Positions 1 to 64,000 of a stretch of 64,000 nt of DNA are shown here, in pieces. The stretch spans positions 868,001 to 932,000 of the forward strand of contig NZ_CP102275.1 of assembly GCF_025149465.1 (NCBI RefSeq). The letters are read 5' to 3'. The notes beneath the pieces were generated by a model. It was not told where the DNA came from and made no database searches. It worked only from the letters and a program-made list of their open reading frames with translations. Origin of the DNA: Thomasclavelia spiroformis DSM 1552 (GTDB lineage Bacteria > Bacillota_I > Bacilli_A > Erysipelotrichales > Coprobacillaceae). The stretch's first letter is position 1. Each line of letters opens with the position of its first letter. The position numbers were made by a program, and so were the translations under genes.

Positions 1-435
1 AAGAGTGGTAATGTACGAATCACTGTTCACAAGAAATCTAAAGAAAAGATGAAAAAGAGAATAAAGGAAATCACCAAAAGGAACCGACCAATATCAAGTA
101 AGGAATTAGCTAAAGAGTTAAAAGAATACATTACAGGTTGGGTGAATTACTATAGGATAGCGAATATGAGTAAACATCTAAGGGAAATAGACTCATGGAT
201 GAGAAGAAGAATACGAATGATATATTGGAAAAGATGGAAGTTAGTAAGAACAAGGTATAGAAATTTACAAAAACTAGGTATTAATAAAAGTAAGGCATGG
301 GAATGGGCAAACACAAGAAAAAGCTACTGGCACATCGCCAATAGCTTCATACTAAAAAGGACACTTACAAATGAAGTATTAAAAATATACGGATTTATAA
401 GTGCACTAGATTATTACAACTCTATAAACTTATGA
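1..435 (+). CDS. ltrA: Group II intron reverse transcriptase/maturase, C-terminal fragment (5' end outside window)
   Basis: The reading frame is open from base 1, so the ATG at 49 is internal and the gene starts to the left of the window. The visible part is the maturase (X) domain: the segment around GWVNYYRIANM, the basic stretch RRRIRMIYWKRWK, the KLGI motif and the terminal GFISALDYY are typical of bacterial intron-encoded proteins of the Eubacterium rectale type. This domain binds intron RNA and promotes splicing. There is no C-terminal H-N-H endonuclease. The catalytic YADD part of the reverse transcriptase lies outside the window, so activity cannot be judged. Confidence 0.88.
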   Translation, partial: KSGNVRITVHKKSKEKMKKRIKEITKRNRPISSKELAKELKEYITGWVNYYRIANMSKHLREIDSWMRRRIRMIYWKRWKLVRTRYRNLQKLGINKSKAWEWANTRKSYWHIANSFILKRTLTNEVLKIYGFISALDYYNSINL

Positions 436-504
436 AACGCCGTGTAGGGAACCCTACGCACGGTGTTGTGAAAGGGGCGAAAGATTTTAATTCTTAGCCC
501 CTAT
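1..504 (+). mobile_element. Group II intron, 3' part (maturase C-terminus plus domains V and VI)
   Basis: The intron runs off the left edge. After the maturase stop there is a canonical domain V hairpin at about 435-468: AACGCCGTG (436-444) pairs with CACGGTGTT (459-467), TAGG pairs with CCTA, with a CG bulge and a four-base loop. Domain VI follows, with GGGGC (474-478) pairing to GCCCC (497-501). The 3' splice site should lie near 504, just before the ribosome binding site of the first capsule gene. The maturase ends right after domain X with no endonuclease domain, as in group IIC-type introns. The class is inferred; the domain V fold is seen directly. Confidence 0.85.
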
Positions 505-526
505 TCAATCGGAGGGGATATTAGTT

Positions 527-2416
527 TTGAAATTTATAGGTGAAAAGAATATAAGAAGAATAATATTAATAATAACCGATATTTTATGTGTCATATTTTC
601 ATTATATGGAGCATTGTTGCTTAGATTTAATGGACCTATTCCAGAACATTACTTAGAGCGGTTATTTATAATGTCATTGCCAATACTGGTTATTGCAATT
701 GCAATCTTCTGGTATTTTAGACTTTATCATAGCTTATGGCAGTTTGCTTCGATTATTGAACTTAAAAATATTGTTCTGGCAACTATTGTTGACAGTTTAG
801 CAAATATTGTCTTATTTGAAGTTAGCGGTAACAGTTTACCTAGAAGCTGTTATTTTATTTACTTTATGCTCTTGACGATGTTTTTAGGTGGTGAACGTTT
901 TTTATATCGTTTGCTTAGATTAAAACACAGTAAGATCGGTTTTAATATCGATAATAAAGAAGTAAAAGATCTACAAAAAGTTATGATCATTGGTGCTGGG
1001 TTAGCTGGAGAAAAGATCTATCGAGAAATCATCAATTCTAAACAGGTATATAAACAAGTAATGTGCTTTATTGACGATGATCGTAGCAAGCAGGGAAGAA
1101 GTGTTCATGGAGTTACAGTCTATGGCGGAAGAGATAAGATTGTAGAAGCTGTTGAAAAGTTTGGCATTGAAGAGATTTTAGTAGCTATCCCTTCGGCTGA
1201 TAAAAAAGAACTGGCAGATGTTTTGAATATCTGTAAGGAAACAAAATGTCTGATTAAAAAATTACCGGGTATGTATGAATTATTAAATGGCAATGTTCAT
1301 ATTTCTGATTTTAAGGAAGTAGATGTTTTAGATTTACTGGGACGTGATCCAATTGAAGTCAACCTAGAAGATATCATGGGTTATGTAACGGATAAAGTAG
1401 TCATGGTAACCGGTGGAGGCGGATCAATCGGTAGCGAGCTATGCCGTCAGATTGCGGCAAGCAAGCCAAAGCAACTGATCATTGTCGATATCTATGAAAA
1501 TAATGCTTATGATATTCAGTTAGAACTTAAAGAAAAATATCATGATTTAAATCTGGAAGTAATGATAGCATCGGTAAGAAATACTAAAAGAGTGGATTCA
1601 TTATTCAAACGCTTTAGACCGGATATCGTTTATCATGCAGCAGCCCATAAACATGTGCCACTGATGGAAGATTCACCAAATGAAGCAGTAAAAAATAATG
1701 TTTTTGGAACATTGAATGTAGTAAAGGCTGCTGATAAATATAACACAAAACGATTTATTCTGATTTCTACAGATAAAGCAGTCAATCCAACAAATGTCAT
1801 GGGAGCAACAAAGAGAATCTGTGAAATGATCGTACAGTCATACAATAAAAAATCAAAGACAGAATTTGTTGCAGTAAGATTTGGAAATGTACTGGGGTCA
1901 AATGGATCAGTAATACCGCTATTTAAAAAGCAGATCAAAGCAGGGGGACCGGTAACTGTAACGCATCCGGATATCATCCGTTATTTTATGACGATACCAG
2001 AAGCGGTATCACTAGTTTTACAGGCAGGAGCATATGCAAAAGGAGGAGAAATCTTCATTTTAGATATGGGAAAACCGGTAAAGATAGCAGATATGGCAAG
2101 AAATCTAATCAAGCTATCAGGGTTTGAACCAGATGTAGATATCAAGATAGAATATACGGGATTAAGACCGGGAGAAAAGCTGTATGAAGAGCTGTTAATG
2201 AAAGAAGAAGGATTACAGGAGACACCAAATAAGCTGATTCATATAGGGAAACCAATCGAAATGAATGAAGAGGTATTCTTTGAAAGATTAAAGGAACTAA
2301 AAGAAGAGGCATATGAAGAAGTAGAAGATATCAGAACATTTATCAAGGAATTAGTACCGACATATAAAAATCCAAATGAAAAAACTATAACAAAAGAAAA
2401 AGTAGGAATTAATTAA
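527..2416 (+). CDS. Membrane-bound nucleoside-diphosphate-sugar 4,6-dehydratase (CapD/PglF/WbpM family)
   Basis: This 629-residue protein has the full architecture of the family. About four membrane helices fill residues 8-118. A first Rossmann-like domain starts near residue 150 (IIGAGLAGEKI), and the catalytic SDR domain starts near 293 with the NAD loop TGGGGSIGSE. The active-site region near 414 carries STDKAVNP and the MGATK segment that replaces the usual YxxxK. It should dehydrate UDP-GlcNAc to a 4-keto-6-deoxy sugar at the membrane. The start is TTG at 527, eight to nine bases after GGAGGGG (511-517). It is the first gene after the group II intron and opens the capsule operon. Confidence 0.9.
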   Translation: MKFIGEKNIRRIILIITDILCVIFSLYGALLLRFNGPIPEHYLERLFIMSLPILVIAIAIFWYFRLYHSLWQFASIIELKNIVLATIVDSLANIVLFEVSGNSLPRSCYFIYFMLLTMFLGGERFLYRLLRLKHSKIGFNIDNKEVKDLQKVMIIGAGLAGEKIYREIINSKQVYKQVMCFIDDDRSKQGRSVHGVTVYGGRDKIVEAVEKFGIEEILVAIPSADKKELADVLNICKETKCLIKKLPGMYELLNGNVHISDFKEVDVLDLLGRDPIEVNLEDIMGYVTDKVVMVTGGGGSIGSELCRQIAASKPKQLIIVDIYENNAYDIQLELKEKYHDLNLEVMIASVRNTKRVDSLFKRFRPDIVYHAAAHKHVPLMEDSPNEAVKNNVFGTLNVVKAADKYNTKRFILISTDKAVNPTNVMGATKRICEMIVQSYNKKSKTEFVAVRFGNVLGSNGSVIPLFKKQIKAGGPVTVTHPDIIRYFMTIPEAVSLVLQAGAYAKGGEIFILDMGKPVKIADMARNLIKLSGFEPDVDIKIEYTGLRPGEKLYEELLMKEEGLQETPNKLIHIGKPIEMNEEVFFERLKELKEEAYEEVEDIRTFIKELVPTYKNPNEKTITKEKVGIN

Positions 2417-2419
2417 AAA

Positions 2420-3019
2420 ATGAAAAAACTTTTAATTGTAGGAGCAGGCGGTCATGGAAGATGCTGCTTAGATATTATTAGAGATTTAAACTGTTATGAT
2501 GAAATCAGTTTTCTTGATGACAGTTGTGTTGATAAAACCATCAATGACTGTAAAGTCATTGGCGGTATCGATAAAATAGAAAACTGTTATCCTGAATATA
2601 AAGATATCTTTATTGCTATTGGCAATAATGAACTGAGAAAGAAACTGATACATAAAGCAAAGAATACTGGCTATCATGTTATTTCAGTTATTGCCCCTGA
2701 TGCTGCTGTATCTTCTTATGCAACAATCAAAGAGGGCACAGTTGTTTTTTATCATTCAGTAATTGAAGCTGATGCAAAGATCGGAACTGGCTGTATCATT
2801 ACAGCTAATACTACAGTCAATCATGATGCCATTATTGAAGATTACTGTCTGATCTATTCAAACAGTGTCATTAGACCTAATGCATTAGTAGGTTCAATGT
2901 CAAGAATTGGAAGCAACTGTACAGTTGCTTTCAATACTAAAATAAAAGCCGGCAGTGATATTGAAGATGGTTCAGTAATCAAACCGTCAGATGAATATAG
3001 TTTTGAGGTGGGAGTTTAA
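2420..3019 (+). CDS. PglD/NeuD-like sugar O/N-acetyltransferase (left-handed beta helix)
   Basis: The 199 residues begin with a nucleotide-sugar binding Rossmann segment (LIVGAGGHGR, residues 4-13). Hexapeptide repeats of a left-handed beta helix cover about residues 85-190. A histidine in TTVNHDA (near residue 135) matches the catalytic base of PglD. The family N-acetylates UDP-4-amino-4,6-dideoxy-GlcNAc using acetyl-CoA, or O-acetylates sialic acid. It starts three bases after the dehydratase stop and its stop overlaps the next start (TAATG), so the three genes are translationally coupled. No aminotransferase that would make the PglD substrate is seen in the locus. Confidence 0.82.
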   Translation: MKKLLIVGAGGHGRCCLDIIRDLNCYDEISFLDDSCVDKTINDCKVIGGIDKIENCYPEYKDIFIAIGNNELRKKLIHKAKNTGYHVISVIAPDAAVSSYATIKEGTVVFYHSVIEADAKIGTGCIITANTTVNHDAIIEDYCLIYSNSVIRPNALVGSMSRIGSNCTVAFNTKIKAGSDIEDGSVIKPSDEYSFEVGV

Positions 3020-3633
3020 TGTATAAAAAAACAGTAAAAAGAATCATTGATTTTATCTTATCATTATGCGGACTGATTATATTAAGTCCTGTTTTTATTA
3101 TTTTATGTATTTGGATCAAATTAGACAGTAAAGGACCAATCTTATTTAAACAGAAAAGAGTAGGTATCAATAAAACATATTTCAATATTTATAAATTCAG
3201 AACAATGTATATCGATACACCGAAAGATATGCCGACACATATGTTAAAAGATCCTGATCAGTTTATTACCGGGGCTGGAAAATTTTTAAGAAAGACATCA
3301 TTGGATGAACTGCCACAGATCATCAATATTATTAAAGGAGAGATGGCAATTATCGGACCAAGACCAGCTTTATGGAATCAATATGATTTGATTGAAGAAA
3401 GAGATAAATATCATGCCAATGATGTAAGACCGGGATTAACAGGATGGGCACAGATAAACGGAAGAGATGAATTAGAAATAGATGTAAAAGCCGGATTAGA
3501 TGGAGAATACGTTAAACGTATCTCTTTTTTATTTGATCTAAAGTGTTTTTTTAGAACTATTACATCAGTATTAAAATCAGATGGAGTAGTAGAAGGTGGA
3601 ACAGGAGAAATTTATAAAAAGGATGATAGGTAA
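3019..3633 (+). CDS. Initiating phosphoglycosyltransferase (PglC/bacterial sugar transferase family)
   Basis: This 204-residue protein is a small monotopic phosphoglycosyl transferase. It has one re-entrant/membrane helix at about residues 9-31, then FRTM, the catalytic Asp-Glu in SLDELPQ (D96/E97), IGPRPAL and PGLTGWAQINGRD. It transfers a sugar-1-phosphate from a UDP-sugar to undecaprenyl phosphate, which begins assembly of the repeat unit. Its length matches the short PglC class rather than the long WbaP/CpsE class. It lies directly after the dehydratase and acetyltransferase that probably make its substrate. Confidence 0.9.
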   Translation: MYKKTVKRIIDFILSLCGLIILSPVFIILCIWIKLDSKGPILFKQKRVGINKTYFNIYKFRTMYIDTPKDMPTHMLKDPDQFITGAGKFLRKTSLDELPQIINIIKGEMAIIGPRPALWNQYDLIEERDKYHANDVRPGLTGWAQINGRDELEIDVKAGLDGEYVKRISFLFDLKCFFRTITSVLKSDGVVEGGTGEIYKKDDR

Positions 3634-3637
3634 GAAT

Positions 3638-4495
3638 ATGGGATTAAAGTTGATGTATATTACAAATAACCCTGCAATTGCTGAAATTGCAGAATGTGCA
3701 GGGGTAGATAGAATATTCATTGATATGGAATATATTGGAAAAGATGAAAGACAAGCTGGATTGGATACAGTTAAATCTCATCATACAATTAATGATGTAA
3801 AAAAGATACGTTCTCAAATTCATAAAGCAGAGCTACTGGTTCGTATAAATCCAATACATGAAGAAACAATGGAATATATGGGTTCTTTTAAAGAAATTAA
3901 TGCTGTTATTGATGCTGGTGCAGATATATTAATGCTTCCAATGTTTAGAACTTTAGAAGAAATTGAAACATTCATTAGCTTGGTAAACGGAAGAGCAAAA
4001 ATAATGCTTCTTTTAGAAACAATAGATGCAATGAATAAAATCGAAGAAATTGTAAAAATTCGTGGAATAGATGAAATTCATATTGGATTAAATGATCTTC
4101 ATTTAGCTTTACATAAAAGGTTTATGTTTGAACTACTTTCAGATGGAACAGTAGATAGGTTATGTAAAATTATTTCAGAAAAAGGAATTCCTTATGGTTT
4201 TGGAGGGATTGCAAGATTAGGGTATGGTGAGTTGCCAGCTGAATATGTTATTACAGAACATTATCGTTTGGGTTCAACTCTAGCAATACTTTCGAGAAGT
4301 TTCTGTAATGCAAATAAAATAGAAAACCCGAAGGAAATTGAAAATATCTTTAAGAATGGTATACAGCTAATCCGAGATTGGGAACAAAAAGTTACATCGT
4401 TTTCAGAAAAAGATTTTCAAAATAATAGGCAGATTGTTTGTCAAAAAGTGAACGAAATAGTTGAGAGGGAAGATAATTGTGAAAAGAAAATATAA
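3638..4495 (+). CDS. HpcH/HpaI-type aldolase (class II 2-oxo acid aldolase/citrate lyase beta family)
   Basis: The frame is open from a GTG at 3596, but that would overlap the previous gene by 38 bases. The ATG at 3638, giving MGLKLMYITNN, is the natural family start. Motifs are DMEYIGKDERQ near the N-terminus, LLLETIDAMNKIEEI (metal-binding Glu near residue 127) and IDEIHIGLNDL (Asp near 153). The family splits or joins 4-hydroxy-2-oxo acids with pyruvate and an aldehyde, using a divalent metal. An aldolase is not a standard sugar-assembly enzyme, so together with the Ldh-type oxidoreductase at 9145 it may build a non-sugar substituent. The substrate is unknown. Confidence 0.78.
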   Translation: MGLKLMYITNNPAIAEIAECAGVDRIFIDMEYIGKDERQAGLDTVKSHHTINDVKKIRSQIHKAELLVRINPIHEETMEYMGSFKEINAVIDAGADILMLPMFRTLEEIETFISLVNGRAKIMLLLETIDAMNKIEEIVKIRGIDEIHIGLNDLHLALHKRFMFELLSDGTVDRLCKIISEKGIPYGFGGIARLGYGELPAEYVITEHYRLGSTLAILSRSFCNANKIENPKEIENIFKNGIQLIRDWEQKVTSFSEKDFQNNRQIVCQKVNEIVEREDNCEKKI

Positions 4496-5651
4496 GATAT
4501 GTGCATTGACAACTATTTCTAAAACAATGGATTGGTTTATTGTTGATTCTATGAGGAATTTATCAAAAAATGGATATGATGTTACTTTAATTTCAAATAT
4601 GGAAGAGGGGTTTATAGATAGAAATAGTGATTATGCAACATGTATTAATCTTCCGATGAGTAGAGGTGTGAGTATAAAAGATGTACTTAAGTGCACAAAC
4701 TTTCTTAGAAAGTATTTCAAAAAAGAAAAATTTGATGTGATTTATTATACTTCTCCAAACGTATCTTTATACGCTTCAATAGCAGGAGTATTGGCTGGTG
4801 TTCAAATAAGGTTTTATAGTCAATGTGGATTACGATATGTTTCTTTCAGTGGCATAAAGAAAAAAATCTTTTGGCTTGTAGAAAAGATCACGTGTATGCT
4901 ATCAACGACTATTAGATCTCAAAGTCCATTGAATATGCAATTTGCTATTGATGAAAAGCTTTGCAGTAAAGAAAAGATTTCTGTTGTAGGTATTGGTGGT
5001 ACAACAGGTGTTGATTTAGCAAAATGTGATAGTTTTGATCATGAAAAAATGAAGTGGATTTTAAGAAATAAATATAATATTCCACAAGATGCATTTTTAT
5101 ATGGATATGTTGGTAGAATTAATGCTGATAAAGGAATTAATGAATTAATCGAGGCTTTTATAATGCTACAAAAAAAGCATAATAATATTTATCTGGTATT
5201 GGTTGGCATGATGGATGATACAAATCCAATTAGTCAAAAAAATATAGAAATTGCCCAAAATAACGATCATATTATCATGACTGGAAACGTTTCACCAGAT
5301 CAAGTATATCCACATATGGCAATGTTTGATATTTTAACACATCCTACATATCGTGAAGGGTTTGGAAAAGTATTACAAGAAGCAATGGGTGTAGGTATTC
5401 CAATTATAACTACAAATGTTCCTGGACCTTCTGAGGTTATAGAGAATAATGTATCTGGGCTTCTTGTGAAAGTTAAAGATGTAAAAGACTTAGCAGAAAA
5501 AATGAATTTACTTTATATGGATAAAAATTTAAAAAATATATTTGCAACTGAAGGAAGAGCAAGAGCAGAAAAATATTTTGATAGACCTATCATGTTAAAT
5601 AATATTTTAGTTGATTTGAATGAAACAATGAAAAAGAACAGGGGAGATTAG
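4479..5651 (+). CDS. Glycosyltransferase, GT4 type
   Basis: The frame opens at TTG 4461, but GAGAGGGA (4463-4470) is a good ribosome binding site eight bases before GTG 4479, so 4479 is chosen. The product is about 390 residues with the two-domain GT-B pattern: an N-terminal acceptor domain, then YVGRINADKGI and the EGFGKVLQEAMG motif with the family's E-x7-E spacing, followed by a donor-binding helix. It is a cytoplasmic enzyme that transfers a sugar from an NDP donor to the lipid-linked repeat unit. It overlaps the aldolase gene by 17 bases. Donor and linkage cannot be read from the sequence. Confidence 0.87.
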   Translation: MKRKYKICALTTISKTMDWFIVDSMRNLSKNGYDVTLISNMEEGFIDRNSDYATCINLPMSRGVSIKDVLKCTNFLRKYFKKEKFDVIYYTSPNVSLYASIAGVLAGVQIRFYSQCGLRYVSFSGIKKKIFWLVEKITCMLSTTIRSQSPLNMQFAIDEKLCSKEKISVVGIGGTTGVDLAKCDSFDHEKMKWILRNKYNIPQDAFLYGYVGRINADKGINELIEAFIMLQKKHNNIYLVLVGMMDDTNPISQKNIEIAQNNDHIIMTGNVSPDQVYPHMAMFDILTHPTYREGFGKVLQEAMGVGIPIITTNVPGPSEVIENNVSGLLVKVKDVKDLAEKMNLLYMDKNLKNIFATEGRARAEKYFDRPIMLNNILVDLNETMKKNRGD

Positions 5652-6623
5652 ATGCTATTTAGTATTATATTACCAATTTATAATGTTGAAAATTATCTGT
5701 GTGAATGTGTAGACAGTATCTTAAATCAGACTTACAAAGATTATGAGATTATTCTTGTAGATGATGGTTCTAAGGATAAAAGTCCTCATATTTGTGATGA
5801 ACTTGCACATAAATATGATTGTATTAAAGTAATTCACAAAAAAAATGGCGGATTGTCTGATGCAAGAAATGCTGGTACAAAAGAGGCAATTGGGAAGTAT
5901 ATTGTTTATATAGATAGTGACGATTATATACTTGATAAAGAATTTTTAAGTAAATTAGCACAAAAGACAAAAACTGGAGTAGATTTAATATTTTATAAGT
6001 ATCAGAAATATTTTAATGAAACAAAAAAATTGGAAGATTGTACATATACTTATTCACTTGCAATGTCAGAGACTTTGTATGCAAATAAGATAGAAGCACT
6101 TGTAAAAGCAGATGCATTTTATGGTATGGCATGGATTAAAGCAGTTAAAAGAAAACTTATTGTTGAAAATAATATTAATTTTGAAGTTGGACTTCTCGGT
6201 GAAGATATGGATTGGAACTATCAAGTTATTTTCAATGCTTCTACCATAGAATTTATTGATGAACCAATGATTGCATATAGGCAAAGAGAAGGATCAATAA
6301 CTTCCACTCATACATTAAAAAACTTAGTAGATTTTGTTTATATTTTAGAAAAATGGTCAAATCGTATTACAAATGATATTAAAGATGAAAAATTAAAGAT
6401 AGCGCTATATGGTTCTTTAGCAAAATATTACAGTAATTTATTAGTGGTTTACTCTCGACTTTCAGATTCGAAAAAGAAGATTTATATAAAAAGAATTAAG
6501 AATTTAGGTTGGTTACTAAAATATGGCATGAGTCAAAGACCTCAAATGATTTATAAAATATATAGGATAGCTGGCTTTAGATTAACAATTATTGCATTGA
6601 AAATATTTGATAGGATTAAATAA
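5652..6623 (+). CDS. Glycosyltransferase family 2
   Basis: The 323 residues start with the GT2 signature SIILPIYNVENYL, followed by the nucleotide-binding VDDGSKD and the metal-binding acidic run YIDSDDY. A conserved LGEDMDW segment lies in the acceptor half, and the C-terminus is basic and probably membrane-associated. It is an inverting GT-A transferase acting on the cytoplasmic face during repeat-unit assembly. It starts at ATG directly after the previous stop, with GGGGAG just upstream. Confidence 0.9.
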   Translation: MLFSIILPIYNVENYLCECVDSILNQTYKDYEIILVDDGSKDKSPHICDELAHKYDCIKVIHKKNGGLSDARNAGTKEAIGKYIVYIDSDDYILDKEFLSKLAQKTKTGVDLIFYKYQKYFNETKKLEDCTYTYSLAMSETLYANKIEALVKADAFYGMAWIKAVKRKLIVENNINFEVGLLGEDMDWNYQVIFNASTIEFIDEPMIAYRQREGSITSTHTLKNLVDFVYILEKWSNRITNDIKDEKLKIALYGSLAKYYSNLLVVYSRLSDSKKKIYIKRIKNLGWLLKYGMSQRPQMIYKIYRIAGFRLTIIALKIFDRIK

Positions 6624-6625
6624 AA

Positions 6626-7954
6626 ATGAAAGAAAATAAAGATAAAAAAAATTTACCGAAAATATTAGCGATTTCTTTGAGTACATGGCGAAGCGATAGT
6701 GGGATTCATACACAAACAGATTTATTTAAGTTTTGGAAACCTGATAGAGTAGCGCAAATTTATACAAAATCTGATATGCCTAATACGCCAGTTTGTAACC
6801 ATTTTTTTCGAATTTCTGAAAACGAGATCATAAAAAGTGTGTATAAAAGAAAACCCGTAGGGAAAAGAGTTACTAATGCTATCACAGTGGATGAAGTAAC
6901 ACAAAAAGCAATTGAAGCAGAAAGAAAACTTTATATGAAAGCACATAAGAAGAAATCATGGCTGATGACGATCATGAGGGAAATTGTCTGGACTTTAGGC
7001 TGTTGGAAAACAAAAGAATTGAATGAGTTTATTGAGGAGGAAGCACCTGATGTATATTTTGTACCGATATATCCAGTAGTTTATATGGGAAAATTTCAAT
7101 TATATATACTGAAAAAATATCCGAAGCCATATGTTTGTTATTTAGCAGATGATAATTATTCTTATAAACCATGTGGAAAAAATATTTTTGCATATATACA
7201 TCGTTTTATGCTTCGCAGAGTTGTAAAAAAATTAGCAACAAATTGTACAGAGATGTTTACGATTACAAAAACTGAAGCTGAAGATACAGATAAACTCTTC
7301 GGTACGAGAAGTATTGTGCTTACAAAAGGAATCAATTATGAAGGATTGAAGTTTGAAGAAAAAAAAGTTTCAAGTCCAATAAGAATGGTCTATACAGGAA
7401 ATTTACTTATAGGTAGAGCAAATTCTCTTGTAGAAATATCAAAAGCATTAGCAAAAATCAATCAAGATAGAGAGAGTGTTATACTAGATATTTATTCACC
7501 AACTATTTTAGATGATAAAACAATGAAATATCTAAATTCTAATGGATGTCATTTTAAAGGACAAGTTCCCAAAAGTGAGGTGGATAGAATTCAAAAATCA
7601 GCAGATATTGTAATATTTGTTGAGTCTTTGGAAAAAGAACATCGTTATGATGCAAGACTTTCTTTTTCAACAAAGTTGACAGATTATTTTAAAAATGGAA
7701 AATGTATTTTTGCAATTGGAGATAAATCAATCGCACCGATTATTTATCTTAAAGAGAACAACTGTGCAATTATTGTGAATGAATACGAAGAAATTGAAGG
7801 TCAGCTTAGATACTTGGTTGAGAATCCAGAAAAAATTGTAGAATATAGTAGGAACGCATTTGAGTGTGGTAAAAGAAATCACAATGAAATAGATATTAAG
7901 AAGGTGTTCGTGGAGACTTTTTTCAAGGCGACTGCTTCTGGTGTAAAAGAGTAA
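6626..7954 (+). CDS. Glycosyltransferase, GT-B fold (GT4-like)
   Basis: This 442-residue protein has a less typical N-terminus (LAISLSTWRSDSGIHTQTDL). The C-terminal half is recognisable: MVYTGNLLIGRANSL, ADIVIFVESL and LSFSTKLTDYFKNGKCIFAIG resemble donor-binding regions of GT4 enzymes. It begins two bases after the previous gene without a strong ribosome binding site, which suggests coupling. Donor and acceptor are unknown. The GT assignment rests on the C-terminal half and on context. Confidence 0.7.
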   Translation: MKENKDKKNLPKILAISLSTWRSDSGIHTQTDLFKFWKPDRVAQIYTKSDMPNTPVCNHFFRISENEIIKSVYKRKPVGKRVTNAITVDEVTQKAIEAERKLYMKAHKKKSWLMTIMREIVWTLGCWKTKELNEFIEEEAPDVYFVPIYPVVYMGKFQLYILKKYPKPYVCYLADDNYSYKPCGKNIFAYIHRFMLRRVVKKLATNCTEMFTITKTEAEDTDKLFGTRSIVLTKGINYEGLKFEEKKVSSPIRMVYTGNLLIGRANSLVEISKALAKINQDRESVILDIYSPTILDDKTMKYLNSNGCHFKGQVPKSEVDRIQKSADIVIFVESLEKEHRYDARLSFSTKLTDYFKNGKCIFAIGDKSIAPIIYLKENNCAIIVNEYEEIEGQLRYLVENPEKIVEYSRNAFECGKRNHNEIDIKKVFVETFFKATASGVKE

Positions 7955-7959
7955 AGCGA

Positions 7960-9138
7960 TGAAAAAGATAGCGATTTTTAATGATTTTCGAAAACCACTT
8001 CCAACTGTTAAGGGGGGAGTGTATTAGCTTAAACAAATTTTTAATTGATGAAAATGAAAAGTCTATGGAATATCATTTGATGTTTATTCTTGTCATGATT
8101 CAGAAGTAGAAAAAGTGATGAAAAAATATAAATATACAAATTTTATTTTTTCAAAGGATGCAAGAAGAACAAGATTTTTTACGAATTTGAAATTTGTATT
8201 AAACAATAAATTTCATACAAATTTTGATTTGTCATTGATACCATTTCAAAAATCAGTAAGAAAGCATTTTGGAAAAGAAAAATATGATGCTGTATATACG
8301 TAAATGGCTATATTAGAAGGGCATTATCGATTATCAAACTTTTAAAAGTGTTTGTCATTCTTCATTATCATGTTATCACAGATATTTCAGCTGGAAAAGT
8401 ACTAATGGAAAGTCACTTTAAGAAGGCTGTTCAAGAATTTTATTCATAAGTGAATTTGTAGAGAAATTTAAATCCAATAGAAATAAAATGAATATATTTT
8501 TGAATGCAATTGATATATCAAGATTCCATTTGAATAATTTCGAAGTGATAAGAATAAATGTTAGAAATAATAAATATGGTATTCAAAAAGAAGATAAAGT
8601 AGCATCGCTTGTTGATAAGACAATAGGAAATAAAGGTGTACTTGAATTGATACAAGCGTTCAATCACTGTAAATTTTAGGATGATATGAGACTTGTTGTT
8701 GGTGAAACCTATAATTTTAACAAAGTAATAGACTATGTAAAAAAATATCTGTTAAAAACAAGGAAAAATCATAACATCCTACTTACTGGATATATTTTTT
8801 ATCTAGATATTTCTAATTATTATATCGTTTCTGATATAGCAATATTGTTGTTAAGATGCAATGGAACATGAGGATCAGTTGGAATCGAAGAAATAGTTTT
8901 AGACTGGACTGTTTATCATCACAACAAACAGAGACGGAATAGGAGAAAAAGCTTTAAATGAGTGTAAGATTACTATTCTGGATGATGAAGAATTATTTGA
9001 AAATATAGCAAAAACATTAAACAGGTGGTTTATGGTAATGAACTATGCTTTAAAATGGAAAAATATGGAATAGATAAGGAAAAGAAGTTCGACAAAGTTG
9101 GATATTTCATTAGATTCAAAAAAGAATGGATGAAGTGA
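7960..9138 (+). pseudogene. Decayed GT4 glycosyltransferase gene
   Basis: A gene-sized stretch starts with ATG at 7960 (MKKIAIFNDFRKPLPTVKGG) and ends in FKKEWMK-stop at 9136-9138. Reading across frames gives a near-complete GT4 protein: an N-terminal segment, LLKVFVILHYHVI, an IRINVRNKYG-like middle, NKGVLELIQAF, MRLVVVGET-like, and NNYHILLTGYI-like C-terminal pieces. Several stops and frame changes break it near 8025, 8300, 8450, 8678 and 8871. Small open stretches at 8115-8303, 8488-8679 and 8686-8871 are fragments of this one gene. It lies between intact genes of the operon and was probably inactivated recently. Confidence 0.8.
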
Positions 9139-9144
9139 TAGAAA

Positions 9145-10098
9145 ATGGATAAAACGTTTGATTTTTATAAAGAAAAAAAGAAAGTAATTACAGAATTGAC
9201 AAAACATGGTCTTGACGAAATACAAGCTGAGGTTGTTGCGGATTGTTTTGCAACAGCGGATTTATATGGGGTAACAAGTCATGGTTGTGCCATGACACAG
9301 GCACATATTAAGAGATTAAAATGTGGTGGATATAATTTGAAACCTGATTTTAAAATTATGCGAGAAACAGATGCTTTCGCTGTGGTGGATGGTGATAATT
9401 CATTTGGACCAGTTTCGGCAATGTTCTGTTTGAACTTAGCAATAAAGAGATGCAAAGATTCAGGAGTATATACGGTATTTAGCAGAAATAACAATACTTT
9501 TGGACCGGCATTTTACTATTCATTAAAAGCTGCAGAACAAGGATACATTGCTTTTATTTGTTCTAATAGTCCAGCACAGATGGCTCCAATTGGCGGGAAG
9601 GAAAAAATGCTAGGGACTAATCCATTTGCAGTAGTTATTCCTGTACCAGGACATGATCCTGTTATTATTGACATGGCAACAAGTGTGGTAGCTAAATCAA
9701 AGTTCAAACAATATAAGGAAGCAGGAAAACTGCTTCCAAATGGTTGGGCACTTGATAAAGATGGTAAACCAACGAATGCTCCAGACGAAGGAATTCAAGG
9801 TATGGTTCTTCCAATGGCAGGATTTAAAGGATATGGAATTGCCATGTTAATTGATATTATGTCTGGTGTACTGTCTGGAGCAGCTTATCTAAATAAAGTC
9901 GGTAGATTTTATTCTGAAGATGGCTCAGGAATGAATGTTGGATTTTATATGACAGTAATTGATCCGGTTGCTGTGCTAGAGGAATATGATGAAATAATTA
10001 CGGATTTTATAAATCGTTTGAAAACATCAAAGCCTGGTGTAGATGGAAAAATTATTTTACCGGGCGATGATAGGATAAAATTCAAAAAGACTATTTAG
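9145..10098 (+). CDS. Ldh family NAD(P)H-dependent oxidoreductase (malate/lactate dehydrogenase type 2)
   Basis: The 317 residues match the MDH2/YlbC/AllD/YiaK family, which reduces 2-oxo acids to 2-hydroxy acids with NAD(P)H. Visible motifs are GVTSHGCAM (His conserved in the family), DGDNSFGPV, APIGGKEKMLGTNPFAV, DMATSVVAKSKF and PMAGFKGYGIAMLIDI. The segment usually written SNHFG reads NNTFG here, so a histidine common in relatives is absent. The protein is a little shorter than typical members. Its position in a capsule operon, together with an HpaI-type aldolase, suggests a shared acidic product, but the substrate is not known. Confidence 0.8.
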   Translation: MDKTFDFYKEKKKVITELTKHGLDEIQAEVVADCFATADLYGVTSHGCAMTQAHIKRLKCGGYNLKPDFKIMRETDAFAVVDGDNSFGPVSAMFCLNLAIKRCKDSGVYTVFSRNNNTFGPAFYYSLKAAEQGYIAFICSNSPAQMAPIGGKEKMLGTNPFAVVIPVPGHDPVIIDMATSVVAKSKFKQYKEAGKLLPNGWALDKDGKPTNAPDEGIQGMVLPMAGFKGYGIAMLIDIMSGVLSGAAYLNKVGRFYSEDGSGMNVGFYMTVIDPVAVLEEYDEIITDFINRLKTSKPGVDGKIILPGDDRIKFKKTI

Positions 10099-10118
10099 TT
10101 AGAGAGAAGAGGTGAATT

Positions 10119-11330
10119 ATGCGAGTATTACAAGTCAATGCCGTATATAAGACTAAAAGTACTGGACGTATTTGTATGGAGATTCATAAGTATCTCCAAA
10201 GTAAGGGGATAGAGAGCTATGTAGCTTATGCGAATGAAAACACAGATAAATCCAGAGATCCAAATGTTTTTAGAGTAGGAAATGTTTTTGACCATAAATT
10301 ACATGCTATAGAATACAGAATAGATAAGCTTCAGGGATGTCATTCTCGTATTGCAACGAAGATATTACTTAGAAAAATATCAAGGTTGAAGCCTGATATT
10401 ATACTTACCCATAATTTACATTCAAATTATTTGCATGTAGGGCTTTTTTTGAAAGGATTAAAAGACTTACATACTCCAGTGGTAGTAGATCTTCATGATT
10501 GTTGGTTTTTAACAGGCGGATGTTACCATTATACAGAAAGGGGTTGTAATAAGTGGCTTTCAGGATGTAAGGGATGCGAATTATTTGGAAAAGCTGCTGA
10601 AAAAAAATACAAATTGAATTGTGAAATTTTTGATTACGTTAAACCAACAATTGTGGCAACGTCAAAATGGATAGAACATGAAGCACGGAAATCACTTTTA
10701 TCTACAAGAACAAATATTGAAATGATTTATGATTGGATTGATACAGCAACTTTTTATCCGAGGACTTGTAATAAAATTAGAGAAACTCTAGGGATTGGAA
10801 ACAAAATTATGATTTTGGGAGTTGCAACGGGATGGAGTCCAGTTAAAGGACAAATAGAGATGATTAAAATTGCAGAAGCAATGCCTGATGCAGTGGTGAT
10901 TTTAGTGGGAAATCAGGTAAAAAAAGTTAATTATCCTAAAAATGTAATTACAATAGCTTTTACAGACAGTAAGGAAGAATTGGCAGAATTATATAGTGCT
11001 GCGGATGTGTTTTTTAATCCATCAAAACAAGAAACATTTGGTTTAGTTACAGGAGAGGCTTTAGCATGTGGTACGCCAATTGTAGTGTACAATACAACAG
11101 CGTGCCCTGAATTTGTTACAAAATATACTGGTGTTGTAATAGAAAAAGGCGAAGACGTAGTTATGGCTGTTAATGAGGTGTTGAGGAAAAATGAAAAGTA
11201 TGGACGGGATTTTATTAAAGAAAAATGTGTGAAATTTGTTGAAGATAATTTTAATATGCAAAAGAATATTGATAAATATATTCAATTATTTAATGAAATT
11301 ATTTTCAATAATAATGGAAAACGGAGTTAA
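10119..11330 (+). CDS. Glycosyltransferase, GT4 type (WcaC-like)
   Basis: The 403 residues start after a good GAAGAGGTG site. The N-terminal domain has LQVNAVYKTKSTGR and the cysteine-rich DLHDCWFLTGGCYHY...GCNKWLSGCKGC region seen in WcaC-like colanic-acid-type transferases. The C-terminal domain carries GVATGWSPVKG, FFNPSKQETFGLVTGEALACG and the E-x7-E pattern. It is expected to add one sugar to the growing lipid-linked unit. It follows the oxidoreductase by 20 bases and precedes the polymerase by three. Confidence 0.88.
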   Translation: MRVLQVNAVYKTKSTGRICMEIHKYLQSKGIESYVAYANENTDKSRDPNVFRVGNVFDHKLHAIEYRIDKLQGCHSRIATKILLRKISRLKPDIILTHNLHSNYLHVGLFLKGLKDLHTPVVVDLHDCWFLTGGCYHYTERGCNKWLSGCKGCELFGKAAEKKYKLNCEIFDYVKPTIVATSKWIEHEARKSLLSTRTNIEMIYDWIDTATFYPRTCNKIRETLGIGNKIMILGVATGWSPVKGQIEMIKIAEAMPDAVVILVGNQVKKVNYPKNVITIAFTDSKEELAELYSAADVFFNPSKQETFGLVTGEALACGTPIVVYNTTACPEFVTKYTGVVIEKGEDVVMAVNEVLRKNEKYGRDFIKEKCVKFVEDNFNMQKNIDKYIQLFNEIIFNNNGKRS

Positions 11331-11333
11331 ATA

Positions 11334-12452
11334 ATGAGTTTATTAATTGTAATTGTTTTGTTATTAATTATTCTTGCAAAGATTGTATCATTTCGGAATA
11401 CTTCTATAAGTACACAAAAGAAATTTTTGATATTTACGGGAATTATCATTGTAGTAGTTTTTTCTATTAGAAATGCAGAAGTTGATATAGGTTCGGATTT
11501 AAATAACTATTATCGGCTCTATTGCAGGGCTATAGAGTCATCGTCACTTGTTGATTTTTTAAATAACAACCCATTTGAAAAAGGTTATTTATTATTAAAT
11601 TGGATATTAAGTAGATTGATTAAATGGCCTCAATTTATTCTATTATTTCAATCTGCCTTTTGTATCAGTATTACATTTAGATTTATTTATAGATATTCTA
11701 ATAATATGTTTATGTCAGTTTTAGGATTTATGTCATTTGGACTTATGCAATTCTATTTAACAGGATTTAGACAATCGATAGCTATAGCTATTTGTTTGTT
11801 AGCTTTAGAAATGGCAGAAAAGAGAAAATTACTAAGTTTTATAGTATTTTCAGCTTTGGCTATATCTATTCATCAAACATCAATTGTATTTATTATAGTT
11901 TATGTTCTTGTAAGAATTCCTGTAAATAAGTTGACTGTATTGTTAGATGTTAGTTTAATTTTAATACTCTCAAAAGTTATTCCAGAGTTAATTGAATTTG
12001 GAAATGAAGTTTTTGAAAAAAGTTATGCTGGTGTTTTTACAGGAAATTTAACAGGAGGCTTGATAAATATTTTAATAGCATTTTTAATTTTATTTGTTAT
12101 GGTTATTCAATTAAAATCAAGATATAAACATAATATATATTTGAATTATAATGATGTAGAAAAACCATATAATAATGTACTTAAAATAACTAATAAAAGT
12201 GCTATTAATTATAAATTTATGCATATTTTAATTATCGGAATAGGTTTTTATATTATGAGATACAATGCATTAGTTCTTGAAAGAATCAGTTTTTATTTTA
12301 CACCTGTTATGTTTATATTATTACCTCAAGTTATTGAAAATGGATTTACGAAAGAAAGTAAAAAAATATTACAAATTATATTCATTTTAGGTATGATATT
12401 TTTAATTTATTGGAGAATGAAAAATATGTCATTTATTCCATTTTGGTTATAA
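11334..12452 (+). CDS. EpsG/Wzy-type polysaccharide polymerase (integral membrane)
   Basis: This 372-residue protein is almost entirely hydrophobic, with about ten membrane helices. It carries the EpsG-family pattern: SIRNAEVDIGSDLNNYY after the second helix, FEKGYLLLNWIL, FYLTGFRQSIAIAICL and ISIHQTSIVFII. These proteins join flipped repeat units on the outer face of the membrane. The locus has only this polymerase candidate and one flippase candidate, consistent with a Wzx/Wzy pathway. Chain-length control genes are not in the window and may lie left of the intron. Confidence 0.82.
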   Translation: MSLLIVIVLLLIILAKIVSFRNTSISTQKKFLIFTGIIIVVVFSIRNAEVDIGSDLNNYYRLYCRAIESSSLVDFLNNNPFEKGYLLLNWILSRLIKWPQFILLFQSAFCISITFRFIYRYSNNMFMSVLGFMSFGLMQFYLTGFRQSIAIAICLLALEMAEKRKLLSFIVFSALAISIHQTSIVFIIVYVLVRIPVNKLTVLLDVSLILILSKVIPELIEFGNEVFEKSYAGVFTGNLTGGLINILIAFLILFVMVIQLKSRYKHNIYLNYNDVEKPYNNVLKITNKSAINYKFMHILIIGIGFYIMRYNALVLERISFYFTPVMFILLPQVIENGFTKESKKILQIIFILGMIFLIYWRMKNMSFIPFWL

Positions 12453-12465
12453 AGGAGATAAAGTT

Positions 12466-13611
12466 TTGAAATTAATTTTTGTGTCTAATATTTTAAATCA
12501 TCATCAAATAGAACTTTGTAAAGAATTTCAGAAGCAATTTGATGATTTTTATTTTGTTACTACTGAAGATGTTGATACAATAGGATATCAAGTATCTCAG
12601 GATGCAAAATATGTTTTACATTATTATGATTCTAATGAAAAAGAGAAGGTTAAGAAAGAGGTTATTGAGGCAGATGTAGTTATATTTGGTAGTTGTCCGA
12701 ATGACTTAATTAGCTTAAGAATGGAATATAATAAATTGTCTTTTCTATATTCTGAACATTTCCTTAAAAAAGGAGCTTGGAGATTATGTATTCCAAGGAC
12801 AAGAAAGAAAATTATGAAGCGAATTGGACAATATAGTGATAAAAATATATATGTTCTTTGTGCAAGTGCATATACAGCATATGATTTATCTTTAATAGGA
12901 TTTCCAAAGGAAAAGTGTTTTAAATGGGGATATTTTCCAGAAATGAAAAATTACAAAATGAATGAATTATTGGAAATGAAAAAAAATAAAAAATTTGAAA
13001 TACTCTGGGTAGGAAGATTTTTGGATTGGAAACATCCAGAACTAGCTATAAAATTAGCAGAAAAACTTTGTAGTAATAAAATTATATTTGAAATGATAAT
13101 GATAGGTGATGGTCCTTTAAAAGAAAAAATTAGAAAATTATTAGAAAAAAAAGAATTGAAAAATTATGTTCATCTTGCTGGAACAAAGACGCCACTACAA
13201 GTACGGGAATATATGGAAAAAGCAGATATGTTTCTTATGACAAGTAATTATTATGAAGGATGGGGTGCGGTTATTAATGAGGCAATGAATAGCGGTTGTG
13301 CTGTTTTAGCTAGTCATACAGCAGGAGCAACGCCTTATCTTATTGATGATGGATTAAATGGAGCTGTTTTTAAATTTCCTGATATTAATATGTTATATGC
13401 TAAAACAAAAAAATATATTGAGAGTACTGATTATTTAAAAAGAACACAAATAATGGCAAATAAATCAATAAGTGATATTTGGAATGCAAAAAATGCAGCT
13501 TTAAATTTTAAAGAACTTGTTAATTTAATAAATGAAGATAGAAAAAATTGTATTGAATTTGGACCGTGTAGTCCTGCAGAAATATTGAAAAAAAATTGGT
13601 ATAAAGGATAG
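12466..13611 (+). CDS. Glycosyltransferase, GT4 type
   Basis: The 381-residue product starts at TTG 12466 with AAAGGAGAT upstream at 12453-12461. The donor-binding half shows ILWVGRFLDWKHPE, MIGDGPLKEKIRKLLE, HLAGTKTP and YYEGWGAVINEAMNSGCAVLAS, all diagnostic for GT4. The N-terminal half is short and AT-rich. It is a cytoplasmic repeat-unit transferase; donor and linkage are unknown. Confidence 0.87.
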   Translation: MKLIFVSNILNHHQIELCKEFQKQFDDFYFVTTEDVDTIGYQVSQDAKYVLHYYDSNEKEKVKKEVIEADVVIFGSCPNDLISLRMEYNKLSFLYSEHFLKKGAWRLCIPRTRKKIMKRIGQYSDKNIYVLCASAYTAYDLSLIGFPKEKCFKWGYFPEMKNYKMNELLEMKKNKKFEILWVGRFLDWKHPELAIKLAEKLCSNKIIFEMIMIGDGPLKEKIRKLLEKKELKNYVHLAGTKTPLQVREYMEKADMFLMTSNYYEGWGAVINEAMNSGCAVLASHTAGATPYLIDDGLNGAVFKFPDINMLYAKTKKYIESTDYLKRTQIMANKSISDIWNAKNAALNFKELVNLINEDRKNCIEFGPCSPAEILKKNWYKG

Positions 13612-13612
13612 G

Positions 13613-15934
13613 ATGTTATATATGAGATATTTTTTGTGTGGTCAAACTGGAAATATTAACCGTGGTTGTGAAGCAATAATTCGCTCTACAGTAAAAATAT
13701 TACAAAATAATAATGAAGATATTTATGTTGCAACATATGCACCGGATCTTGATAGACCTATGGTAAGAGAATTAGGAATTACAATAATTCCATATGCTAA
13801 TTATCCTAGTCAAATACATAGATATATTTCAATAATAATTCGTAAAATTAATAAGAAATCATATTTTGGTTTCCAATATATTCATGCTCCGTTAATGAAA
13901 TTAGTGAATACGAATGATGTTTGTTTGACAATTGGGGGAGACACATATTGTTATGGACGCCCTATAAGCAATATGGCATTTAATAAATTTACTACGCTAA
14001 ATCGTATTGATAATATACTTTGGTGTTGTTCTATAGAAAAGGATAATATAACAAATGAAGTGCTCGAAGATCTAAAGCGATACAAATATATTTTTGCAAG
14101 AGAAAAAATTACATATGACAATCTTTTAAAAGCAGGGATAGATGAATCAAAAATTATAAAATGCTGTGATCCAGCTTTTTTTCTAAATCATAGAAAAACA
14201 CTATTGCCTGTAGGTTTTATTGAAGAAAATACAGTAGGAATTAATTTAAGTGAAATGGTAATTAATGAAAGCAATCCTAATGCATGGAAGAATGTTTGTA
14301 AATTGATTGAGTATATTTTAAAAAGAACAGATATGTCAATATGTTTGATACCTCATGTGTATAGTATTAGTCAAAATTCTAATGATTATCCTATATTAAA
14401 AAAATTAAAAGATCAATTTAATGATTCGCGAATATCTATAATTGATAAAGAATACAATTGCGAACAACTTAAATATATAATTTCTCGTTGTAGATTTTTT
14501 GTTGGTGCTCGAACTCATGCTACTATTGCGGCATATTCATCAGAGATACCAACATTGGTTTTAGGATATTCTATAAAAAGTAAAGGAATTGCAAGTGATT
14601 TATTTGGAACATATGAAGGTTATGTATTACCATATCATGAACTAATAGAAGAAAATACACTTACAAATGCATTTGTTAATATAATGACAAATGAAAATGA
14701 AATTAAATTAAAACTTCATACTTTTTTGCCTAAATACAGAAAAACGCTAGAAGATGCAATTGAAAGAATATTTAAAAAAAAAAAATTGACAGAAAAATTT
14801 AATATATGTGATTATGATCAATGTACTGGATGTGGAGCTTGCAGTGTAATTTGTCCTAAGCAGTGTATCAGTATGAAGAAAAACGATGAAGGCTTTTTAT
14901 ATCCGGTTATTGATTATCATAAATGTATTCATTGTGGTAATTGTCAAAGGAAATGCCCAGTAAAAAATAAATATAAAGAAGATAATAAAGAGCCTGAAAC
15001 ATATGCATGTATGAATAAAGATGATCATATTAGAATGATGAGCTCATCAGGTGGTATTTTTACATTACTTGCAGAGAAAATAATAAAAGATGGCGGTTTC
15101 GTATATGGAGCAGCTTTTGATCAAAATTTTGTACTAAAACACAAAATGATAAAAAATATTAAGGAAATAGAAAAATTACGTGGTAGTAAATATGTACAAA
15201 GTGATATAAATGATACTTATCAAAGTATTAAAAATAATTTATTAGATGGAAAGAAAGTATTATTTTCTGGAACGCCTTGTCAAATTGGTGGATTATATGC
15301 AGTATTGGGAAAAAATTATGATAATTTAATTACAGTAGATTTGGCTTGTCATGGAGTTGCATCACCAAAAGTATGGGAAGAATATGTCAAATATAGAGAA
15401 AAAAAATCTGGTAAATATATAACAAATATTTCATTTAGAGATAAACGTAGTGGTTGGAAAAAATATTCAGTTACTTTTAAATTTAGTGATGGAACAGAAT
15501 ATTCAAAACCACTGACAGAAGATTTATACATGAGAGGTTTTTTATCTCATATTTTCTTTAGAAAATCTTGTACAAACTGTTCATTTAAAAATATACACAG
15601 ACAATCTGATTTAACACTAGCAGATTATTGGGGAATTGAAAAGGACTATCCTAAAAAAAATGATAATAAGGGAGTATCACTAGTGATGATTCATTCAGAA
15701 AAAGGTAAACAAATTTTTTCTGAATTATATAACAGTATGGATGTATTTTTGGTTGATTATAAAAATTCTACTATTGAAAATAAATCATTGCTACAATCTA
15801 TAAAAATAAATAATTTAAGCCAAAAATTTTATAAAGATTTAAAAAAACTACCATTTAATACATTAATTGAAAAATATTGCGGGAATAAAATTACTAGTAA
15901 GTTTAGACGAAAAATAGCTCAAATGCGTCAATAA
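13613..15934 (+). CDS. Polysaccharide pyruvyltransferase fused to FrhB-like ferredoxin/F420-hydrogenase-beta family protein
   Basis: The 773 residues hold two families. Residues ~1-385 are a polysaccharide pyruvyl (ketal) transferase: GQTGNINRGCEAI, LTIGGDTYCYG, CDPAFFLN, GARTHATIAAYSSEIPTLVLGYS. Residues ~395-440 form two 4Fe-4S clusters (CTGCGACSVICP and CIHCGNCQRKCP). Residues ~455-773 match the FrhB N and C domains (SSSGGIFTLLAE, GTPCQIGGLYA, ACHGVASPKVWEEY, CTNCSF, DLTLADYWGI). The two parts are commonly separate neighbours in capsule loci; here they are one frame with no stop. The ATG at 13622 (MRYFLCGQTGN) is a likely alternative start. The FrhB part's role is unknown; a redox function on the glycan is inferred. 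Confidence 0.88.
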   Translation: MLYMRYFLCGQTGNINRGCEAIIRSTVKILQNNNEDIYVATYAPDLDRPMVRELGITIIPYANYPSQIHRYISIIIRKINKKSYFGFQYIHAPLMKLVNTNDVCLTIGGDTYCYGRPISNMAFNKFTTLNRIDNILWCCSIEKDNITNEVLEDLKRYKYIFAREKITYDNLLKAGIDESKIIKCCDPAFFLNHRKTLLPVGFIEENTVGINLSEMVINESNPNAWKNVCKLIEYILKRTDMSICLIPHVYSISQNSNDYPILKKLKDQFNDSRISIIDKEYNCEQLKYIISRCRFFVGARTHATIAAYSSEIPTLVLGYSIKSKGIASDLFGTYEGYVLPYHELIEENTLTNAFVNIMTNENEIKLKLHTFLPKYRKTLEDAIERIFKKKKLTEKFNICDYDQCTGCGACSVICPKQCISMKKNDEGFLYPVIDYHKCIHCGNCQRKCPVKNKYKEDNKEPETYACMNKDDHIRMMSSSGGIFTLLAEKIIKDGGFVYGAAFDQNFVLKHKMIKNIKEIEKLRGSKYVQSDINDTYQSIKNNLLDGKKVLFSGTPCQIGGLYAVLGKNYDNLITVDLACHGVASPKVWEEYVKYREKKSGKYITNISFRDKRSGWKKYSVTFKFSDGTEYSKPLTEDLYMRGFLSHIFFRKSCTNCSFKNIHRQSDLTLADYWGIEKDYPKKNDNKGVSLVMIHSEKGKQIFSELYNSMDVFLVDYKNSTIENKSLLQSIKINNLSQKFYKDLKKLPFNTLIEKYCGNKITSKFRRKIAQMRQ

Positions 15935-15948
15935 AATGGAGTAGGAAG

Positions 15949-17490
15949 ATGACAGAAAGTAGAACAAAAAAAACATTAAGAAATACATGGTTTTCTTTCA
16001 TTTATAAAATATCAGATGTAGTATTAGCATTTATTCTTAGAACAATCTTTATACACACTCTTGATAAGGCATATTTGGGCTTAAATGGATTATTTACAAA
16101 TATTATGACGGTGCTATCTTTAATGGAGTTAGGAGTTGGTTCGGCAATAGTATTCTCTCTTTATAAACCTTTGGCAGAAAAAGATGGTGGAAAAATTGCG
16201 GCATTAATGCAAATTTATAAAAAAACTTATAATATAATAGGTATACTTGTATGTGTAGTAGGTTTAGTAATAACACCATTTTTGAAATATATTGTTAATT
16301 TACCAAATAATGTAAGCGATATTTATTTGATTTATTGGTTATCAATTGCTAATACTGCTGTAACGTACTTTTTAGCATATAGACGATCATTATTAATGGC
16401 TGATCAAAGAAATGATATTAATATTAAGAATCAAATTATTTTCCGTTTTACAAGATTTATTGCTTTAGCAATTATTTTAGTCACAACTCATAACTTTATT
16501 TTGTATTTGATAGCAGATGTTATTAATACACTGATTTCTAATATTAGTATAACATGCACAATAAAAAAGAAATATGCATATGTAGATAAAGCTGTAATTG
16601 AGCCTTTAACAAAAGAAGAAAAGCAAGATATAACTAAATATATGGCTTCAGGCATTTTTTCGAAAATAGGGCAAACTATTGTAACAAGTACAGATAATAT
16701 AATTATTTCAACTTATCTAAATACTTTACTTGTTGGGATTTATTCAAATTATAGTATGGTTATCAATGGATTTGATACAATGATTTATTTGTTTTTTTCA
16801 AATATTACAGCTTCTATTGGTAATTTTGCCTTAAAAAAAGAAAAAGAAGATTCAGAAAAATTATTTAAGAAAATTAATTTTGCGAATTATTTGCTAGCAT
16901 TTATTGTCACAATATGTATGTATAGTCTTATATCACCTTTTATTGAAATGTGGCTTGGGAAGGATTTTTTATTATCAGAAATTACTGTAACAATAATTGT
17001 TCTTAATTTTTATATTTCAATTAATCAATATTGTATTGCAAATTTTATGGGAGCTGTAGGAAAATTATATTACATAAATCGTTATAGAAGTCTTATAGAG
17101 GGTATAGTTAATTTATTTTCATCAGTTATATTAGTAAAATATACTAATCTTGGAATAACTGGAGTTTTTCTTGGAACAACAATATGTTTTTTAAGCGGAC
17201 GTGTTTGGATGGATGCACATACAATATATAAGCATTGGTTTAAAACGTCATTTAATAACTATTTAAAAATGTATATTAAGCGACTTGTATTTTGTTTTGT
17301 AATTGCGCTATGTAGTAAATATATTATAAAAAAATTTCTTTATTTAGTTGGATTAAATTTCTTTACATGGTTATGCTCAGCTTTAATTTGTTTAATTATA
17401 TCTGGGACAGTATTGATTCTAGTTTATGCGAAAACTGACGAATTTAAATATTATCTTAATTTAATTAGGAATATAAAAAATAAAATATAA
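15949..17490 (+). CDS. Wzx-type polysaccharide flippase (MOP superfamily)
   Basis: This 513-residue protein has about 12-14 hydrophobic helices across its whole length. It opens with a short basic N-terminus (RTKKTLRNTWFSFIYKISD) as in oligosaccharide flippases. GLNGLFTNIMTVLSLMELGVGSAIVFSLY is the family's first-repeat signature. It moves undecaprenyl-linked repeat units across the membrane. GGAGTAGGA precedes the ATG at 15949. It is the last of the AT-rich central genes before the composition changes at capE. Confidence 0.87.
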   Translation: MTESRTKKTLRNTWFSFIYKISDVVLAFILRTIFIHTLDKAYLGLNGLFTNIMTVLSLMELGVGSAIVFSLYKPLAEKDGGKIAALMQIYKKTYNIIGILVCVVGLVITPFLKYIVNLPNNVSDIYLIYWLSIANTAVTYFLAYRRSLLMADQRNDINIKNQIIFRFTRFIALAIILVTTHNFILYLIADVINTLISNISITCTIKKKYAYVDKAVIEPLTKEEKQDITKYMASGIFSKIGQTIVTSTDNIIISTYLNTLLVGIYSNYSMVINGFDTMIYLFFSNITASIGNFALKKEKEDSEKLFKKINFANYLLAFIVTICMYSLISPFIEMWLGKDFLLSEITVTIIVLNFYISINQYCIANFMGAVGKLYYINRYRSLIEGIVNLFSSVILVKYTNLGITGVFLGTTICFLSGRVWMDAHTIYKHWFKTSFNNYLKMYIKRLVFCFVIALCSKYIIKKFLYLVGLNFFTWLCSALICLIISGTVLILVYAKTDEFKYYLNLIRNIKNKI

Positions 17491-17508
17491 CATTGGAGGG
17501 AGACCTAA

Positions 17509-18552
17509 ATGACACAATTTAAAGATAAAACATTATTAATTACCGGAGGAACTGGTTCCTTCGGTAATGCAGTATTAAACAGATTTCTAGAAACTGATAT
17601 CAAAGAAATCAGAGTGTTTTCTAGAGATGAATTAAAACAGGATAATATGAGACATGAATATCAGGCTAAATATCCTGATGTTTTTCATAAACTTAAGTTT
17701 TATATCGGTGATGTTCGTGATATAAACAGTATTAAAAATGCAATGCATGGTGTTGATTATGTCTATCATGCTGCAGCTTTAAAACAGGTACCATCTTGTG
17801 AGTTTTTTCCAATTGAAGCTGTTAAAACAAACGTTTTGGGTACTGAAAATGTCTTAACTGCAGCAATTGAAAGTGGAGTCAAAAGAGTAGTATGTCTATC
17901 AACAGATAAAGCAGCTTATCCTGTAAATGCAATGGGAACAAGCAAGGCAATGATGGAAAAAGTAATCGTAGCTAAGTCTAGAACAGTAGATCCAGATAAA
18001 ACAGCAATCATGTGTACAAGATATGGAAATGTATTAGCATCAAGAGGTAGTGTAGTACCTCTTTTTATTAACCAGATAAAAGAAGGAAATGATTTAACTG
18101 TAACCGATCCAACGATGACAAGATTTGTAATGACATTGGAAGAAGCGGTAGATTTAGTATTATTTGCATTTGAAAACGGAGAAAGTGGAGATATCTTTGT
18201 ACAGAAGGCACCAGCATGTACAATTGAAGTATTAGCTAAGGCGGTAAAGGAATTGTTTAATGCCGATAATGAAATTAAAGTAATTGGAATTAGACATGGT
18301 GAAAAGATGTATGAAACACTATTAACAGATGAAGAATGTGCCAATGCAATTGACTTGGGAAATTTCTATCGAGTACCGGCTGATAAAAGAGATTTGAACT
18401 ATGACAAATATTTCTTTGAAGGAATGGTGAAAAATACATTAACACAGTTCAATTCAAATAATACAAGACTGATGACCTTAAAAGAAGTAAAAGAAAAATT
18501 AATGGAAGTCAAGTTAGTAAGAGATGAACTGAATGAATGGGAGAATAAATAA
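17509..18552 (+). CDS. capE: UDP-GlcNAc 4,6-dehydratase/5-epimerase CapE (FnlA)
   Basis: The 347-residue soluble SDR enzyme has TGGTGSFGNAVL (NAD loop), FSRDELKQDNMR, YHAAALKQVPSCEF, STDKAAYPVNAMGTSK (catalytic Met-x3-Lys form) and RYGNVLASRGSVVP. It performs the first step from UDP-GlcNAc to UDP-N-acetyl-L-fucosamine. CapF and CapG homologues follow in order, as in Staphylococcus aureus type 5/8 capsule loci, which makes the pathway assignment strong. GGAGGGAG precedes the ATG. Confidence 0.92.
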   Translation: MTQFKDKTLLITGGTGSFGNAVLNRFLETDIKEIRVFSRDELKQDNMRHEYQAKYPDVFHKLKFYIGDVRDINSIKNAMHGVDYVYHAAALKQVPSCEFFPIEAVKTNVLGTENVLTAAIESGVKRVVCLSTDKAAYPVNAMGTSKAMMEKVIVAKSRTVDPDKTAIMCTRYGNVLASRGSVVPLFINQIKEGNDLTVTDPTMTRFVMTLEEAVDLVLFAFENGESGDIFVQKAPACTIEVLAKAVKELFNADNEIKVIGIRHGEKMYETLLTDEECANAIDLGNFYRVPADKRDLNYDKYFFEGMVKNTLTQFNSNNTRLMTLKEVKEKLMEVKLVRDELNEWENK

Positions 18553-18553
18553 A

Positions 18554-19753
18554 ATGAAAATCTTAGTAACAGGAGCTAAAGGTTTTGTGGGACAAAATCT
18601 TGTGGCTTCATTAAAAAATATCAAAGATGGTAAAGATCGAACTAGACCATCATTAAATATTGAAGATATCTATGAATATGATACCGACAGTGATGAATCA
18701 CTGTTAGATACATACTGTAAAGACTGTGATTTTGTCTTTAATTTAGCTGGAGTTAATCGTCCTAAAGACCAAAGTGAATTTATGAAAGGTAACTTTGGTT
18801 TTGCCAGTAGGCTGTTAGATACATTAAAGAAATATGATAATAAATGTGGTGTGATGCTTTCATCATCTATTCAGGCAACATTGATTGGGCGATATGCAGA
18901 CAGTGATTATGGAAAAAGTAAACTTGCAGGTGAAAATCTGTTTTTTGATTATGCAAATGAAATAGGTACAAAAGTATATGTATATCGTTTTCCTAATCTG
19001 TTTGGTAAGTGGTGCAGACCAAATTATAACAGTGCGGTAGCAACATTCTGTTACAATTATGCTCATGATTTAGAGATTCAGGTAAATGATGCAAGTGTTG
19101 AACTTGAATTATTATATATTGATGATCTAATTAATGAAATGCTTGATATTTTAGAAGATAAAGAACATCATTGTATATTTGACGGAGTTGATGCAATTGA
19201 AGATAAAGACGGAAAATACTGTTATGTACCGACAACTCATAAAGCAACATTAGGTCATATTGTTGAACTGTTAGACAGCTTCAAAGCACAGCCAAATACC
19301 TTAGTTATGCCGGAAATTCCAAACAACAGTTTTGCAAAGAAACTGTACAGTACATATTTATCATACTTACCAGAGGAAAAAACAATATTTCCTTTGAAGA
19401 TGAATATCGATGAAAGAGGAAGTTTTACAGAATTACTTAAAACAAAAAACTGTGGACAGTTTTCAGTCAATATCAGTAAACCAGGGATCACAAAAGGACA
19501 GCACTGGCATCACAGCAAGTGGGAGTTCTTTATTGTCGTATCGGGACATGGACTGATTCAGGAAAGAAAGATAGGTAGTGATGAAGTAATTGAGTTTGAG
19601 GTATCAGGTGATAAGATTGAAGCAATTCATATGTTACCAGGATATACACATAACATCATTAATTTATCAGATAGTGAAGATCTAGTAACAGTAATGTGGG
19701 CAAATGAATCATTTGATCCTGATCATCCTGATACCTATTATGAGGAGGTATAA
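18554..19753 (+). CDS. capF: Capsular polysaccharide reductase CapF (SDR plus cupin)
   Basis: An upstream in-frame ATG at 18533 lies inside capE. The ATG at 18554 (MKILVTGAKGFVGQNL) has GGGAG at a good distance and begins at the Rossmann strand, so it is chosen (399 residues). The N-terminal domain is an SDR (SSIQATL, SDYGKSKLAGE). The C-terminal ~120 residues are a cupin with GQHWHHSKWEFF, matching the zinc-binding cupin of S. aureus CapF. It reduces the 4-keto intermediate from CapE toward UDP-N-acetyl-6-deoxytalose. Confidence 0.92.
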   Translation: MKILVTGAKGFVGQNLVASLKNIKDGKDRTRPSLNIEDIYEYDTDSDESLLDTYCKDCDFVFNLAGVNRPKDQSEFMKGNFGFASRLLDTLKKYDNKCGVMLSSSIQATLIGRYADSDYGKSKLAGENLFFDYANEIGTKVYVYRFPNLFGKWCRPNYNSAVATFCYNYAHDLEIQVNDASVELELLYIDDLINEMLDILEDKEHHCIFDGVDAIEDKDGKYCYVPTTHKATLGHIVELLDSFKAQPNTLVMPEIPNNSFAKKLYSTYLSYLPEEKTIFPLKMNIDERGSFTELLKTKNCGQFSVNISKPGITKGQHWHHSKWEFFIVVSGHGLIQERKIGSDEVIEFEVSGDKIEAIHMLPGYTHNIINLSDSEDLVTVMWANESFDPDHPDTYYEEV

Positions 19754-19756
19754 CTA

Positions 19757-20941
19757 ATGGAAATAACTACAGATTATTCAAATGTTAAATGGCAAGAAAA
19801 TGATAAATTAAAATTATTGATTATTGTAGGAACTAGACCTGAAATTATTAGATTAGCTGCTGTAATTAATAAATGTCGTAAATACTTTGACTGTATCTTA
19901 GCTCATACTGGTCAAAACTATGATTATAATTTAAATGGGATCTTCTTTCATGATTTAAAACTGGATGATCCTGATGTCTATATGAATGCAGTTGGTGATG
20001 ATCTTGGTGCAACTGTTGGCAATATCATCAACTGTTCTTATAAGCTTATGAATCAAATCAAACCAGATGCATTGCTTATCTTAGGGGATACTAACAGCTG
20101 CTTAAGTGCCATCAGTGCTAAAAGATTGCATATCCCTATCTTTCATATGGAAGCTGGAAACAGATGCAAGGATGAATGTCTGCCAGAAGAAACAAATCGA
20201 AGAATCGTTGATATTATTTCAGATGTCAATCTGGCATACAGTGAACATGCAAGAAAATACTTACATGAATGTGGACTGCCAAAAGAAAGAGTATATGTAA
20301 CAGGTTCACCGATGGCCGAAGTATTACATAATAATCTAGAACAGATCAAATCATCAAAGATCTTAGAAAAACTGAGTCTAAAAGAAAAAGGCTATATTTT
20401 ATTAAGTGCTCATCGAGAAGAAAATATCGATACTGAAAAAAACTTCTTATCGCTGTTTAATGCTATCAATAAAATGGCAGAAAAATATGATATGCCAATA
20501 TTATATTCATGCCATCCAAGAAGCAAAAAAAGACTAAAAGAATCAGGATTCAAACTAGATTCAAGAGTAATTCAACATGAACCGTTAGGATTTCATGACT
20601 ACAATAACTTACAGATGAATGCCTTTGCAGTAGTAAGTGACAGTGGAACATTACCAGAAGAAAGCAGTTTTTTTACATCAATAGGGAAATCGTTTCCAGC
20701 GATCTGTATACGAACAAGTACAGAAAGACCAGAAGCGTTAGATAAAGCGTGCTTTATCTTAGCAGGGATAGATGAAAAATCATTATTACAGGCAGTAGAT
20801 GCAGCAGCAGAGATGAATGATAATAGTGATATAGGAATACCGGTACCTGACTATATAGAAGAGAATGTAAGTACAAAGGTAGTAAAACTGATACAGTCAT
20901 ATACTGGAGTAGTTAATAAGATGGTATGGAGAAAATATTAA
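19757..20941 (+). CDS. capG: UDP-N-acetyl-L-fucosamine synthase, non-hydrolysing 2-epimerase CapG (WecB family)
   Basis: The 394-residue enzyme carries the UDP-GlcNAc 2-epimerase signatures VGTRPEIIRLAAVI, LGDTNS, HMEAGNRCKDECLPEETNRR and VSDSGTLPEESSFF. In the CapE-F-G pathway it epimerises C2 to give UDP-N-acetyl-L-fucosamine. GAGGAGGT precedes the ATG. It is the last gene of the capsule operon; a strong terminator starts five bases after its stop. Confidence 0.92.
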   Translation: MEITTDYSNVKWQENDKLKLLIIVGTRPEIIRLAAVINKCRKYFDCILAHTGQNYDYNLNGIFFHDLKLDDPDVYMNAVGDDLGATVGNIINCSYKLMNQIKPDALLILGDTNSCLSAISAKRLHIPIFHMEAGNRCKDECLPEETNRRIVDIISDVNLAYSEHARKYLHECGLPKERVYVTGSPMAEVLHNNLEQIKSSKILEKLSLKEKGYILLSAHREENIDTEKNFLSLFNAINKMAEKYDMPILYSCHPRSKKRLKESGFKLDSRVIQHEPLGFHDYNNLQMNAFAVVSDSGTLPEESSFFTSIGKSFPAICIRTSTERPEALDKACFILAGIDEKSLLQAVDAAAEMNDNSDIGIPVPDYIEENVSTKVVKLIQSYTGVVNKMVWRKY

Positions 20942-20945
20942 TGTT

Positions 20946-20973
20946 AACCTAGTTTAAGACTAGGTTATTTTTT
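20946..20973 (+). terminator. Intrinsic terminator of the capsule operon
   Basis: AACCTAGT (20946-20953) pairs with ACTAGGTT (20959-20966) around a five-base loop, followed by ATTTTTTT. It lies immediately after capG. Confidence 0.88.
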
Positions 20974-21340
20974 TGCTTGGTAAACATGTTGTACATTTAT
21001 TGTGATTTAAAGAATATGAGCGTATAAAATTAAAAATAAGATTTATCGAGATATATTAAAGATTGAAATTCAACTAAAATTTTATTGTAAATATATAATG
21101 TAGCGGTGGTAAGCAAATATAATAAGGCAATTTAAAATAACCTAGGGTTTTAGACACTAAATCAAAACGGGGTAAAAAGTCACTCAGTTTTTTGCATCTT
21201 TCAGTCTCATATATTATATTTATCTAAAACATTTAATAAAAGTGCCTTTTTATTGGATTTGCATTAGATGATAATATGAATTAAGACTATATAATTAAAA
21301 AACATTTTAAATTATTATCATTGTAGGATAGGATGTTTTT
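20974..21340. other. AT-rich intergenic stretch with no gene recognised
   Basis: No coding frame of useful length is visible on either strand. A GC-richer patch at about 21140-21210 (containing GGGGTAAAAAGTCACTCAG) differs from its surroundings and may be a leftover of an insertion sequence, but no family could be named. Confidence 0.4.
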
Positions 21341-21353
21341 ATTTTAATAAAAA

Positions 21354-21378
21354 GTGTAAGGCGCGCAGGTCCTTACAC
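21354..21378. repeat. Hairpin repeat, copy 1 (conserved loop CGCGCAGGT)
   Basis: GTGTAAGG (21354-21361) and CCTTACAC (21371-21378) form an eight-base-pair stem around CGCGCAGGT. A second copy at 23729-23753 has the same loop and a compensated stem change (A-T to G-C). Flanks are also alike: ATAATAAAAA-like sequence before, AACGTA after, then TTGTAAAG-TTTATTT at a similar distance. Read on the minus strand, the hairpin is followed by a T-rich run, so it could act as a terminator. Confidence 0.75.
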
Positions 21379-21483
21379 AACGTATGTATATATTAGAATA
21401 AATATGTTTTGTTGTAAAGGTTTATTTGTATTTTTATCAATATTTTTGATAAAATTTATGTTAAAGAGCTACAACCTGTATAA

Positions 21484-21523
21484 ATTAAAAGAATTATAGA
21501 AAATAACCTATAATTCTTTTAAT
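21484..21523 (-). terminator. Terminator overlapping the stop codon of the Fic gene
   Basis: AAAAGAATTATAG (21487-21499) pairs with CTATAATTCTTTT (21508-21520), a 13-base-pair stem extendable by outer A-T pairs, with an eight-base loop. On the minus strand it is followed by TTTTAATTTAT. The TAG stop of the Fic gene (21508-21510) lies inside the stem. Confidence 0.7.
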
Positions 21524-22716
21524 TTAGAAACAACATCAAGATTTATACTGTATTTATATGGTTTGTGTTGTTGATCAATTTTAATAATATTATTTTCATG
21601 ATTAATTTTTTTGATTATTGCTCGAATGCTTTGTTCGCTGTAGTTAGTGATTTTAACAAGTTGCGTCATTGTAAAACCTTCAATCCCAAATAATGTGACT
21701 TGTAAAATTAATTCAACTAATGACTGGTATTTAGAATCAACGTATTTACATAATTTTTTTACCGTATAATTGTACACATTAATCGTATCTTCAATTTTTT
21801 CTTTCAATTCTTGAAGACCTGATAAATATATTTCTAAAAAATAAATGATAAAAACAGTTAAATCACTTTTATTTCTAATATCATTTGTCAAAGTGAAGGC
21901 TTCATAATATTTTTTGTTATTATGTGTGCAAGCAATAGAAAACTGAAGTGCACATAATATATTTAAATGATTAGCTAAATAACCACTTGCTAAAAATCTA
22001 CCCATTCTGCCATTACCATTATAAAAAGGATGAATATATTCAAATAAATAATGAAACACAGCAATTCTTATTAAAAAATTAATATTTTCATTATTAAGTA
22101 TTTTTAATGATTTTTCAATCATGTCAATAATATTATTTTCTCCCACAATTCCTTGATGAATAACTTTAGTTCCAGAACTAATTTCAACACTACCTTTTCT
22201 AAATATCACACCATCAGGTTTATCTTTTTCATCTTCGTTGATAACATCTTCAAGAAGAATTTCATCATACAATGCTCTAATATCCGATACTGAATTTAAT
22301 TTTAGAAATTGTTCTTTCCTTAGTTTTTCATATTTATTAATCATTCCTGAAAATCTTTTATAATTTTTAGGAGTATTATTAATAAGCATATCTTTTAATT
22401 CTTTTCGTGTACTATATATCCCCTCCATTTGATTAGAACTTCTAATTTCCTCGACAAGGGTGCTAATGATTAAATATTCTTTTGCTAAATTTGGTAATGC
22501 ATCAGAAGCCATAGTTTTTTCTAACCATGTATTTAGCATATAGATTTTATCAAGCAAAGATAAAATTTCATCATTGATTAAGTAAAAACATTCATATTCG
22601 TTATTTAATTTTATTTCTAAATGATTAGTTGTTTCACTATTAAATCTTTTAAAATATAATTCATTACATTTGTTTTCATCAATATGAAACATCTTTTTTA
22701 ATTGTATATATTTCAT
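21508..22716 (-). CDS. Fic family protein (predicted AMP-transferase, class II)
   Basis: The frame is open from 22767, but the ATG at 22716 (MKYIQLKKMF) has GAGGAAAAT just upstream and is chosen, giving 402 residues. The Fic catalytic motif HPFYNGNGRMGR begins at His229. An N-terminal inhibitory motif SNQMEG (Ser94 to Glu98-Gly99) fits the S/T-x3-E-G pattern of class II Fic proteins, which are self-inhibited. The C-terminal ~70 residues (QLVKITNYSEQSIRAIIKKI) look like a winged helix. Fic enzymes attach AMP to target hydroxyls; the target here is unknown. It is a single gene with its own terminator at the edge of the defence region. Confidence 0.9.
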   Translation of the reverse strand: MKYIQLKKMFHIDENKCNELYFKRFNSETTNHLEIKLNNEYECFYLINDEILSLLDKIYMLNTWLEKTMASDALPNLAKEYLIISTLVEEIRSSNQMEGIYSTRKELKDMLINNTPKNYKRFSGMINKYEKLRKEQFLKLNSVSDIRALYDEILLEDVINEDEKDKPDGVIFRKGSVEISSGTKVIHQGIVGENNIIDMIEKSLKILNNENINFLIRIAVFHYLFEYIHPFYNGNGRMGRFLASGYLANHLNILCALQFSIACTHNNKKYYEAFTLTNDIRNKSDLTVFIIYFLEIYLSGLQELKEKIEDTINVYNYTVKKLCKYVDSKYQSLVELILQVTLFGIEGFTMTQLVKITNYSEQSIRAIIKKINHENNIIKIDQQHKPYKYSINLDVVSKLKEL

Positions 22717-22767
22717 AATATTTTCCTCTTTTTTTATATTATTATCATAACATATGAAAATAATCAA

Positions 22768-23202
22768 ACATTTTTTTCATATGTTATATTTTTAACTATT
22801 AATATATACTATTTTTCTTATAAATTTATAATTAAAAATACCTAAAAGGTACTATTTATGAAAAATAGATAATAGATTTGATTAGTGTATAGTCTAAAAA
22901 CTAAATATCTTGATTTGTTTATCTAAATTATTAAGAAGATCAACAATTTATTAATACGTTTAATGATTTACGGTTATAAACTTAATAATCAAGATATTAA
23001 AAATATTAGTGAATGTTCTATACTTAAAGTTAACTATATAAAATTCAAGTGATTTTTATGAAAAAGTTTGAAAATATTTAAATGCTGAGTTTTATAAGTT
23101 AACTAATAAGTTTTTTGAAAAGTGAATATTGATTTGTAGTTTTTGGGCATGACAAAAACAATCTTTACAGGCTTATTTTTAAAATTTGTATATAGCTATT
23201 TA
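22768..23202. other. AT-rich intergenic region with faint coding remains
   Basis: No intact gene is present. A short frame near 22955-23050 reads LMIYGYKLNNQDIKNIS, which faintly recalls the C-terminus of Rpn/PD-(D/E)XK transposase-like proteins, but it is too short and degenerate to call. Confidence 0.3.
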
Positions 23203-23500
23203 TTATCTTAATGGTTCATGATTAAATTCTTGATCTGTAGATAAGAGGTGATAAATAATTTTAAGCAATTTCCTTACACAATGTCCTTGAGCACAACGAT
23301 GTCCTTTACCTTGGGAAATTTTTAATTGATAGTATTGTTTAAATACAGGGTTATGATTAATCACAGGAAGTATAATTTGATATAAGGTCTTCCTTAAATA
23401 TTTCGATCTTTTCTTGGTAATTGCCTTATGTTGTGCATTAAATTGACTTGATTCGTAGTGTAAGGGAGCGACTTCTGCAAATTTTATGATTCGAGAAGAT
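23203..23500 (-). pseudogene. IS110 family transposase, C-terminal remnant
   Basis: On the minus strand a continuous frame ends at 23203-23205 and reads KFAEVAPLHYESSQFN, then KKRSKYLRKTLYQI, LPVINHNPVFKQYYQ and GHRCAQGHCVRKLLKIIYHL. This is the C-terminal (transposase_20) region of IS110-type DEDD transposases. The N-terminal catalytic half is missing or unrecognisable upstream, so the element is dead. Confidence 0.82.
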
Positions 23501-23728
23501 TTAGAATAGTTGTATCAGTGCAGTATCTTATCGCATAAGAAAGATTTATCACGATTTTGACTATGTTTAACAGGGAAAATATAAAAAAATAGGCGAAGGT
23601 TAATACAAACATAAAATGTTCGTAGAGCTATAAAATAAGGCTTTGCAGATATTTAAAAATGTTTAAAAAGAAATCTAAGATTTAAAGATAGTTTAATGAT
23701 TAATGATTTTAAAAATTATAATAAAAAG

Positions 23729-23753
23729 GTGTGAGGCGCGCAGGTCCTCACAC
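23729..23753. repeat. Hairpin repeat, copy 2 (conserved loop CGCGCAGGT)
   Basis: GTGTGAGG (23729-23736) and CCTCACAC (23746-23753) enclose the same nine-base loop as copy 1 at 21354. It lies about 45 bases beyond the stop of the Abi_2-like gene, and the minus-strand reading is followed by CTTTTTATTATAAT, so it probably terminates that gene. Confidence 0.78.
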
Positions 23754-23796
23754 AACGTACCACTATATTACTATAGATTTTACTTTTTGTAAAGAT

Positions 23797-24729
23797 TTAT
23801 TTTATATTTTTACACATAAAAATTGTAAAATCAAATGTAGTATTATAAGTGCGATTAATTTTTCTAATTATATTTTTTATTTCTTTTTTTAAACGAATGG
23901 AAGTATTTGAATCGTTCAAAAGAAATGATGCCCAGGCTGAAATACCATAATAACCGATAAAATAAATCGAATAACTATATCCTTTAACATGATAAGGAGA
24001 TTTTTTGCCAAGAATATTTGAATGATGTGATATCTTATTTCTAAGCATTTGGATTGCTTTTAAATATGTTCTACATGGATCAAAAGCTGAAGTAGCTTTT
24101 TTATAACTTTTTCCTTTCATAAATTCGTTAAGTTTCGCAGTTGTAAAGCATTCAATTAGTCTTACTAAAGTACCAAAGCTAACATAATTAATAATAACCC
24201 AAAGAGGTATTATTTTTTGATAATCATTAAGATGATGTTTTATAGCCGGATCTTCTTTCATTTTATATATATCATTGAAAAGCTGCTTACTAATATTCTT
24301 ATTAAAATTAGTATCAGCTATAAATTTGATACGATTATCATTTTTACAATAATTTTCTTCTAAAATCACTGTTTTGTTTGTTTCATCTAATTTAAAAGTT
24401 ACTCCATCATTTTCATGGCAAAGATTAGCAATATGAGCACGTAGTGACTGTTCGATAGTTCTAATTTCATTAAAAAATAGAAAAGATAACTCTTTATCTA
24501 ATTCATATAAAGCAATTAGTTCATTTGAACGATGATTATTATAATTATCCATTGTTTTATCATAATTATCTAATAGAAATCTATAGCTTGTTAAATGATA
24601 ATAGGTTGTCTTTTTCTTAAGAAAATCATAAAGCATTTTAGAATCATCTAAGATAAGATTTCTATTTTCTAGTTTTTGTATACGATTTTTGATATCTAAA
24701 GATTTTTTATGAATTCTAGTTGTATTCAT
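23797..24729 (-). CDS. Abi_2/AbiF-like abortive infection protein (HEPN superfamily)
   Basis: The 310-residue protein matches the Abi_2 (AbiD/AbiF) family: YHLTSYRFLL, LYELDKELSFLFFNEIRTIEQSLRAHI, IPLWVIINYVSFGTLVRLIECF and a C-terminal MLRNKISHHSN. The last carries the HEPN R-x4-H pattern (Arg230, His235), a likely RNase active site. Family members protect lactococci against phage by killing or stalling infected cells. It is monocistronic; an extended -10 lies upstream. Confidence 0.87.
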   Translation of the reverse strand: MNTTRIHKKSLDIKNRIQKLENRNLILDDSKMLYDFLKKKTTYYHLTSYRFLLDNYDKTMDNYNNHRSNELIALYELDKELSFLFFNEIRTIEQSLRAHIANLCHENDGVTFKLDETNKTVILEENYCKNDNRIKFIADTNFNKNISKQLFNDIYKMKEDPAIKHHLNDYQKIIPLWVIINYVSFGTLVRLIECFTTAKLNEFMKGKSYKKATSAFDPCRTYLKAIQMLRNKISHHSNILGKKSPYHVKGYSYSIYFIGYYGISAWASFLLNDSNTSIRLKKEIKNIIRKINRTYNTTFDFTIFMCKNIK

Positions 24730-24754
24730 GTATATAAATCACTTCCTTATGGAA

Positions 24755-24763
24755 ATTATATCA
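24755..24763 (-). promoter_or_regulatory. Extended -10 promoter of the Abi_2-like gene
   Basis: The minus strand reads TGATATAAT here, about 26 bases before the start codon: a consensus -10 with the TGn extension. No good -35 is visible. Confidence 0.5.
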
Positions 24764-24959
24764 TTTTATAATTCTATAATCTAATATATGTTTAATTTTG
24801 CAAAAGAAAATACAATAATTAGACTAATTGAAATTTAACTTCCACTGATGATAACAGAGGAGGGAGGATTAGTTTTACAATTTATAATTTTAAAGATGGT
24901 TTAATGTTATAAATTATAGTAAAATAATTATATAAATATTGATGATATGGTGATTTAAG

Positions 24960-26093
24960 ATGAAGAATGTTTTAGTGATAGGAAATGGTTTTGATATAGC
25001 ACATGGTTTATATACTAAATATATTGATTTTTATAATTTTTGTAATGCAATAAAAAGAGTTATTAATGATAAAAAAGAAATAGCTATAAGAGAAGATATA
25101 AAAGAAGAATTATTAAGATCTGAATTTATGAAATCAACAGCTAATATTATTAATAATAAAAAGATAGTTAATGATGAGGTATTAGAGAAAATGATGAATA
25201 TTTGTAAAGATAATTACTGGTTAAATTGTATTGAAGAACGTAATTTATCTAATGATCCTCACTGGTTTGATATTGAAGGAGTTATTGCTGATGAGATTTC
25301 TAAATTGTCATATGTGACCAATAATTTTGATAAAATAGCTTTTTCTCGGCATAATGTAATTTCAAATGAAAATAGAGAAATATTAAAGATGTATGATAAA
25401 ATTATAAATCAATCAGAAACTGATAACTATAAATTGTCAATATACATATTTAAAGAAAAATTGCTATCTGATTTAAATGATTTAACATGGATGCTAGAAA
25501 TTTATTTATCAAAGTTTTTAAATAGAAAATCAAAAACATACAAATTTTTTGAAACATTAAATATCGATTATATAATTAATTTCAATTATACCGATACATA
25601 TAATAAACTTTATAAAAAAAACATCCCAACTCACTTTATTCATGGGAAAATAAGAAATAATGATAAAGATGCCGTGAATATGGTCTTTGGTATTGGTGAT
25701 AGTATAAATGAAGATGATAATAATTATGAATTTATTGAATTTCAAAAATATTATCAAAGAATTATTTATAAGACAGGTAATGATTATGCTAAATGGTTAG
25801 ATAATGATGAAATAATGAATATTTTTATATTTGGTCATTCAGTTAATGAAGTGGATGGGGATATTATTGAAAGATTAGTTACAAGGAAACATACAAATAT
25901 TTATATCTATTATTATGATCAACAAGCATTAAATAGCATTGTTGCAAATCTAACAAGAATTTTAGGTAAAGATATGATTATTGATTATACTAACAAAAAT
26001 AAGATTGTATTTTTAGTAAATGATATTAATAATTCATTTAATATTTCTAAGGATACATTAATAGTGAATCATAAAGAATTAATAGAAGTATAG
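24960..26093 (+). CDS. abiH: AbiH family abortive infection protein
   Basis: The 377 residues begin with the AbiH signature VLVIGNGFDIAHGLYTKYIDF (residues 4-24), with FNYTDTYNKLY and HFIHGKI in the middle and IFIFGHSVNEVDGDIIERL near the C-terminus. The N-terminal glycine loop suggests nucleotide binding. AbiH was described in Lactococcus as a single-gene phage-resistance protein; its mechanism is not established. GGTGATTTAAG precedes the ATG. It shares the intergenic region with the divergent Abi_2 gene. Confidence 0.88.
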   Translation: MKNVLVIGNGFDIAHGLYTKYIDFYNFCNAIKRVINDKKEIAIREDIKEELLRSEFMKSTANIINNKKIVNDEVLEKMMNICKDNYWLNCIEERNLSNDPHWFDIEGVIADEISKLSYVTNNFDKIAFSRHNVISNENREILKMYDKIINQSETDNYKLSIYIFKEKLLSDLNDLTWMLEIYLSKFLNRKSKTYKFFETLNIDYIINFNYTDTYNKLYKKNIPTHFIHGKIRNNDKDAVNMVFGIGDSINEDDNNYEFIEFQKYYQRIIYKTGNDYAKWLDNDEIMNIFIFGHSVNEVDGDIIERLVTRKHTNIYIYYYDQQALNSIVANLTRILGKDMIIDYTNKNKIVFLVNDINNSFNISKDTLIVNHKELIEV

Positions 26094-26145
26094 ATATGTA
26101 ATAATAATTAATGTTCAAAATCTTTCATATTTTTATTTATAAATA

Positions 26146-26173
26146 TAAACGTTTACCATGAGTATGATATACT
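26146..26173 (+). promoter_or_regulatory. Promoter of the Septu-like pair with an AAACGTTT palindrome in the -35 zone
   Basis: An extended -10, TGATATACT, lies at 26165-26173. The palindrome TAAACGTTTA (26146-26155) occupies the place of the -35 and could be an operator. The start codon follows 50 bases downstream. Confidence 0.4.
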
Positions 26174-26222
26174 ATATTTTATAGATAATAATTTACATAT
26201 TGTATTATAGAATAGGTGGTAG

Positions 26223-28103
26223 ATGATGAATAATAAAATAATGTATGATTCTTTTGAATTATTATATGTATATATAAAAAAGATAGATCGATGTTTTGAA
26301 GATACGTATTTTAGTTTTACAAATGATTATGATATAGAATATGACTATGATAATAAAAGATTAAAAATTGTTAAAAAAGATGCTTCTGTTTTAACAAATT
26401 TTTTCAGTAATAAAATTAAATCAATTAATTTAATAGTAGGTAAAAATGGTTGTGGTAAAACTACATTATTTGATTTATTAGGTTTAAAAAGAGTAGACCG
26501 CTATGAATTGTTTACTTTTGATAACAAAGATAGAAAAACAGGTTGGTTTGCTCTATATAAATGTGGAAGTACTAATGAATTTTATGTTGAGGGATTTAAT
26601 CCTGAATTATTGTTTAAACCACAAGAATTGATAAATGATCAAATGATTAATCAGTTATATGCAATTCATTTTTATTATGATTTTGAAACAATGATGATGC
26701 ATGAAAAATTCTTTTCAAATAGCGACACACATATTAATTTATCCTTTTTATATTACCACAAAGAAATAATCAAATCACAATTGTTACCGAATAAGAAAAT
26801 AGTCACTAGTGCTGGAGATCCGTCCTATTTAATTAACCGTAAATATATAAAAACAGGTAATTTAGCTAATCTATATTATTTAGCAAGCAATAATTATAGT
26901 TTCTTTAAAGAAGTAGAAAGTAATAATTTAAAAATTATGATAAAATTTATCAAAAATAATAATTATCAGTTTGTTGAATTATCTGAAATATTAAAAAATA
27001 AATTTAGTAATTTAGAATATTTAAATTTAAAAGTACAAGAGCGTTATCGTTATATTTTATTAAAAAACATTATTTTTGAAGGATATAAAATACTTGAGAA
27101 TAGTGAAAAAAGAAATGAGTATTTATTAGAAATAAAAAACATCGATAAAGATCTAACAACGATTACAAAAATAAATTTAATGTGTAGCATTGCCTGTGGA
27201 TACATAAAAAAATATGGATACAACTTTTTAAGTTATAGTTATTTAGATACTCTTTGTCAAAAAATTAGTGAATTGCCAGATAGTTATTTAAAATACAAAT
27301 GTTTAAAATATCAAAATGACAGTCATTATGTTGATGATTATTTAGGAATTGAAATTAATTTAAACGAGCAATTTAATCAAAATATATATGATGTCTTAGA
27401 ACTTTATGAATTGCTTTGTAATCATCTTAATTTTGATAACTTAAAAAAATTTGTTCAAATTCATTTAAACAATAATATCAGTGAAGGAGAACTCCAATTA
27501 ATAAATACTTATTCAGGTATTTATTATGCATTAACTAATGAATACAAAAATCAAAAATCTGCAATTATTTTATTAGACGAACCTGATAAATCATTTCATC
27601 CAATGTGGATATCATCTTTTATTGATAATTTAGTTAAATTAGTTGAATCTATAGATAATGAGATGCAATATCAATTTATTATCTCTACTCATTCACCATT
27701 TATGTTATCTGATATACCTAAAGATTATATTACATGCATTGATATTGTTGATCATCAACGAATTGTAAGTAAAGCTAAGAAGTCTTTTGCTAGTAATTAT
27801 TATGATATTATTAAAGATACATTCTTTTTAGAAGATAGTGTAGGGATGTTTGCTAAAAGGAAAATAAATGAGATGATTGAAGTAATTAATAATATTGATA
27901 ATAATATAAATGAAAAAAATTTTAAAAGAATTAATGATATGATATCAGTTATTGATGATGATTATTTAAAAAATATTTTGCATAGTGAACTAAATAAAAA
28001 AATATCTAATTTTAATCAAAAAATAGCGCTTGAATTAGAACGAGAAAATCTAATAAAACGAATTAATGAGATTTCTATGAAATTAGGTGAATTAAATTAT
28101 TAA
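26223..28103 (+). CDS. ptuA: AAA/ABC-type ATPase, PtuA-like component of a Septu-like defence system
   Basis: This 626-residue ATPase has Walker A VGKNGCGKTT (Gly73-Thr81), an ABC-like signature SEGELQLINTYSG, Walker B AIILLDEPDKSFHP (Asp452-Glu453) and the switch histidine region FIISTHSPFML. About 350 residues of mostly helical insertion separate Walker A from the signature, as in OLD/RecF-like defence ATPases. The next gene encodes an HNH nuclease, the gene pair that defines Septu. TAGGTGG precedes two tandem ATGs. The C-terminus (residues ~560-626) is predicted coiled coil. The Septu label is inferred from domain pairing. Confidence 0.78.
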   Translation: MMNNKIMYDSFELLYVYIKKIDRCFEDTYFSFTNDYDIEYDYDNKRLKIVKKDASVLTNFFSNKIKSINLIVGKNGCGKTTLFDLLGLKRVDRYELFTFDNKDRKTGWFALYKCGSTNEFYVEGFNPELLFKPQELINDQMINQLYAIHFYYDFETMMMHEKFFSNSDTHINLSFLYYHKEIIKSQLLPNKKIVTSAGDPSYLINRKYIKTGNLANLYYLASNNYSFFKEVESNNLKIMIKFIKNNNYQFVELSEILKNKFSNLEYLNLKVQERYRYILLKNIIFEGYKILENSEKRNEYLLEIKNIDKDLTTITKINLMCSIACGYIKKYGYNFLSYSYLDTLCQKISELPDSYLKYKCLKYQNDSHYVDDYLGIEINLNEQFNQNIYDVLELYELLCNHLNFDNLKKFVQIHLNNNISEGELQLINTYSGIYYALTNEYKNQKSAIILLDEPDKSFHPMWISSFIDNLVKLVESIDNEMQYQFIISTHSPFMLSDIPKDYITCIDIVDHQRIVSKAKKSFASNYYDIIKDTFFLEDSVGMFAKRKINEMIEVINNIDNNINEKNFKRINDMISVIDDDYLKNILHSELNKKISNFNQKIALELERENLIKRINEISMKLGELNY

Positions 28104-29220
28104 ATTAGATATCAAAATATATGATAAAATTAAGGATGATTATTTTAATGAAATAATTAAAGAAATTAAAAATAATTATGTTTCTAGTAATAATTGTTAT
28201 TTTAAAAATGTTTGTGTAAGTGATTTTTTTGAAGATAGTAAAGGTTTTAGTGAAAATAAAATAAAAAAGATTATTTTTATGGATTTTGTAGATATAAATA
28301 ATAATGATTCACTTTTAACAAACTATTTAAAAACAGGTTTATTAATTCGTTATAGTGATTTTAAAATAGATAATGCTTTAAAGGATTTAAATCAATCCAT
28401 TACCCAAACTAATCGATATACTTATCGGCAAAATTATATAAGAATATATTTTAATGATTGGATAAATGATTATTTAATTAAATATCCTGATTATTTTAAA
28501 AATGATAATGAGTTTAAAAAACTAATTAATGCAATTAATCAAAAATATGATAAATTGAATCAAGAATTTATTAAAATAATCAAATATGATTACCTTAGTT
28601 CATCATTGCGACATAAACTCATTACATCAAGTGGTATTACCGTATGTCCATATTGTAATCGTCAATATATTTCATATTTTAGTAATAAGGGTGTAAAATA
28701 TACAACAGCTGATTTAGACCATTTTTATCCAAAATCTATTTTTTCACTATTTGCTTTATCTTTGTATAATTTTATTCCAGCATGTCAAATTTGTAACCAA
28801 AGGTTTAAAAAGAAAAAAGTGAAAAAGATCTTGTATCCTTTTAAAGAAGGATTTGATAATAATGCTAAATTTGGTTTAAATATACATGATGTAAATAGTT
28901 TTTATGGTAAAAACGATAATTTTGATTTAATGCTTGAAGTTGATGATAATTCTTTAATCAAAGAAGAAATTATTAATAATAATGAAATGTTTCATTTAGA
29001 TTCATTGTATCAGCATCATAAACCATATGTTCAAGAATTATTAATGAAAAAGAATTTGATTTATACTAATAGTTATTTTGATATGATGAGTAAAACTTTT
29101 AAAAAACTTAATCTTTCAAAAGAGCAGTTAGATATCTTTTTATATGGCTATAGTTTTGATGATGATATAAATAAAGATAAAATCTTAAGTAAGCTTACAA
29201 AAGATATATTAGATAAATAA
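28099..29220 (+). CDS. ptuB: HNH endonuclease, PtuB-like component; probable ATT start overlapping the ATPase stop
   Basis: The HNH core is VCPYCNRQY, TTADLDHFYPKS and FIPACQICNQRF, with Cys-x2-Cys pairs as metal ligands. The first ATG is at 28279 and has no ribosome binding site. The frame is open and protein-like back to 28096 (KLDIKIYDKIKDDYFNEI...), with no ATG, GTG or TTG. AGGTGA at 28085-28090 lies eight bases before ATT 28099, whose last base overlaps the ATPase TAA. ATT start and coupling are therefore inferred, giving 373 residues. If the start were 28279, the protein would have 313. Confidence 0.72.
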   Translation: MKLDIKIYDKIKDDYFNEIIKEIKNNYVSSNNCYFKNVCVSDFFEDSKGFSENKIKKIIFMDFVDINNNDSLLTNYLKTGLLIRYSDFKIDNALKDLNQSITQTNRYTYRQNYIRIYFNDWINDYLIKYPDYFKNDNEFKKLINAINQKYDKLNQEFIKIIKYDYLSSSLRHKLITSSGITVCPYCNRQYISYFSNKGVKYTTADLDHFYPKSIFSLFALSLYNFIPACQICNQRFKKKKVKKILYPFKEGFDNNAKFGLNIHDVNSFYGKNDNFDLMLEVDDNSLIKEEIINNNEMFHLDSLYQHHKPYVQELLMKKNLIYTNSYFDMMSKTFKKLNLSKEQLDIFLYGYSFDDDINKDKILSKLTKDILDK

Positions 29221-29812
29221 TTATTTTATGTATGATTGAATAAATCGATATATTTTTTAGAGTAGATTTTTGTAGAAGAACTATAACGAATAAAAAGATG
29301 TATAAGAAAGAAAAGACTGTATAATAACCTTTGAAAAAGTTATTATTACAGTCTTTATTTTCTTGATAAATCTTTTCTAACAGCTTTATCATAATCTTGA
29401 ATATTTTTATAACTTCATTAATTTGCTGAGTTTCTTGTGGATTAAATAAATACTCAACTATTTTTGTAGGAATAACAATAATTGCACTTATAACTGAGGC
29501 GAATGCTGTAATCAAAGCAATAATATTATTGTTTAGAAAATATAAACATATAAAAAATCCAATAACAATTATTAGTAAAATAACAAGTAATCCAATTAGA
29601 AAAATTTTTTTATTTGATTTATTACTATCTAATGTATCTTTTAAATATTTTGAATAATTTTCTAAAATAGTTGAATATATTTTATTTCTGTCATCTAATT
29701 CTTTTTCATCATTTTCTTTGTGAGGTAAATCTTTTGAAGAATTAATATGGGTTAAATCATCAATTACATTATTACCAGAAAACTCACTTAATCCATTGTT
29801 AAGATTATTCAT
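29195..29812 (-). CDS. Two-to-three-helix membrane protein with N-terminal polar domain, partner of the ImmA-like gene
   Basis: Residues ~1-66 are polar. Two helices follow (FLIGLLVILLIIVIGFFICL and the region around IIALITAFASVISAIIVIP), then PTKIVEYLFNPQETQQINEV. This pattern is seen in small bacterial membrane proteins near peptidase or defence genes; it may belong to the TRADD-N-associated membrane group, but this is unsure. It overlaps the upstream ImmA-like gene by eight bases. The last ~50 residues read through a strong inverted repeat (29312-29356) and overlap the end of the HNH gene, so the native C-terminus may be near residue 155. Confidence 0.55.
   Translation of the reverse strand: MNNLNNGLSEFSGNNVIDDLTHINSSKDLPHKENDEKELDDRNKIYSTILENYSKYLKDTLDSNKSNKKIFLIGLLVILLIIVIGFFICLYFLNNNIIALITAFASVISAIIVIPTKIVEYLFNPQETQQINEVIKIFKIMIKLLEKIYQENKDCNNNFFKGYYTVFSFLYIFLFVIVLLQKSTLKNISIYSIIHKIIIYLIYLL
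29312..29356. terminator. Bidirectional hairpin terminator between convergent genes
   Basis: AAAGACTGTA (29312-29321) pairs with TACAGTCTTT (29347-29356), and TAATAAC (29322-29328) pairs with GTTATTA (29339-29345), leaving one bulged T. That is a 17-base-pair stem with a ten-base loop and T-rich sequence on both sides. It lies after the HNH gene on the plus strand and inside the minus-strand membrane-protein frame. Confidence 0.72.
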
Positions 29813-30416
29813 TATCCAACTCTAATTCTTCAATTCGGATTCTTACTGCTGTTTCAGGAACATTAAAAATATCTGATAGCTTTTTAATAATTGTTTCTTT
29901 ATCTTTTTTGTCTTTTAAAAGAGCTTTATATGTATTTGAAAAAGAACTAGCTGGCATGAGAAATGAAGCTGCAAAACGATTAGCTCTTAATTCACTATCT
30001 GTTTGAGATTCATTAGTTCTATATGAATTAGAATATTCTTCTGATGAGTCATTTATATAATCTAATATATAATGAGCTATTTCATGTGCTAGGGTAAAAA
30101 GAATATGTTTATCAGTATCTTGATTATTTAAGATAATAACTTTATCGCTACCATATTTTTTTCGAAGTTTATTAGAAATACCAATTGTTCCAGAAAGGTT
30201 TCTATCATCGAATCGAGCTGTGAATACTTTAAATCCCATAGCTTTTGCAATTTAAATAATTGGAGTTCTTTCATTTTTTTTGAATAATCCATATTCAGGA
30301 TTATTTAAAAATTTATCTAATAGCGTTTGAGCATCATTATCTATTTCTTTTAAATTAAAAAAATTGGAAAAATCTTTTCCATGCTGTTCTTGATAATTTA
30401 ATAATTCTATACACAT
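29805..30416 (-). pseudogene. ImmA/IrrE family metallopeptidase interrupted by one in-frame stop
   Basis: From ATG 30416 (MCIELLNYQEQHGKD), eleven bases after GGAGGG, the frame runs to TPII, then TAA (30252-30254), and continues in the same frame as IAKAMGFKVFTARFDD. The downstream part holds the zinc motif LAHEIAHYIL and NRFAASFLMP of ImmA/IrrE peptidases, which cleave phage-type repressors. Residues after the stop can restart at ATG 30239, leaving a 144-residue protein with the catalytic motif but without its first 59 residues. A single base change would restore the full gene. No XRE repressor partner is adjacent. Confidence 0.75.
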
Positions 30417-30440
30417 CCATATCACTTCCCTCCACCTCCA

Positions 30441-30459
30441 TCAAGATTATATCTCTTGA
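30441..30459 (-). promoter_or_regulatory. Candidate operator over the -10 of the ImmA-like gene
   Basis: TCAAGA (30441-30446) and TCTTGA (30454-30459) form an inverted repeat around the minus-strand TATAAT (30446-30451). TTGACA lies at 30473-30478 on the minus strand, 21 bases from the -10, which is longer than ideal. The geometry suits repressor control. Confidence 0.4.
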
Positions 30460-30478
30460 CGATTAAAAATATTGTCAA

Positions 30479-30936
30479 TGTGTATTTTATAGAAACGAAA
30501 AACGATACTATAATAAGCATCGCTAAGTTGAATCTAAAATATTCAATTATTTAATTAGGTAATATTAGATAATTTATAGAAACAACATAGTGAGTTTTTA
30601 ATAGTTTATTATATCATAAGCTTTCTACAAGCATTGTATCATGATAAAAATTAAAAATAAAGATAATTGATTTAAATATTGAATTATATTGTTATTTTAG
30701 TTTAAAATCAGAGATTTAATCTATTTGTTTAACCGATTTGATCACCTCATTATCATATATTTTTTTAGTGATCATTTTTCTTTTTTATTTATATTTGTGA
30801 TTAAAAATGTTGTATTTTATAATAGCTTATAAAATCATGAATGTATCAAAGATGGTATCGTTTATTTTAAAATTTATAAAAAATAATAATTGAATAATAT
30901 TTACAAAATCATCACATTTAAGAGATGATTATCTAT
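30479..30936. other. AT-rich intergenic region with no gene
   Basis: Stops are dense on both strands. The region separates the minus-strand ImmA-like operon from the plus-strand RADAR operon. No RNA gene or repeat was recognised. Confidence 0.4.
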
Positions 30937-30965
30937 TTTACAATCAATGTAAGCGCTTGTATAAA
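30937..30965 (+). promoter_or_regulatory. RADAR operon promoter with a cre-like palindrome in its spacer
   Basis: TTTACA (30937-30942) and TATAAA (30960-30965) are separated by exactly 17 bases. The spacer holds TGTAAGCGCTTGTA (30948-30961), with a perfect AAGCGCTT core. It matches the CcpA cre consensus (WTGNAANCGNWNNCW) at all but one defined position. It is the only good promoter upstream of the three-gene operon. Confidence 0.6.
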
Positions 30966-31063
30966 GTTGTTGAAAACAAACAAAAATTATCATATCATAT
31001 AATTAATAGATATTGATTTTAGTACTTTTAAACAATAAAAATAAAGAGAGGGGAAAGTAATTT

Positions 31064-31873
31064 ATGGATAGTTTGATAAACAAAATAACTTTATATGATT
31101 TAACAGCAATGACTTTACCAGGGGCAATTTTATCATTAATAATCATTAGTTTAGTACCTAATGAATTTAAACAAATTTATAAAGCAATTGATAATGGTTT
31201 TATTATTGGGATTTTATTTTTTTTAATAAGTTATTGTATTGGATGGATATTATCACAGCTAAGTAAATGTTTATTTTATATGGAAAAAAATTATAAGAAA
31301 AAATATTCTCTTTCATTTATACCAATAATAATTTTATTAATTAGTATGATTATTATGGCTTGTTTTTTTCAAGGCGATAATAGTTATTGTATAAAGTTAT
31401 TTGTTTCAACAATAATTATTATTTTATATTTTATTTGTATAATATTATTTCCAAATAAACAAAAAGATAAAGAAAAAATACAAAATGATTTTTTGATTAA
31501 AGAAGGTTATAAAGCATTAAAAGAGTATTATGGAGATAATAATTTAACTGAAGAAAACTTAGTAAAATATTTAGCACCATTAGTACATGGTCTAATTCAA
31601 ACTGATCAAAAATATATTAGAATTCATAATTATAGTTCTTCTAAATCATTTTCAAAAAATTTAGCTGGAGCTTGTTTATTTTTAGGAATATATTTTTTAT
31701 ATAATTTTTTATTATCTAATGGAATAAGATTTGATATTATTTATTTTTTGGCATATTTATTAAGTATTATTGCAGTTATTGTTTTACAGTTTAGATATAA
31801 GTTTTTTGAAGATAAAATGAATATCTTAAATATAACATATTTTATTGATTTTGTGAAAAGTAGAAAACAATGA
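31064..31873 (+). CDS. Multi-pass membrane protein encoded first in the RADAR operon
   Basis: The 269-residue protein starts after GAGAGGGGAAAG. The N-terminal segment ITLYDLTAMTLPGAILSL leads into about four membrane helices in residues 15-130. A charged cytoplasmic-type stretch covers residues ~131-190, and two more helices lie at about 195-245. It is 24 bases from rdrA. RADAR loci can carry accessory membrane proteins (Csx27 or SLATT types). This one is longer than Csx27 and has more helices than SLATT proteins, so it is left unnamed. A membrane effector or anchoring role is inferred from position only. Confidence 0.72.
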   Translation: MDSLINKITLYDLTAMTLPGAILSLIIISLVPNEFKQIYKAIDNGFIIGILFFLISYCIGWILSQLSKCLFYMEKNYKKKYSLSFIPIIILLISMIIMACFFQGDNSYCIKLFVSTIIIILYFICIILFPNKQKDKEKIQNDFLIKEGYKALKEYYGDNNLTEENLVKYLAPLVHGLIQTDQKYIRIHNYSSSKSFSKNLAGACLFLGIYFLYNFLLSNGIRFDIIYFLAYLLSIIAVIVLQFRYKFFEDKMNILNITYFIDFVKSRKQ

Positions 31874-31897
31874 ATAATAAAAGAGGGGGAAATTAAA

Positions 31898-34800
31898 GTG
31901 AAAGAAAGCATAAACAATAACGGTATTGGTGTTCATCATGGGGCTAGAGAAATCAATGTTGATTTTTTAAAACAATCAATACCCGGTTTAGACGATCTAG
32001 ATAATACAATTAAAAGATTTAGAGAAGTAGCTTATAACTACAATAATAATAAAAATATTGATAAAAGCGAATATTATGACGAAAAATTCAATAATAATAT
32101 TTCAATCTTAGCAGGAAGAGGAATGGGAAAATCATCAGCTTTAATTACTATCATTAGTCAAATTGAATCAAATCAATATTTTAAAGAAGTTGAAACTAAA
32201 AAAAATTATATTGATATTATAAATCCAATGATTGATCCTGAAGATATAAATGAAAACTCAGATATACTAGGATGGGTTATTACCTCATTATTTGAACAAG
32301 CAAATCAATTAGAACAAACAGACTCTAAAAAAAGTGATTTAAATTATTATTTTAATATCGATAATTCAATCCATCATGATTTACAAGAAAAGAAAAAAGA
32401 ACTAATTAGCTATTATTCAATTTATAGTAAAGAATACAGTAATGTAGTCTTAAATAATAGTGTAAATGTACATGATTATAATTCTAATTTAGAAGATATC
32501 TTAACTTTTGATTATAAATTACATAAATGTTTATCAGAATTTATCAACATGATCATAAAATATAAACGTGATATCAATAGACATACAATGAAAGAATTGG
32601 CTGGAGAAAAAATCGAGCCATTAATATATTTTTTCTTTGATGATGTTGATATGTCATCAAAAAAATCAATTAAAATCTTAACTGATATTTTAAGTTATTT
32701 TGCGCATCCTAATATTGTTATTTTTATATCAGGTGATTATCAAGTCTTTGAACAAAGCTTGATGGCGTATTTTATGAGTGAAACTAAAGAAGTAACTTTA
32801 AAAATGTCTTATAAAAAAAGAAAAAAAGAAATAAAATTCGCAAAAGATCGCACAGAATATTTCTTAAAAAAAGTATTACCGCCATCATATCGCTTTTATG
32901 TACAAGAATTTTCTAATGATGCAGCAAAAATAGTTCATCATTATCATTCAAATCGTGATAATATTTTTGAAAGAAAAAATATTTTAGAATTATTAAGTTA
33001 TGTATTTTGTGCTGGTCTTGAAGCTGATAATGATCCTGAAAAAAATGTGTATTTAAAAACTTTTATTGTTCCTAAACCAAACGATAATGATGATTTTGAT
33101 AAAGAGAAGTTAGTAGAATTAAATGATGAAATAAGGATGAATTATTTATATGCTTATTTATCAGTTTTTAGTGTTAATATTCGTGGTTTTATGAATGTCT
33201 ATAATTATTTAGTAAAAGAAGCTGAAAATATTTTTGAATCAGAAGATAAACATAAGTATTGGACTATTAATAAATTTAAAGAATTTTTACGAGTTATTTT
33301 AAATTCAAAACATACTTATCAAAAATATCAAAATAATATCGAAAAGTTTATATATGTTAAAGATCAAACAGATAATAAAGAACAAGAAGATGATTCAACA
33401 AAGAATGATTATACTAAATTAAGAATTGATTGTGAAGAATTGGGCTTGTTTATTAATGAATTAATGAAGAAACTTAAAGATAATCTTGATAGAGTAATAA
33501 TTGATGATGATAATGATAAAGAAGATGATCCAGATTATATAAAAGGGGAAATTAATTCAATTATAATGCTTCCAATTTTAATAAATGAATTATTTTATAT
33601 TATTCATCAAAAAAATTATGAACAAAGATATAAAAGTGTCAAAAATAAATTAAAAAACATTCTTACTAATACTTTTGTTAATTCATTAAACAAAAATATT
33701 CTTCTAATCCCTAATAATTTAGGAATGCGAAGAACACTATGTATTTATTATTTCGTTATTTCACGAATGAGTATCAATTTTTTAGATAAATTACGTAATT
33801 ATTATAGCTATGATTATGATGCTTCTAATAATAAAAAATATATCGTTCAATTATACTATGCAACGATTCAATTAAAAACCGCTGGGGTAAAAAAACAAAT
33901 TTTTGATCAAAAAGCGCCTTTTTCATATGATTGTTATGATGAATATAAAAAGTCTACTTATTCTAATTTAGATAAAAGATTAAAAATTGAAAAAGAAATA
34001 GCTAAAGAAATGAATAACATGTTTAAACATTTAGATCGTGAATGGTTAGCTGATAAAATCAAATTTGCTACAGCAATTACTCCAACTGTAAATAAAATTG
34101 AAAATATTGTACATAATAAATTCTTAGATAAGTTTGGACTTATGCCAATTAATGAAATTACTAAAATATTAGACGAAATGTATACTTTAATTAATCAGGT
34201 AAATGATTCCAATAAGCAATCTAAAAAACTTGATCCAATAATAAAATATTTTTATAAATTAGAAGAACAATTTAAACAAGTAAAAAATCTTGAAGATTCT
34301 AGTTTAATGAAAGTTTATGTAAATAATATTAAAACTAATTTTGATAGTTTAGAATTGCGTAATGAAAATGAAAAAAATGTAGATATATGTAAAAATATTA
34401 GTGAACAAATTCAACGAAGATTAGAAAATCGATTAACTGATAAAAACGATGAAAATAATGAAGATATTAATAAAATTAAAGCATTATTAAATTCTTTAGA
34501 TGATTTTAAAATGGAATTTGAAGTTTTAGCTGATCGTTTATCTAATTTATATAATAGTGGCTATGATGAAATAGTTGATACATTGTATGAACAAATATAT
34601 TATCATTTTGATATTGATATCGACATTATAATTGAAAATAGTAATGATGATAAGTTGTTTGATCAGATAAATGATAAAATATTAGATATACAATTAGATT
34701 GTTTGGATCGTAATCGAGAAAAATTAATTGATGATTTAAATAAATTAGTTCGAAATCTAAAGACAAGTGTAAGAGCAAATGGAACTACTGTCCCACGTAA

Positions 34801-35041
34801 TAAAAAATATGTAGGAAATGAAGATATTGCTAATTATTTACTTCGTCAAACATGGAAGCAAGATATGGTAAACAGTGCGGAAATAAAATTTATTATCGAT
34901 ATTATCAAAAAATGCATGAAGTGTTATTATTTATATTTATTTATTTTAGAATATACGCGTGTAGAAAAATTATCTAATGATACAAGATTTTTTAATAACT
35001 TTAAATCAGGAATTGAATATGGAAATCAAACTAAGGGGTAA
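31898..35041 (+). CDS. rdrA: RdrA-like P-loop ATPase of a RADAR defence system
   Basis: The 1047-residue protein starts at GTG 31898 after AGAGGGGGA. Walker A is LAGRGMGKSSA (residues 71-81) and Walker B is YFFFDDVDM (about 245-253), with ISGDYQVFEQSL as a sensor-like segment. The remaining ~750 residues are helical and charged, without a second recognisable domain. Size, ATPase position and the adenosine deaminase partner five bases downstream identify RdrA. In studied systems RdrA forms heptameric rings that cooperate with RdrB during phage infection. Confidence 0.87.
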   Translation: MKESINNNGIGVHHGAREINVDFLKQSIPGLDDLDNTIKRFREVAYNYNNNKNIDKSEYYDEKFNNNISILAGRGMGKSSALITIISQIESNQYFKEVETKKNYIDIINPMIDPEDINENSDILGWVITSLFEQANQLEQTDSKKSDLNYYFNIDNSIHHDLQEKKKELISYYSIYSKEYSNVVLNNSVNVHDYNSNLEDILTFDYKLHKCLSEFINMIIKYKRDINRHTMKELAGEKIEPLIYFFFDDVDMSSKKSIKILTDILSYFAHPNIVIFISGDYQVFEQSLMAYFMSETKEVTLKMSYKKRKKEIKFAKDRTEYFLKKVLPPSYRFYVQEFSNDAAKIVHHYHSNRDNIFERKNILELLSYVFCAGLEADNDPEKNVYLKTFIVPKPNDNDDFDKEKLVELNDEIRMNYLYAYLSVFSVNIRGFMNVYNYLVKEAENIFESEDKHKYWTINKFKEFLRVILNSKHTYQKYQNNIEKFIYVKDQTDNKEQEDDSTKNDYTKLRIDCEELGLFINELMKKLKDNLDRVIIDDDNDKEDDPDYIKGEINSIIMLPILINELFYIIHQKNYEQRYKSVKNKLKNILTNTFVNSLNKNILLIPNNLGMRRTLCIYYFVISRMSINFLDKLRNYYSYDYDASNNKKYIVQLYYATIQLKTAGVKKQIFDQKAPFSYDCYDEYKKSTYSNLDKRLKIEKEIAKEMNNMFKHLDREWLADKIKFATAITPTVNKIENIVHNKFLDKFGLMPINEITKILDEMYTLINQVNDSNKQSKKLDPIIKYFYKLEEQFKQVKNLEDSSLMKVYVNNIKTNFDSLELRNENEKNVDICKNISEQIQRRLENRLTDKNDENNEDINKIKALLNSLDDFKMEFEVLADRLSNLYNSGYDEIVDTLYEQIYYHFDIDIDIIIENSNDDKLFDQINDKILDIQLDCLDRNREKLIDDLNKLVRNLKTSVRANGTTVPRNKKYVGNEDIANYLLRQTWKQDMVNSAEIKFIIDIIKKCMKCYYLYLFILEYTRVEKLSNDTRFFNNFKSGIEYGNQTKG

Positions 35042-35046
35042 TACTT

Positions 35047-37833
35047 ATGGAAAATAGTAAAGAAAATTATTTGCGAATGTTAATTTTATTTTTACCGTAT
35101 TTAGATTGTCGATTTTTCCATAAAAATACATTTTCACAAGAAGAATTAGAAAATGAAATTTTGATGGGAATTGAACATCATGGGCATATTTATAATTTAG
35201 ATATGGTTAAAAGTACGATACAATTTTATTATAGTAAAAATGATACCTATCACTTAGATGATTTTTATGAGATGTTAAAAAATGCTGCACAATCATTATT
35301 AACATATCATCATAATCGTTTATGTATTGATATGTTTGATGATAATATGATAGATGAAGCAAAAAAATATATTTCTTTTTATCATAATAAAACACTTGAT
35401 TATTTAGAATTGAATAAATTGATTGCTGATAGTTTATTAGCTGCATTTTATAATTGTTATAATGATTATGATTTAGAATTTTGTATTAATCATAATATGA
35501 TTCAAACAGTTTCGGTTGTTAATCATCAATTAAATACGATTCTTTTAAAAGGGATTGCGGAAACTCACACGCATATAGTTGGCAGTATTCCTTTTGAAAA
35601 ACAATGGAATTGGCTTGGTCATGAAATTCTTGACCATCATGAAAACGTACGATCAATATTAAAGGCAATTGATGACGATAAATCAGTTAAGTTTCAAAAA
35701 CAACGTTATGGTTATAATGGCAGTTTAATTAATTTAATTATTGCAACGATGATGTTACGTTTATTGCTGATGTTGTATTTAGTGTATTACTTTTATAATA
35801 AAGATGATGATTTAGAAAGTTATTTATGTAAGCTTGAAGAAAAATTGAATGGTAAGATTAAAGCTAATTATGTTAAGTTAATTAATTATTATATGACAGG
35901 ATTAGCTATCGATGATTTTAATTATAATGATTTTGATGGATTGATTGTTGCAATTGAAAAAGTTATTTATAGTTTGAGTAATTATCAAAAAGATGGATCG
36001 TTTTCTAAAAAAGTATATCAAGATTTTGTAAGAAGATTTATCGAAAATAAAGATTTAGATGTTAATAAATATATTGAATATATTTTACAGCATCAAAGTA
36101 TCACTTATATCAAAGAAAAAAATGATCAAAGATTTAAAGAGTTTTTTCTTCATTATATAAGAGTTAAAAACTTTATTCATTCATTTATTGTTCAATCTAG
36201 TGATATAAAAGGCTTTTTAGAATTTCAATATTTCTTTAGAAGACAACATATGATTTTTGATATTCAACCAAATATGTTTAAAAATATTTTTGATACATAC
36301 CTATATGATCAAGTAAAATTTCTAGAAATAAGAATTGGCCATGTTAAATTTAAATACTCAAGTAAACAAGAAAACTATGAAAATCTATATGCTTCAAAAA
36401 TAAATGTTAATGAAACAATAAAAATATATTGTAAAACAGTATTAGACTTTGTAACATCATATTTAACTTTTTTAAAAACATTACCATCAAATAGCTTAGT
36501 TCCTCAAGTAGGTTTGATTTTACATTTTAATAAGCGCTATGATGATATTGAAAAATGTTGGGATAATTATTTTAAAGTAAAAGATGATTCATTGATTAGA
36601 TATAAACAATATCAAGAAGAATGTTTTCTTAATTTAATTATTTTCCAAAAAATTAGAGCAGAAATACCATATGCTGATGAATATTTGATTGGAATTGATG
36701 GTGCAAGTAATGAACTATTTAGTGAGCCATGGATTTTAGCTCCAATTTTTCGTTCAGTTAAAGATAAATATAAATCAATTCTAAAAGATAAAGCTTTTAA
36801 TAGATATGGAATAAAATTATTAGCAACAAAGGATTTAGGAATAACATATCATGTTGGGGAGGTATTTCATTCAATTGCTAGTGGTTTAAGACATGTTGAT
36901 GAAGTAATTGATTATTATGGTTATCAAAATGGAGAAAGACTTGGTCATGGAACAATCTTAGGAATATCGATTGATAGTTATGTAGATAATCATCGAATCA
37001 TTTCATTACCGACAATTGAGCTATTAGATAATTTATTGTGGTTATATCATTTAAAAGCTTATAAAAATTTATTTAAAGATATTTCAATTTCTTATTTAGA
37101 AGAACATATATGGAAAATTACACATTTTATTTATGATATAAATGGACATTTAGGTGGAAATAGTGAAGGAATTAATATTCATCATCTTTATTTAGCCTAT
37201 AAAAAACAATTTACAGGATTAGATTTTGTTAAAGATGAATATTATTTATTAAACTGTGAAGCAAATTTTTCTAATAAAAATTGTATTTTTAAAAATTTTA
37301 AAAATTGGAATGAAGATTTATTATTTTATTCAAGACATTGTCGTTGTTTTTTAAAGAAAATGACACGAATGATTCAAATTGATACGAGTGATAAAACAAT
37401 TATAAATATTTATAAAGAAGCTCAACAATATGTTATTAATAAAATTGCATGTAAAGGAATTATCATTGAAACTAATCCTGTTTCTAATGCAAATATTGGT
37501 GAATTCAATTCAATGAATGATCATCCAATTTTTATGATGAATGATTCTTTTGATAAAGATCATAATCATGTAATGGTAAGTGTTAATACAGATGATCCTG
37601 GTGTTTTTGGGACGACTTTAAAAAATCAATATGGCTTTATTTTACAGGTGTTAATTGATAAAGGGGTACCCATGGAAAAAGCATTAAAATGGATTGATAT
37701 GACTAGAGAAAATGGTTTGAATTCAACATTTATCAATAGAACTAAAAAAACTAAAAAAGAAATTGAAGAAGAATTAAAAGAAATAAAAAGAATTCTAGAA
37801 GAAAAATTAAATAGAAGAGATGATAATAAATAA
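35047..37833 (+). CDS. rdrB: RdrB-like adenosine deaminase of a RADAR defence system
   Basis: The 928 residues hold a split adenosine deaminase fold. ETHTHIVGS gives His174-x-His176, YHVGEVF gives His602 and Glu605, RLGHGT gives His634, and NTDDPGVF gives Asp849-Asp850; IIETNPVSNANIG is the family's conserved strand. These match all zinc and catalytic residues of mouse ADA, so the enzyme should be active. About 425 residues are inserted between the first and second motifs, as in RdrB, which assembles large shells. The family deaminates adenosine or ATP to inosine forms during infection. A terminator follows. Confidence 0.9.
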   Translation: MENSKENYLRMLILFLPYLDCRFFHKNTFSQEELENEILMGIEHHGHIYNLDMVKSTIQFYYSKNDTYHLDDFYEMLKNAAQSLLTYHHNRLCIDMFDDNMIDEAKKYISFYHNKTLDYLELNKLIADSLLAAFYNCYNDYDLEFCINHNMIQTVSVVNHQLNTILLKGIAETHTHIVGSIPFEKQWNWLGHEILDHHENVRSILKAIDDDKSVKFQKQRYGYNGSLINLIIATMMLRLLLMLYLVYYFYNKDDDLESYLCKLEEKLNGKIKANYVKLINYYMTGLAIDDFNYNDFDGLIVAIEKVIYSLSNYQKDGSFSKKVYQDFVRRFIENKDLDVNKYIEYILQHQSITYIKEKNDQRFKEFFLHYIRVKNFIHSFIVQSSDIKGFLEFQYFFRRQHMIFDIQPNMFKNIFDTYLYDQVKFLEIRIGHVKFKYSSKQENYENLYASKINVNETIKIYCKTVLDFVTSYLTFLKTLPSNSLVPQVGLILHFNKRYDDIEKCWDNYFKVKDDSLIRYKQYQEECFLNLIIFQKIRAEIPYADEYLIGIDGASNELFSEPWILAPIFRSVKDKYKSILKDKAFNRYGIKLLATKDLGITYHVGEVFHSIASGLRHVDEVIDYYGYQNGERLGHGTILGISIDSYVDNHRIISLPTIELLDNLLWLYHLKAYKNLFKDISISYLEEHIWKITHFIYDINGHLGGNSEGINIHHLYLAYKKQFTGLDFVKDEYYLLNCEANFSNKNCIFKNFKNWNEDLLFYSRHCRCFLKKMTRMIQIDTSDKTIINIYKEAQQYVINKIACKGIIIETNPVSNANIGEFNSMNDHPIFMMNDSFDKDHNHVMVSVNTDDPGVFGTTLKNQYGFILQVLIDKGVPMEKALKWIDMTRENGLNSTFINRTKKTKKEIEEELKEIKRILEEKLNRRDDNK

Positions 37834-37851
37834 TTAAAAAAATATTTTAAT

Positions 37852-37883
37852 TAGCTAGAATCATTATAGATTCTGGCTATTTT
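37852..37883 (+). terminator. Terminator of the RADAR operon
   Basis: TAGCTAGAATC (37852-37862) pairs with GATTCTGGCTA (37869-37879), one T-G wobble, six-base loop, followed by TTTT. It lies 18 bases after rdrB. Confidence 0.8.
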
Positions 37884-37970
37884 AGTTAATAAAAGATAAT
37901 TAATGATTTAAGATAGTTACTGAAAGAAATATGTAGATATGCTATAATGGGATCAAAGAAGCGAGGTGAT

Positions 37971-39597
37971 ATGATGAAAAAAGCTTTACCAATTGGAGTA
38001 GATGACTATCGAAGATTAAAAGAAAATAATTATTATGCAGTAGATAAAAAATTGATGATTGAAGAATTTTTTCAAAGACAGTCGATTGTTACGCTAATTA
38101 CCAGACCAAGAAGATTTGGAAAAACATTAAATATGTCAATGATGGCAGAGTTTTTTGATATCACTAAAGATTCTAAAGAAATTTTTAATGATACTAATAT
38201 CATTAAAAGTCTTTATGCATCAAACATGAATCAATATCCAACTATTTTTGTATCATTTGCTAATGCAAAAGGAGACTAAATCAATGTTGTACAACAGATC
38301 AAAGAACAATTAAGAAATGAATATAATAGTTATGAACATATATTTAATAATTTATCAAAATTTGAAGAAGATGATTATAAACAAGTTATTGATGGATTGA
38401 TGTCTAAAAGTGATGGCAAGCTAAATAACATTATTGATGCATTATCTTTTTTGATGAAAATCTTAGAAAATATTATCAAAGAAAAGACATGCTTTTTATC
38501 GATGAATACGATACCCTATTTATTGAAACACATGTAATGGCTTTTACGATAAAATTAAAAATGGGCTAGCTTCATTACTGCAAAATTCTTTAAAAACCTC
38601 AAATAGTTTACAATATGCCTTGCTTACCGGAATTCAAAGAGTCGCTAAAGAAAATATTTTTAGTGACTTAAATAATTTAGTAGTTTGCACTGTTGAAGAT
38701 CATACATATGATAAATATTTTGGATTTAATGAACAAGAAACAAAAGAATTATTAAAATATTATGATTTAAAATTAAATGAAGATGTAAAACAAATGTATG
38801 ATGGCTATCATATTGTAAATCAGGAAATATATAATCCCTAGTCAATTATTAACTATGCAGATAGCCATGAATTACAACCATATTGGATTAATACTAGTTC
38901 TAATAAAATGATAAAAAAGCAATGATAAAAAGGGATCAAGCTTTTAATCAGGGGTATGAAAAATTAGTTGCTAAGGGATATTTACAAATGTTAGTACATC
39001 TAGATACAAGTTTTTTGAATCTAATCTAGGACGACATCTAGTTTATGGGGACTTTTTGTCAATGCTGGATATTTGACGATAGCTAAAACGATTTCACTTA
39101 GAGATAGGATATATATTATCAAGATTCCTAATCGAGAAGTACAAGAAGAATTTATGAATCTAACTGCATATTATTTAGATGTATTTGATACTTTATTAGC
39201 TGATTTATTTTATGCTTTAAAAATAACTAATCAAAATCTATTTACCACAACATATCAAAGAATTATTAAAAGTTTACCATCGAATTATGATTTAAAAGAT
39301 GAAAACAGTTATCATATGATGATACTAGGGATGTGTGCCTGATTATCAAATGAATATGAAATCATCAGCAATAAAGAAATCAGTAAAGAAAAATGTGATA
39401 TTATCTTAAAAGCAAAAGGTGATTTTACATTATATATCTTTGAATTTAAGTATACTAAAAATAACCATGATAATTTAGATGTTCTTGCAAGTAAGGCAAT
39501 TAAATAAATAGAAAAAAGAAATTATAATTTAAATTTAAAAGGGAAAGTAATTTATGTTGGTTTAGTCCACTTACAAAAAGAAGTAGTAATAAAATGA
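37971..39597 (+). pseudogene. Decayed AAA-ATPase/PD-(D/E)XK nuclease-like gene (PF09820/PF08011 type)
   Basis: GCGAGGTGAT precedes ATG 37971. The N-terminus reads LPIGVDDYRRLKENNYYAVDK and LITRPRRFGKTLNMSM (Walker A). Later pieces are LTGIQRVAKENIFSDLNN and FGFNEQETKELLKYY. The C-terminal nuclease-like part, FTLYIFEFKYTKNNHDNL, ends at 39595-39597. Stops and frame changes occur near 38277, 38500-38540, 38840, 38920-39060, 39340 and 39505. These genes are abundant multicopy families of uncertain function in gut Firmicutes. Fragments at 38620-38841 and 39073-39342 belong to it. Confidence 0.85.
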
Positions 39598-39610
39598 AAG
39601 GAATTAGAAA

Positions 39611-40135
39611 ATGATTAGAAAATTAGAATTAAATGAATTTGATACAATTTATGAATTATTAAAACAATGTTTTCCTAGTGATGAATATCGAACTTATGAT
39701 CAACAACGAGCATTATTAGATAATCCATATTATCAAATATATGTTTTAAGTGATGAAAATAAGCAAATAAAAGCATTTATGGCAATCTTTGAATTTGAAC
39801 AAATTGCTCATATTGAACATTTTGCTGTTAATCCACTTTATCGAAATGGTGGTCTTGGTTCAAAGATGTTAAATGATGTTGTGGCACTTTTAAATAAAAG
39901 AGTATGCTTAGAAGTAGAGTTACCAGATAATGAAATGGCTAGTAGAAGAATTGCTTTTTATAAACGCAATAACTTTTATCTTAATGAATATTCTTATATG
40001 CAACCACCAATGTCTTCAGGTAAAAAAGCAATTCCATTATTTATTATGACTAGTCAAAATAAGGTAAGTGAAGAGGAATTTGATAAAATAAAAACATTAT
40101 TATATACCAAGGTATATAACCAAGATAGAACCTAA
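39611..40135 (+). CDS. GNAT family N-acetyltransferase
   Basis: The 174-residue protein has the GNAT fold order: IRKLELNEFDTIYELLKQCF at the N-terminus, then IEHFAVNPLYRNGGLGSKML, which holds the acetyl-CoA pyrophosphate loop (Arg-x2-Gly-x-Gly-like), and RIAFYKRNNFYLNEYSYMQPP near the end. It transfers an acetyl group to an unknown amine. GAAAGGAATTAG precedes the ATG. It lies between a pseudogene and the recombinase module and has its own terminator. Confidence 0.86.
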   Translation: MIRKLELNEFDTIYELLKQCFPSDEYRTYDQQRALLDNPYYQIYVLSDENKQIKAFMAIFEFEQIAHIEHFAVNPLYRNGGLGSKMLNDVVALLNKRVCLEVELPDNEMASRRIAFYKRNNFYLNEYSYMQPPMSSGKKAIPLFIMTSQNKVSEEEFDKIKTLLYTKVYNQDRT

Positions 40136-40151
40136 TTATAGGTTCTATTTT
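40126..40151 (+). terminator. Terminator after the GNAT gene
   Basis: TAGAACCTA (40126-40134) pairs perfectly with TAGGTTCTA (40139-40147) around ATTA, followed by TTTT. Confidence 0.82.
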
Positions 40152-40188
40152 AAATAATAGGTATCATAAGATGTGTTGGAGGGATATA

Positions 40189-40344
40189 ATGAAACAAAAT
40201 ACTAAAGATTATAAAATAACATTTCACTATTTACCAACACAAACTAGTTTAAAAAAAGTATTAGAAAATAATTATCTAAATTATTTAAAAAAACAAGAAA
40301 ATGATTCTACTAAAAGAAAAGGATATTTATATAATGACAAATAA
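40189..40344 (+). CDS. Small 51-residue protein coupled to the serine recombinase
   Basis: GGAGGG at 40178-40183 precedes ATG 40189. The frame reads MKQNTKDYKITFHYLPTQTS, then SLKKVLENNYLNYLKKQ and ends GYLYNDK. Its stop (40342-40344) lies 11 bases inside the recombinase gene, so the two are coupled. It is basic and probably helical in the middle. The good ribosome binding site and overlap argue that it is real. Function is unknown; a recombination helper is a guess from position. Confidence 0.62.
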   Translation: MKQNTKDYKITFHYLPTQTSLKKVLENNYLNYLKKQENDSTKRKGYLYNDK

Positions 40345-41941
40345 TAAATATTTAGTAGGAGCATATGAACGTTTATCAAAAGAAGATGATAAAAAAGATG
40401 AAAGTTCATCAATTGAAAGTCAAAAAATGATTATTGAATCATTTGCAAAATTTAATCAATTAAAAATTATTAAACATTATAGTGATGATGGTTTTACTGG
40501 TTCAAATTTTAATCGACCAGCTTTTGAAGCTTTAAAAAATGATATTGAAAAAGGAATAATTAATTGTGTAATTGTAAAAGATTTATCAAGATTAGGCAGG
40601 GAATTATATGAAACAGGAGGATATATTGAAGAATATTTTTTATCAAAACAAGTGAGATTTATTGCAATTAATGATGGTTATGATTCTAATGTTGGTGATG
40701 CAATGTTAGGAATCAGATTAAGTGTTAATGATTTATATTTAAGAGATACATCGAAAAAAATTCGAAGTAGTTTTGATGCGAAAAGGAAAAAAGGTGATTA
40801 TATTGGTTCATTTGCAAAATATGGATATCAAAAAGATCCTCAAAATCCAAAACATTTAATTATTGACCCCGTTACTTCAAAAATCGTTAAACAAATGTTT
40901 GAATGGGTGGTGCAAGGTCTTGGAACAAGTACGATTGCGCATCGTTTGACTAAAGCAAAAATACCGATTCCCTCTATTTATAAAAAAGAAGATCGAACTA
41001 ATCATCAAAATAAATTAAATGATGGTTTAGGTATTTGGCGTCCCCAAACAGTAAAAAATATTGTTAGTGATCAAATGTATTTAGGTCATATGGTCCAATC
41101 AAGATGGAAAAAACTCAGTTATAATTCTAAAAAACTTGTTGAATTACCACCTTCATCATGGATCATTGTAAAAAACACTCATGAACCAATTGTTAGTCAA
41201 GAGTTGTTTGATGCAGTACAACAAGAATTATCTAAGTATCATAAGTATCGAGCTCATCATGGAAAAAGATTTTTATTTCAAGGTTTGTTGAAATGTAAAG
41301 AATGTGGACATAATCTTAGCATTTCGACAAGAAAGACTAAAAAAAATGTCCAACATTGGACACAATGTAATTACTATTCTAAGTATAGTAAATATGGAAT
41401 GTGTACGTCACATCGGCTAAATTATGATCTTTTAGAAAAAGATTTATTAAAATTTTTAAAATTTGCTGGAAAAAAGTTTTTAGAAGATTATAATTATGAA
41501 TGCTTACTTAATGAAAGTATGCAAATTTGTCAAAAAAAGTTAGTAGAAATTAAGGATGCTTTAAAAAAAGTTCAACGTGAAATATTAAAAAAAGAAAGAA
41601 TGTTAACTCGTTTATATGAAGATCGACTTGATGAGATTATTTCTGTTAAACAGTATACATTAGTGTCAAAAAAAATAGAAAATGAATTAAATGATTTAGA
41701 AGTTAAAAAAAATGAGTTGACTAAATCAGTATTATTGTATAAAAATGATTATTTGGATAATGATATAGAAAAATATAGACAGATGATCAATGATTTTATG
41801 AGTTTTAAATTTCCAACTAATGAATTAATGTTTCAATTAATCGATAAAATAGAAATTGATAAAGATAAAAATGTTGAAGTATTTTTTAAAGTAAATATTT
41901 CTAAATACATTGATATAAATTGTATCGAAGTTGCAAAGTAA
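40334..41941 (+). CDS. Large serine recombinase (site-specific integrase, TnpX/TndX-like)
   Basis: ATG 40334 gives MTNNKYLVGAYERLSKEDD (535 residues); the in-frame ATG at 40301 lies in the small upstream gene. The resolvase domain has the catalytic Ser15 in ERLSKED and VKDLSRLGRELYE. The recombinase domain (~160-270) includes GLGTSTIAHRL and IWRPQTVKNIVSDQMYLG. A zinc ribbon has CKECGH and later Cys residues near 345-370, followed by a long coiled coil (~395-470). These enzymes integrate and excise mobile elements. The stop codon overlaps the first codon of the residual ftsW 3' end, which places the gene at the element border. Confidence 0.92.
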   Translation: MTNNKYLVGAYERLSKEDDKKDESSSIESQKMIIESFAKFNQLKIIKHYSDDGFTGSNFNRPAFEALKNDIEKGIINCVIVKDLSRLGRELYETGGYIEEYFLSKQVRFIAINDGYDSNVGDAMLGIRLSVNDLYLRDTSKKIRSSFDAKRKKGDYIGSFAKYGYQKDPQNPKHLIIDPVTSKIVKQMFEWVVQGLGTSTIAHRLTKAKIPIPSIYKKEDRTNHQNKLNDGLGIWRPQTVKNIVSDQMYLGHMVQSRWKKLSYNSKKLVELPPSSWIIVKNTHEPIVSQELFDAVQQELSKYHKYRAHHGKRFLFQGLLKCKECGHNLSISTRKTKKNVQHWTQCNYYSKYSKYGMCTSHRLNYDLLEKDLLKFLKFAGKKFLEDYNYECLLNESMQICQKKLVEIKDALKKVQREILKKERMLTRLYEDRLDEIISVKQYTLVSKKIENELNDLEVKKNELTKSVLLYKNDYLDNDIEKYRQMINDFMSFKFPTNELMFQLIDKIEIDKDKNVEVFFKVNISKYIDINCIEVAK

Positions 41942-42042
41942 CAGGTGTAACACTGCCATTAATGTCTTATGGGGGTTCATCTTTAACAATAACTTTGATT
42001 GCTTTTGGAATTGTATTAAATATTTCAAAATCAACGTTTTAA
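41938..42042 (+). pseudogene. ftsW: 3' remnant of ftsW at the integration junction
   Basis: In the frame starting at 41938 the sequence reads VTGVTLPLMSYGGSSLTITL, then IAFGIVLNISKSTF and stop (42040-42042). This is the conserved C-terminal segment of FtsW/RodA lipid II polymerases, and murG follows as it does after ftsW in dcw clusters. The 5' part of ftsW is not upstream; the recombinase gene abuts directly. So 34 codons remain on this side of an insertion. Confidence 0.88.
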
Positions 42043-42069
42043 TGATATACTATGCAAAGAGGTGAGAAG

Positions 42070-43155
42070 ATGAGAGTAATTATTGGGGCAGGAGGAACTG
42101 GAGGTCACCTTTATCCTGCTTTAGCTTTAGTTGAATATATCAAAGAAAAAGAGCCTGATAGCGAGTTTTTATTTGTCGGAACTAAAGATCGTTTAGAAGC
42201 GCAAGTTGTTCCTAGTAAAGGATATAATTATGTAGGATTAAATGTTCATGGATTAGTTGGGAATCCAATTAAAAAAGCTATTGCGGCAACAGTGTTTGTA
42301 AAATCAATTTTTACTGCAAAAAAAGTTGTTAAAAAATTCAAACCAGATATTGTAATTGGATTTGGTGGTTATCCTAGTGCTAGTGTAGTTGAAGCTGCAT
42401 ATCGTTTAGGATATAAGACAATGATTCATGAACAAAATTCAATTATTGGTTTAACTAATAAAATTTTGATTAAACATGTTGATAAGATCGTTTGTTGTTA
42501 TGATCGAGCTTATCAAAATTTTCCTAAAGAAAAAACATATAGGTTAGGAAATCCTCGAGCTAGTGTTATTACTTCAATAAAACCTAAGGAAATTTTTAGT
42601 AAATATGGTTTAGATAAGCATAAACCATTAGTAACGATTGTAATGGGATCATTAGGTTCAAAATCAGTTAATGAAAAGCTGTTAGAATCATTACATGATT
42701 TTGAAAAAAAGGATTATCAGGTATTATATGTGACTGGTAAAAATTATTATGAAGAAATGAAAAATAAAGTAGGGAAACTTAATCATAATGTAAAATTAGT
42801 ACCTTATATCGATGACATGCCTTCACTATTAAAAAACACTACTTTAATAGTATCGCGGGCAGGTGCTTCAACAATGGCTGAAATTAGTGCAATTGGTGTT
42901 CCCTCAATTTTAATACCTAGTCCATATGTTGCATCAAATCACCAAGAATATAATGCTCGTGAATTATCTGATCGAAGTGGTGCATTAATGATTCTTGAAA
43001 AAGATTTAAATAGTAAAGATTTTGTCGATAAAGTTGATTATGTTATTAATAATCAAATTGTTCAAGAAAGTTTAAGGAAAAATGCTTTAGCATTAGGAAA
43101 ACCTAATGCTCTAGTAGATATGTATAAATTAATTAAAGATACGTTAGGAGCATAA
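42070..43155 (+). CDS. murG: UDP-GlcNAc:lipid I N-acetylglucosaminyltransferase MurG
   Basis: ATG 42070 is chosen over 42052 because AGAGGTGAG lies just before it and it starts the domain MRVIIGAGGTGGHLYPALAL. Further motifs are GFGGYPSASVVEAAYRLG, HEQNSIIGLTNKIL, VTIVMGSLGSKSVN and SRAGASTMAEISAIGVPSILIP. The 361-residue enzyme adds GlcNAc to lipid I at the inner membrane face, the last cytoplasmic step of peptidoglycan precursor synthesis. It opens the retained part of the division cluster. Confidence 0.96.
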   Translation: MRVIIGAGGTGGHLYPALALVEYIKEKEPDSEFLFVGTKDRLEAQVVPSKGYNYVGLNVHGLVGNPIKKAIAATVFVKSIFTAKKVVKKFKPDIVIGFGGYPSASVVEAAYRLGYKTMIHEQNSIIGLTNKILIKHVDKIVCCYDRAYQNFPKEKTYRLGNPRASVITSIKPKEIFSKYGLDKHKPLVTIVMGSLGSKSVNEKLLESLHDFEKKDYQVLYVTGKNYYEEMKNKVGKLNHNVKLVPYIDDMPSLLKNTTLIVSRAGASTMAEISAIGVPSILIPSPYVASNHQEYNARELSDRSGALMILEKDLNSKDFVDKVDYVINNQIVQESLRKNALALGKPNALVDMYKLIKDTLGA

Positions 43156-43156
43156 A

Positions 43157-44071
43157 ATGAAGTTTTCACAAGTAAAAATAGATTTAGAAATGTTAGATGC
43201 AGGCAGCATAATTGAAGATGAACCGCTTTATAAACATACTACTTATAAAGTAGGAGGACCGGCACGAATTTATTTAAAAGTTAAAGATATTGATAGTTTA
43301 GTAAAGACAATTAAATATTGTCGTAAACATCGTGTAAAACATATGATAATCGGTCGTGGCTCAAATTTATTATTTTCTGATAAGGAATATGAAGGAGTTA
43401 TTATTTCATTATTTGAGTGTTTTACTGAAGTTAAAATCAATGGTTCATTGATAAAAGCTCAAGCTGGAGTATCGATGATTTCATTAGCATATCAAGCTGC
43501 TAAAATTGGTTTGAGTGGTTTTGAATTTATGGGGGGGATTCCTGGTTCAATTGGTGGTGGAATTTTTATGAATGCTGGAGCTTATAAATATGATATTGCA
43601 AGTGTAGTAAAAAGTGTCACTTTGTTAAATGAAAAATGTGAAGTTGTTAAATATAGTAAAGAACAGATGGAATTTGGATATCGTCATTCTATTTGTCAAG
43701 ATCGTCATAAATTAATTATTCTTGAAGCTGAATTTGAATTATCAGCTAAAGAGCCTAATGAAATCAAGGCGGTTTTAGATAAACGAAAAGAAAGAAGAAT
43801 GTCTAGTCAACCATGGAATATGCCAAGTGCTGGAAGTGTTTTTAGAAATCCAGAAAATAAATCAGCATGGCAATATATTGATGAATGTGGTTTGAGGGGA
43901 TATGAAATTGGCGGAGCACAAGTTTCTCCTAAGCATTCTAATTTTATTGTAAATAATGGTTATGCTAGTGCTAAAGATATTTATGATTTAATTATGTTAG
44001 TTCAAGAAAAGGTATATGATAAATTTGGGGTTAAATTGAAATGTGAAGTAGATCTTGTTAATTGGGAGTAA
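43157..44071 (+). CDS. murB: UDP-N-acetylenolpyruvoylglucosamine reductase MurB
   Basis: The 304-residue FAD enzyme has YKVGGPARIYL, IIGRGSNLLFSD, GFEFMGGIPGSIGGGIFMN, FGYRHSIC, PSAGSVFRNPENKSAW (catalytic Ser) and the C-terminal CEVDLVNW with the catalytic Glu. It makes UDP-MurNAc with NADPH. It starts one base after murG's stop. Confidence 0.95.
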   Translation: MKFSQVKIDLEMLDAGSIIEDEPLYKHTTYKVGGPARIYLKVKDIDSLVKTIKYCRKHRVKHMIIGRGSNLLFSDKEYEGVIISLFECFTEVKINGSLIKAQAGVSMISLAYQAAKIGLSGFEFMGGIPGSIGGGIFMNAGAYKYDIASVVKSVTLLNEKCEVVKYSKEQMEFGYRHSICQDRHKLIILEAEFELSAKEPNEIKAVLDKRKERRMSSQPWNMPSAGSVFRNPENKSAWQYIDECGLRGYEIGGAQVSPKHSNFIVNNGYASAKDIYDLIMLVQEKVYDKFGVKLKCEVDLVNWE

Positions 44072-44074
44072 AGT

Positions 44075-44836
44075 ATGAAAAAGAAGCAAAAAGAAATGTA
44101 TGATGATTATAAACGTAATCCAGTCAGATCGATTTTAAAAGAAAAAAAAGCTAGACGAAGAAGAAAAAGGATTAAAGCTTTATTAGTTATTTTTGTACTT
44201 GTTTTGATTGCTTCTTTTTTTGCCAGTGATTATAGTAGGATAAAATCGATTGATGTTACAGGAAATGAATTGATTGATACTCAAGAGATTATTAAAGCTA
44301 GTGATGTAAAAATACACCAAAGTTTTACCTTTTTTATAAACAATAACAAAATAGTATCTAATATAAAAAAATTACCATTTGTTAAAAGTGTAGACGTTTC
44401 TAAAGATTTGTCAGGAAAAGTTTCAATTCAAGTAGTTGAAAATGATCCAATTGGTCAATGTACAATTAATGATGTATTATATTTAATTGATGAAAAAGGT
44501 AAAATTGCTATTGATGATCAAAGAAAATTAATAAATTATGTACAACGTTGTCCTAAAATGAATAATTTTAATGAAAAAGTTTTAAAAGCTTTTGCTAAAG
44601 AATATGCAAAAATTCCCTATTCAGTTATTAGTCAGATTTCAAGTATAAATTATGCTCCACAAAATGCCGATGAAACTCGATGTGAGTTTATTATGGATGA
44701 TGGTAAAATTTTATATTTGAGATATGATCAAATGGCTAATCAGTTAAAAGGAAATTATTATGCTTTGTTGATGGAAAAATATCCAGATGATAAATATTAT
44801 GATTTTTTAGGGAAGTATGTGTATCGAAGTAAATAA
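44075..44836 (+). CDS. divIB: Cell division protein DivIB/FtsQ
   Basis: The 253 residues begin with a basic cytoplasmic tail (KEKKARRRRKRIK). One membrane helix follows at about residues 33-50, then the POTRA domain (IKSIDVTGNELIDTQEI, KLPFVKSVDVSKDL) and the beta domain. It bridges early and late divisome proteins on the outer membrane face. Position between murB and ftsA agrees. Confidence 0.9.
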   Translation: MKKKQKEMYDDYKRNPVRSILKEKKARRRRKRIKALLVIFVLVLIASFFASDYSRIKSIDVTGNELIDTQEIIKASDVKIHQSFTFFINNNKIVSNIKKLPFVKSVDVSKDLSGKVSIQVVENDPIGQCTINDVLYLIDEKGKIAIDDQRKLINYVQRCPKMNNFNEKVLKAFAKEYAKIPYSVISQISSINYAPQNADETRCEFIMDDGKILYLRYDQMANQLKGNYYALLMEKYPDDKYYDFLGKYVYRSK

Positions 44837-44863
44837 TTTGTGACTAAAGGAGTTTAAAAACTG

Positions 44864-44891
44864 TTGCATTTATGCTAGAATTGTATATATT
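44864..44891 (+). promoter_or_regulatory. Candidate promoter of ftsA-ftsZ
   Basis: TTGCAT (44864-44869) and TATATT (44886-44891) are 16 bases apart. An overlapping extended -10, TGCTAGAAT (44873-44881), is an alternative. The leader is short before the AAGGGAG ribosome binding site. Confidence 0.4.
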
Positions 44892-44909
44892 AAGAAAGGG
44901 AGATACGTG

Positions 44910-46169
44910 ATGAAAAATATTTACGCTATTTTAGATATTGGTAGTGCAACATTAAAGTTTCTTGTTGCAGAAATAAGTAATCTTAATGCCAATGTATTAT
45001 TTGTTAAAACAATTCCTAGTCATGGCGTGAAAAAAGGAATTATTGAAGATGACCGTATCTTAACTAGAGATATACAAAAAGTAATTAAAGAAGCAGAAGA
45101 ATTTTTAAAGACAAAAATTACAAGTGTCGCTTTGACAATTCCAACGATAAAAGCTAAATTATATCAAAGTGATAGTAGTATTAGTCTTAAAGATGATGGT
45201 TCTAAAATTACTAATGAGGATATTTTGAGGGTATTACGTTTATCCGCTAAATTTAAGCGTTCTAAAGATGAAGAAGTGGTGTCAATTATTCCAGTTAGAT
45301 ATCACAGCGATAAAGGTGCTACTGTTGAAGCACCAATTGGTGAAGTTTCAAGAAATTTGATTGTTGATGCTTTAGTTATTACAACGAGTAAGGAACTGCT
45401 TTATCCATATATCTCAGCAGTTGAAAAATGTGGGATTGAAGTACTTGATATTACAATCAATGCTTTTGCATGCGCTAAAGAAGCATTTGATGCTGCTTAT
45501 CTTCAAGAGGGTGCTGTGTTAATAGATATAGGATATAAAACATCAACCATTTCATTTTATAAAGATGGATACTTGCAATACTTGACAGTATGTCAAGTAG
45601 GAGGTTATGATTTTACTAGAAATGTTGCGCAAAATATGCAGATTTCGATGAATCAGGCAGAAACTTATAAAATAAAATATGGATCATTAGATGTTACTAA
45701 AGGTCAAAATGATATTATTCATACTACCGTTATAGATGGTAAAAAGCACGATTATACGCAACAAGATCTTGCAGATATCTTAAAAGAGAGTGCGTATAAT
45801 GTAATTGGAAAAATTAAAGAAAAAATTGCTGTAATTGATAGTGCTGGTAAATATGAAACATTGATTGTTGGTGGTGGCGGTGAGCTGGAAATGATTGATA
45901 CGATTGCAAGTGAAGTATTGGAATGTCCAGTTAGGGTATATCGTCCTCAGACAATCGGTGCTCGGGATATGTCATTAGTCGGTACAATTGGGATGATTTA
46001 TTATTTGATGGAAAGAAATAAAATTGTAGGTAATTATACACCTTCATTGGTGTTGCCAGATATTTCTAATACAATGTCTGTTAGATTTAAGGGGCTTACT
46101 AAGACTAGTCCTAAAAATCAAAATGGAAAAATGTCTAAATTGATAGATTCGTTTTTTAGTGAGGATTAA
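44910..46169 (+). CDS. ftsA: Cell division protein FtsA
   Basis: ATG 44910 is preferred over GTG 44907 given AAGGGAG upstream. The actin-like ATPase starts AILDIGSATLKFLVAEI (phosphate 1 loop), with VALTIPTIKAKLYQS in the 1C region, VLIDIGYKTSTISFYKDG (phosphate 2), and LIVGGGGELEMIDTIA (adenosine motif). A short basic amphipathic tail near the C-terminus (KLIDSFFSED) may tether it to the membrane. It anchors FtsZ filaments; ftsZ follows by 26 bases. Confidence 0.93.
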   Translation: MKNIYAILDIGSATLKFLVAEISNLNANVLFVKTIPSHGVKKGIIEDDRILTRDIQKVIKEAEEFLKTKITSVALTIPTIKAKLYQSDSSISLKDDGSKITNEDILRVLRLSAKFKRSKDEEVVSIIPVRYHSDKGATVEAPIGEVSRNLIVDALVITTSKELLYPYISAVEKCGIEVLDITINAFACAKEAFDAAYLQEGAVLIDIGYKTSTISFYKDGYLQYLTVCQVGGYDFTRNVAQNMQISMNQAETYKIKYGSLDVTKGQNDIIHTTVIDGKKHDYTQQDLADILKESAYNVIGKIKEKIAVIDSAGKYETLIVGGGGELEMIDTIASEVLECPVRVYRPQTIGARDMSLVGTIGMIYYLMERNKIVGNYTPSLVLPDISNTMSVRFKGLTKTSPKNQNGKMSKLIDSFFSED

Positions 46170-46195
46170 TATAAGAAGAGAGGAAATAGGTTATC

Positions 46196-47293
46196 ATGAG
46201 TGAAGAATTAGGATTTGAACAAGTAGCACGAATTAAAGTAATTGGTGTTGGTGGTGGTGGTAACAATGCTGTAAATCGAATGGTAGAAGAAGGTCTGGAA
46301 GGGGTAGAATTCTATGTTGCCAATACTGATTTACAAGTATTGAAACGTTCACCAGTTAAAAATAAAATTGAATTAGGTCGTGAATTGACTAAAGGATTAG
46401 GAGCAGGTGGAGAACCAGAAATTGGTAAAAAAGCGGCTCTTGAATCTGAAGCAGAAATTCGTAAAGTTTTAGAAGGTGCTGATATGGTATTCATCGCTGC
46501 AGGTATGGGTGGTGGAACCGGAACTGGTGCTGCTCCTGTTTTTGCTAAGATTGCTCGTGAATTAGGGGCGTTAACAGTAGGAGTTATTACTCGACCTTTT
46601 ACATTTGAAGGAATGAGAAGAAAGAAACAAGCAGCAGCTGGGATTGAAGAATTACGTGCTAACGTAGATTCAATCATCACTGTATCAAATGACCGTTTGT
46701 TACAATTGATCGGTGGTCGCCCAATGCAAGAAGCATTTAGAGAAGCTGATAATGTATTGCGCCAAGGAGTTCAAACAATTACTGACTTAATTGCAATTCC
46801 TGCATTTATCAATTTGGACTTTGCAGACGTTTCAGCAGTTATGAAAAACCGTGGTAATGCTTTAATTGGTATTGGGATGGCTAAAGGTGATAACCGTGCT
46901 AAAGAAGCAGCTAAAGCAGCTATTTCTTCACCACTGTTAGAAGTTTCAGTAGCTGGTGCTAAAGATGCTATTATCAATGTTACTGGTGGTGCAAATATTT
47001 CATTGTTTGATGCTAATATTGCTTTAGAAACAATTTCTAAAGAAGTTGGTGATGATATTAATACATATTTAGGTATTGCAATTAATGAACAATTAGATGA
47101 TGAAATTATTGTTACAGTAATTGCTACTGGTTTTGAAGATGAAAAAGAAGATGATTTTAGTCAACGTACTAATATGTTAAAACGTAGTAATGATGATTCA
47201 TCATCAATGTCATCACGCTATAATCCAACTGAAGAAGAAGACGACGATGATGGAGATTTTCCACCTGCATTTATTAAAAATAGAAGAATTTAA
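46196..47293 (+). CDS. ftsZ: Cell division protein FtsZ
   Basis: The 365-residue tubulin homologue has [17 protein letters not shown], the GTP-binding [10 protein letters not shown] signature, [12 protein letters not shown] and the T7-loop NLDFADV. The variable linker is short and acidic, and the C-terminal peptide [13 protein letters not shown] corresponds to the FtsA/SepF-binding tail. GAGAGGAAATAGG precedes the ATG. Its codon use is more optimised than that of the neighbours, as expected for an abundant protein. Confidence 0.97.
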
Positions 47294-47297
47294 AATA

Positions 47298-47323
47298 AGC
47301 TAACATTGTTAGCTAATTTTATT
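47298..47323 (+). terminator. Weak terminator after ftsZ
   Basis: AGCTAAC (47298-47304) pairs with GTTAGCT (47308-47314) around a three-base loop, followed by AATTTTATT. The T-run is short, so readthrough into proC is likely. Confidence 0.5.
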
Positions 47324-47337
47324 AAGGAGGAAAAGTG

Positions 47338-48114
47338 ATGAAAAAAATAGGTTTTATCGGAATGGGTAATATGGCTAGTGCAATTGCTGGTGGAATAATT
47401 AAAAGTGGTTTTATTGATGGAAAAAATGTTTATGCTTTTGATATTGATAGTGATAAATTAGCTAAAATGAATTCAAAGTTTGAAATTATAGGTTGTAAAA
47501 GTGAAATCGATTTGGTTGAAACAGTAGATATGATCGTTATGGCGGTTAAACCAAATATTGTTGAAGATGTTATTTTGAAAGTAAAAGCTAAATTGGAAAA
47601 TAAAGCAGTTATTTCAATTGTAGCTGGCTATGATTTTACTTTATATAATCAATTATTATTACCAACTACTAGACACCTTACAATTATGCCTAATACCCCA
47701 GCATTAGTATTAAATGGGATGACTTTGTTTGAAAAAGAAAATTCATTAACTAATGATGAATTAGAATTTGCAACAAAAATGTTTTCTAGTATTGGAGAAG
47801 TAGTAGTACTTCCTACTTATCAAATGAAAGCAGGTGGAAGTATTAGCGGATGCGGTCCAGCCTTTGTTTATATGTTTATTGAAGCGATGGCTGATGGTGG
47901 CGTAAGTTTAGGATTACCACGTGATGTTGCTTATAAATTAGCAAGTCAAACTTTGATTGGTTCAGGAATGATGCAAAAAATAACAAAATTACATCCTGGT
48001 GTTTTAAAAGATCAGGTTTGTTCTCCAGGTGGAATTACAATTAAAGGGGTTGAAGCATTAGAAGAAAATGGTTTCCGTAATGCAATTATTAAAGCAATTA
48101 AAGAATCTAATTAG
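47338..48114 (+). CDS. proC: Pyrroline-5-carboxylate reductase ProC
   Basis: ATG 47338 follows AAGGAGG closely (GTG 47335 is the alternative). The 258-residue enzyme has the NAD(P) loop GFIGMGNMASAIAGGI, MAVKPNIVEDV, RHLTIMPNTPALV, SGCGPAFVYMFIEAMADGG and DQVCSPGGITIKGVEALEENG. It makes L-proline from pyrroline-5-carboxylate. proC after ftsZ is unusual compared with B. subtilis but fits as a housekeeping gene. Confidence 0.94.
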   Translation: MKKIGFIGMGNMASAIAGGIIKSGFIDGKNVYAFDIDSDKLAKMNSKFEIIGCKSEIDLVETVDMIVMAVKPNIVEDVILKVKAKLENKAVISIVAGYDFTLYNQLLLPTTRHLTIMPNTPALVLNGMTLFEKENSLTNDELEFATKMFSSIGEVVVLPTYQMKAGGSISGCGPAFVYMFIEAMADGGVSLGLPRDVAYKLASQTLIGSGMMQKITKLHPGVLKDQVCSPGGITIKGVEALEENGFRNAIIKAIKESN

Positions 48115-48132
48115 GATCGTCAGATCCTTTTT
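48113..48132 (+). terminator. Terminator after proC
   Basis: AGGATC (48113-48118) pairs with GATCCT (48123-48128) around GTCA, followed by TTTTATTTTA. Confidence 0.72.
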
Positions 48133-48186
48133 ATTTTATGACATATTTTTAAGGTAAAAAGAGCTATGATAACAAGGGGTGAGGTG

Positions 48187-48924
48187 ATGGAGGTATATGT
48201 TGAGGTTACTTTTTTAACGAATTTTTTAATCATTTTATCGTCTTTAGAGATGATGGGGATATTACTTTGTAAAGAAATGAGTTATTTACAAGTTTTAAAA
48301 GAAAGTTTTTTATTAAGCTTTTCGGTTTTGTTATTATATATAGATAGTTATAGTTGGATGATTTTAATTATTTGGTTAGTTATTTTTTATTTGTTATATC
48401 AAAAACAGATATTTTTATATTATCCGGTATTTTTATTTATCTATTTTTCAATTTTGTATTTTGTTAGTTCTTTTATTTATGAATCTTTTATTTATAATGG
48501 CATATTAATTGTACCGGTTAGTTTTAGTAGTTTTGTATTATTTATTGTTGGTTTGTTATTTGTATTGCTTCAAATTATGTTTATTGTTTATTTGAAAAGG
48601 AAAGTAAGAATTAATAGTTATTTATATCCAGTGGAATTATTTTATGCTGGTAAGCAGTATGTATTTAATGGTTTTCTAGATAGTGGTAATGAGGTTTATT
48701 ATGAAGGGTTTCCGTTAATTTTAATTAATGAAAAAATTATTGATAAATATGAAATAATTGATGTTGTTGAGTTAAATGATTTAAGAAGTGATTTTATTGG
48801 TGTAATCAAAGTAGATACTTTGGCAATTAATAATCAATTATTAGAAAATATATATGTAGGGGTTATTAGAGGAATCAAGTATGATTGTTTATTAAATAAA
48901 TCGTTAATGGGGGGCATACTATAA
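48187..48924 (+). CDS. spoIIGA: Sigma-E processing peptidase SpoIIGA
   Basis: ATG 48187 ([17 protein letters not shown]) follows GGGGTGAGG; the ATG at 48166 is upstream of that site and unlikely. Five hydrophobic helices fill the first ~140 residues. The aspartic protease domain holds [16 protein letters not shown], with the catalytic DSGN. In sporulation this membrane protease cleaves pro-sigma-E in the mother cell after a signal from the forespore. At 245 residues it is shorter than B. subtilis SpoIIGA. Its stop overlaps the sigE start (TAATG). Confidence 0.87.
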
Positions 48925-49619
48925 TGATAAAATTAATTTTAAAATTATTAAATAAAACTAAGTATCTTTATTATGTTGGTAGACATGATGTATTACCACC
49001 ACCACTTAATGCTTTTGAAGAAAAAGAAGCGTTAGAAAAATTGGCTAAAGGTGATAATGATGCTCGTGATTTATTAATTGAGCATAATTTACGTTTAGTT
49101 GTATACGTTGCAAAAAGATATGATACTAATCAAAATGGTGGTATTGAAGATTTAATTAGTATAGGAACGATTGGCTTAGTAAAAGCAATCAATACTTTTA
49201 AAACTGATAAAAATATAAAATTAGCAACATATGCATCACGTTGTATTGAAAATGAAATATTAATGTTTTTAAGAAAGAATAATAAGTTACGACATGAAAT
49301 ATCACTTGATGAGCCATTAAATATTGATTATGATGGAAATGAATTGTTGCTTTCAGATATTATTGGTACTGATAGTGATATCGTAAAAAATGAATTAGAA
49401 CAAAGTGATCAGCGAACAATGTTTTATGAAGCATTTAAAGATTTGTCAAAGCGTGAAAAAGAAATTTTAATGTTAAGATATGGTTTAATGAATTATGATG
49501 AATTAACTCAAAAAGATGTTGCTAAAATGATGGGAATTTCGCAATCATATATTTCTAGATTAGAAAAAAAGATTATTAAAAAATTAAGAAATAAACTAAA
49601 TTATAATGAGATAAAATAG
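48924..49619 (+). CDS. sigE: Sporulation sigma factor SigE (pro-sigma-E)
   Basis: The 231-residue sigma-70 factor begins with a hydrophobic/basic pro-sequence ([19 protein letters not shown], then PPPL), the part removed by SpoIIGA. Region 2 shows [31 protein letters not shown] and [19 protein letters not shown]. Region 4 has [12 protein letters not shown] and [21 protein letters not shown]. It directs early mother-cell transcription. Coupling to spoIIGA by overlap is as expected. Confidence 0.94.
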
Positions 49620-49667
49620 GTATAATTTTGTCATATTTGCTAAAAATAATGATGAAAGAAGGCAAAT

Positions 49668-50444
49668 ATGAATAATTATCAGATTATTATAAATGGTTAT
49701 CATGAACCAAGAAAAAAATTAACTACCAAAGAAACATATGCATTAATAGATGAATATCAAAAAACTAAAGATGAAAGAATAAAAGAAAAATTAGTCAATG
49801 ATAATATTAAATTAGTTATTTCAATGACTAAACGATTTTATAATCGAAGTGATGGCTGTGATGATTTGTTTCAAGTAGGTATGATTGGTTTAATCAAAGC
49901 GATAGAAAACTTTAATACTAGTTATGATTTAAAGTTTTCTACATATGCTGTTCCTTTAATTATTGGTGAGATGAAACGTTATTTAAGAGATAATCATCAA
50001 ATTAAAATATCTCGTTCTTTAAAGGATATTGCTTATAAGATATTAAAGATAAAAGATGAATATTTAAATAAGTTTCAAAGAGAACCAACAATCAAAGAAT
50101 TAGCTAAAAAATTAGATATTGATCAAAGTGTCATTGTTGAAGCACTTTTATCAACTAATAGTGTTGCTTCTTTACAAGAAGAGGTAAAAAATAGTGATGG
50201 TAATAGTTTAAAGATGATTGATTCATTAAGTGATGAAAAAGCAGGTGTATTAAAGACTAATGAACGAATTGATTTATATGATGCTTTAAAATCATTAAGT
50301 CAAAAAGAACATGATGTGATAAAGCAAAGATATTTTGAAGGCTTGTCACAAAGTGAAATAGCTAAAGAATTATTTATTTCGCAAGCTCAAGTATCTAGAA
50401 TTGAAAAAAAAGCTTTAAACACTCTACATAATTACCTGAAATAA
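49668..50444 (+). CDS. sigG: Sporulation sigma factor SigG
   Basis: The 258-residue sigma factor has region 2 KLVISMTKRFYNRS, DLFQVGMIGLIKAIENF and FSTYAVPLIIGEMKRYLRD, region 3 REPTIKELAKKL, and region 4 EHDVIKQRYFEGLSQSEIAKEL and SQAQVSRIEKKAL. The short N-terminal arm and lack of a pro-sequence fit SigG, the late forespore sigma factor, and the gene follows sigE as in B. subtilis. AAGAAGGC precedes the ATG. Confidence 0.93.
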   Translation: MNNYQIIINGYHEPRKKLTTKETYALIDEYQKTKDERIKEKLVNDNIKLVISMTKRFYNRSDGCDDLFQVGMIGLIKAIENFNTSYDLKFSTYAVPLIIGEMKRYLRDNHQIKISRSLKDIAYKILKIKDEYLNKFQREPTIKELAKKLDIDQSVIVEALLSTNSVASLQEEVKNSDGNSLKMIDSLSDEKAGVLKTNERIDLYDALKSLSQKEHDVIKQRYFEGLSQSEIAKELFISQAQVSRIEKKALNTLHNYLK

Positions 50445-50467
50445 TCATATATATTAATGGTGATTTG

Positions 50468-50707
50468 ATGAGATTTGTAAAATTACAATCAAAGGATGTT
50501 GTTAATGTTGTAGATGGATGTAAAGTTGGCTTTATTAGTGATATTGAGATTGATTGGTGTACTAGGTGTATTCAGGCAATTATTGTAGAGAAGTATAGTT
50601 TTTTTAAGTTATTTTGTTTTTTTAAAGAAACACCCTGTATTGTAATTCCAATTGAATGTGTTGTAAGCATAGGCGGTGATGTAATTCTAGTTACACTAGA
50701 TGGATAA
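50468..50707 (+). CDS. ymxH: YlmC/YmxH family PRC-barrel protein
   Basis: This 79-residue protein (ATG 50468; TTG 50465 is alternative) reads VVNVVDGCKVGFISDIEID and later CIVIPIECVVSIGGDVILV, the pattern of the small PRC-barrel proteins found after sigG. Family members are linked to sporulation but not well understood. A strong terminator follows. Confidence 0.83.
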   Translation: MRFVKLQSKDVVNVVDGCKVGFISDIEIDWCTRCIQAIIVEKYSFFKLFCFFKETPCIVIPIECVVSIGGDVILVTLDG

Positions 50708-50732
50708 AAGACATTGCTGTCTTTTATTTTGT
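50706..50732 (+). terminator. Terminator after ymxH
   Basis: AAAAGACA (50706-50713) pairs with TGTCTTTT (50718-50725) around TTGC, followed by ATTTTGTTTTTTT. Confidence 0.85.
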
Positions 50733-50762
50733 TTTTTTATGCTTTTATGATTAGTTTTTTTG

Positions 50763-50771
50763 TGTTATAAT
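50763..50771 (+). promoter_or_regulatory. Extended -10 promoter of sepF
   Basis: TGTTATAAT is a consensus -10 with TGn. It follows the ymxH terminator and lies 31 bases before the sepF start, so the division genes downstream have a promoter separate from the sporulation block. Confidence 0.6.
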
Positions 50772-50802
50772 GGGCTAGTAATAAAATAAGGAGGAATGCT
50801 TC

Positions 50803-51237
50803 ATGGGATACGGAGAAAAAGTAAAAAAGTGGTTTTTTGATGAAGAAGGCGATGATGTTGAAGAATATGATGATGTAGAAATCGATACCGAACCAAAAAC
50901 TAGTTTTTTTGAACAAGCAAAAAATGCAAAGACAAGTGAAGCTATTAGTAAATTGAATTCTAATAAAGATAGTCAGTTAATATTATTTGAACCTAGAGCA
51001 TATGCTGAAACACAAGAGATTGCTAAATATTTAAAAAATAAACAAGCAGTAGTTATTAATTTACATCGTTTACAAAAAGAACAAGCTAAACGTGTTGTTG
51101 ATTTTTTAAGTGGTGTTATTTATGCTATTGATGGAGATATACAAACAATTGGTCCAAAGATTTTCTTATGTGCACCTAAAAATATTAGTGTTTCAGGAAA
51201 TATTGATGTGACGGATGAGGAATCTGTTGATAAATAA
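50803..51237 (+). CDS. sepF: Cell division protein SepF
   Basis: The 144 residues start with the amphipathic membrane-binding helix MGYGEKVKKWFF, then an acidic linker, then the SepF domain: LILFEPRAYAETQEIAKYL, VVINLHRLQKEQAKRVVDFL and ISVSG near the end. SepF tethers FtsZ to the membrane and organises the septum. AAGGAGG precedes the ATG. YlmD, YlmE and YlmG, which flank sepF in B. subtilis, are absent. Confidence 0.93.
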   Translation: MGYGEKVKKWFFDEEGDDVEEYDDVEIDTEPKTSFFEQAKNAKTSEAISKLNSNKDSQLILFEPRAYAETQEIAKYLKNKQAVVINLHRLQKEQAKRVVDFLSGVIYAIDGDIQTIGPKIFLCAPKNISVSGNIDVTDEESVDK

Positions 51238-51262
51238 GTATTAGTAAAACTAATACTTTTTA
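51236..51262 (+). terminator. Hairpin overlapping the sepF stop, just before ylmH
   Basis: AAGTATTAGT (51236-51245) pairs with ACTAATACTT (51249-51258) around AAA, followed by TTTAATT. The stem includes the last bases of the sepF stop codon and ends eight bases before the ylmH start. Confidence 0.68.
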
Positions 51263-51265
51263 ATT

Positions 51266-52024
51266 ATGTTTGAACATTTTAAAGGTGAAGAGGCTTTTGT
51301 TAAAAAGATTCTTGAGTTTAAAGATCAAGCATTAGATCGTCAAAGAATCGTCTTAACAAAGTTTTTAAATCCGTATCATCAATCTATTGTTCATAGTGTA
51401 ATTGGTAAATCGGATGAATTGATTGTTTTAGAAAATGGCGGTCTTATTAATAGTGAAACAAAAAGAATGATTATTGCACCAGCTTATTATCAAATTGAAC
51501 AAGATGATTTTGAAATTGTTTTAGTTAAAATTACTTATGCAAAACCTTTTGGTAAATTAACGCATCGGGATATATTAGGAGCATTAATGTCTTTAGGGGT
51601 TAAAAGAGAGTTGTTTGGAGATATTTATGAATATCATGATGTTTTTTATGTAGTAATGGATTTAAAGATATATGATTATGTAAAAAATAATCTTAATTTG
51701 ATTAAACATAGTAAAGTTAAATTATCTTTATCTAATGAAAGTATTGAAATTATACACCAATATACTTGTAAAACTTTTATTGTTTCTTCATTTCGACTTG
51801 ATAAAATAGTTAGTAGCATATATAATTTACCTCGAAGCAAGGCGGTTAATTATATTCGCTCAGGTTTTGTAAAAGTTAATCACAAAGAAGTTGAAGAAAT
51901 AAGCTATTTATGTAATAATAGTGATATAATATCGCTTCGACGTTATGGGCGTGTTAAAATTGTCGATACAAAAAGAGTGACAAAACAGAATAATTACGTC
52001 ATCGAAGGGTATTTTTATAAGTAA
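51266..52024 (+). CDS. ylmH: S4-domain RNA-binding protein YlmH
   Basis: The 252-residue protein has the YlmH core (LTKFLNPYHQSIV, ITYAKPFGKLTHRDILGALMSLG) and a C-terminal S4 domain (FRLDKIVSSIYNLPRSKAVNYIRSGFVKVN). YlmH is a ribosome-associated rescue/quality-control factor and sits in the division cluster by convention. There is no visible ribosome binding site: the start is only eight bases after a terminator-like hairpin. Confidence 0.9.
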   Translation: MFEHFKGEEAFVKKILEFKDQALDRQRIVLTKFLNPYHQSIVHSVIGKSDELIVLENGGLINSETKRMIIAPAYYQIEQDDFEIVLVKITYAKPFGKLTHRDILGALMSLGVKRELFGDIYEYHDVFYVVMDLKIYDYVKNNLNLIKHSKVKLSLSNESIEIIHQYTCKTFIVSSFRLDKIVSSIYNLPRSKAVNYIRSGFVKVNHKEVEEISYLCNNSDIISLRRYGRVKIVDTKRVTKQNNYVIEGYFYK

Positions 52025-52035
52025 GAGGTGAAACG

Positions 52036-52467
52036 ATGAGTGGGATAAAGAAACAATTTATGGGATATGATAAACAAACTGTTGATAATTTGATGATTGA
52101 TTATGAAAATCAGATTAATAAATTGAAAAATCAGATTTCGTCTTTAAATGATGAACTTGATCATCTTAAAGAACAAAATTCTTTGTTGCAACATCGTGTC
52201 AACATTACTGAAAAAACCAATGAAGAAATAGCTCGTCTAGCTTTAAAAGAAGCAAGTGCTTTGATAGATAAAGCAAAACGTAATGCCAATATGATTTTAA
52301 AAGAATCTTTGGATTATGTTCGTTCACTTTCAAGTGAAATGAATGATTTTAAAGATCAGGCAATTAAATTTCGTTCTTCAGTTCAAAAAATGTCACAAGA
52401 TATTTTAGATACGATTGATAATTCAGAAGTTTTCAATCTAATTAACGAAGATGATGAAGAAGAGTAA
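52036..52467 (+). CDS. divIVA: Cell division initiation protein DivIVA
   Basis: This 143-residue coiled-coil protein starts with KQFMGYDKQTVDNLMIDYENQINKL, the DivIVA lipid-binding N-terminus (usually G-Y-x-x-x-x-V-x-x-F). A long coiled coil follows, with EIARLALKEASALIDKAKRNAN. It binds negatively curved membrane at poles and septa. GAGGTG precedes the ATG. It is shorter than B. subtilis DivIVA. Confidence 0.9.
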   Translation: MSGIKKQFMGYDKQTVDNLMIDYENQINKLKNQISSLNDELDHLKEQNSLLQHRVNITEKTNEEIARLALKEASALIDKAKRNANMILKESLDYVRSLSSEMNDFKDQAIKFRSSVQKMSQDILDTIDNSEVFNLINEDDEEE

Positions 52468-52487
52468 ATACAATGAAAGAGACTGTT

Positions 52488-52493
52488 TATAAT
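52488..52493 (+). promoter_or_regulatory. -10 element of the ileS T-box leader
   Basis: A consensus TATAAT lies about 12 bases before the start of T-box stem I. The -35 region is weak. Confidence 0.45.
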
Positions 52494-52499
52494 AAGATG

Positions 52500-52678
52500 T
52501 TTATAGAGAGCTGATGGTCGGTGTAAATCAGTAACTATTATTATAATGAATCACTCTGGAGTAGCGCCTTGAAAATAGTAGGGGTGGCCGTTGATCGCGT
52601 TAAGATTTTAAGTGCGTATTGAAAAATACGAAATAAGGTGGTACCGCGAATATTCGTCCTTTGTTGGGACGTTTTTTT
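52500..52678 (+). ncRNA. Isoleucine T-box riboswitch of ileS
   Basis: The leader has the stem I landmarks AGAGAGCTGATGGTCGGTG (52505-52523) and a specifier loop containing ATC (52550-52552, isoleucine) in GAATCACTCTGG. The T-box sequence AGGTGGTACCGCG is at 52636-52648. The terminator CGTCC (52655-52659)/GGACG (52667-52671) with TTTTTTT follows. Uncharged tRNA-Ile would favour the antiterminator and switch on ileS. Confidence 0.94.
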
Positions 52679-52697
52679 ATTTTATGGAGGTAAGAAG

Positions 52698-55427
52698 ATG
52701 AATTACAAAGACACATTATTAATGCCAAAGACTGACTTTGAGATGCGAGGAAATCTTCCTAAAAAAGAACCAGGTTATGTAAGTCGTTGGCAAGAGACAA
52801 ACATGTATGAAAAAGTTATTAAACAAAATGAAGGTAAGGATAGTTTTGTTTTTCATGATGGTCCACCATATGCAAATGGAAATATGCATATGGGACATAT
52901 GTTAAACAAAGTTATTAAAGACGTTATTTGTCGATACAATAATATGGAAGGGCGTTATACACCATTTATTCCAGGATGGGATACTCATGGACTCCCAATT
53001 GAAAATGCAATTCAAAAATTAGGTGTAAATCGTAAAGAAATGTCAACTGCGGCATTTAGAGAGAAATGTGATGCTTATGCTCATGAACAAGTAAATAAGC
53101 AAATGGAACAATTAATTAGAATGGGAACATTTGCTGATTATAAACATCCATATTTAACATTATTGCCTGAATTTGAAGCAAATCAAATTGATGTATTTGC
53201 AAAAATGGCAATGGATGGTTTGATTTTTAAAGGATTAAAACCAGTTTATTGGTCGCCATCAAGTGAATCAGCTTTAGCTGAAGCAGAAATTGAATATCAT
53301 GATATTAAAAGTCCAACTATTTTTGTTAAGTTCCAAGTAAAAGATGGTAAGGGTATTTTAGATAATGATACATATTTTGTTATCTGGACAACAACACCTT
53401 GGACAATTCCTGCTAACCTTGCAATCTGTTTGAATGAAACATATGACTATGCATTAGTTGAAACAAATAAAGGGAAATTGATTGTTTTAGAAGAGTTAGT
53501 TGATTCATTGATGGAAAAATTTGAAATTGATGAATATCAAGTAAGTAATCATTTCAAAGGAAAAGAATTAGAGATGATTACTTGTAAACATCCATTATAT
53601 GATCGTGAATCATTAGTTATTTTAGGTGATCATGTTACTGCTGAAGCTGGAACTGGGTGCGTTCATACAGCACCTGGATTTGGGGCAGATGACTTTTATG
53701 TTGGTCAAAAATATGGTTTACCAGCATATTGTAATGTAGATGAACATGGTTGTATGATGAAAGACTGTGGTGAATGGTTAGAAGGACAATATGTTGATGA
53801 TGCTAATAAGACAGTAACAATGAAACTAGATGAGCTAGGAGTATTATTGAAATTAGAATTTATTACTCATAGTTATCCTCATGATTGGCGTACTAAAAAA
53901 CCAATTATTTTTAGAGCAACTGATCAATGGTTCTGTTCATTAGATAAAATTAGAGATAAATTATTAGCAGAAATCGATAGTGTTAATTGGTTAAATGAAT
54001 GGGGTCATATTCGTATTTATAATATGATTAAAGAACGTGGTGACTGGTGTATTTCACGTCAAAGATCTTGGGGTGTACCAATTCCAATTATCTATTGTGA
54101 AGATGGAACTCCAATTATGGAAGAAAAAGTATTTAAACATATTTCTGATTTATTTAGAAAACATGGTTCAAATGTTTGGTTTGAATTAGATGAAAAAGAT
54201 TTATTACCTGAAGGCTATACAAATGAACATTCACCTAACGGTATCTTTAAAAAAGAAAAAGATATTATGGATGTTTGGTTTGATTCAGGATCAAGTCATA
54301 CTGGGTGTATGAAAGAACGTGGTTATCCATATCCTGTAGATTTATATTTTGAAGGTAGTGATCAATATCGTGGATGGTTCAATTCATCTTTAATTATAGG
54401 TACCGCAGCTCATGGCAAAGCACCATATAAAACAGTGTTATCACATGGATTTGTTTTAGATGGTAAAGGTAATAAGATGTCTAAATCATTAGGAAATACA
54501 GTTGATCCAATTAAGTTGGTAAATCAGTATGGAGCTGATATTGTAAGATTGTGGGCAACTTCAGTAGCATACCAACAAGATGTTCGTATTAGTGATGAAA
54601 TCATGAAACAAATTTCTGAAAACTATCGTAAAATTAGAAATACAATGCGTTTTGTTTTAGGGAATTTAAATGATTTTAAACAAAGTGATTTAGTTGCTGT
54701 TAATGATTTAACTGATGTTGATAAGTATATGTTAGTTGAGTTAAATAATTTAATTGATGGATATCATCAAGCATATGATAATTATGATTTTGCTGATGCA
54801 AATCAACAAATTTTAAATTATTTTACTAATGTATTAAGTTCTTTCTATATGGATTTTACAAAAGATATTTTATATATTGAAAAAGCTGATAGTTTACGTC
54901 GTAGACAAGTGCAAACTGTATTATATTATCATGCTAAAGCAATGATGAAATTAATTTCTCCAGTGTTAGTATTTACAGCCGAAGAATTGCATGATCATTT
55001 CCACTGTGATGAAAATAAAGCTGAATCTATTTTCTTAGAACCAAATGTTGAAAAGGTTGTAATTGAAAATAGTGATGAAATTAAATCATATTTTGATCGT
55101 TTCTTATTGTTACGTAAAGATGTATTAAAAGTGTTAGAAACTTTAAGAAATGATAAAGTAATTAAATCTAATATGGAAGCTAAAGTATTTATTTCTTTAA
55201 AAGATGAATTTAAAGATATGGCTAAATTAGCTGATGATTTAAAACAATTATTTATTGTTGCAAAAGTTGAATTAGTGGAAAATAATTCATTAGAAGAATT
55301 TGATAGTGCTTATATTAAAGCTGAAAAATTCAATGGTCATCAATGCCCACGTTGCTGGAATTATTTTGATGAAGATGAAATGAATGGCGAAGTATGTTGC
55401 CGTTGTCATGATGTAATTAATGGTTAA
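52698..55427 (+). CDS. ileS: Isoleucyl-tRNA synthetase IleS
   Basis: The frame opens inside the T-box, but ATG 52698 (MNYKDTLLMPKTDF) follows TGGAGG and is the true start (909 residues). Class I motifs are DGPPYANGNMHMGH (HIGH) and GNKMSKSLGN (KMSKS). The editing domain shows TTTPWTIPANLA and HTAPGFGADDF. The C-terminal zinc finger has CPRCW and CCRCH. It charges tRNA-Ile and is controlled by the T-box upstream. Confidence 0.97.
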   Translation: MNYKDTLLMPKTDFEMRGNLPKKEPGYVSRWQETNMYEKVIKQNEGKDSFVFHDGPPYANGNMHMGHMLNKVIKDVICRYNNMEGRYTPFIPGWDTHGLPIENAIQKLGVNRKEMSTAAFREKCDAYAHEQVNKQMEQLIRMGTFADYKHPYLTLLPEFEANQIDVFAKMAMDGLIFKGLKPVYWSPSSESALAEAEIEYHDIKSPTIFVKFQVKDGKGILDNDTYFVIWTTTPWTIPANLAICLNETYDYALVETNKGKLIVLEELVDSLMEKFEIDEYQVSNHFKGKELEMITCKHPLYDRESLVILGDHVTAEAGTGCVHTAPGFGADDFYVGQKYGLPAYCNVDEHGCMMKDCGEWLEGQYVDDANKTVTMKLDELGVLLKLEFITHSYPHDWRTKKPIIFRATDQWFCSLDKIRDKLLAEIDSVNWLNEWGHIRIYNMIKERGDWCISRQRSWGVPIPIIYCEDGTPIMEEKVFKHISDLFRKHGSNVWFELDEKDLLPEGYTNEHSPNGIFKKEKDIMDVWFDSGSSHTGCMKERGYPYPVDLYFEGSDQYRGWFNSSLIIGTAAHGKAPYKTVLSHGFVLDGKGNKMSKSLGNTVDPIKLVNQYGADIVRLWATSVAYQQDVRISDEIMKQISENYRKIRNTMRFVLGNLNDFKQSDLVAVNDLTDVDKYMLVELNNLIDGYHQAYDNYDFADANQQILNYFTNVLSSFYMDFTKDILYIEKADSLRRRQVQTVLYYHAKAMMKLISPVLVFTAEELHDHFHCDENKAESIFLEPNVEKVVIENSDEIKSYFDRFLLLRKDVLKVLETLRNDKVIKSNMEAKVFISLKDEFKDMAKLADDLKQLFIVAKVELVENNSLEEFDSAYIKAEKFNGHQCPRCWNYFDEDEMNGEVCCRCHDVING

Positions 55428-55431
55428 TAGA

Positions 55432-55468
55432 AAATATCCAAGATGTATGATTTATCTTGGATATTTTT
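55432..55468. terminator. Strong terminator after ileS, possibly bidirectional
   Basis: AAATATCCAAGAT (55432-55444) pairs perfectly with ATCTTGGATATTT (55454-55466) around a nine-base loop, with T-rich sequence after it on the plus strand. Confidence 0.85.
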
Positions 55469-55470
55469 AA

Positions 55471-55892
55471 TTATTTTGTTCTTTTTTTTAGTTTTTTGAA
55501 TTTATTTTTGGTGTTTTTTCGAGTATAAGGAGAAATGATATTTTTTTCTCTAAGCCAGCGATTGATTGTTGTATCACTAATAGTGTAACCAAATTTATCT
55601 TTTATAATTTGACAAAAATAAGTATAGTTGGTATTTAAATATTCATTAATATAAAGATTAACAATTTTATTTTTTGTTTCTTGAGAAATAGTAGTACTTG
55701 GCATTTTACCGCGATTACCATGGATAAATCCTGCTTTACCTTGATTTTTATATCGAGCAATCATTCTATCAATTGTTCTTAAACTGCAGTTTAATTTAGT
55801 TGCAGCTTTTTTTTATTACCACCTGTTTCCACAAGTTTTTTTATAGTTGTATATTTTTTTAGTTCATCTTCTCTTAATTCAATTTTTTTCAT
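55471..55892 (-). pseudogene. Truncated ISNCY/IS1202-like transposase: N-terminal HTH only, frame broken at an A-run
   Basis: From ATG 55892 (after GGAGG), the minus strand reads MKKIELREDELKKYTTIKKL, then VETGGNKKK. It shifts frame at a run of eight A in AAAAAAAAG, and continues as AATKLNCSLRTIDRMIARYK, GKAGFIHGNRGKMPS and ISDTTINRWLREKNI. It ends in a basic tail at 55471. This is the helix-turn-helix part of transposases whose DDE domain should follow, and that domain is missing. The A-run ends in A-AAA-AAG, a sequence that supports -1 slippage in some transposases, so the break could have been programmed. Confidence 0.78.
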
Positions 55893-55940
55893 AATAACCT
55901 CCAGTGTGTATGAATTTTAGTTTATCATATTTTTTTTTAA

Positions 55941-55962
55941 ATGTCTCATAAAATTGAGACAT
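55941..55962. repeat. Perfect inverted repeat upstream of the transposase remnant
   Basis: ATGTCTCA (55941-55948) and TGAGACAT (55955-55962) surround TAAAAT. It lies about 50 bases 5' of the transposase remnant's start, where an element end would be expected. Confidence 0.5.
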
Positions 55963-55998
55963 TATTATTAACGAGTTAAATAAAATTAACAAATTACA

Positions 55999-56013
55999 TA
56001 GAAAACGCTTGCA
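55999..56013 (+). promoter_or_regulatory. cre-like site in the promoter region of the GH20 gene
   Basis: TAGAAAACGCTTGCA matches the CcpA cre consensus except for one T. It is followed by TATAAA at 56018-56023, a probable -10. Carbon catabolite control of a glycan-degrading enzyme is plausible. Confidence 0.45.
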
Positions 56014-56150
56014 TATGTATAAAGTTTATGAAACAATTAAAATGAAATTAAAATATGAATACACTAGCAATAATATTTTATAGATATGTGGGATATTTGT
56101 TAGAGTAAAATGTTTGATTTCATTCAATTAAGTTGAAAGGAGGAAAAAAT

Positions 56151-59100
56151 TTGAAAGGAAAGGAAAGAATAGCTAAGCGTGCATTTAAGGTTTTAGTTGC
56201 TGCTACAATGGTAGTTACTAGCACACAGTTTGGAAGTTTTGCAGTACAAGCCGAAGTAGAAAGACAAAATTTTGCTTTGAATCAAGAGGCTAGTGCTAAC
56301 TATGAAGATTCAGCTCATGGCTTTGACGCTGAAAAAGCATTCGACGGGAATGATGAACTTTCATCACGCTGGGCAGCTAAAGAAGGGGAACGTACTGGTT
56401 GGTTGAGTGTTGATCTAGGTAGAGAACGTACATTTGATGAATTTAGAATCTTAGCTGAAAAAGATGCTCAAAAAATTGGAAAGTTCACAATTGAAGGTTC
56501 TCATGATGGAAACGTTTATGAAACAATTTTCCAATCAGAAGACAAAACAAATGATGGAGGGTATGATGTTGATTATACTGTAAAACTAAATGCTCCAGTA
56601 ACTTATCGTTATGTTAAGATTACTGTTGAATCATTAGTTGCAGGTGCATATCCTAGTTTATCTTTACGTGAATTTGAAGTTTTAGGGGATAAAGTCGCTG
56701 AAACTCCAATGAATGAAAATTTAGCTTTAAATAAAGCTGTTACAGCAAGCGCTGAATATGGATCAATGCCAGCATCTAATTTAACAGATGCCGACAAAGA
56801 TAGTCGTTGGTCAACAGAAAAAAATGCAACTCAATGGGCGTATGTTGATTTAGGACAAACATATGAAATGAACACATTTGCTATGATTTGGGAAAGTGCA
56901 AGCGTATATGCAAGTGATTATAATATTTATGTTTCTAATGATCCAAATAATTGGGGAGAAGCTGTTGTTAGTCGAAATGGGAATACATCAGCTAGTAGTA
57001 CTGAATTTTTACAAGCGCCTGTTTCGGGTCGTTATGTTAAATTAGAAGTGACAAAACAATATGGTTATCCAAGTGTATCTTGTCGTGATTTTGAAGTAAT
57101 GTTAACTGATGGTCAACAATTACCACAAGATCCTCAAGAAAATGTTGCATTAAATAAAGATGCTACATCAAGTTCAAATGAAACAAGTGGTCTAAATGCT
57201 TCAAAAGCATTTGATGGTGATCATACAACTAGAGATTCAAGATGGGCAAGTGCCTTAGGAAACGGACCACATTGGATCAGTGTTGATTTAGGTGAAGTAA
57301 GAAATATAAAAACAGTTCGTTTATTCTGGGAAACTAGAAAAGCAACAGATTATGAAATCCAAGTATCTAGCACTGGTGAAGAAGATTCATGGCAAACAGT
57401 TAAACATATTGAATCACGTCCTGCAATTAAAACTGATCGTATTGTTTTAGATGAAGTTGTACGTGCGCAATATGTACGTTTAATGGTTAATGATTTTACT
57501 GCACAAGATCCAGATGGAGGAGTAGAATGGAATAATATTTCACTGTATGAAATGGAAGTATACGGAGGAATAATTGAAGATAGTGCTAGTGATATCGCTA
57601 ACCAAATTACAATTGAAGAACCTCAAAAAGGCGATACTGAGTTAGTTGTAAACTATCCAGAAACTGATAAATATCTTGTTGAATACAATGGTACTGATTT
57701 TGAACAAGTGGTTGATGAAAATTTACATATTTATCAACCAATTGTAGATAAAGTTGTAAAAGTATCATTTAAAATCACAGATAAAGAAACAAATGAATAT
57801 GAATTCAAAGAAATTGGTATTACAATTCCTGGTAAATATCAACAAGAAGAAACTGATAATCCTGCACCAGTAATTCTACCTGAATTAGCTGAATGGAAAG
57901 GATTTGAAGGTAATTTCACAGTTCTTCCTACATCAAGAATTGTATATAGTAATGCTGATTTAAAAGCTGCAGCAGAAGCTATGGCTGAAGATTATGAATT
58001 ACTTACTGGAAAAGCAATCAGTGTTGTTCAAGGTGATCAACCTCAAGCTGGAGACTTCTACTTCGTCCAAACTACAGACACATCAAAAGGTCTAATGGAA
58101 GAAGGATATATCATGGAAGTTGATGATGTAATTACAGTTACGTCAGAAACTAAAACAGGTGCTTATTGGGCAACTAGAACTATCTTACAAGCTTTAAAAC
58201 AAAGTGATTACACTACAATTGCTAAAGGTGAAACAAGAGATTATCCACTTTATGAAGTACGTGGATTTATTATGGATGTAGCTCGTAAGACATTTACTTT
58301 AGATTATTTAAAACAACTTGTTAAAGAAATGTCATGGTATAAAATGAATGACTTCCAAGTTCATTTAAATGACAATTTAATTCCATTGGAATATTATTCA
58401 CAAAATGGAATGGATCCTATGGATGCTTATTCTGCATTCCGTTTGGAATCTGATATTAAAAAAGGTGGAAATAACGGACTTAACCAAGCTGATTTAACAA
58501 GTACTGATTTATTCTATACTAAAGATGAATTCCGTGAATTTATTAAAGATTCAAGAGAATTAGGTGTTAATATTGTTCCTGAAATTGATACACCTGCTCA
58601 CTCATTAGCTTTAACAAAAGTTCGTCCTGATTTACGTAATGGTACATATGGGCGTGAAAACGATCATTTGAATTTAGTTAGTAAATATAATGAAAGTTTA
58701 GAATTTGTACAATCAATTTTTTCAGAATATATGACTGAAGAAAATCCAGTATTTGATAGTCAAACAACTGTACATATTGGTGCTGATGAATATAACGCCT
58801 CTTCTCAAGCATATCGTAAATTCGTTAATGATATGTTAGACTTTGTTGAAGGAACTGGTCGTAAAGCCAGAGTTTGGGGAAGCTTTACTCAAGCTAGCCA
58901 AGGTGAAGATATCGATGCTGAAGGTGTAGAAATTAATTTATGGAACTTTGGTTATGCTAATATGGATCAAATGTATGAAGATGGATTTGATTTAATTAAC
59001 TGTAATGATGGAAATTATTATATTGTTCCAAATGCCGGTTATTACTATGACTATTTAAGTGATTCAACAATGTACAACCTTGATATCAACACTATTAGCG

Positions 59101-61694
59101 GTGTAACAATACCTGCTGGTGATGATCAAATGAAAGGTGGAGCTTTTGCTGTATGGAATGACATGACTGACTACTTAGATAATGGAGTTAGTGAATATGA
59201 TGTATATGATCGTATTGAACGTGGATTACCATTATTTGCAGCAAAACTTTGGGGTAAAGGTGACATGAACCTTGAAGAAGCAAAAGCTACTTCTGATTCT
59301 TTAGGTGATGCCCCAGGTACTAATTTTGGATATGAAGTAGAAAGTAAAGAAGATGCTATTTTAAATATGCCAATGGATGAATATGAAGATACATCTGCAA
59401 ATGACCATCAAATTGAACAAGGTGTTAATGCTCAAATTGAAACAGTTGATTTCAAAAATGCATTAAGATTAAATGGTGGTCAAAGCTATATTTCTACTGA
59501 TTTAGAAACTGTAGGATTGGGTAATGATTTACGTGTAAAAGTAAAGAGAACATCTGATTCAACAGAAGAACAAATTTTATTTGAAAGTCCTTATGGAAAT
59601 ATCAAAGCTGTTCAAAAAGATACAGGAAAAGTTGGTTTCTCAAGAGAAAGATTTGATTTTTCATTTAACTATACACTTCCAGTTAATGAATGGGTTGAAT
59701 TAGAATTTAAGAACCAACAAAATAGAATCTCTCTATATGTTAACGGTGAATTAGTAGATACATTAGGAGATGATGAAAGAATTGAAGGAAGACCAATGTT
59801 AGCAACAACAATGTTCCCAATTCAAACAATCGGTAGCAAAACAAATGCTTTCATTGGATATGTTGATGATTTACGTTTAGGTAAAAATGATACATTTGCT
59901 TCAACAATGGCACTTGATTATGCAATCTGGAATGGTGAAGCTGTATTAACTAATATGGCTAATGAACAATTACGTACAGTTATTGATGAAGCTAAATCAG
60001 TTTTAACTGAATATGCACCTTCAAAAGCTACAGTTGATTCATATGTAAGTCAAATTAATGATTTATTATCTCAAATGGATTATAAAAAAGCTGATTATAG
60101 TAGATTAAATGCTTATTTAGCACTTACTAAAGATTTAAGTGAATTTACTGATGAAAGTGTTGCAAGTGTGAATCAAGTAATAGAAGGTATTCGTTTAAAT
60201 CTTCCAGTTCAATTACAAAGTACAGTTGATGCTTATGAAAAAGCATTAGTACAAGCTCTTGATAATCTTGAACTTAAAGATAAAACAGATCCTAATTTAG
60301 TTGATTCTTCTAAATTAACTGCTACTGCATCAAGTTATCAACAAGATGGATCAAATCCATCAAATGTACTTGATGGTTCAACTTCAACTATGTGGCATTC
60401 AGCATGGAATATTACAACAATGCCTCATTACATTGATTTAGAAATTGATGAAAGTACAGAAATAAAAGGACTCATTTATACTCCTCGTCAATCAGGAAGC
60501 AATGGTAACTTATTAGAATACCAAATCCAAGTAAGTGATAATGGTGTGGATTATGAAACAATTGCAACTGGAACATTAGAAAATAATGCGCAAGCTAAAA
60601 CAATTAATTTTGCTCCAGTTACAACAAAACATGTACGTTTAGTTTATGTAAGAGCTGTAAATAACAATGCCTCAGCTTCAGAAATCAGTTTAATTCAAGC
60701 TAAGGTAAATCCTGATATTGAAGGATTACAAGCAATAATTGATAATGCTAAATCAATGAGTAATGTTGGATATACTGATGAAACATGGACAGCATTCCAA
60801 GATGTAATTAAAGAAGCAGAAGCTCTAGTTAATTTGGAAAATCCAGGTGCTAATGAAGTAGAAGCAATGAAACAAACAATTGCTTCAAGCATTGTTGCAC
60901 TTCGTCTTAGCGAAGAAGAACTAGTAGTTGCTGATAAAACAGCATTACAAATTGCAGTTGATTTAGCTGATAAAGTAACTGATAAAGATTTAGAAAATGT
61001 AGTTCCTGTAGTTGCAGAAGAATTTAAAGCAGCATTACAAGAAGCAAAAGAAATTTTAGCTGATGAAACAGCTAGTCAAGAAGATGTTAATGCATCATTT
61101 GATCGACTTGCAAGTGTAATGCAAAAACTAGAATTCTACAAAGGGGATAAAACAGCATTAAAAGCATTTATTGATGATGTAAGTAATTTAGATTCAACTA
61201 AATACTCAACAGATACATGGGCAGCATTTGAAAAAGAATTAAATGAAGCAATTGCTGTATATGAAGATTTAAATGCAATGCAAGAAGAAGTAAATAATGC
61301 ACATAAAGAATTAGTAACAGCATTCTTGAACTTAAGATTAATTCCAGATAAGAGTTTATTAGAAGAATTAATCAATAAGGCAGAAGGATTAAATAGTACA
61401 AACTATACAAAAGCAACATTTGATGGATTAAAAGATGCATTAAATGAAGCAAAAGCAGTATTTAATGATCCAAATGCAACACAAGAACAAGTAAATAATG
61501 CAAAAGATGTATTAGAAAAAGCAATCAATAGCTTAGAAGTAATTACAACAGTAGATAACACACCAAGTACACCGGTAGACAATGGTGATACTACAAGTGT
61601 TAAAACTGGCGATACTACAAACTTATGGTATTCACTTGCTACTTTAACACTTGCATCAGTTGCATTATATGGAAGTAAAAAAAGAAAAAAATAA
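56151..61694 (+). CDS. Cell-wall-anchored GH20 hexosaminidase/lacto-N-biosidase-like protein with F5/8C and FIVAR modules
   Basis: TTG 56151 follows AAAGGAGG at 56136-56143; the TTG at 56133 precedes that site. A signal peptide runs to about VQA (residue 34). Three F5/8 type C (CBM32) domains cover ~40-480. A GH20 domain covers ~580-1080 with RGFIMDVARKTFTLDYL and the catalytic Asp-Glu in VHIGADEY. A LamG-like domain (~1085-1240), a fourth F5/8C (~1375-1505) and four FIVAR repeats (~1510-1780) follow. The end is SVKTGD, a helix and GSKKRKK: a sortase signal without the LPxTG leucine-proline. It probably trims mucin or milk-type glycans at the cell surface. Confidence 0.88.
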   Translation: MKGKERIAKRAFKVLVAATMVVTSTQFGSFAVQAEVERQNFALNQEASANYEDSAHGFDAEKAFDGNDELSSRWAAKEGERTGWLSVDLGRERTFDEFRILAEKDAQKIGKFTIEGSHDGNVYETIFQSEDKTNDGGYDVDYTVKLNAPVTYRYVKITVESLVAGAYPSLSLREFEVLGDKVAETPMNENLALNKAVTASAEYGSMPASNLTDADKDSRWSTEKNATQWAYVDLGQTYEMNTFAMIWESASVYASDYNIYVSNDPNNWGEAVVSRNGNTSASSTEFLQAPVSGRYVKLEVTKQYGYPSVSCRDFEVMLTDGQQLPQDPQENVALNKDATSSSNETSGLNASKAFDGDHTTRDSRWASALGNGPHWISVDLGEVRNIKTVRLFWETRKATDYEIQVSSTGEEDSWQTVKHIESRPAIKTDRIVLDEVVRAQYVRLMVNDFTAQDPDGGVEWNNISLYEMEVYGGIIEDSASDIANQITIEEPQKGDTELVVNYPETDKYLVEYNGTDFEQVVDENLHIYQPIVDKVVKVSFKITDKETNEYEFKEIGITIPGKYQQEETDNPAPVILPELAEWKGFEGNFTVLPTSRIVYSNADLKAAAEAMAEDYELLTGKAISVVQGDQPQAGDFYFVQTTDTSKGLMEEGYIMEVDDVITVTSETKTGAYWATRTILQALKQSDYTTIAKGETRDYPLYEVRGFIMDVARKTFTLDYLKQLVKEMSWYKMNDFQVHLNDNLIPLEYYSQNGMDPMDAYSAFRLESDIKKGGNNGLNQADLTSTDLFYTKDEFREFIKDSRELGVNIVPEIDTPAHSLALTKVRPDLRNGTYGRENDHLNLVSKYNESLEFVQSIFSEYMTEENPVFDSQTTVHIGADEYNASSQAYRKFVNDMLDFVEGTGRKARVWGSFTQASQGEDIDAEGVEINLWNFGYANMDQMYEDGFDLINCNDGNYYIVPNAGYYYDYLSDSTMYNLDINTISGVTIPAGDDQMKGGAFAVWNDMTDYLDNGVSEYDVYDRIERGLPLFAAKLWGKGDMNLEEAKATSDSLGDAPGTNFGYEVESKEDAILNMPMDEYEDTSANDHQIEQGVNAQIETVDFKNALRLNGGQSYISTDLETVGLGNDLRVKVKRTSDSTEEQILFESPYGNIKAVQKDTGKVGFSRERFDFSFNYTLPVNEWVELEFKNQQNRISLYVNGELVDTLGDDERIEGRPMLATTMFPIQTIGSKTNAFIGYVDDLRLGKNDTFASTMALDYAIWNGEAVLTNMANEQLRTVIDEAKSVLTEYAPSKATVDSYVSQINDLLSQMDYKKADYSRLNAYLALTKDLSEFTDESVASVNQVIEGIRLNLPVQLQSTVDAYEKALVQALDNLELKDKTDPNLVDSSKLTATASSYQQDGSNPSNVLDGSTSTMWHSAWNITTMPHYIDLEIDESTEIKGLIYTPRQSGSNGNLLEYQIQVSDNGVDYETIATGTLENNAQAKTINFAPVTTKHVRLVYVRAVNNNASASEISLIQAKVNPDIEGLQAIIDNAKSMSNVGYTDETWTAFQDVIKEAEALVNLENPGANEVEAMKQTIASSIVALRLSEEELVVADKTALQIAVDLADKVTDKDLENVVPVVAEEFKAALQEAKEILADETASQEDVNASFDRLASVMQKLEFYKGDKTALKAFIDDVSNLDSTKYSTDTWAAFEKELNEAIAVYEDLNAMQEEVNNAHKELVTAFLNLRLIPDKSLLEELINKAEGLNSTNYTKATFDGLKDALNEAKAVFNDPNATQEQVNNAKDVLEKAINSLEVITTVDNTPSTPVDNGDTTSVKTGDTTNLWYSLATLTLASVALYGSKKRKK

Positions 61695-61725
61695 TAGTTA
61701 GTTAAAATAACTAAACTATTGAATT

Positions 61726-61758
61726 AAAGCTTACTGATGATTTTTCAGTAAGCTTTTT
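61726..61758 (+). terminator. Terminator after the GH20 gene
   Basis: AAAGCTTACTGA (61726-61737) pairs perfectly with TCAGTAAGCTTT (61745-61756) around TGATTTT, followed by TT and AT-rich sequence. Confidence 0.85.
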
Positions 61759-61832
61759 AATATTTATTCTTAATTAGTATTTGATATATTTAAAAGTAGG
61801 ATAGTAAAATATCAATTAATTAAAAATAAATA

Positions 61833-61861
61833 TTGTTGAAATATGTCGAAAATGCTAAAAT
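61833..61861 (+). promoter_or_regulatory. Promoter of the EamA transporter gene
   Basis: TTGTTG (61833-61838) and TAAAAT (61856-61861) are 17 bases apart, and TGC precedes the -10 as an extended element. Confidence 0.5.
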
Positions 61862-61888
61862 AAGTAGGTATGTATGGAGGTTAATATA

Positions 61889-62785
61889 GTGAGTGATAAA
61901 TTAAAGGGTTCGTTGCTACTAACATTAGCTGCAATGATTTGGGGAAGCTCTTTTATTGTAATGAAAAGTGCGGTAGATTTCTTAACCCCAAATGTTTTAT
62001 TATTTGTTAGATTTTCACTAGCAACAGTTATTATGGTTATCATGTTTTATAAACATGTTAAAAATACAAAATTAAAAGATTTAAAAGGGGGAATAGTCAC
62101 TGGAACTTGTTTGTTTCTTGCTTATTTGATTCAGACAATTGGATTAACAATGACAACCCCAGGTAAGAATGCATTTTTAACAGCTGTGTATTGTGCGATT
62201 GTTCCTTTTTTGGTTTGGATCTTTTATCATAAAAGGCCGGATAATTATAATTTTATGGCAGCTTTACTTTGTATTTTTGGTGTTGGCTTGGTCTCTTTGG
62301 ATGGTAATTTGTCAATGAATTTAGGAGATTTCTTAACCCTTATTGGTGGTATTTTTTATGCTTTGCATATTCTTGCAATCAAAAAATATTCACAAGAAAT
62401 GCATCCAATTAAATTAACTACTTTACAATTTGCAATGACAGCAATTTTAGCTTTTTTTGGTTCATTGTTTTTTGAAGACATTAGTTTAATTAAACAGATA
62501 GATAGCAGTATTATTTTACAAATCGGATATTTAGCATTTTTTGCTACTGCTGTTACTTTATTGTGTCAAAATATGGGTCAACATTTAGTTAGTGAATGTA
62601 ATGCAGCTATTTTACTTAGTTTAGAATCAGTTTTTGGTGTTGTTTTTTCGGTATTATTGTATGGTGAAGTTTTAAGTTTTAAAGTAGTTACAGGATTCGT
62701 TTTAATTTTTATGGCATTAATAATTTCAGAAACAAAATTATCATTTTTAAAAAGAGATGTTAAGGAAGGAGAATTGGATGTTTAA
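61889..62785 (+). CDS. EamA/DMT superfamily transporter
   Basis: GTG 61889 is chosen because TGGAGG (61875-61880) is at ideal distance; the ATG at 61874 overlaps that site. The 298 residues have ten hydrophobic helices in two EamA repeats: LLLTLAAMIWGSSFIVMKSA at the start and GDFLTLIGGIFYALHILAIKKY at the second repeat. The family exports metabolites such as amino acids; the substrate is unknown. It overlaps the next gene by eight bases. Confidence 0.88.
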   Translation: MSDKLKGSLLLTLAAMIWGSSFIVMKSAVDFLTPNVLLFVRFSLATVIMVIMFYKHVKNTKLKDLKGGIVTGTCLFLAYLIQTIGLTMTTPGKNAFLTAVYCAIVPFLVWIFYHKRPDNYNFMAALLCIFGVGLVSLDGNLSMNLGDFLTLIGGIFYALHILAIKKYSQEMHPIKLTTLQFAMTAILAFFGSLFFEDISLIKQIDSSIILQIGYLAFFATAVTLLCQNMGQHLVSECNAAILLSLESVFGVVFSVLLYGEVLSFKVVTGFVLIFMALIISETKLSFLKRDVKEGELDV

Positions 62786-64000
62786 AAAAATTTATTGTTT
62801 ATTGATTTCATTAGTATGTACTATTTCTTTAATAACACCAATTCGTGCTCTTGATAATAGTGAAGAAATTGGTTTAAGCGCTCAATATGCAGTGGCAATT
62901 GATGCAAATAGTGGTCTTATTTTATATAATAAAAATATGGATGAAAGAATGTATCCTGCGAGTATGACAAAAGTTATGACTGCAATTGTGGCATTGGATA
63001 TGATTGAAAATCTAGATAAAACAACAGTTATAACACAAAATGATATTGATACAGTCTGGGAAACTGGTGCTTCTTCAGCAAATTTTGAAGTTGGTGAAAC
63101 AGTTACATATCGTGATTTACTTTTAGGAGCAATTTTACCTAGTGGTGCTGATGCAACTAGAGCTCTTGCAAATAATTTATGTGGAAGTCAAGAAGCTTTT
63201 GTAGAAAAAATGAATGAGTGTGCAAAAAAATTAAAACTTAAAGACACACATTTTGTTAATACAACAGGAATTCATGATGATAATCATTATACTACAGTAC
63301 ATGATATGGCATTGATTGTTCAATATGCTGTTGCGAATCCAACTTTTAAAGAAATATATTCAAAACGTTATGCTACCTCTTCTAATGGATTACATCAATG
63401 GGTAAATAAATCAGTATATAATGCAAAAAGAAGTAATATTAATACTGATAGTATTATCGGTTGTAAAAGTGGATATACTGATGCTGCAAAAAATTGTTTA
63501 TCTAGTTTAGATAAAGTAGGAGATAATGAAATTATTGTAGTTGTAGGTAAAGCAGTTAATAATGATGTTAAACCAAAAGCGGCTGTTCAAGATACATTAG
63601 ATATTGTAAATTATGTTAGTCAAAATTATTCAATGCAACCAATTTTGACTAAAGGTACTGAGGTTAAAAATTTAGATATTAGTGTTGCTAAAGATAATCA
63701 AAAGATATTGATTGAAAATCAAAATTATGCAATGGCTTTTTTACCTAATGGATATAATCAAGACGATTTAGAGTTTAAGTATACATTTGAAAAACTTGAA
63801 GCACCGGTAAAAAAAGGAACTAAAGTTGGGAATTTGAATGTATATTATAAAGATTATTTATTGTATCAAGAAGAGTATGTTAGTGATAAAAATATTGAAC
63901 GTGATGAAATAAAAGATATGTATAATGGAATTATTAATTTTATGTTCCCTTATGGGTTAGCAATTATTTTAGTAATTGCTTATGTTATGATTTCAAAAAT
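62778..64000 (+). CDS. D-alanyl-D-alanine carboxypeptidase (DacA/DacF, S11), 3' end outside window
   Basis: ATG 62778 follows AAGGAGAA and the frame stays open to base 64000. A signal peptide (LLISLVCTISLITPIRA) precedes the S11 peptidase. The motifs are PASMTKVMTAIVALDM (Ser-x2-Lys nucleophile), LPSGADATRALA at the Ser-x-Asn position (here Ser-Gly-Ala-Asp) and IIGCKSGYTDAAKNCL (KTG-type box as KSG). The C-terminal PBP5 domain and a start of a membrane anchor (GLAIILVIAYVM) are visible at the edge. It trims the terminal D-Ala of peptidoglycan stem peptides. Confidence 0.92.
   Translation, partial: MFKKIYCLLISLVCTISLITPIRALDNSEEIGLSAQYAVAIDANSGLILYNKNMDERMYPASMTKVMTAIVALDMIENLDKTTVITQNDIDTVWETGASSANFEVGETVTYRDLLLGAILPSGADATRALANNLCGSQEAFVEKMNECAKKLKLKDTHFVNTTGIHDDNHYTTVHDMALIVQYAVANPTFKEIYSKRYATSSNGLHQWVNKSVYNAKRSNINTDSIIGCKSGYTDAAKNCLSSLDKVGDNEIIVVVGKAVNNDVKPKAAVQDTLDIVNYVSQNYSMQPILTKGTEVKNLDISVAKDNQKILIENQNYAMAFLPNGYNQDDLEFKYTFEKLEAPVKKGTKVGNLNVYYKDYLLYQEEYVSDKNIERDEIKDMYNGIINFMFPYGLAIILVIAYVMISK

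Follow-up and report, generated by a model that had tools for sequence, protein, structure and literature searches.

A large serine recombinase element splits the sporulation gene spoVE in Thomasclavelia spiroformis and in other Bacilli

Introduction

In Thomasclavelia spiroformis DSM 1552 the gene of a large serine recombinase (LSR) ends on the remnant of a SEDS gene of the dcw cluster, which raises the question of which gene has been interrupted and how a bacterium can keep it in two parts. The window, i.e. the whole stretch of 64,000 nucleotides that was analysed, corresponds to G000:C1:868001–932000 of a genome assembled as one contig (2,528,470 bases). An earlier note on this DNA proposed that the element had entered ftsW, an essential gene whose loss would have to be rescued.

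The interrupted gene

The stop codon of the LSR abuts an 11-bp core, ACAGGTGTAAC, at 41941–41951 (the features of the window are listed in Table 1). The same core opens a 34-codon frame ending in ...TGVTLPLMSYGGSSLTITLIAFGIVLNISKSTF, with the stop at 42040–42042, which encodes the C-terminus of a SEDS protein and is matched by Pfam PF01098 with E=8.9e-10 at profile positions 322–353. The open reading frames and the PF01098 match thus confirm that the recombinase ends on a SEDS frame followed by murG, as the earlier note had described, and the junction between the LSR and the SEDS gene is real.

Table 1. Features of the window (positions are those of the window)
Feature	Position	Strand	Remarks
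Cargo: polysaccharide/capsule-type gene block	527–20941	+	ORFs; capsule genes not each annotated
SoFic-like gene	21508–22767	-	defence-like cargo
PDC-M62A/B-like pair	26223–29220	+	defence-like cargo
capP-like fragment	29805–30239	-	defence-like cargo
Cargo: three-gene set, last gene (35047–37833) a distant RADAR RdrB relative	31064–37833	+	
51-aa small ORF (MKQNTKDYKITFHYLPTQTSLKKVLENNYLNYLKKQ...) that overlaps the LSR start; RBS present	40189–40344	+	candidate directionality factor or LSR partner
Large serine recombinase (LSR), 546 aa	40301–41941	+	ORF and Pfam domains
attR: attP-derived half TCGAAGTTGCAAAGTAACAG and spoVE half	41925–41964	+	same 40-bp geometry in seven elements
spoVE 3' part, last ~32 codons plus stop	41945–42042	+	PF01098; without stop or indel
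murG, start of the distal dcw segment	42052–43155	+	murG-murB-divIB-ftsA-ftsZ, to 47293
SpoIIGA-like, SigE and SigG/SigF-type sporulation genes, downstream	48166–50444	+	host keeps sporulation genes

The 5' part of the gene, said in the earlier note not to lie upstream, is indeed absent from the window. It is located at G000:C1:861835–862848 on the minus strand (profile positions 4–328; PF01098 match 861856–862833, minus strand), 48 kb from the 3' part, intact but inverted, and is followed by murD, mraY and HPr, likewise inverted relative to murG. The core ACAGGTGTAAC is common to both junctions, and joining the two parts in silico gives an uninterrupted frame of 358 codons. Genome-wide there are four PF01098 SEDS matches: the 3' fragment, the 5' fragment and two full-length genes.

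The joined protein is ranked by the NCBIfam models as SpoVE (TIGR02615, 413.5 bits) before FtsW (383) and RodA (303); it lies under the TIGR02615 cut-off (413.5 vs 448.8), yet above that of the ftsW model TIGR02614. One of the other two SEDS genes ranks ftsW first (244), the other rodA (220). Among 31 relatives, in which a dcw-type SEDS gene was called at E below 1e-90, such a gene is present in all 17 genomes with SpoIVA and absent in all 14 without it. In sporulating Firmicutes the SEDS gene of the dcw cluster is as a rule SpoVE and is lost along with sporulation, while some Erysipelotrichia show a mixed pattern; in C. difficile SpoVE is dispensable for growth and required for the cortex (PMC10693644), and spoVE of B. 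subtilis is under sigma-E control (PMC517825).

The interrupted gene is spoVE and not the essential ftsW, an identity rejected on the profile ranking and the spoIVA co-occurrence. The proposal of an LSR element within the dcw SEDS gene stands, its naming of that gene as ftsW does not, and since the gene is spoVE the puzzle of a broken essential gene is gone; two other full-length SEDS genes are present nonetheless. Disruption of the division gene ftsW with compensation by another SEDS protein would agree with the position between murD and murG and with the score above the ftsW cut-off. It is nevertheless highly unlikely, as the spoVE model outscores that of ftsW, the co-occurrence with spoIVA is exact, FtsW-like and RodA-like genes are found elsewhere in the genome, and the dcw SEDS genes of sporulating Firmicutes are SpoVE (PMC10693644; mixed in some Erysipelotrichia).

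The recombinase and its attachment sites

The LSR contains the catalytic Resolvase domain (PF00239), the Recombinase domain (PF07508), the Zn-ribbon (PF13408) and the catalytic serine of the YxRxS motif, the full set of features of a large serine recombinase; the motif, YERLS, is invariant across six aligned members. The closest solved relative is the N-terminal domain of TnpX (PDB code 2mhc, E=1.9e-30), and structures of the YokA/SPbeta integrase are among the closest as well (E=3.1e-15). An origin from a phage was considered and rejected: a scan of viral contigs returned only two weak matches (24–31%), and the best tblastn match among phages and plasmids has ~34% identity to the LSR.

Both junctions are genuine half-sites containing the 11-bp core and palindromic attP arms, which bears out the suggestion of one attachment junction with the LSR at the border and the cargo beyond it. 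A 40-bp attP (attP40) has the sequence TCGAAGTTGCAAAGTAACAGGTGTAACCTTGTATTTACGA. In all seven elements where it can be rebuilt, attP is a 40-bp imperfect palindrome centred on GG, with outer arms TCGTAATTNC...GTAATTACGA, and is self-complementary at 22–34 of 40 positions, while attB is non-palindromic. A short core common to attP and attB, a central dinucleotide and a palindromic attP are what is expected of LSR sites. The GG corresponds to codon positions 1 and 2 of the Gly in a PVTG motif, and the symmetry of attP together with the intersection of the shared cores (ACAGG) places the likely crossover there (41944–41945). Because GG is not self-complementary, the orientation of the sites sets the outcome, with direct sites leading to excision and head-to-head sites to inversion.

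Small ORFs of 42–51 aa with an RBS, similar to that overlapping the LSR start in the window, lie upstream of the LSR in 8 of the 11 elements examined; none was found in those of G032 and G034. Counterparts precede the LSRs of loci L015, L019, L037, L068, L073, L074 and L075, looser relatives precede more distant LSRs (L103–L106, L109), and the ORF may accompany recombinases of this group in general. It has no match to a Pfam family, and by its position only it is a candidate recombination directionality factor.

Inspection by eye of the DNA upstream of the LSRs gave no clear match to a mother-cell promoter recognised by a sporulation sigma factor; short AT-rich motifs of this kind arise by chance. 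In the skin element of C. difficile it is the directionality factor and not the LSR that is under sporulation control (PMC5025042), and the lack of a match upstream of the LSR is therefore not decisive.

Distribution of the element

The relatives were surveyed with one genome per species. The LSR is found in 6 of 43 genomes of the family, belonging to three genera, and spoVE is split at the same point in all six; in LSR-free congeners of this set it is unbroken at the insertion point. Within the order the LSR is carried by 9 of 295 genomes, and a scan of genome contigs found carriers in Thomasclavelia, Massilimicrobiota, Longicatena, Erysipelotrichaceae and other Bacilli. Every LSR locus with at least 46% identity (12 of 12) adjoins a part of spoVE, with the insertion at the same Gly codon, while none of the 31 loci at or below 39% identity is at spoVE within the flanking DNA examined. 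Both parts of spoVE are present in all 11 LSR-bearing genomes searched, the break falling at profile positions 322–328, and a recombinase of the same type interrupts spoVE in at least eleven other bacterial species.

The spoVE 5' part of G417 is itself broken once more, at profile positions 228–232, with the pieces 3.6 kb apart (G417:C14:16412–21050), possibly another insertion.

The recurrence of the same split with the same type of LSR in other species indicates neither chance nor an assembly error. The inverted orientation in the window genome is unusual and could by itself raise the suspicion of an assembly artefact or of a duplicated fragment. However, the genome is in a single contig, the 4-kb inverted segment is without strong flanking inverted repeats, the split and the att sites recur in independent assemblies, and the PF01098 search found no second full-length spoVE in the genome; an artefact is extremely unlikely, and LSR-mediated integration into spoVE is almost certain.

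Geometry of the window copy

In the relatives the genes for IGPS, UDG, the bio enzymes, an rRNA methylase, HPr, MraY, MurD, SpoVE and MurG are colinear. In the window genome IGPS, UDG and an AAA-ATPase gene are followed by the inverted spoVE 5' part, murD, mraY and HPr, and then by the segment running from the LoaP gene to the LSR and the spoVE 3' part, while the bio/rRNA-methylase block is found at 2.03–2.04 Mb. This displaced bioY/bioB/bioD–rRNA methylase block is interrupted by integrase, IS and intron-like genes (G000:C1:2030001–2045000, L064).

The other half of the gene, which the earlier note proposed to locate, lies with murD-mraY-HPr on the minus strand, and attL and attR consequently stand head to head, the inverted arrangement of sites known from phase-variable segments. 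The direct orientation required for excision is absent here and is found in the elements of G008 (35 kb), G043 (6.6 kb) and G192 (3 kb). A simple insertion with the 5' part directly upstream, which is true for the relatives, is ruled out here by the inversion of that part. Recombination of attL with attR would for the same reason give a 48-kb inversion and no excised circle, contrary to what the earlier note had implied.

Two routes to this arrangement fit the data: ordinary integration followed by a 4-kb inversion of HPr to attL, which takes fewer steps, or a 48-kb inversion made by the LSR from an unrecombined attP. The first matches the orientation of the G008 island and the strand skew. 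The capsule genes show leading-strand GC3 skew, while the inverted murD and mraY have drifted from the values of the relatives, a pattern that fits an established small inversion better than a 48-kb block flipped recently. No convincing inverted repeats able to drive the 4-kb inversion were found; as to homology across the putative breakpoints, the region upstream of HPr is native and the remainder is uninformative. By either route, recombination of attL and attR would be predicted to invert 48 kb and to restore spoVE.

The LSR might also flip the 48-kb segment back and forth as a phase switch, by recombining attP and attB in cis, with spoVE turned off and on in vegetative populations. The genuine attL and attR, placed head to head, are in line with it, and a flip would yield a clean attB with intact spoVE and a clean attP. 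However, in G008, an ordinary integration, LoaP, capsule genes and LSR are ordered and oriented in the same way, and one local inversion of HPr to attL is therefore enough; the contrast in GC3 skew between the capsule genes and the drifted murD and mraY points the same way; such a switch appears improbable. A programmed 48-kb inversion that rebuilds Thomasclavelia spoVE in sporulation, i.e. a reversible developmental switch derived from an excisable element, in which the capsule and defence island with HPr, mraY and murD is kept, can be proposed tentatively.

Broken AAA-ATPase-like genes lie beside the LSR (window 37947–39342) and beside attL (L005 15101–16686). An AAA-ATPase gene lies near att in most carriers, and genes of this subfamily are found there in G005, G008, G032 and G034; their position and orientation differ, and they cannot serve as markers of the island end to decide between the inversion models.

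Cargo and transfer

The capsule block is preceded by a LoaP-like antiterminator (NF033641 match) outside the window, at G000:C1:865988–866479, and G008 has an equivalent polysaccharide block between its spoVE halves. A LoaP-like antiterminator followed by a gene resembling group II intron reverse transcriptases opens the polysaccharide block (L006 5988–8435). The RdrB relative of the three-gene set scores 154 bits with NF041744, under the 800-bit cut-off, and matches PADLOC RdrB with 5.9e-32, while its partners of 1047 and 269 aa have no family match; the set is possibly a RADAR variant carried by the island.

Among other members the cargo varies. The G008 element contains an AAA-ATPase, a LoaP-like antiterminator, polysaccharide genes and the LSR, and those of G032 and G034 contain ICE-type genes such as ParA/ParB. 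The G043 element carries a secreted esterase-like protein and an AraC regulator, and that of G192 a single oxidoreductase-like gene, these proteins being named from sequence alone.

G032 and G034 share 98.5% identity in their LSRs, whereas their spoVE genes have a synonymous difference of pS = 0.65, and the window LSR is closer to that of Massilimicrobiota (67.6%) than to those of its congeners (62–63%). Both observations indicate that the elements move between species, and since the relationships of the LSRs are unlike those of the hosts, the insertion is recurrent.

A possible role in sporulation

In all six carriers aligned the spoVE halves are without stops or indels, and the pairwise dN/dS of the six split genes is 0.04–0.09, equal to that of intact copies; this value spans the time before insertion, and recent, simply disruptive insertions would therefore look alike. 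The conservation of both halves is thus compatible with continued use of the gene as well as with a recent insertion. SpoIVA was found in 9 of 11 LSR-bearing genomes and not in the draft assemblies of G034 and G192, so that some carriers may not sporulate.

The LSR is proposed to recognise one site in spoVE, with the crossover at the GG of the PVTG Gly codon. Integration cuts off the last ~32 codons, and with them the conserved PLMSYGGSS segment. What is left is a truncated SpoVE, and the element would be tolerated because SpoVE is not needed in vegetative growth. During sporulation the LSR and a directionality factor, possibly the 42–51 aa protein, would restore spoVE in the mother cell by recombining attL with attR, and the element would not be lost from the lineage, as the mother cell dies. 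For most members the outcome of this reaction would be excision. In the window genome, where HPr-mraY-murD-spoVE5'-attL appears to have undergone a secondary inversion, it would flip 48 kb, so that spoVE is rebuilt and the DNA is kept. The activity of the LSR, its timing in sporulation, the directionality factor and the inversion in vivo are parts of this scheme that we infer.

The element interrupts a sporulation-specific coding region (spoVE by profile and spoIVA co-occurrence), and precise joining restores the reading frame in silico. The family fits the class of sporulation gene-intervening elements, the window copy being a rearranged member that is unable to excise. Developmental reconstitution of spoVE is more probable than not, and a spoVE-specific family whose target is rejoined in the mother cell is the reading moderately favoured here. 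The LSRs at spoVE suggest a so far undescribed element family, the removal or flipping back of which would be required for sporulation.

Alternatively, spoVE could be no more than a safe place of integration for a genomic parasite or an ICE-type island. The gene would then be inactivated by the insertion and the carriers would be asporogenous or poor sporulators, with low-frequency excision for transfer and no developmental programme. The ICE-type genes of G032 and G034, the discordance of LSR and host relationships, the two carriers in which SpoIVA was not found and the lack of a recognised mother-cell promoter agree with this reading. Yet the spoVE halves are intact and conserved in every carrier aligned, most carriers have intact sporulation genes, both spoVE parts and the LSR are open here while the nearby AAA-ATPase genes are broken, and the only target in the clade, like those of skin, SPbeta and gin, is a gene of sporulation; a parasite of this kind is possible but doubtful.

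Relation to known elements

Rejoining of spoVE in the mother cell would have precedents in skin/sigK, SPbeta/spsM and gin/gerE, where recombination takes place in the mother cell, a terminal cell (PMC5025042, PMC4191935, PMC5595907). The skin element in sigK (SpoIVCA in B. subtilis; CD1231 with the directionality factor CD1234 in C. difficile) is likewise a serine-recombinase element that splits a mother-cell sporulation gene, is not lethal in vegetative cells and restores the frame by site-specific recombination. The target here, however, is the SEDS peptidoglycan polymerase gene spoVE and not sigK, the cargo consists of capsule, ICE or single genes, the directionality factor is only a candidate, and the geometry in the window genome is inverted.

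SPbeta in spsM (SprA/YokA with SprB) similarly has an LSR and an att site inside a sporulation gene, but is a complete phage, while the spoVE element has no recognisable phage genome and no close phage LSR homolog (best ~34%). Like the spoVE element, the gin element in gerE of B. cereus (GirC/GirX) is an island and not a phage, its cargo varies, and it sits in a sporulation gene (PMC5595907); however, it has three LSRs, whereas the spoVE family has one and occurs in several genera. LSRs of the TnpX/Tn4451 type share the domain plan and include the closest solved relative; unlike them, the spoVE LSRs are dedicated to a single 40-bp spoVE site in every case examined. In the full-text papers searched, which include few subscription titles, spoVE is not described as the target of such an element. 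What is new is the target, the dedication of an LSR clade to it, the unusual cargo and the inverted geometry of one copy.

Few sporulation genes are known to be interrupted by elements with a serine recombinase, and spoVE now joins them. The whole recombinase clade found here is restricted to the spoVE site, in several genera and in more than one family of Bacilli, many of the carriers coming from gut samples. The finding connects spore formation with capsule loci, ICEs and defence genes as cargo, and would explain why a spore-wall gene can lie broken in a spore-former. A group of related integrases whose att sites are defined also becomes available, and the inverted copy of T. spiroformis would allow a direct test of sporulation rearrangement by inversion.
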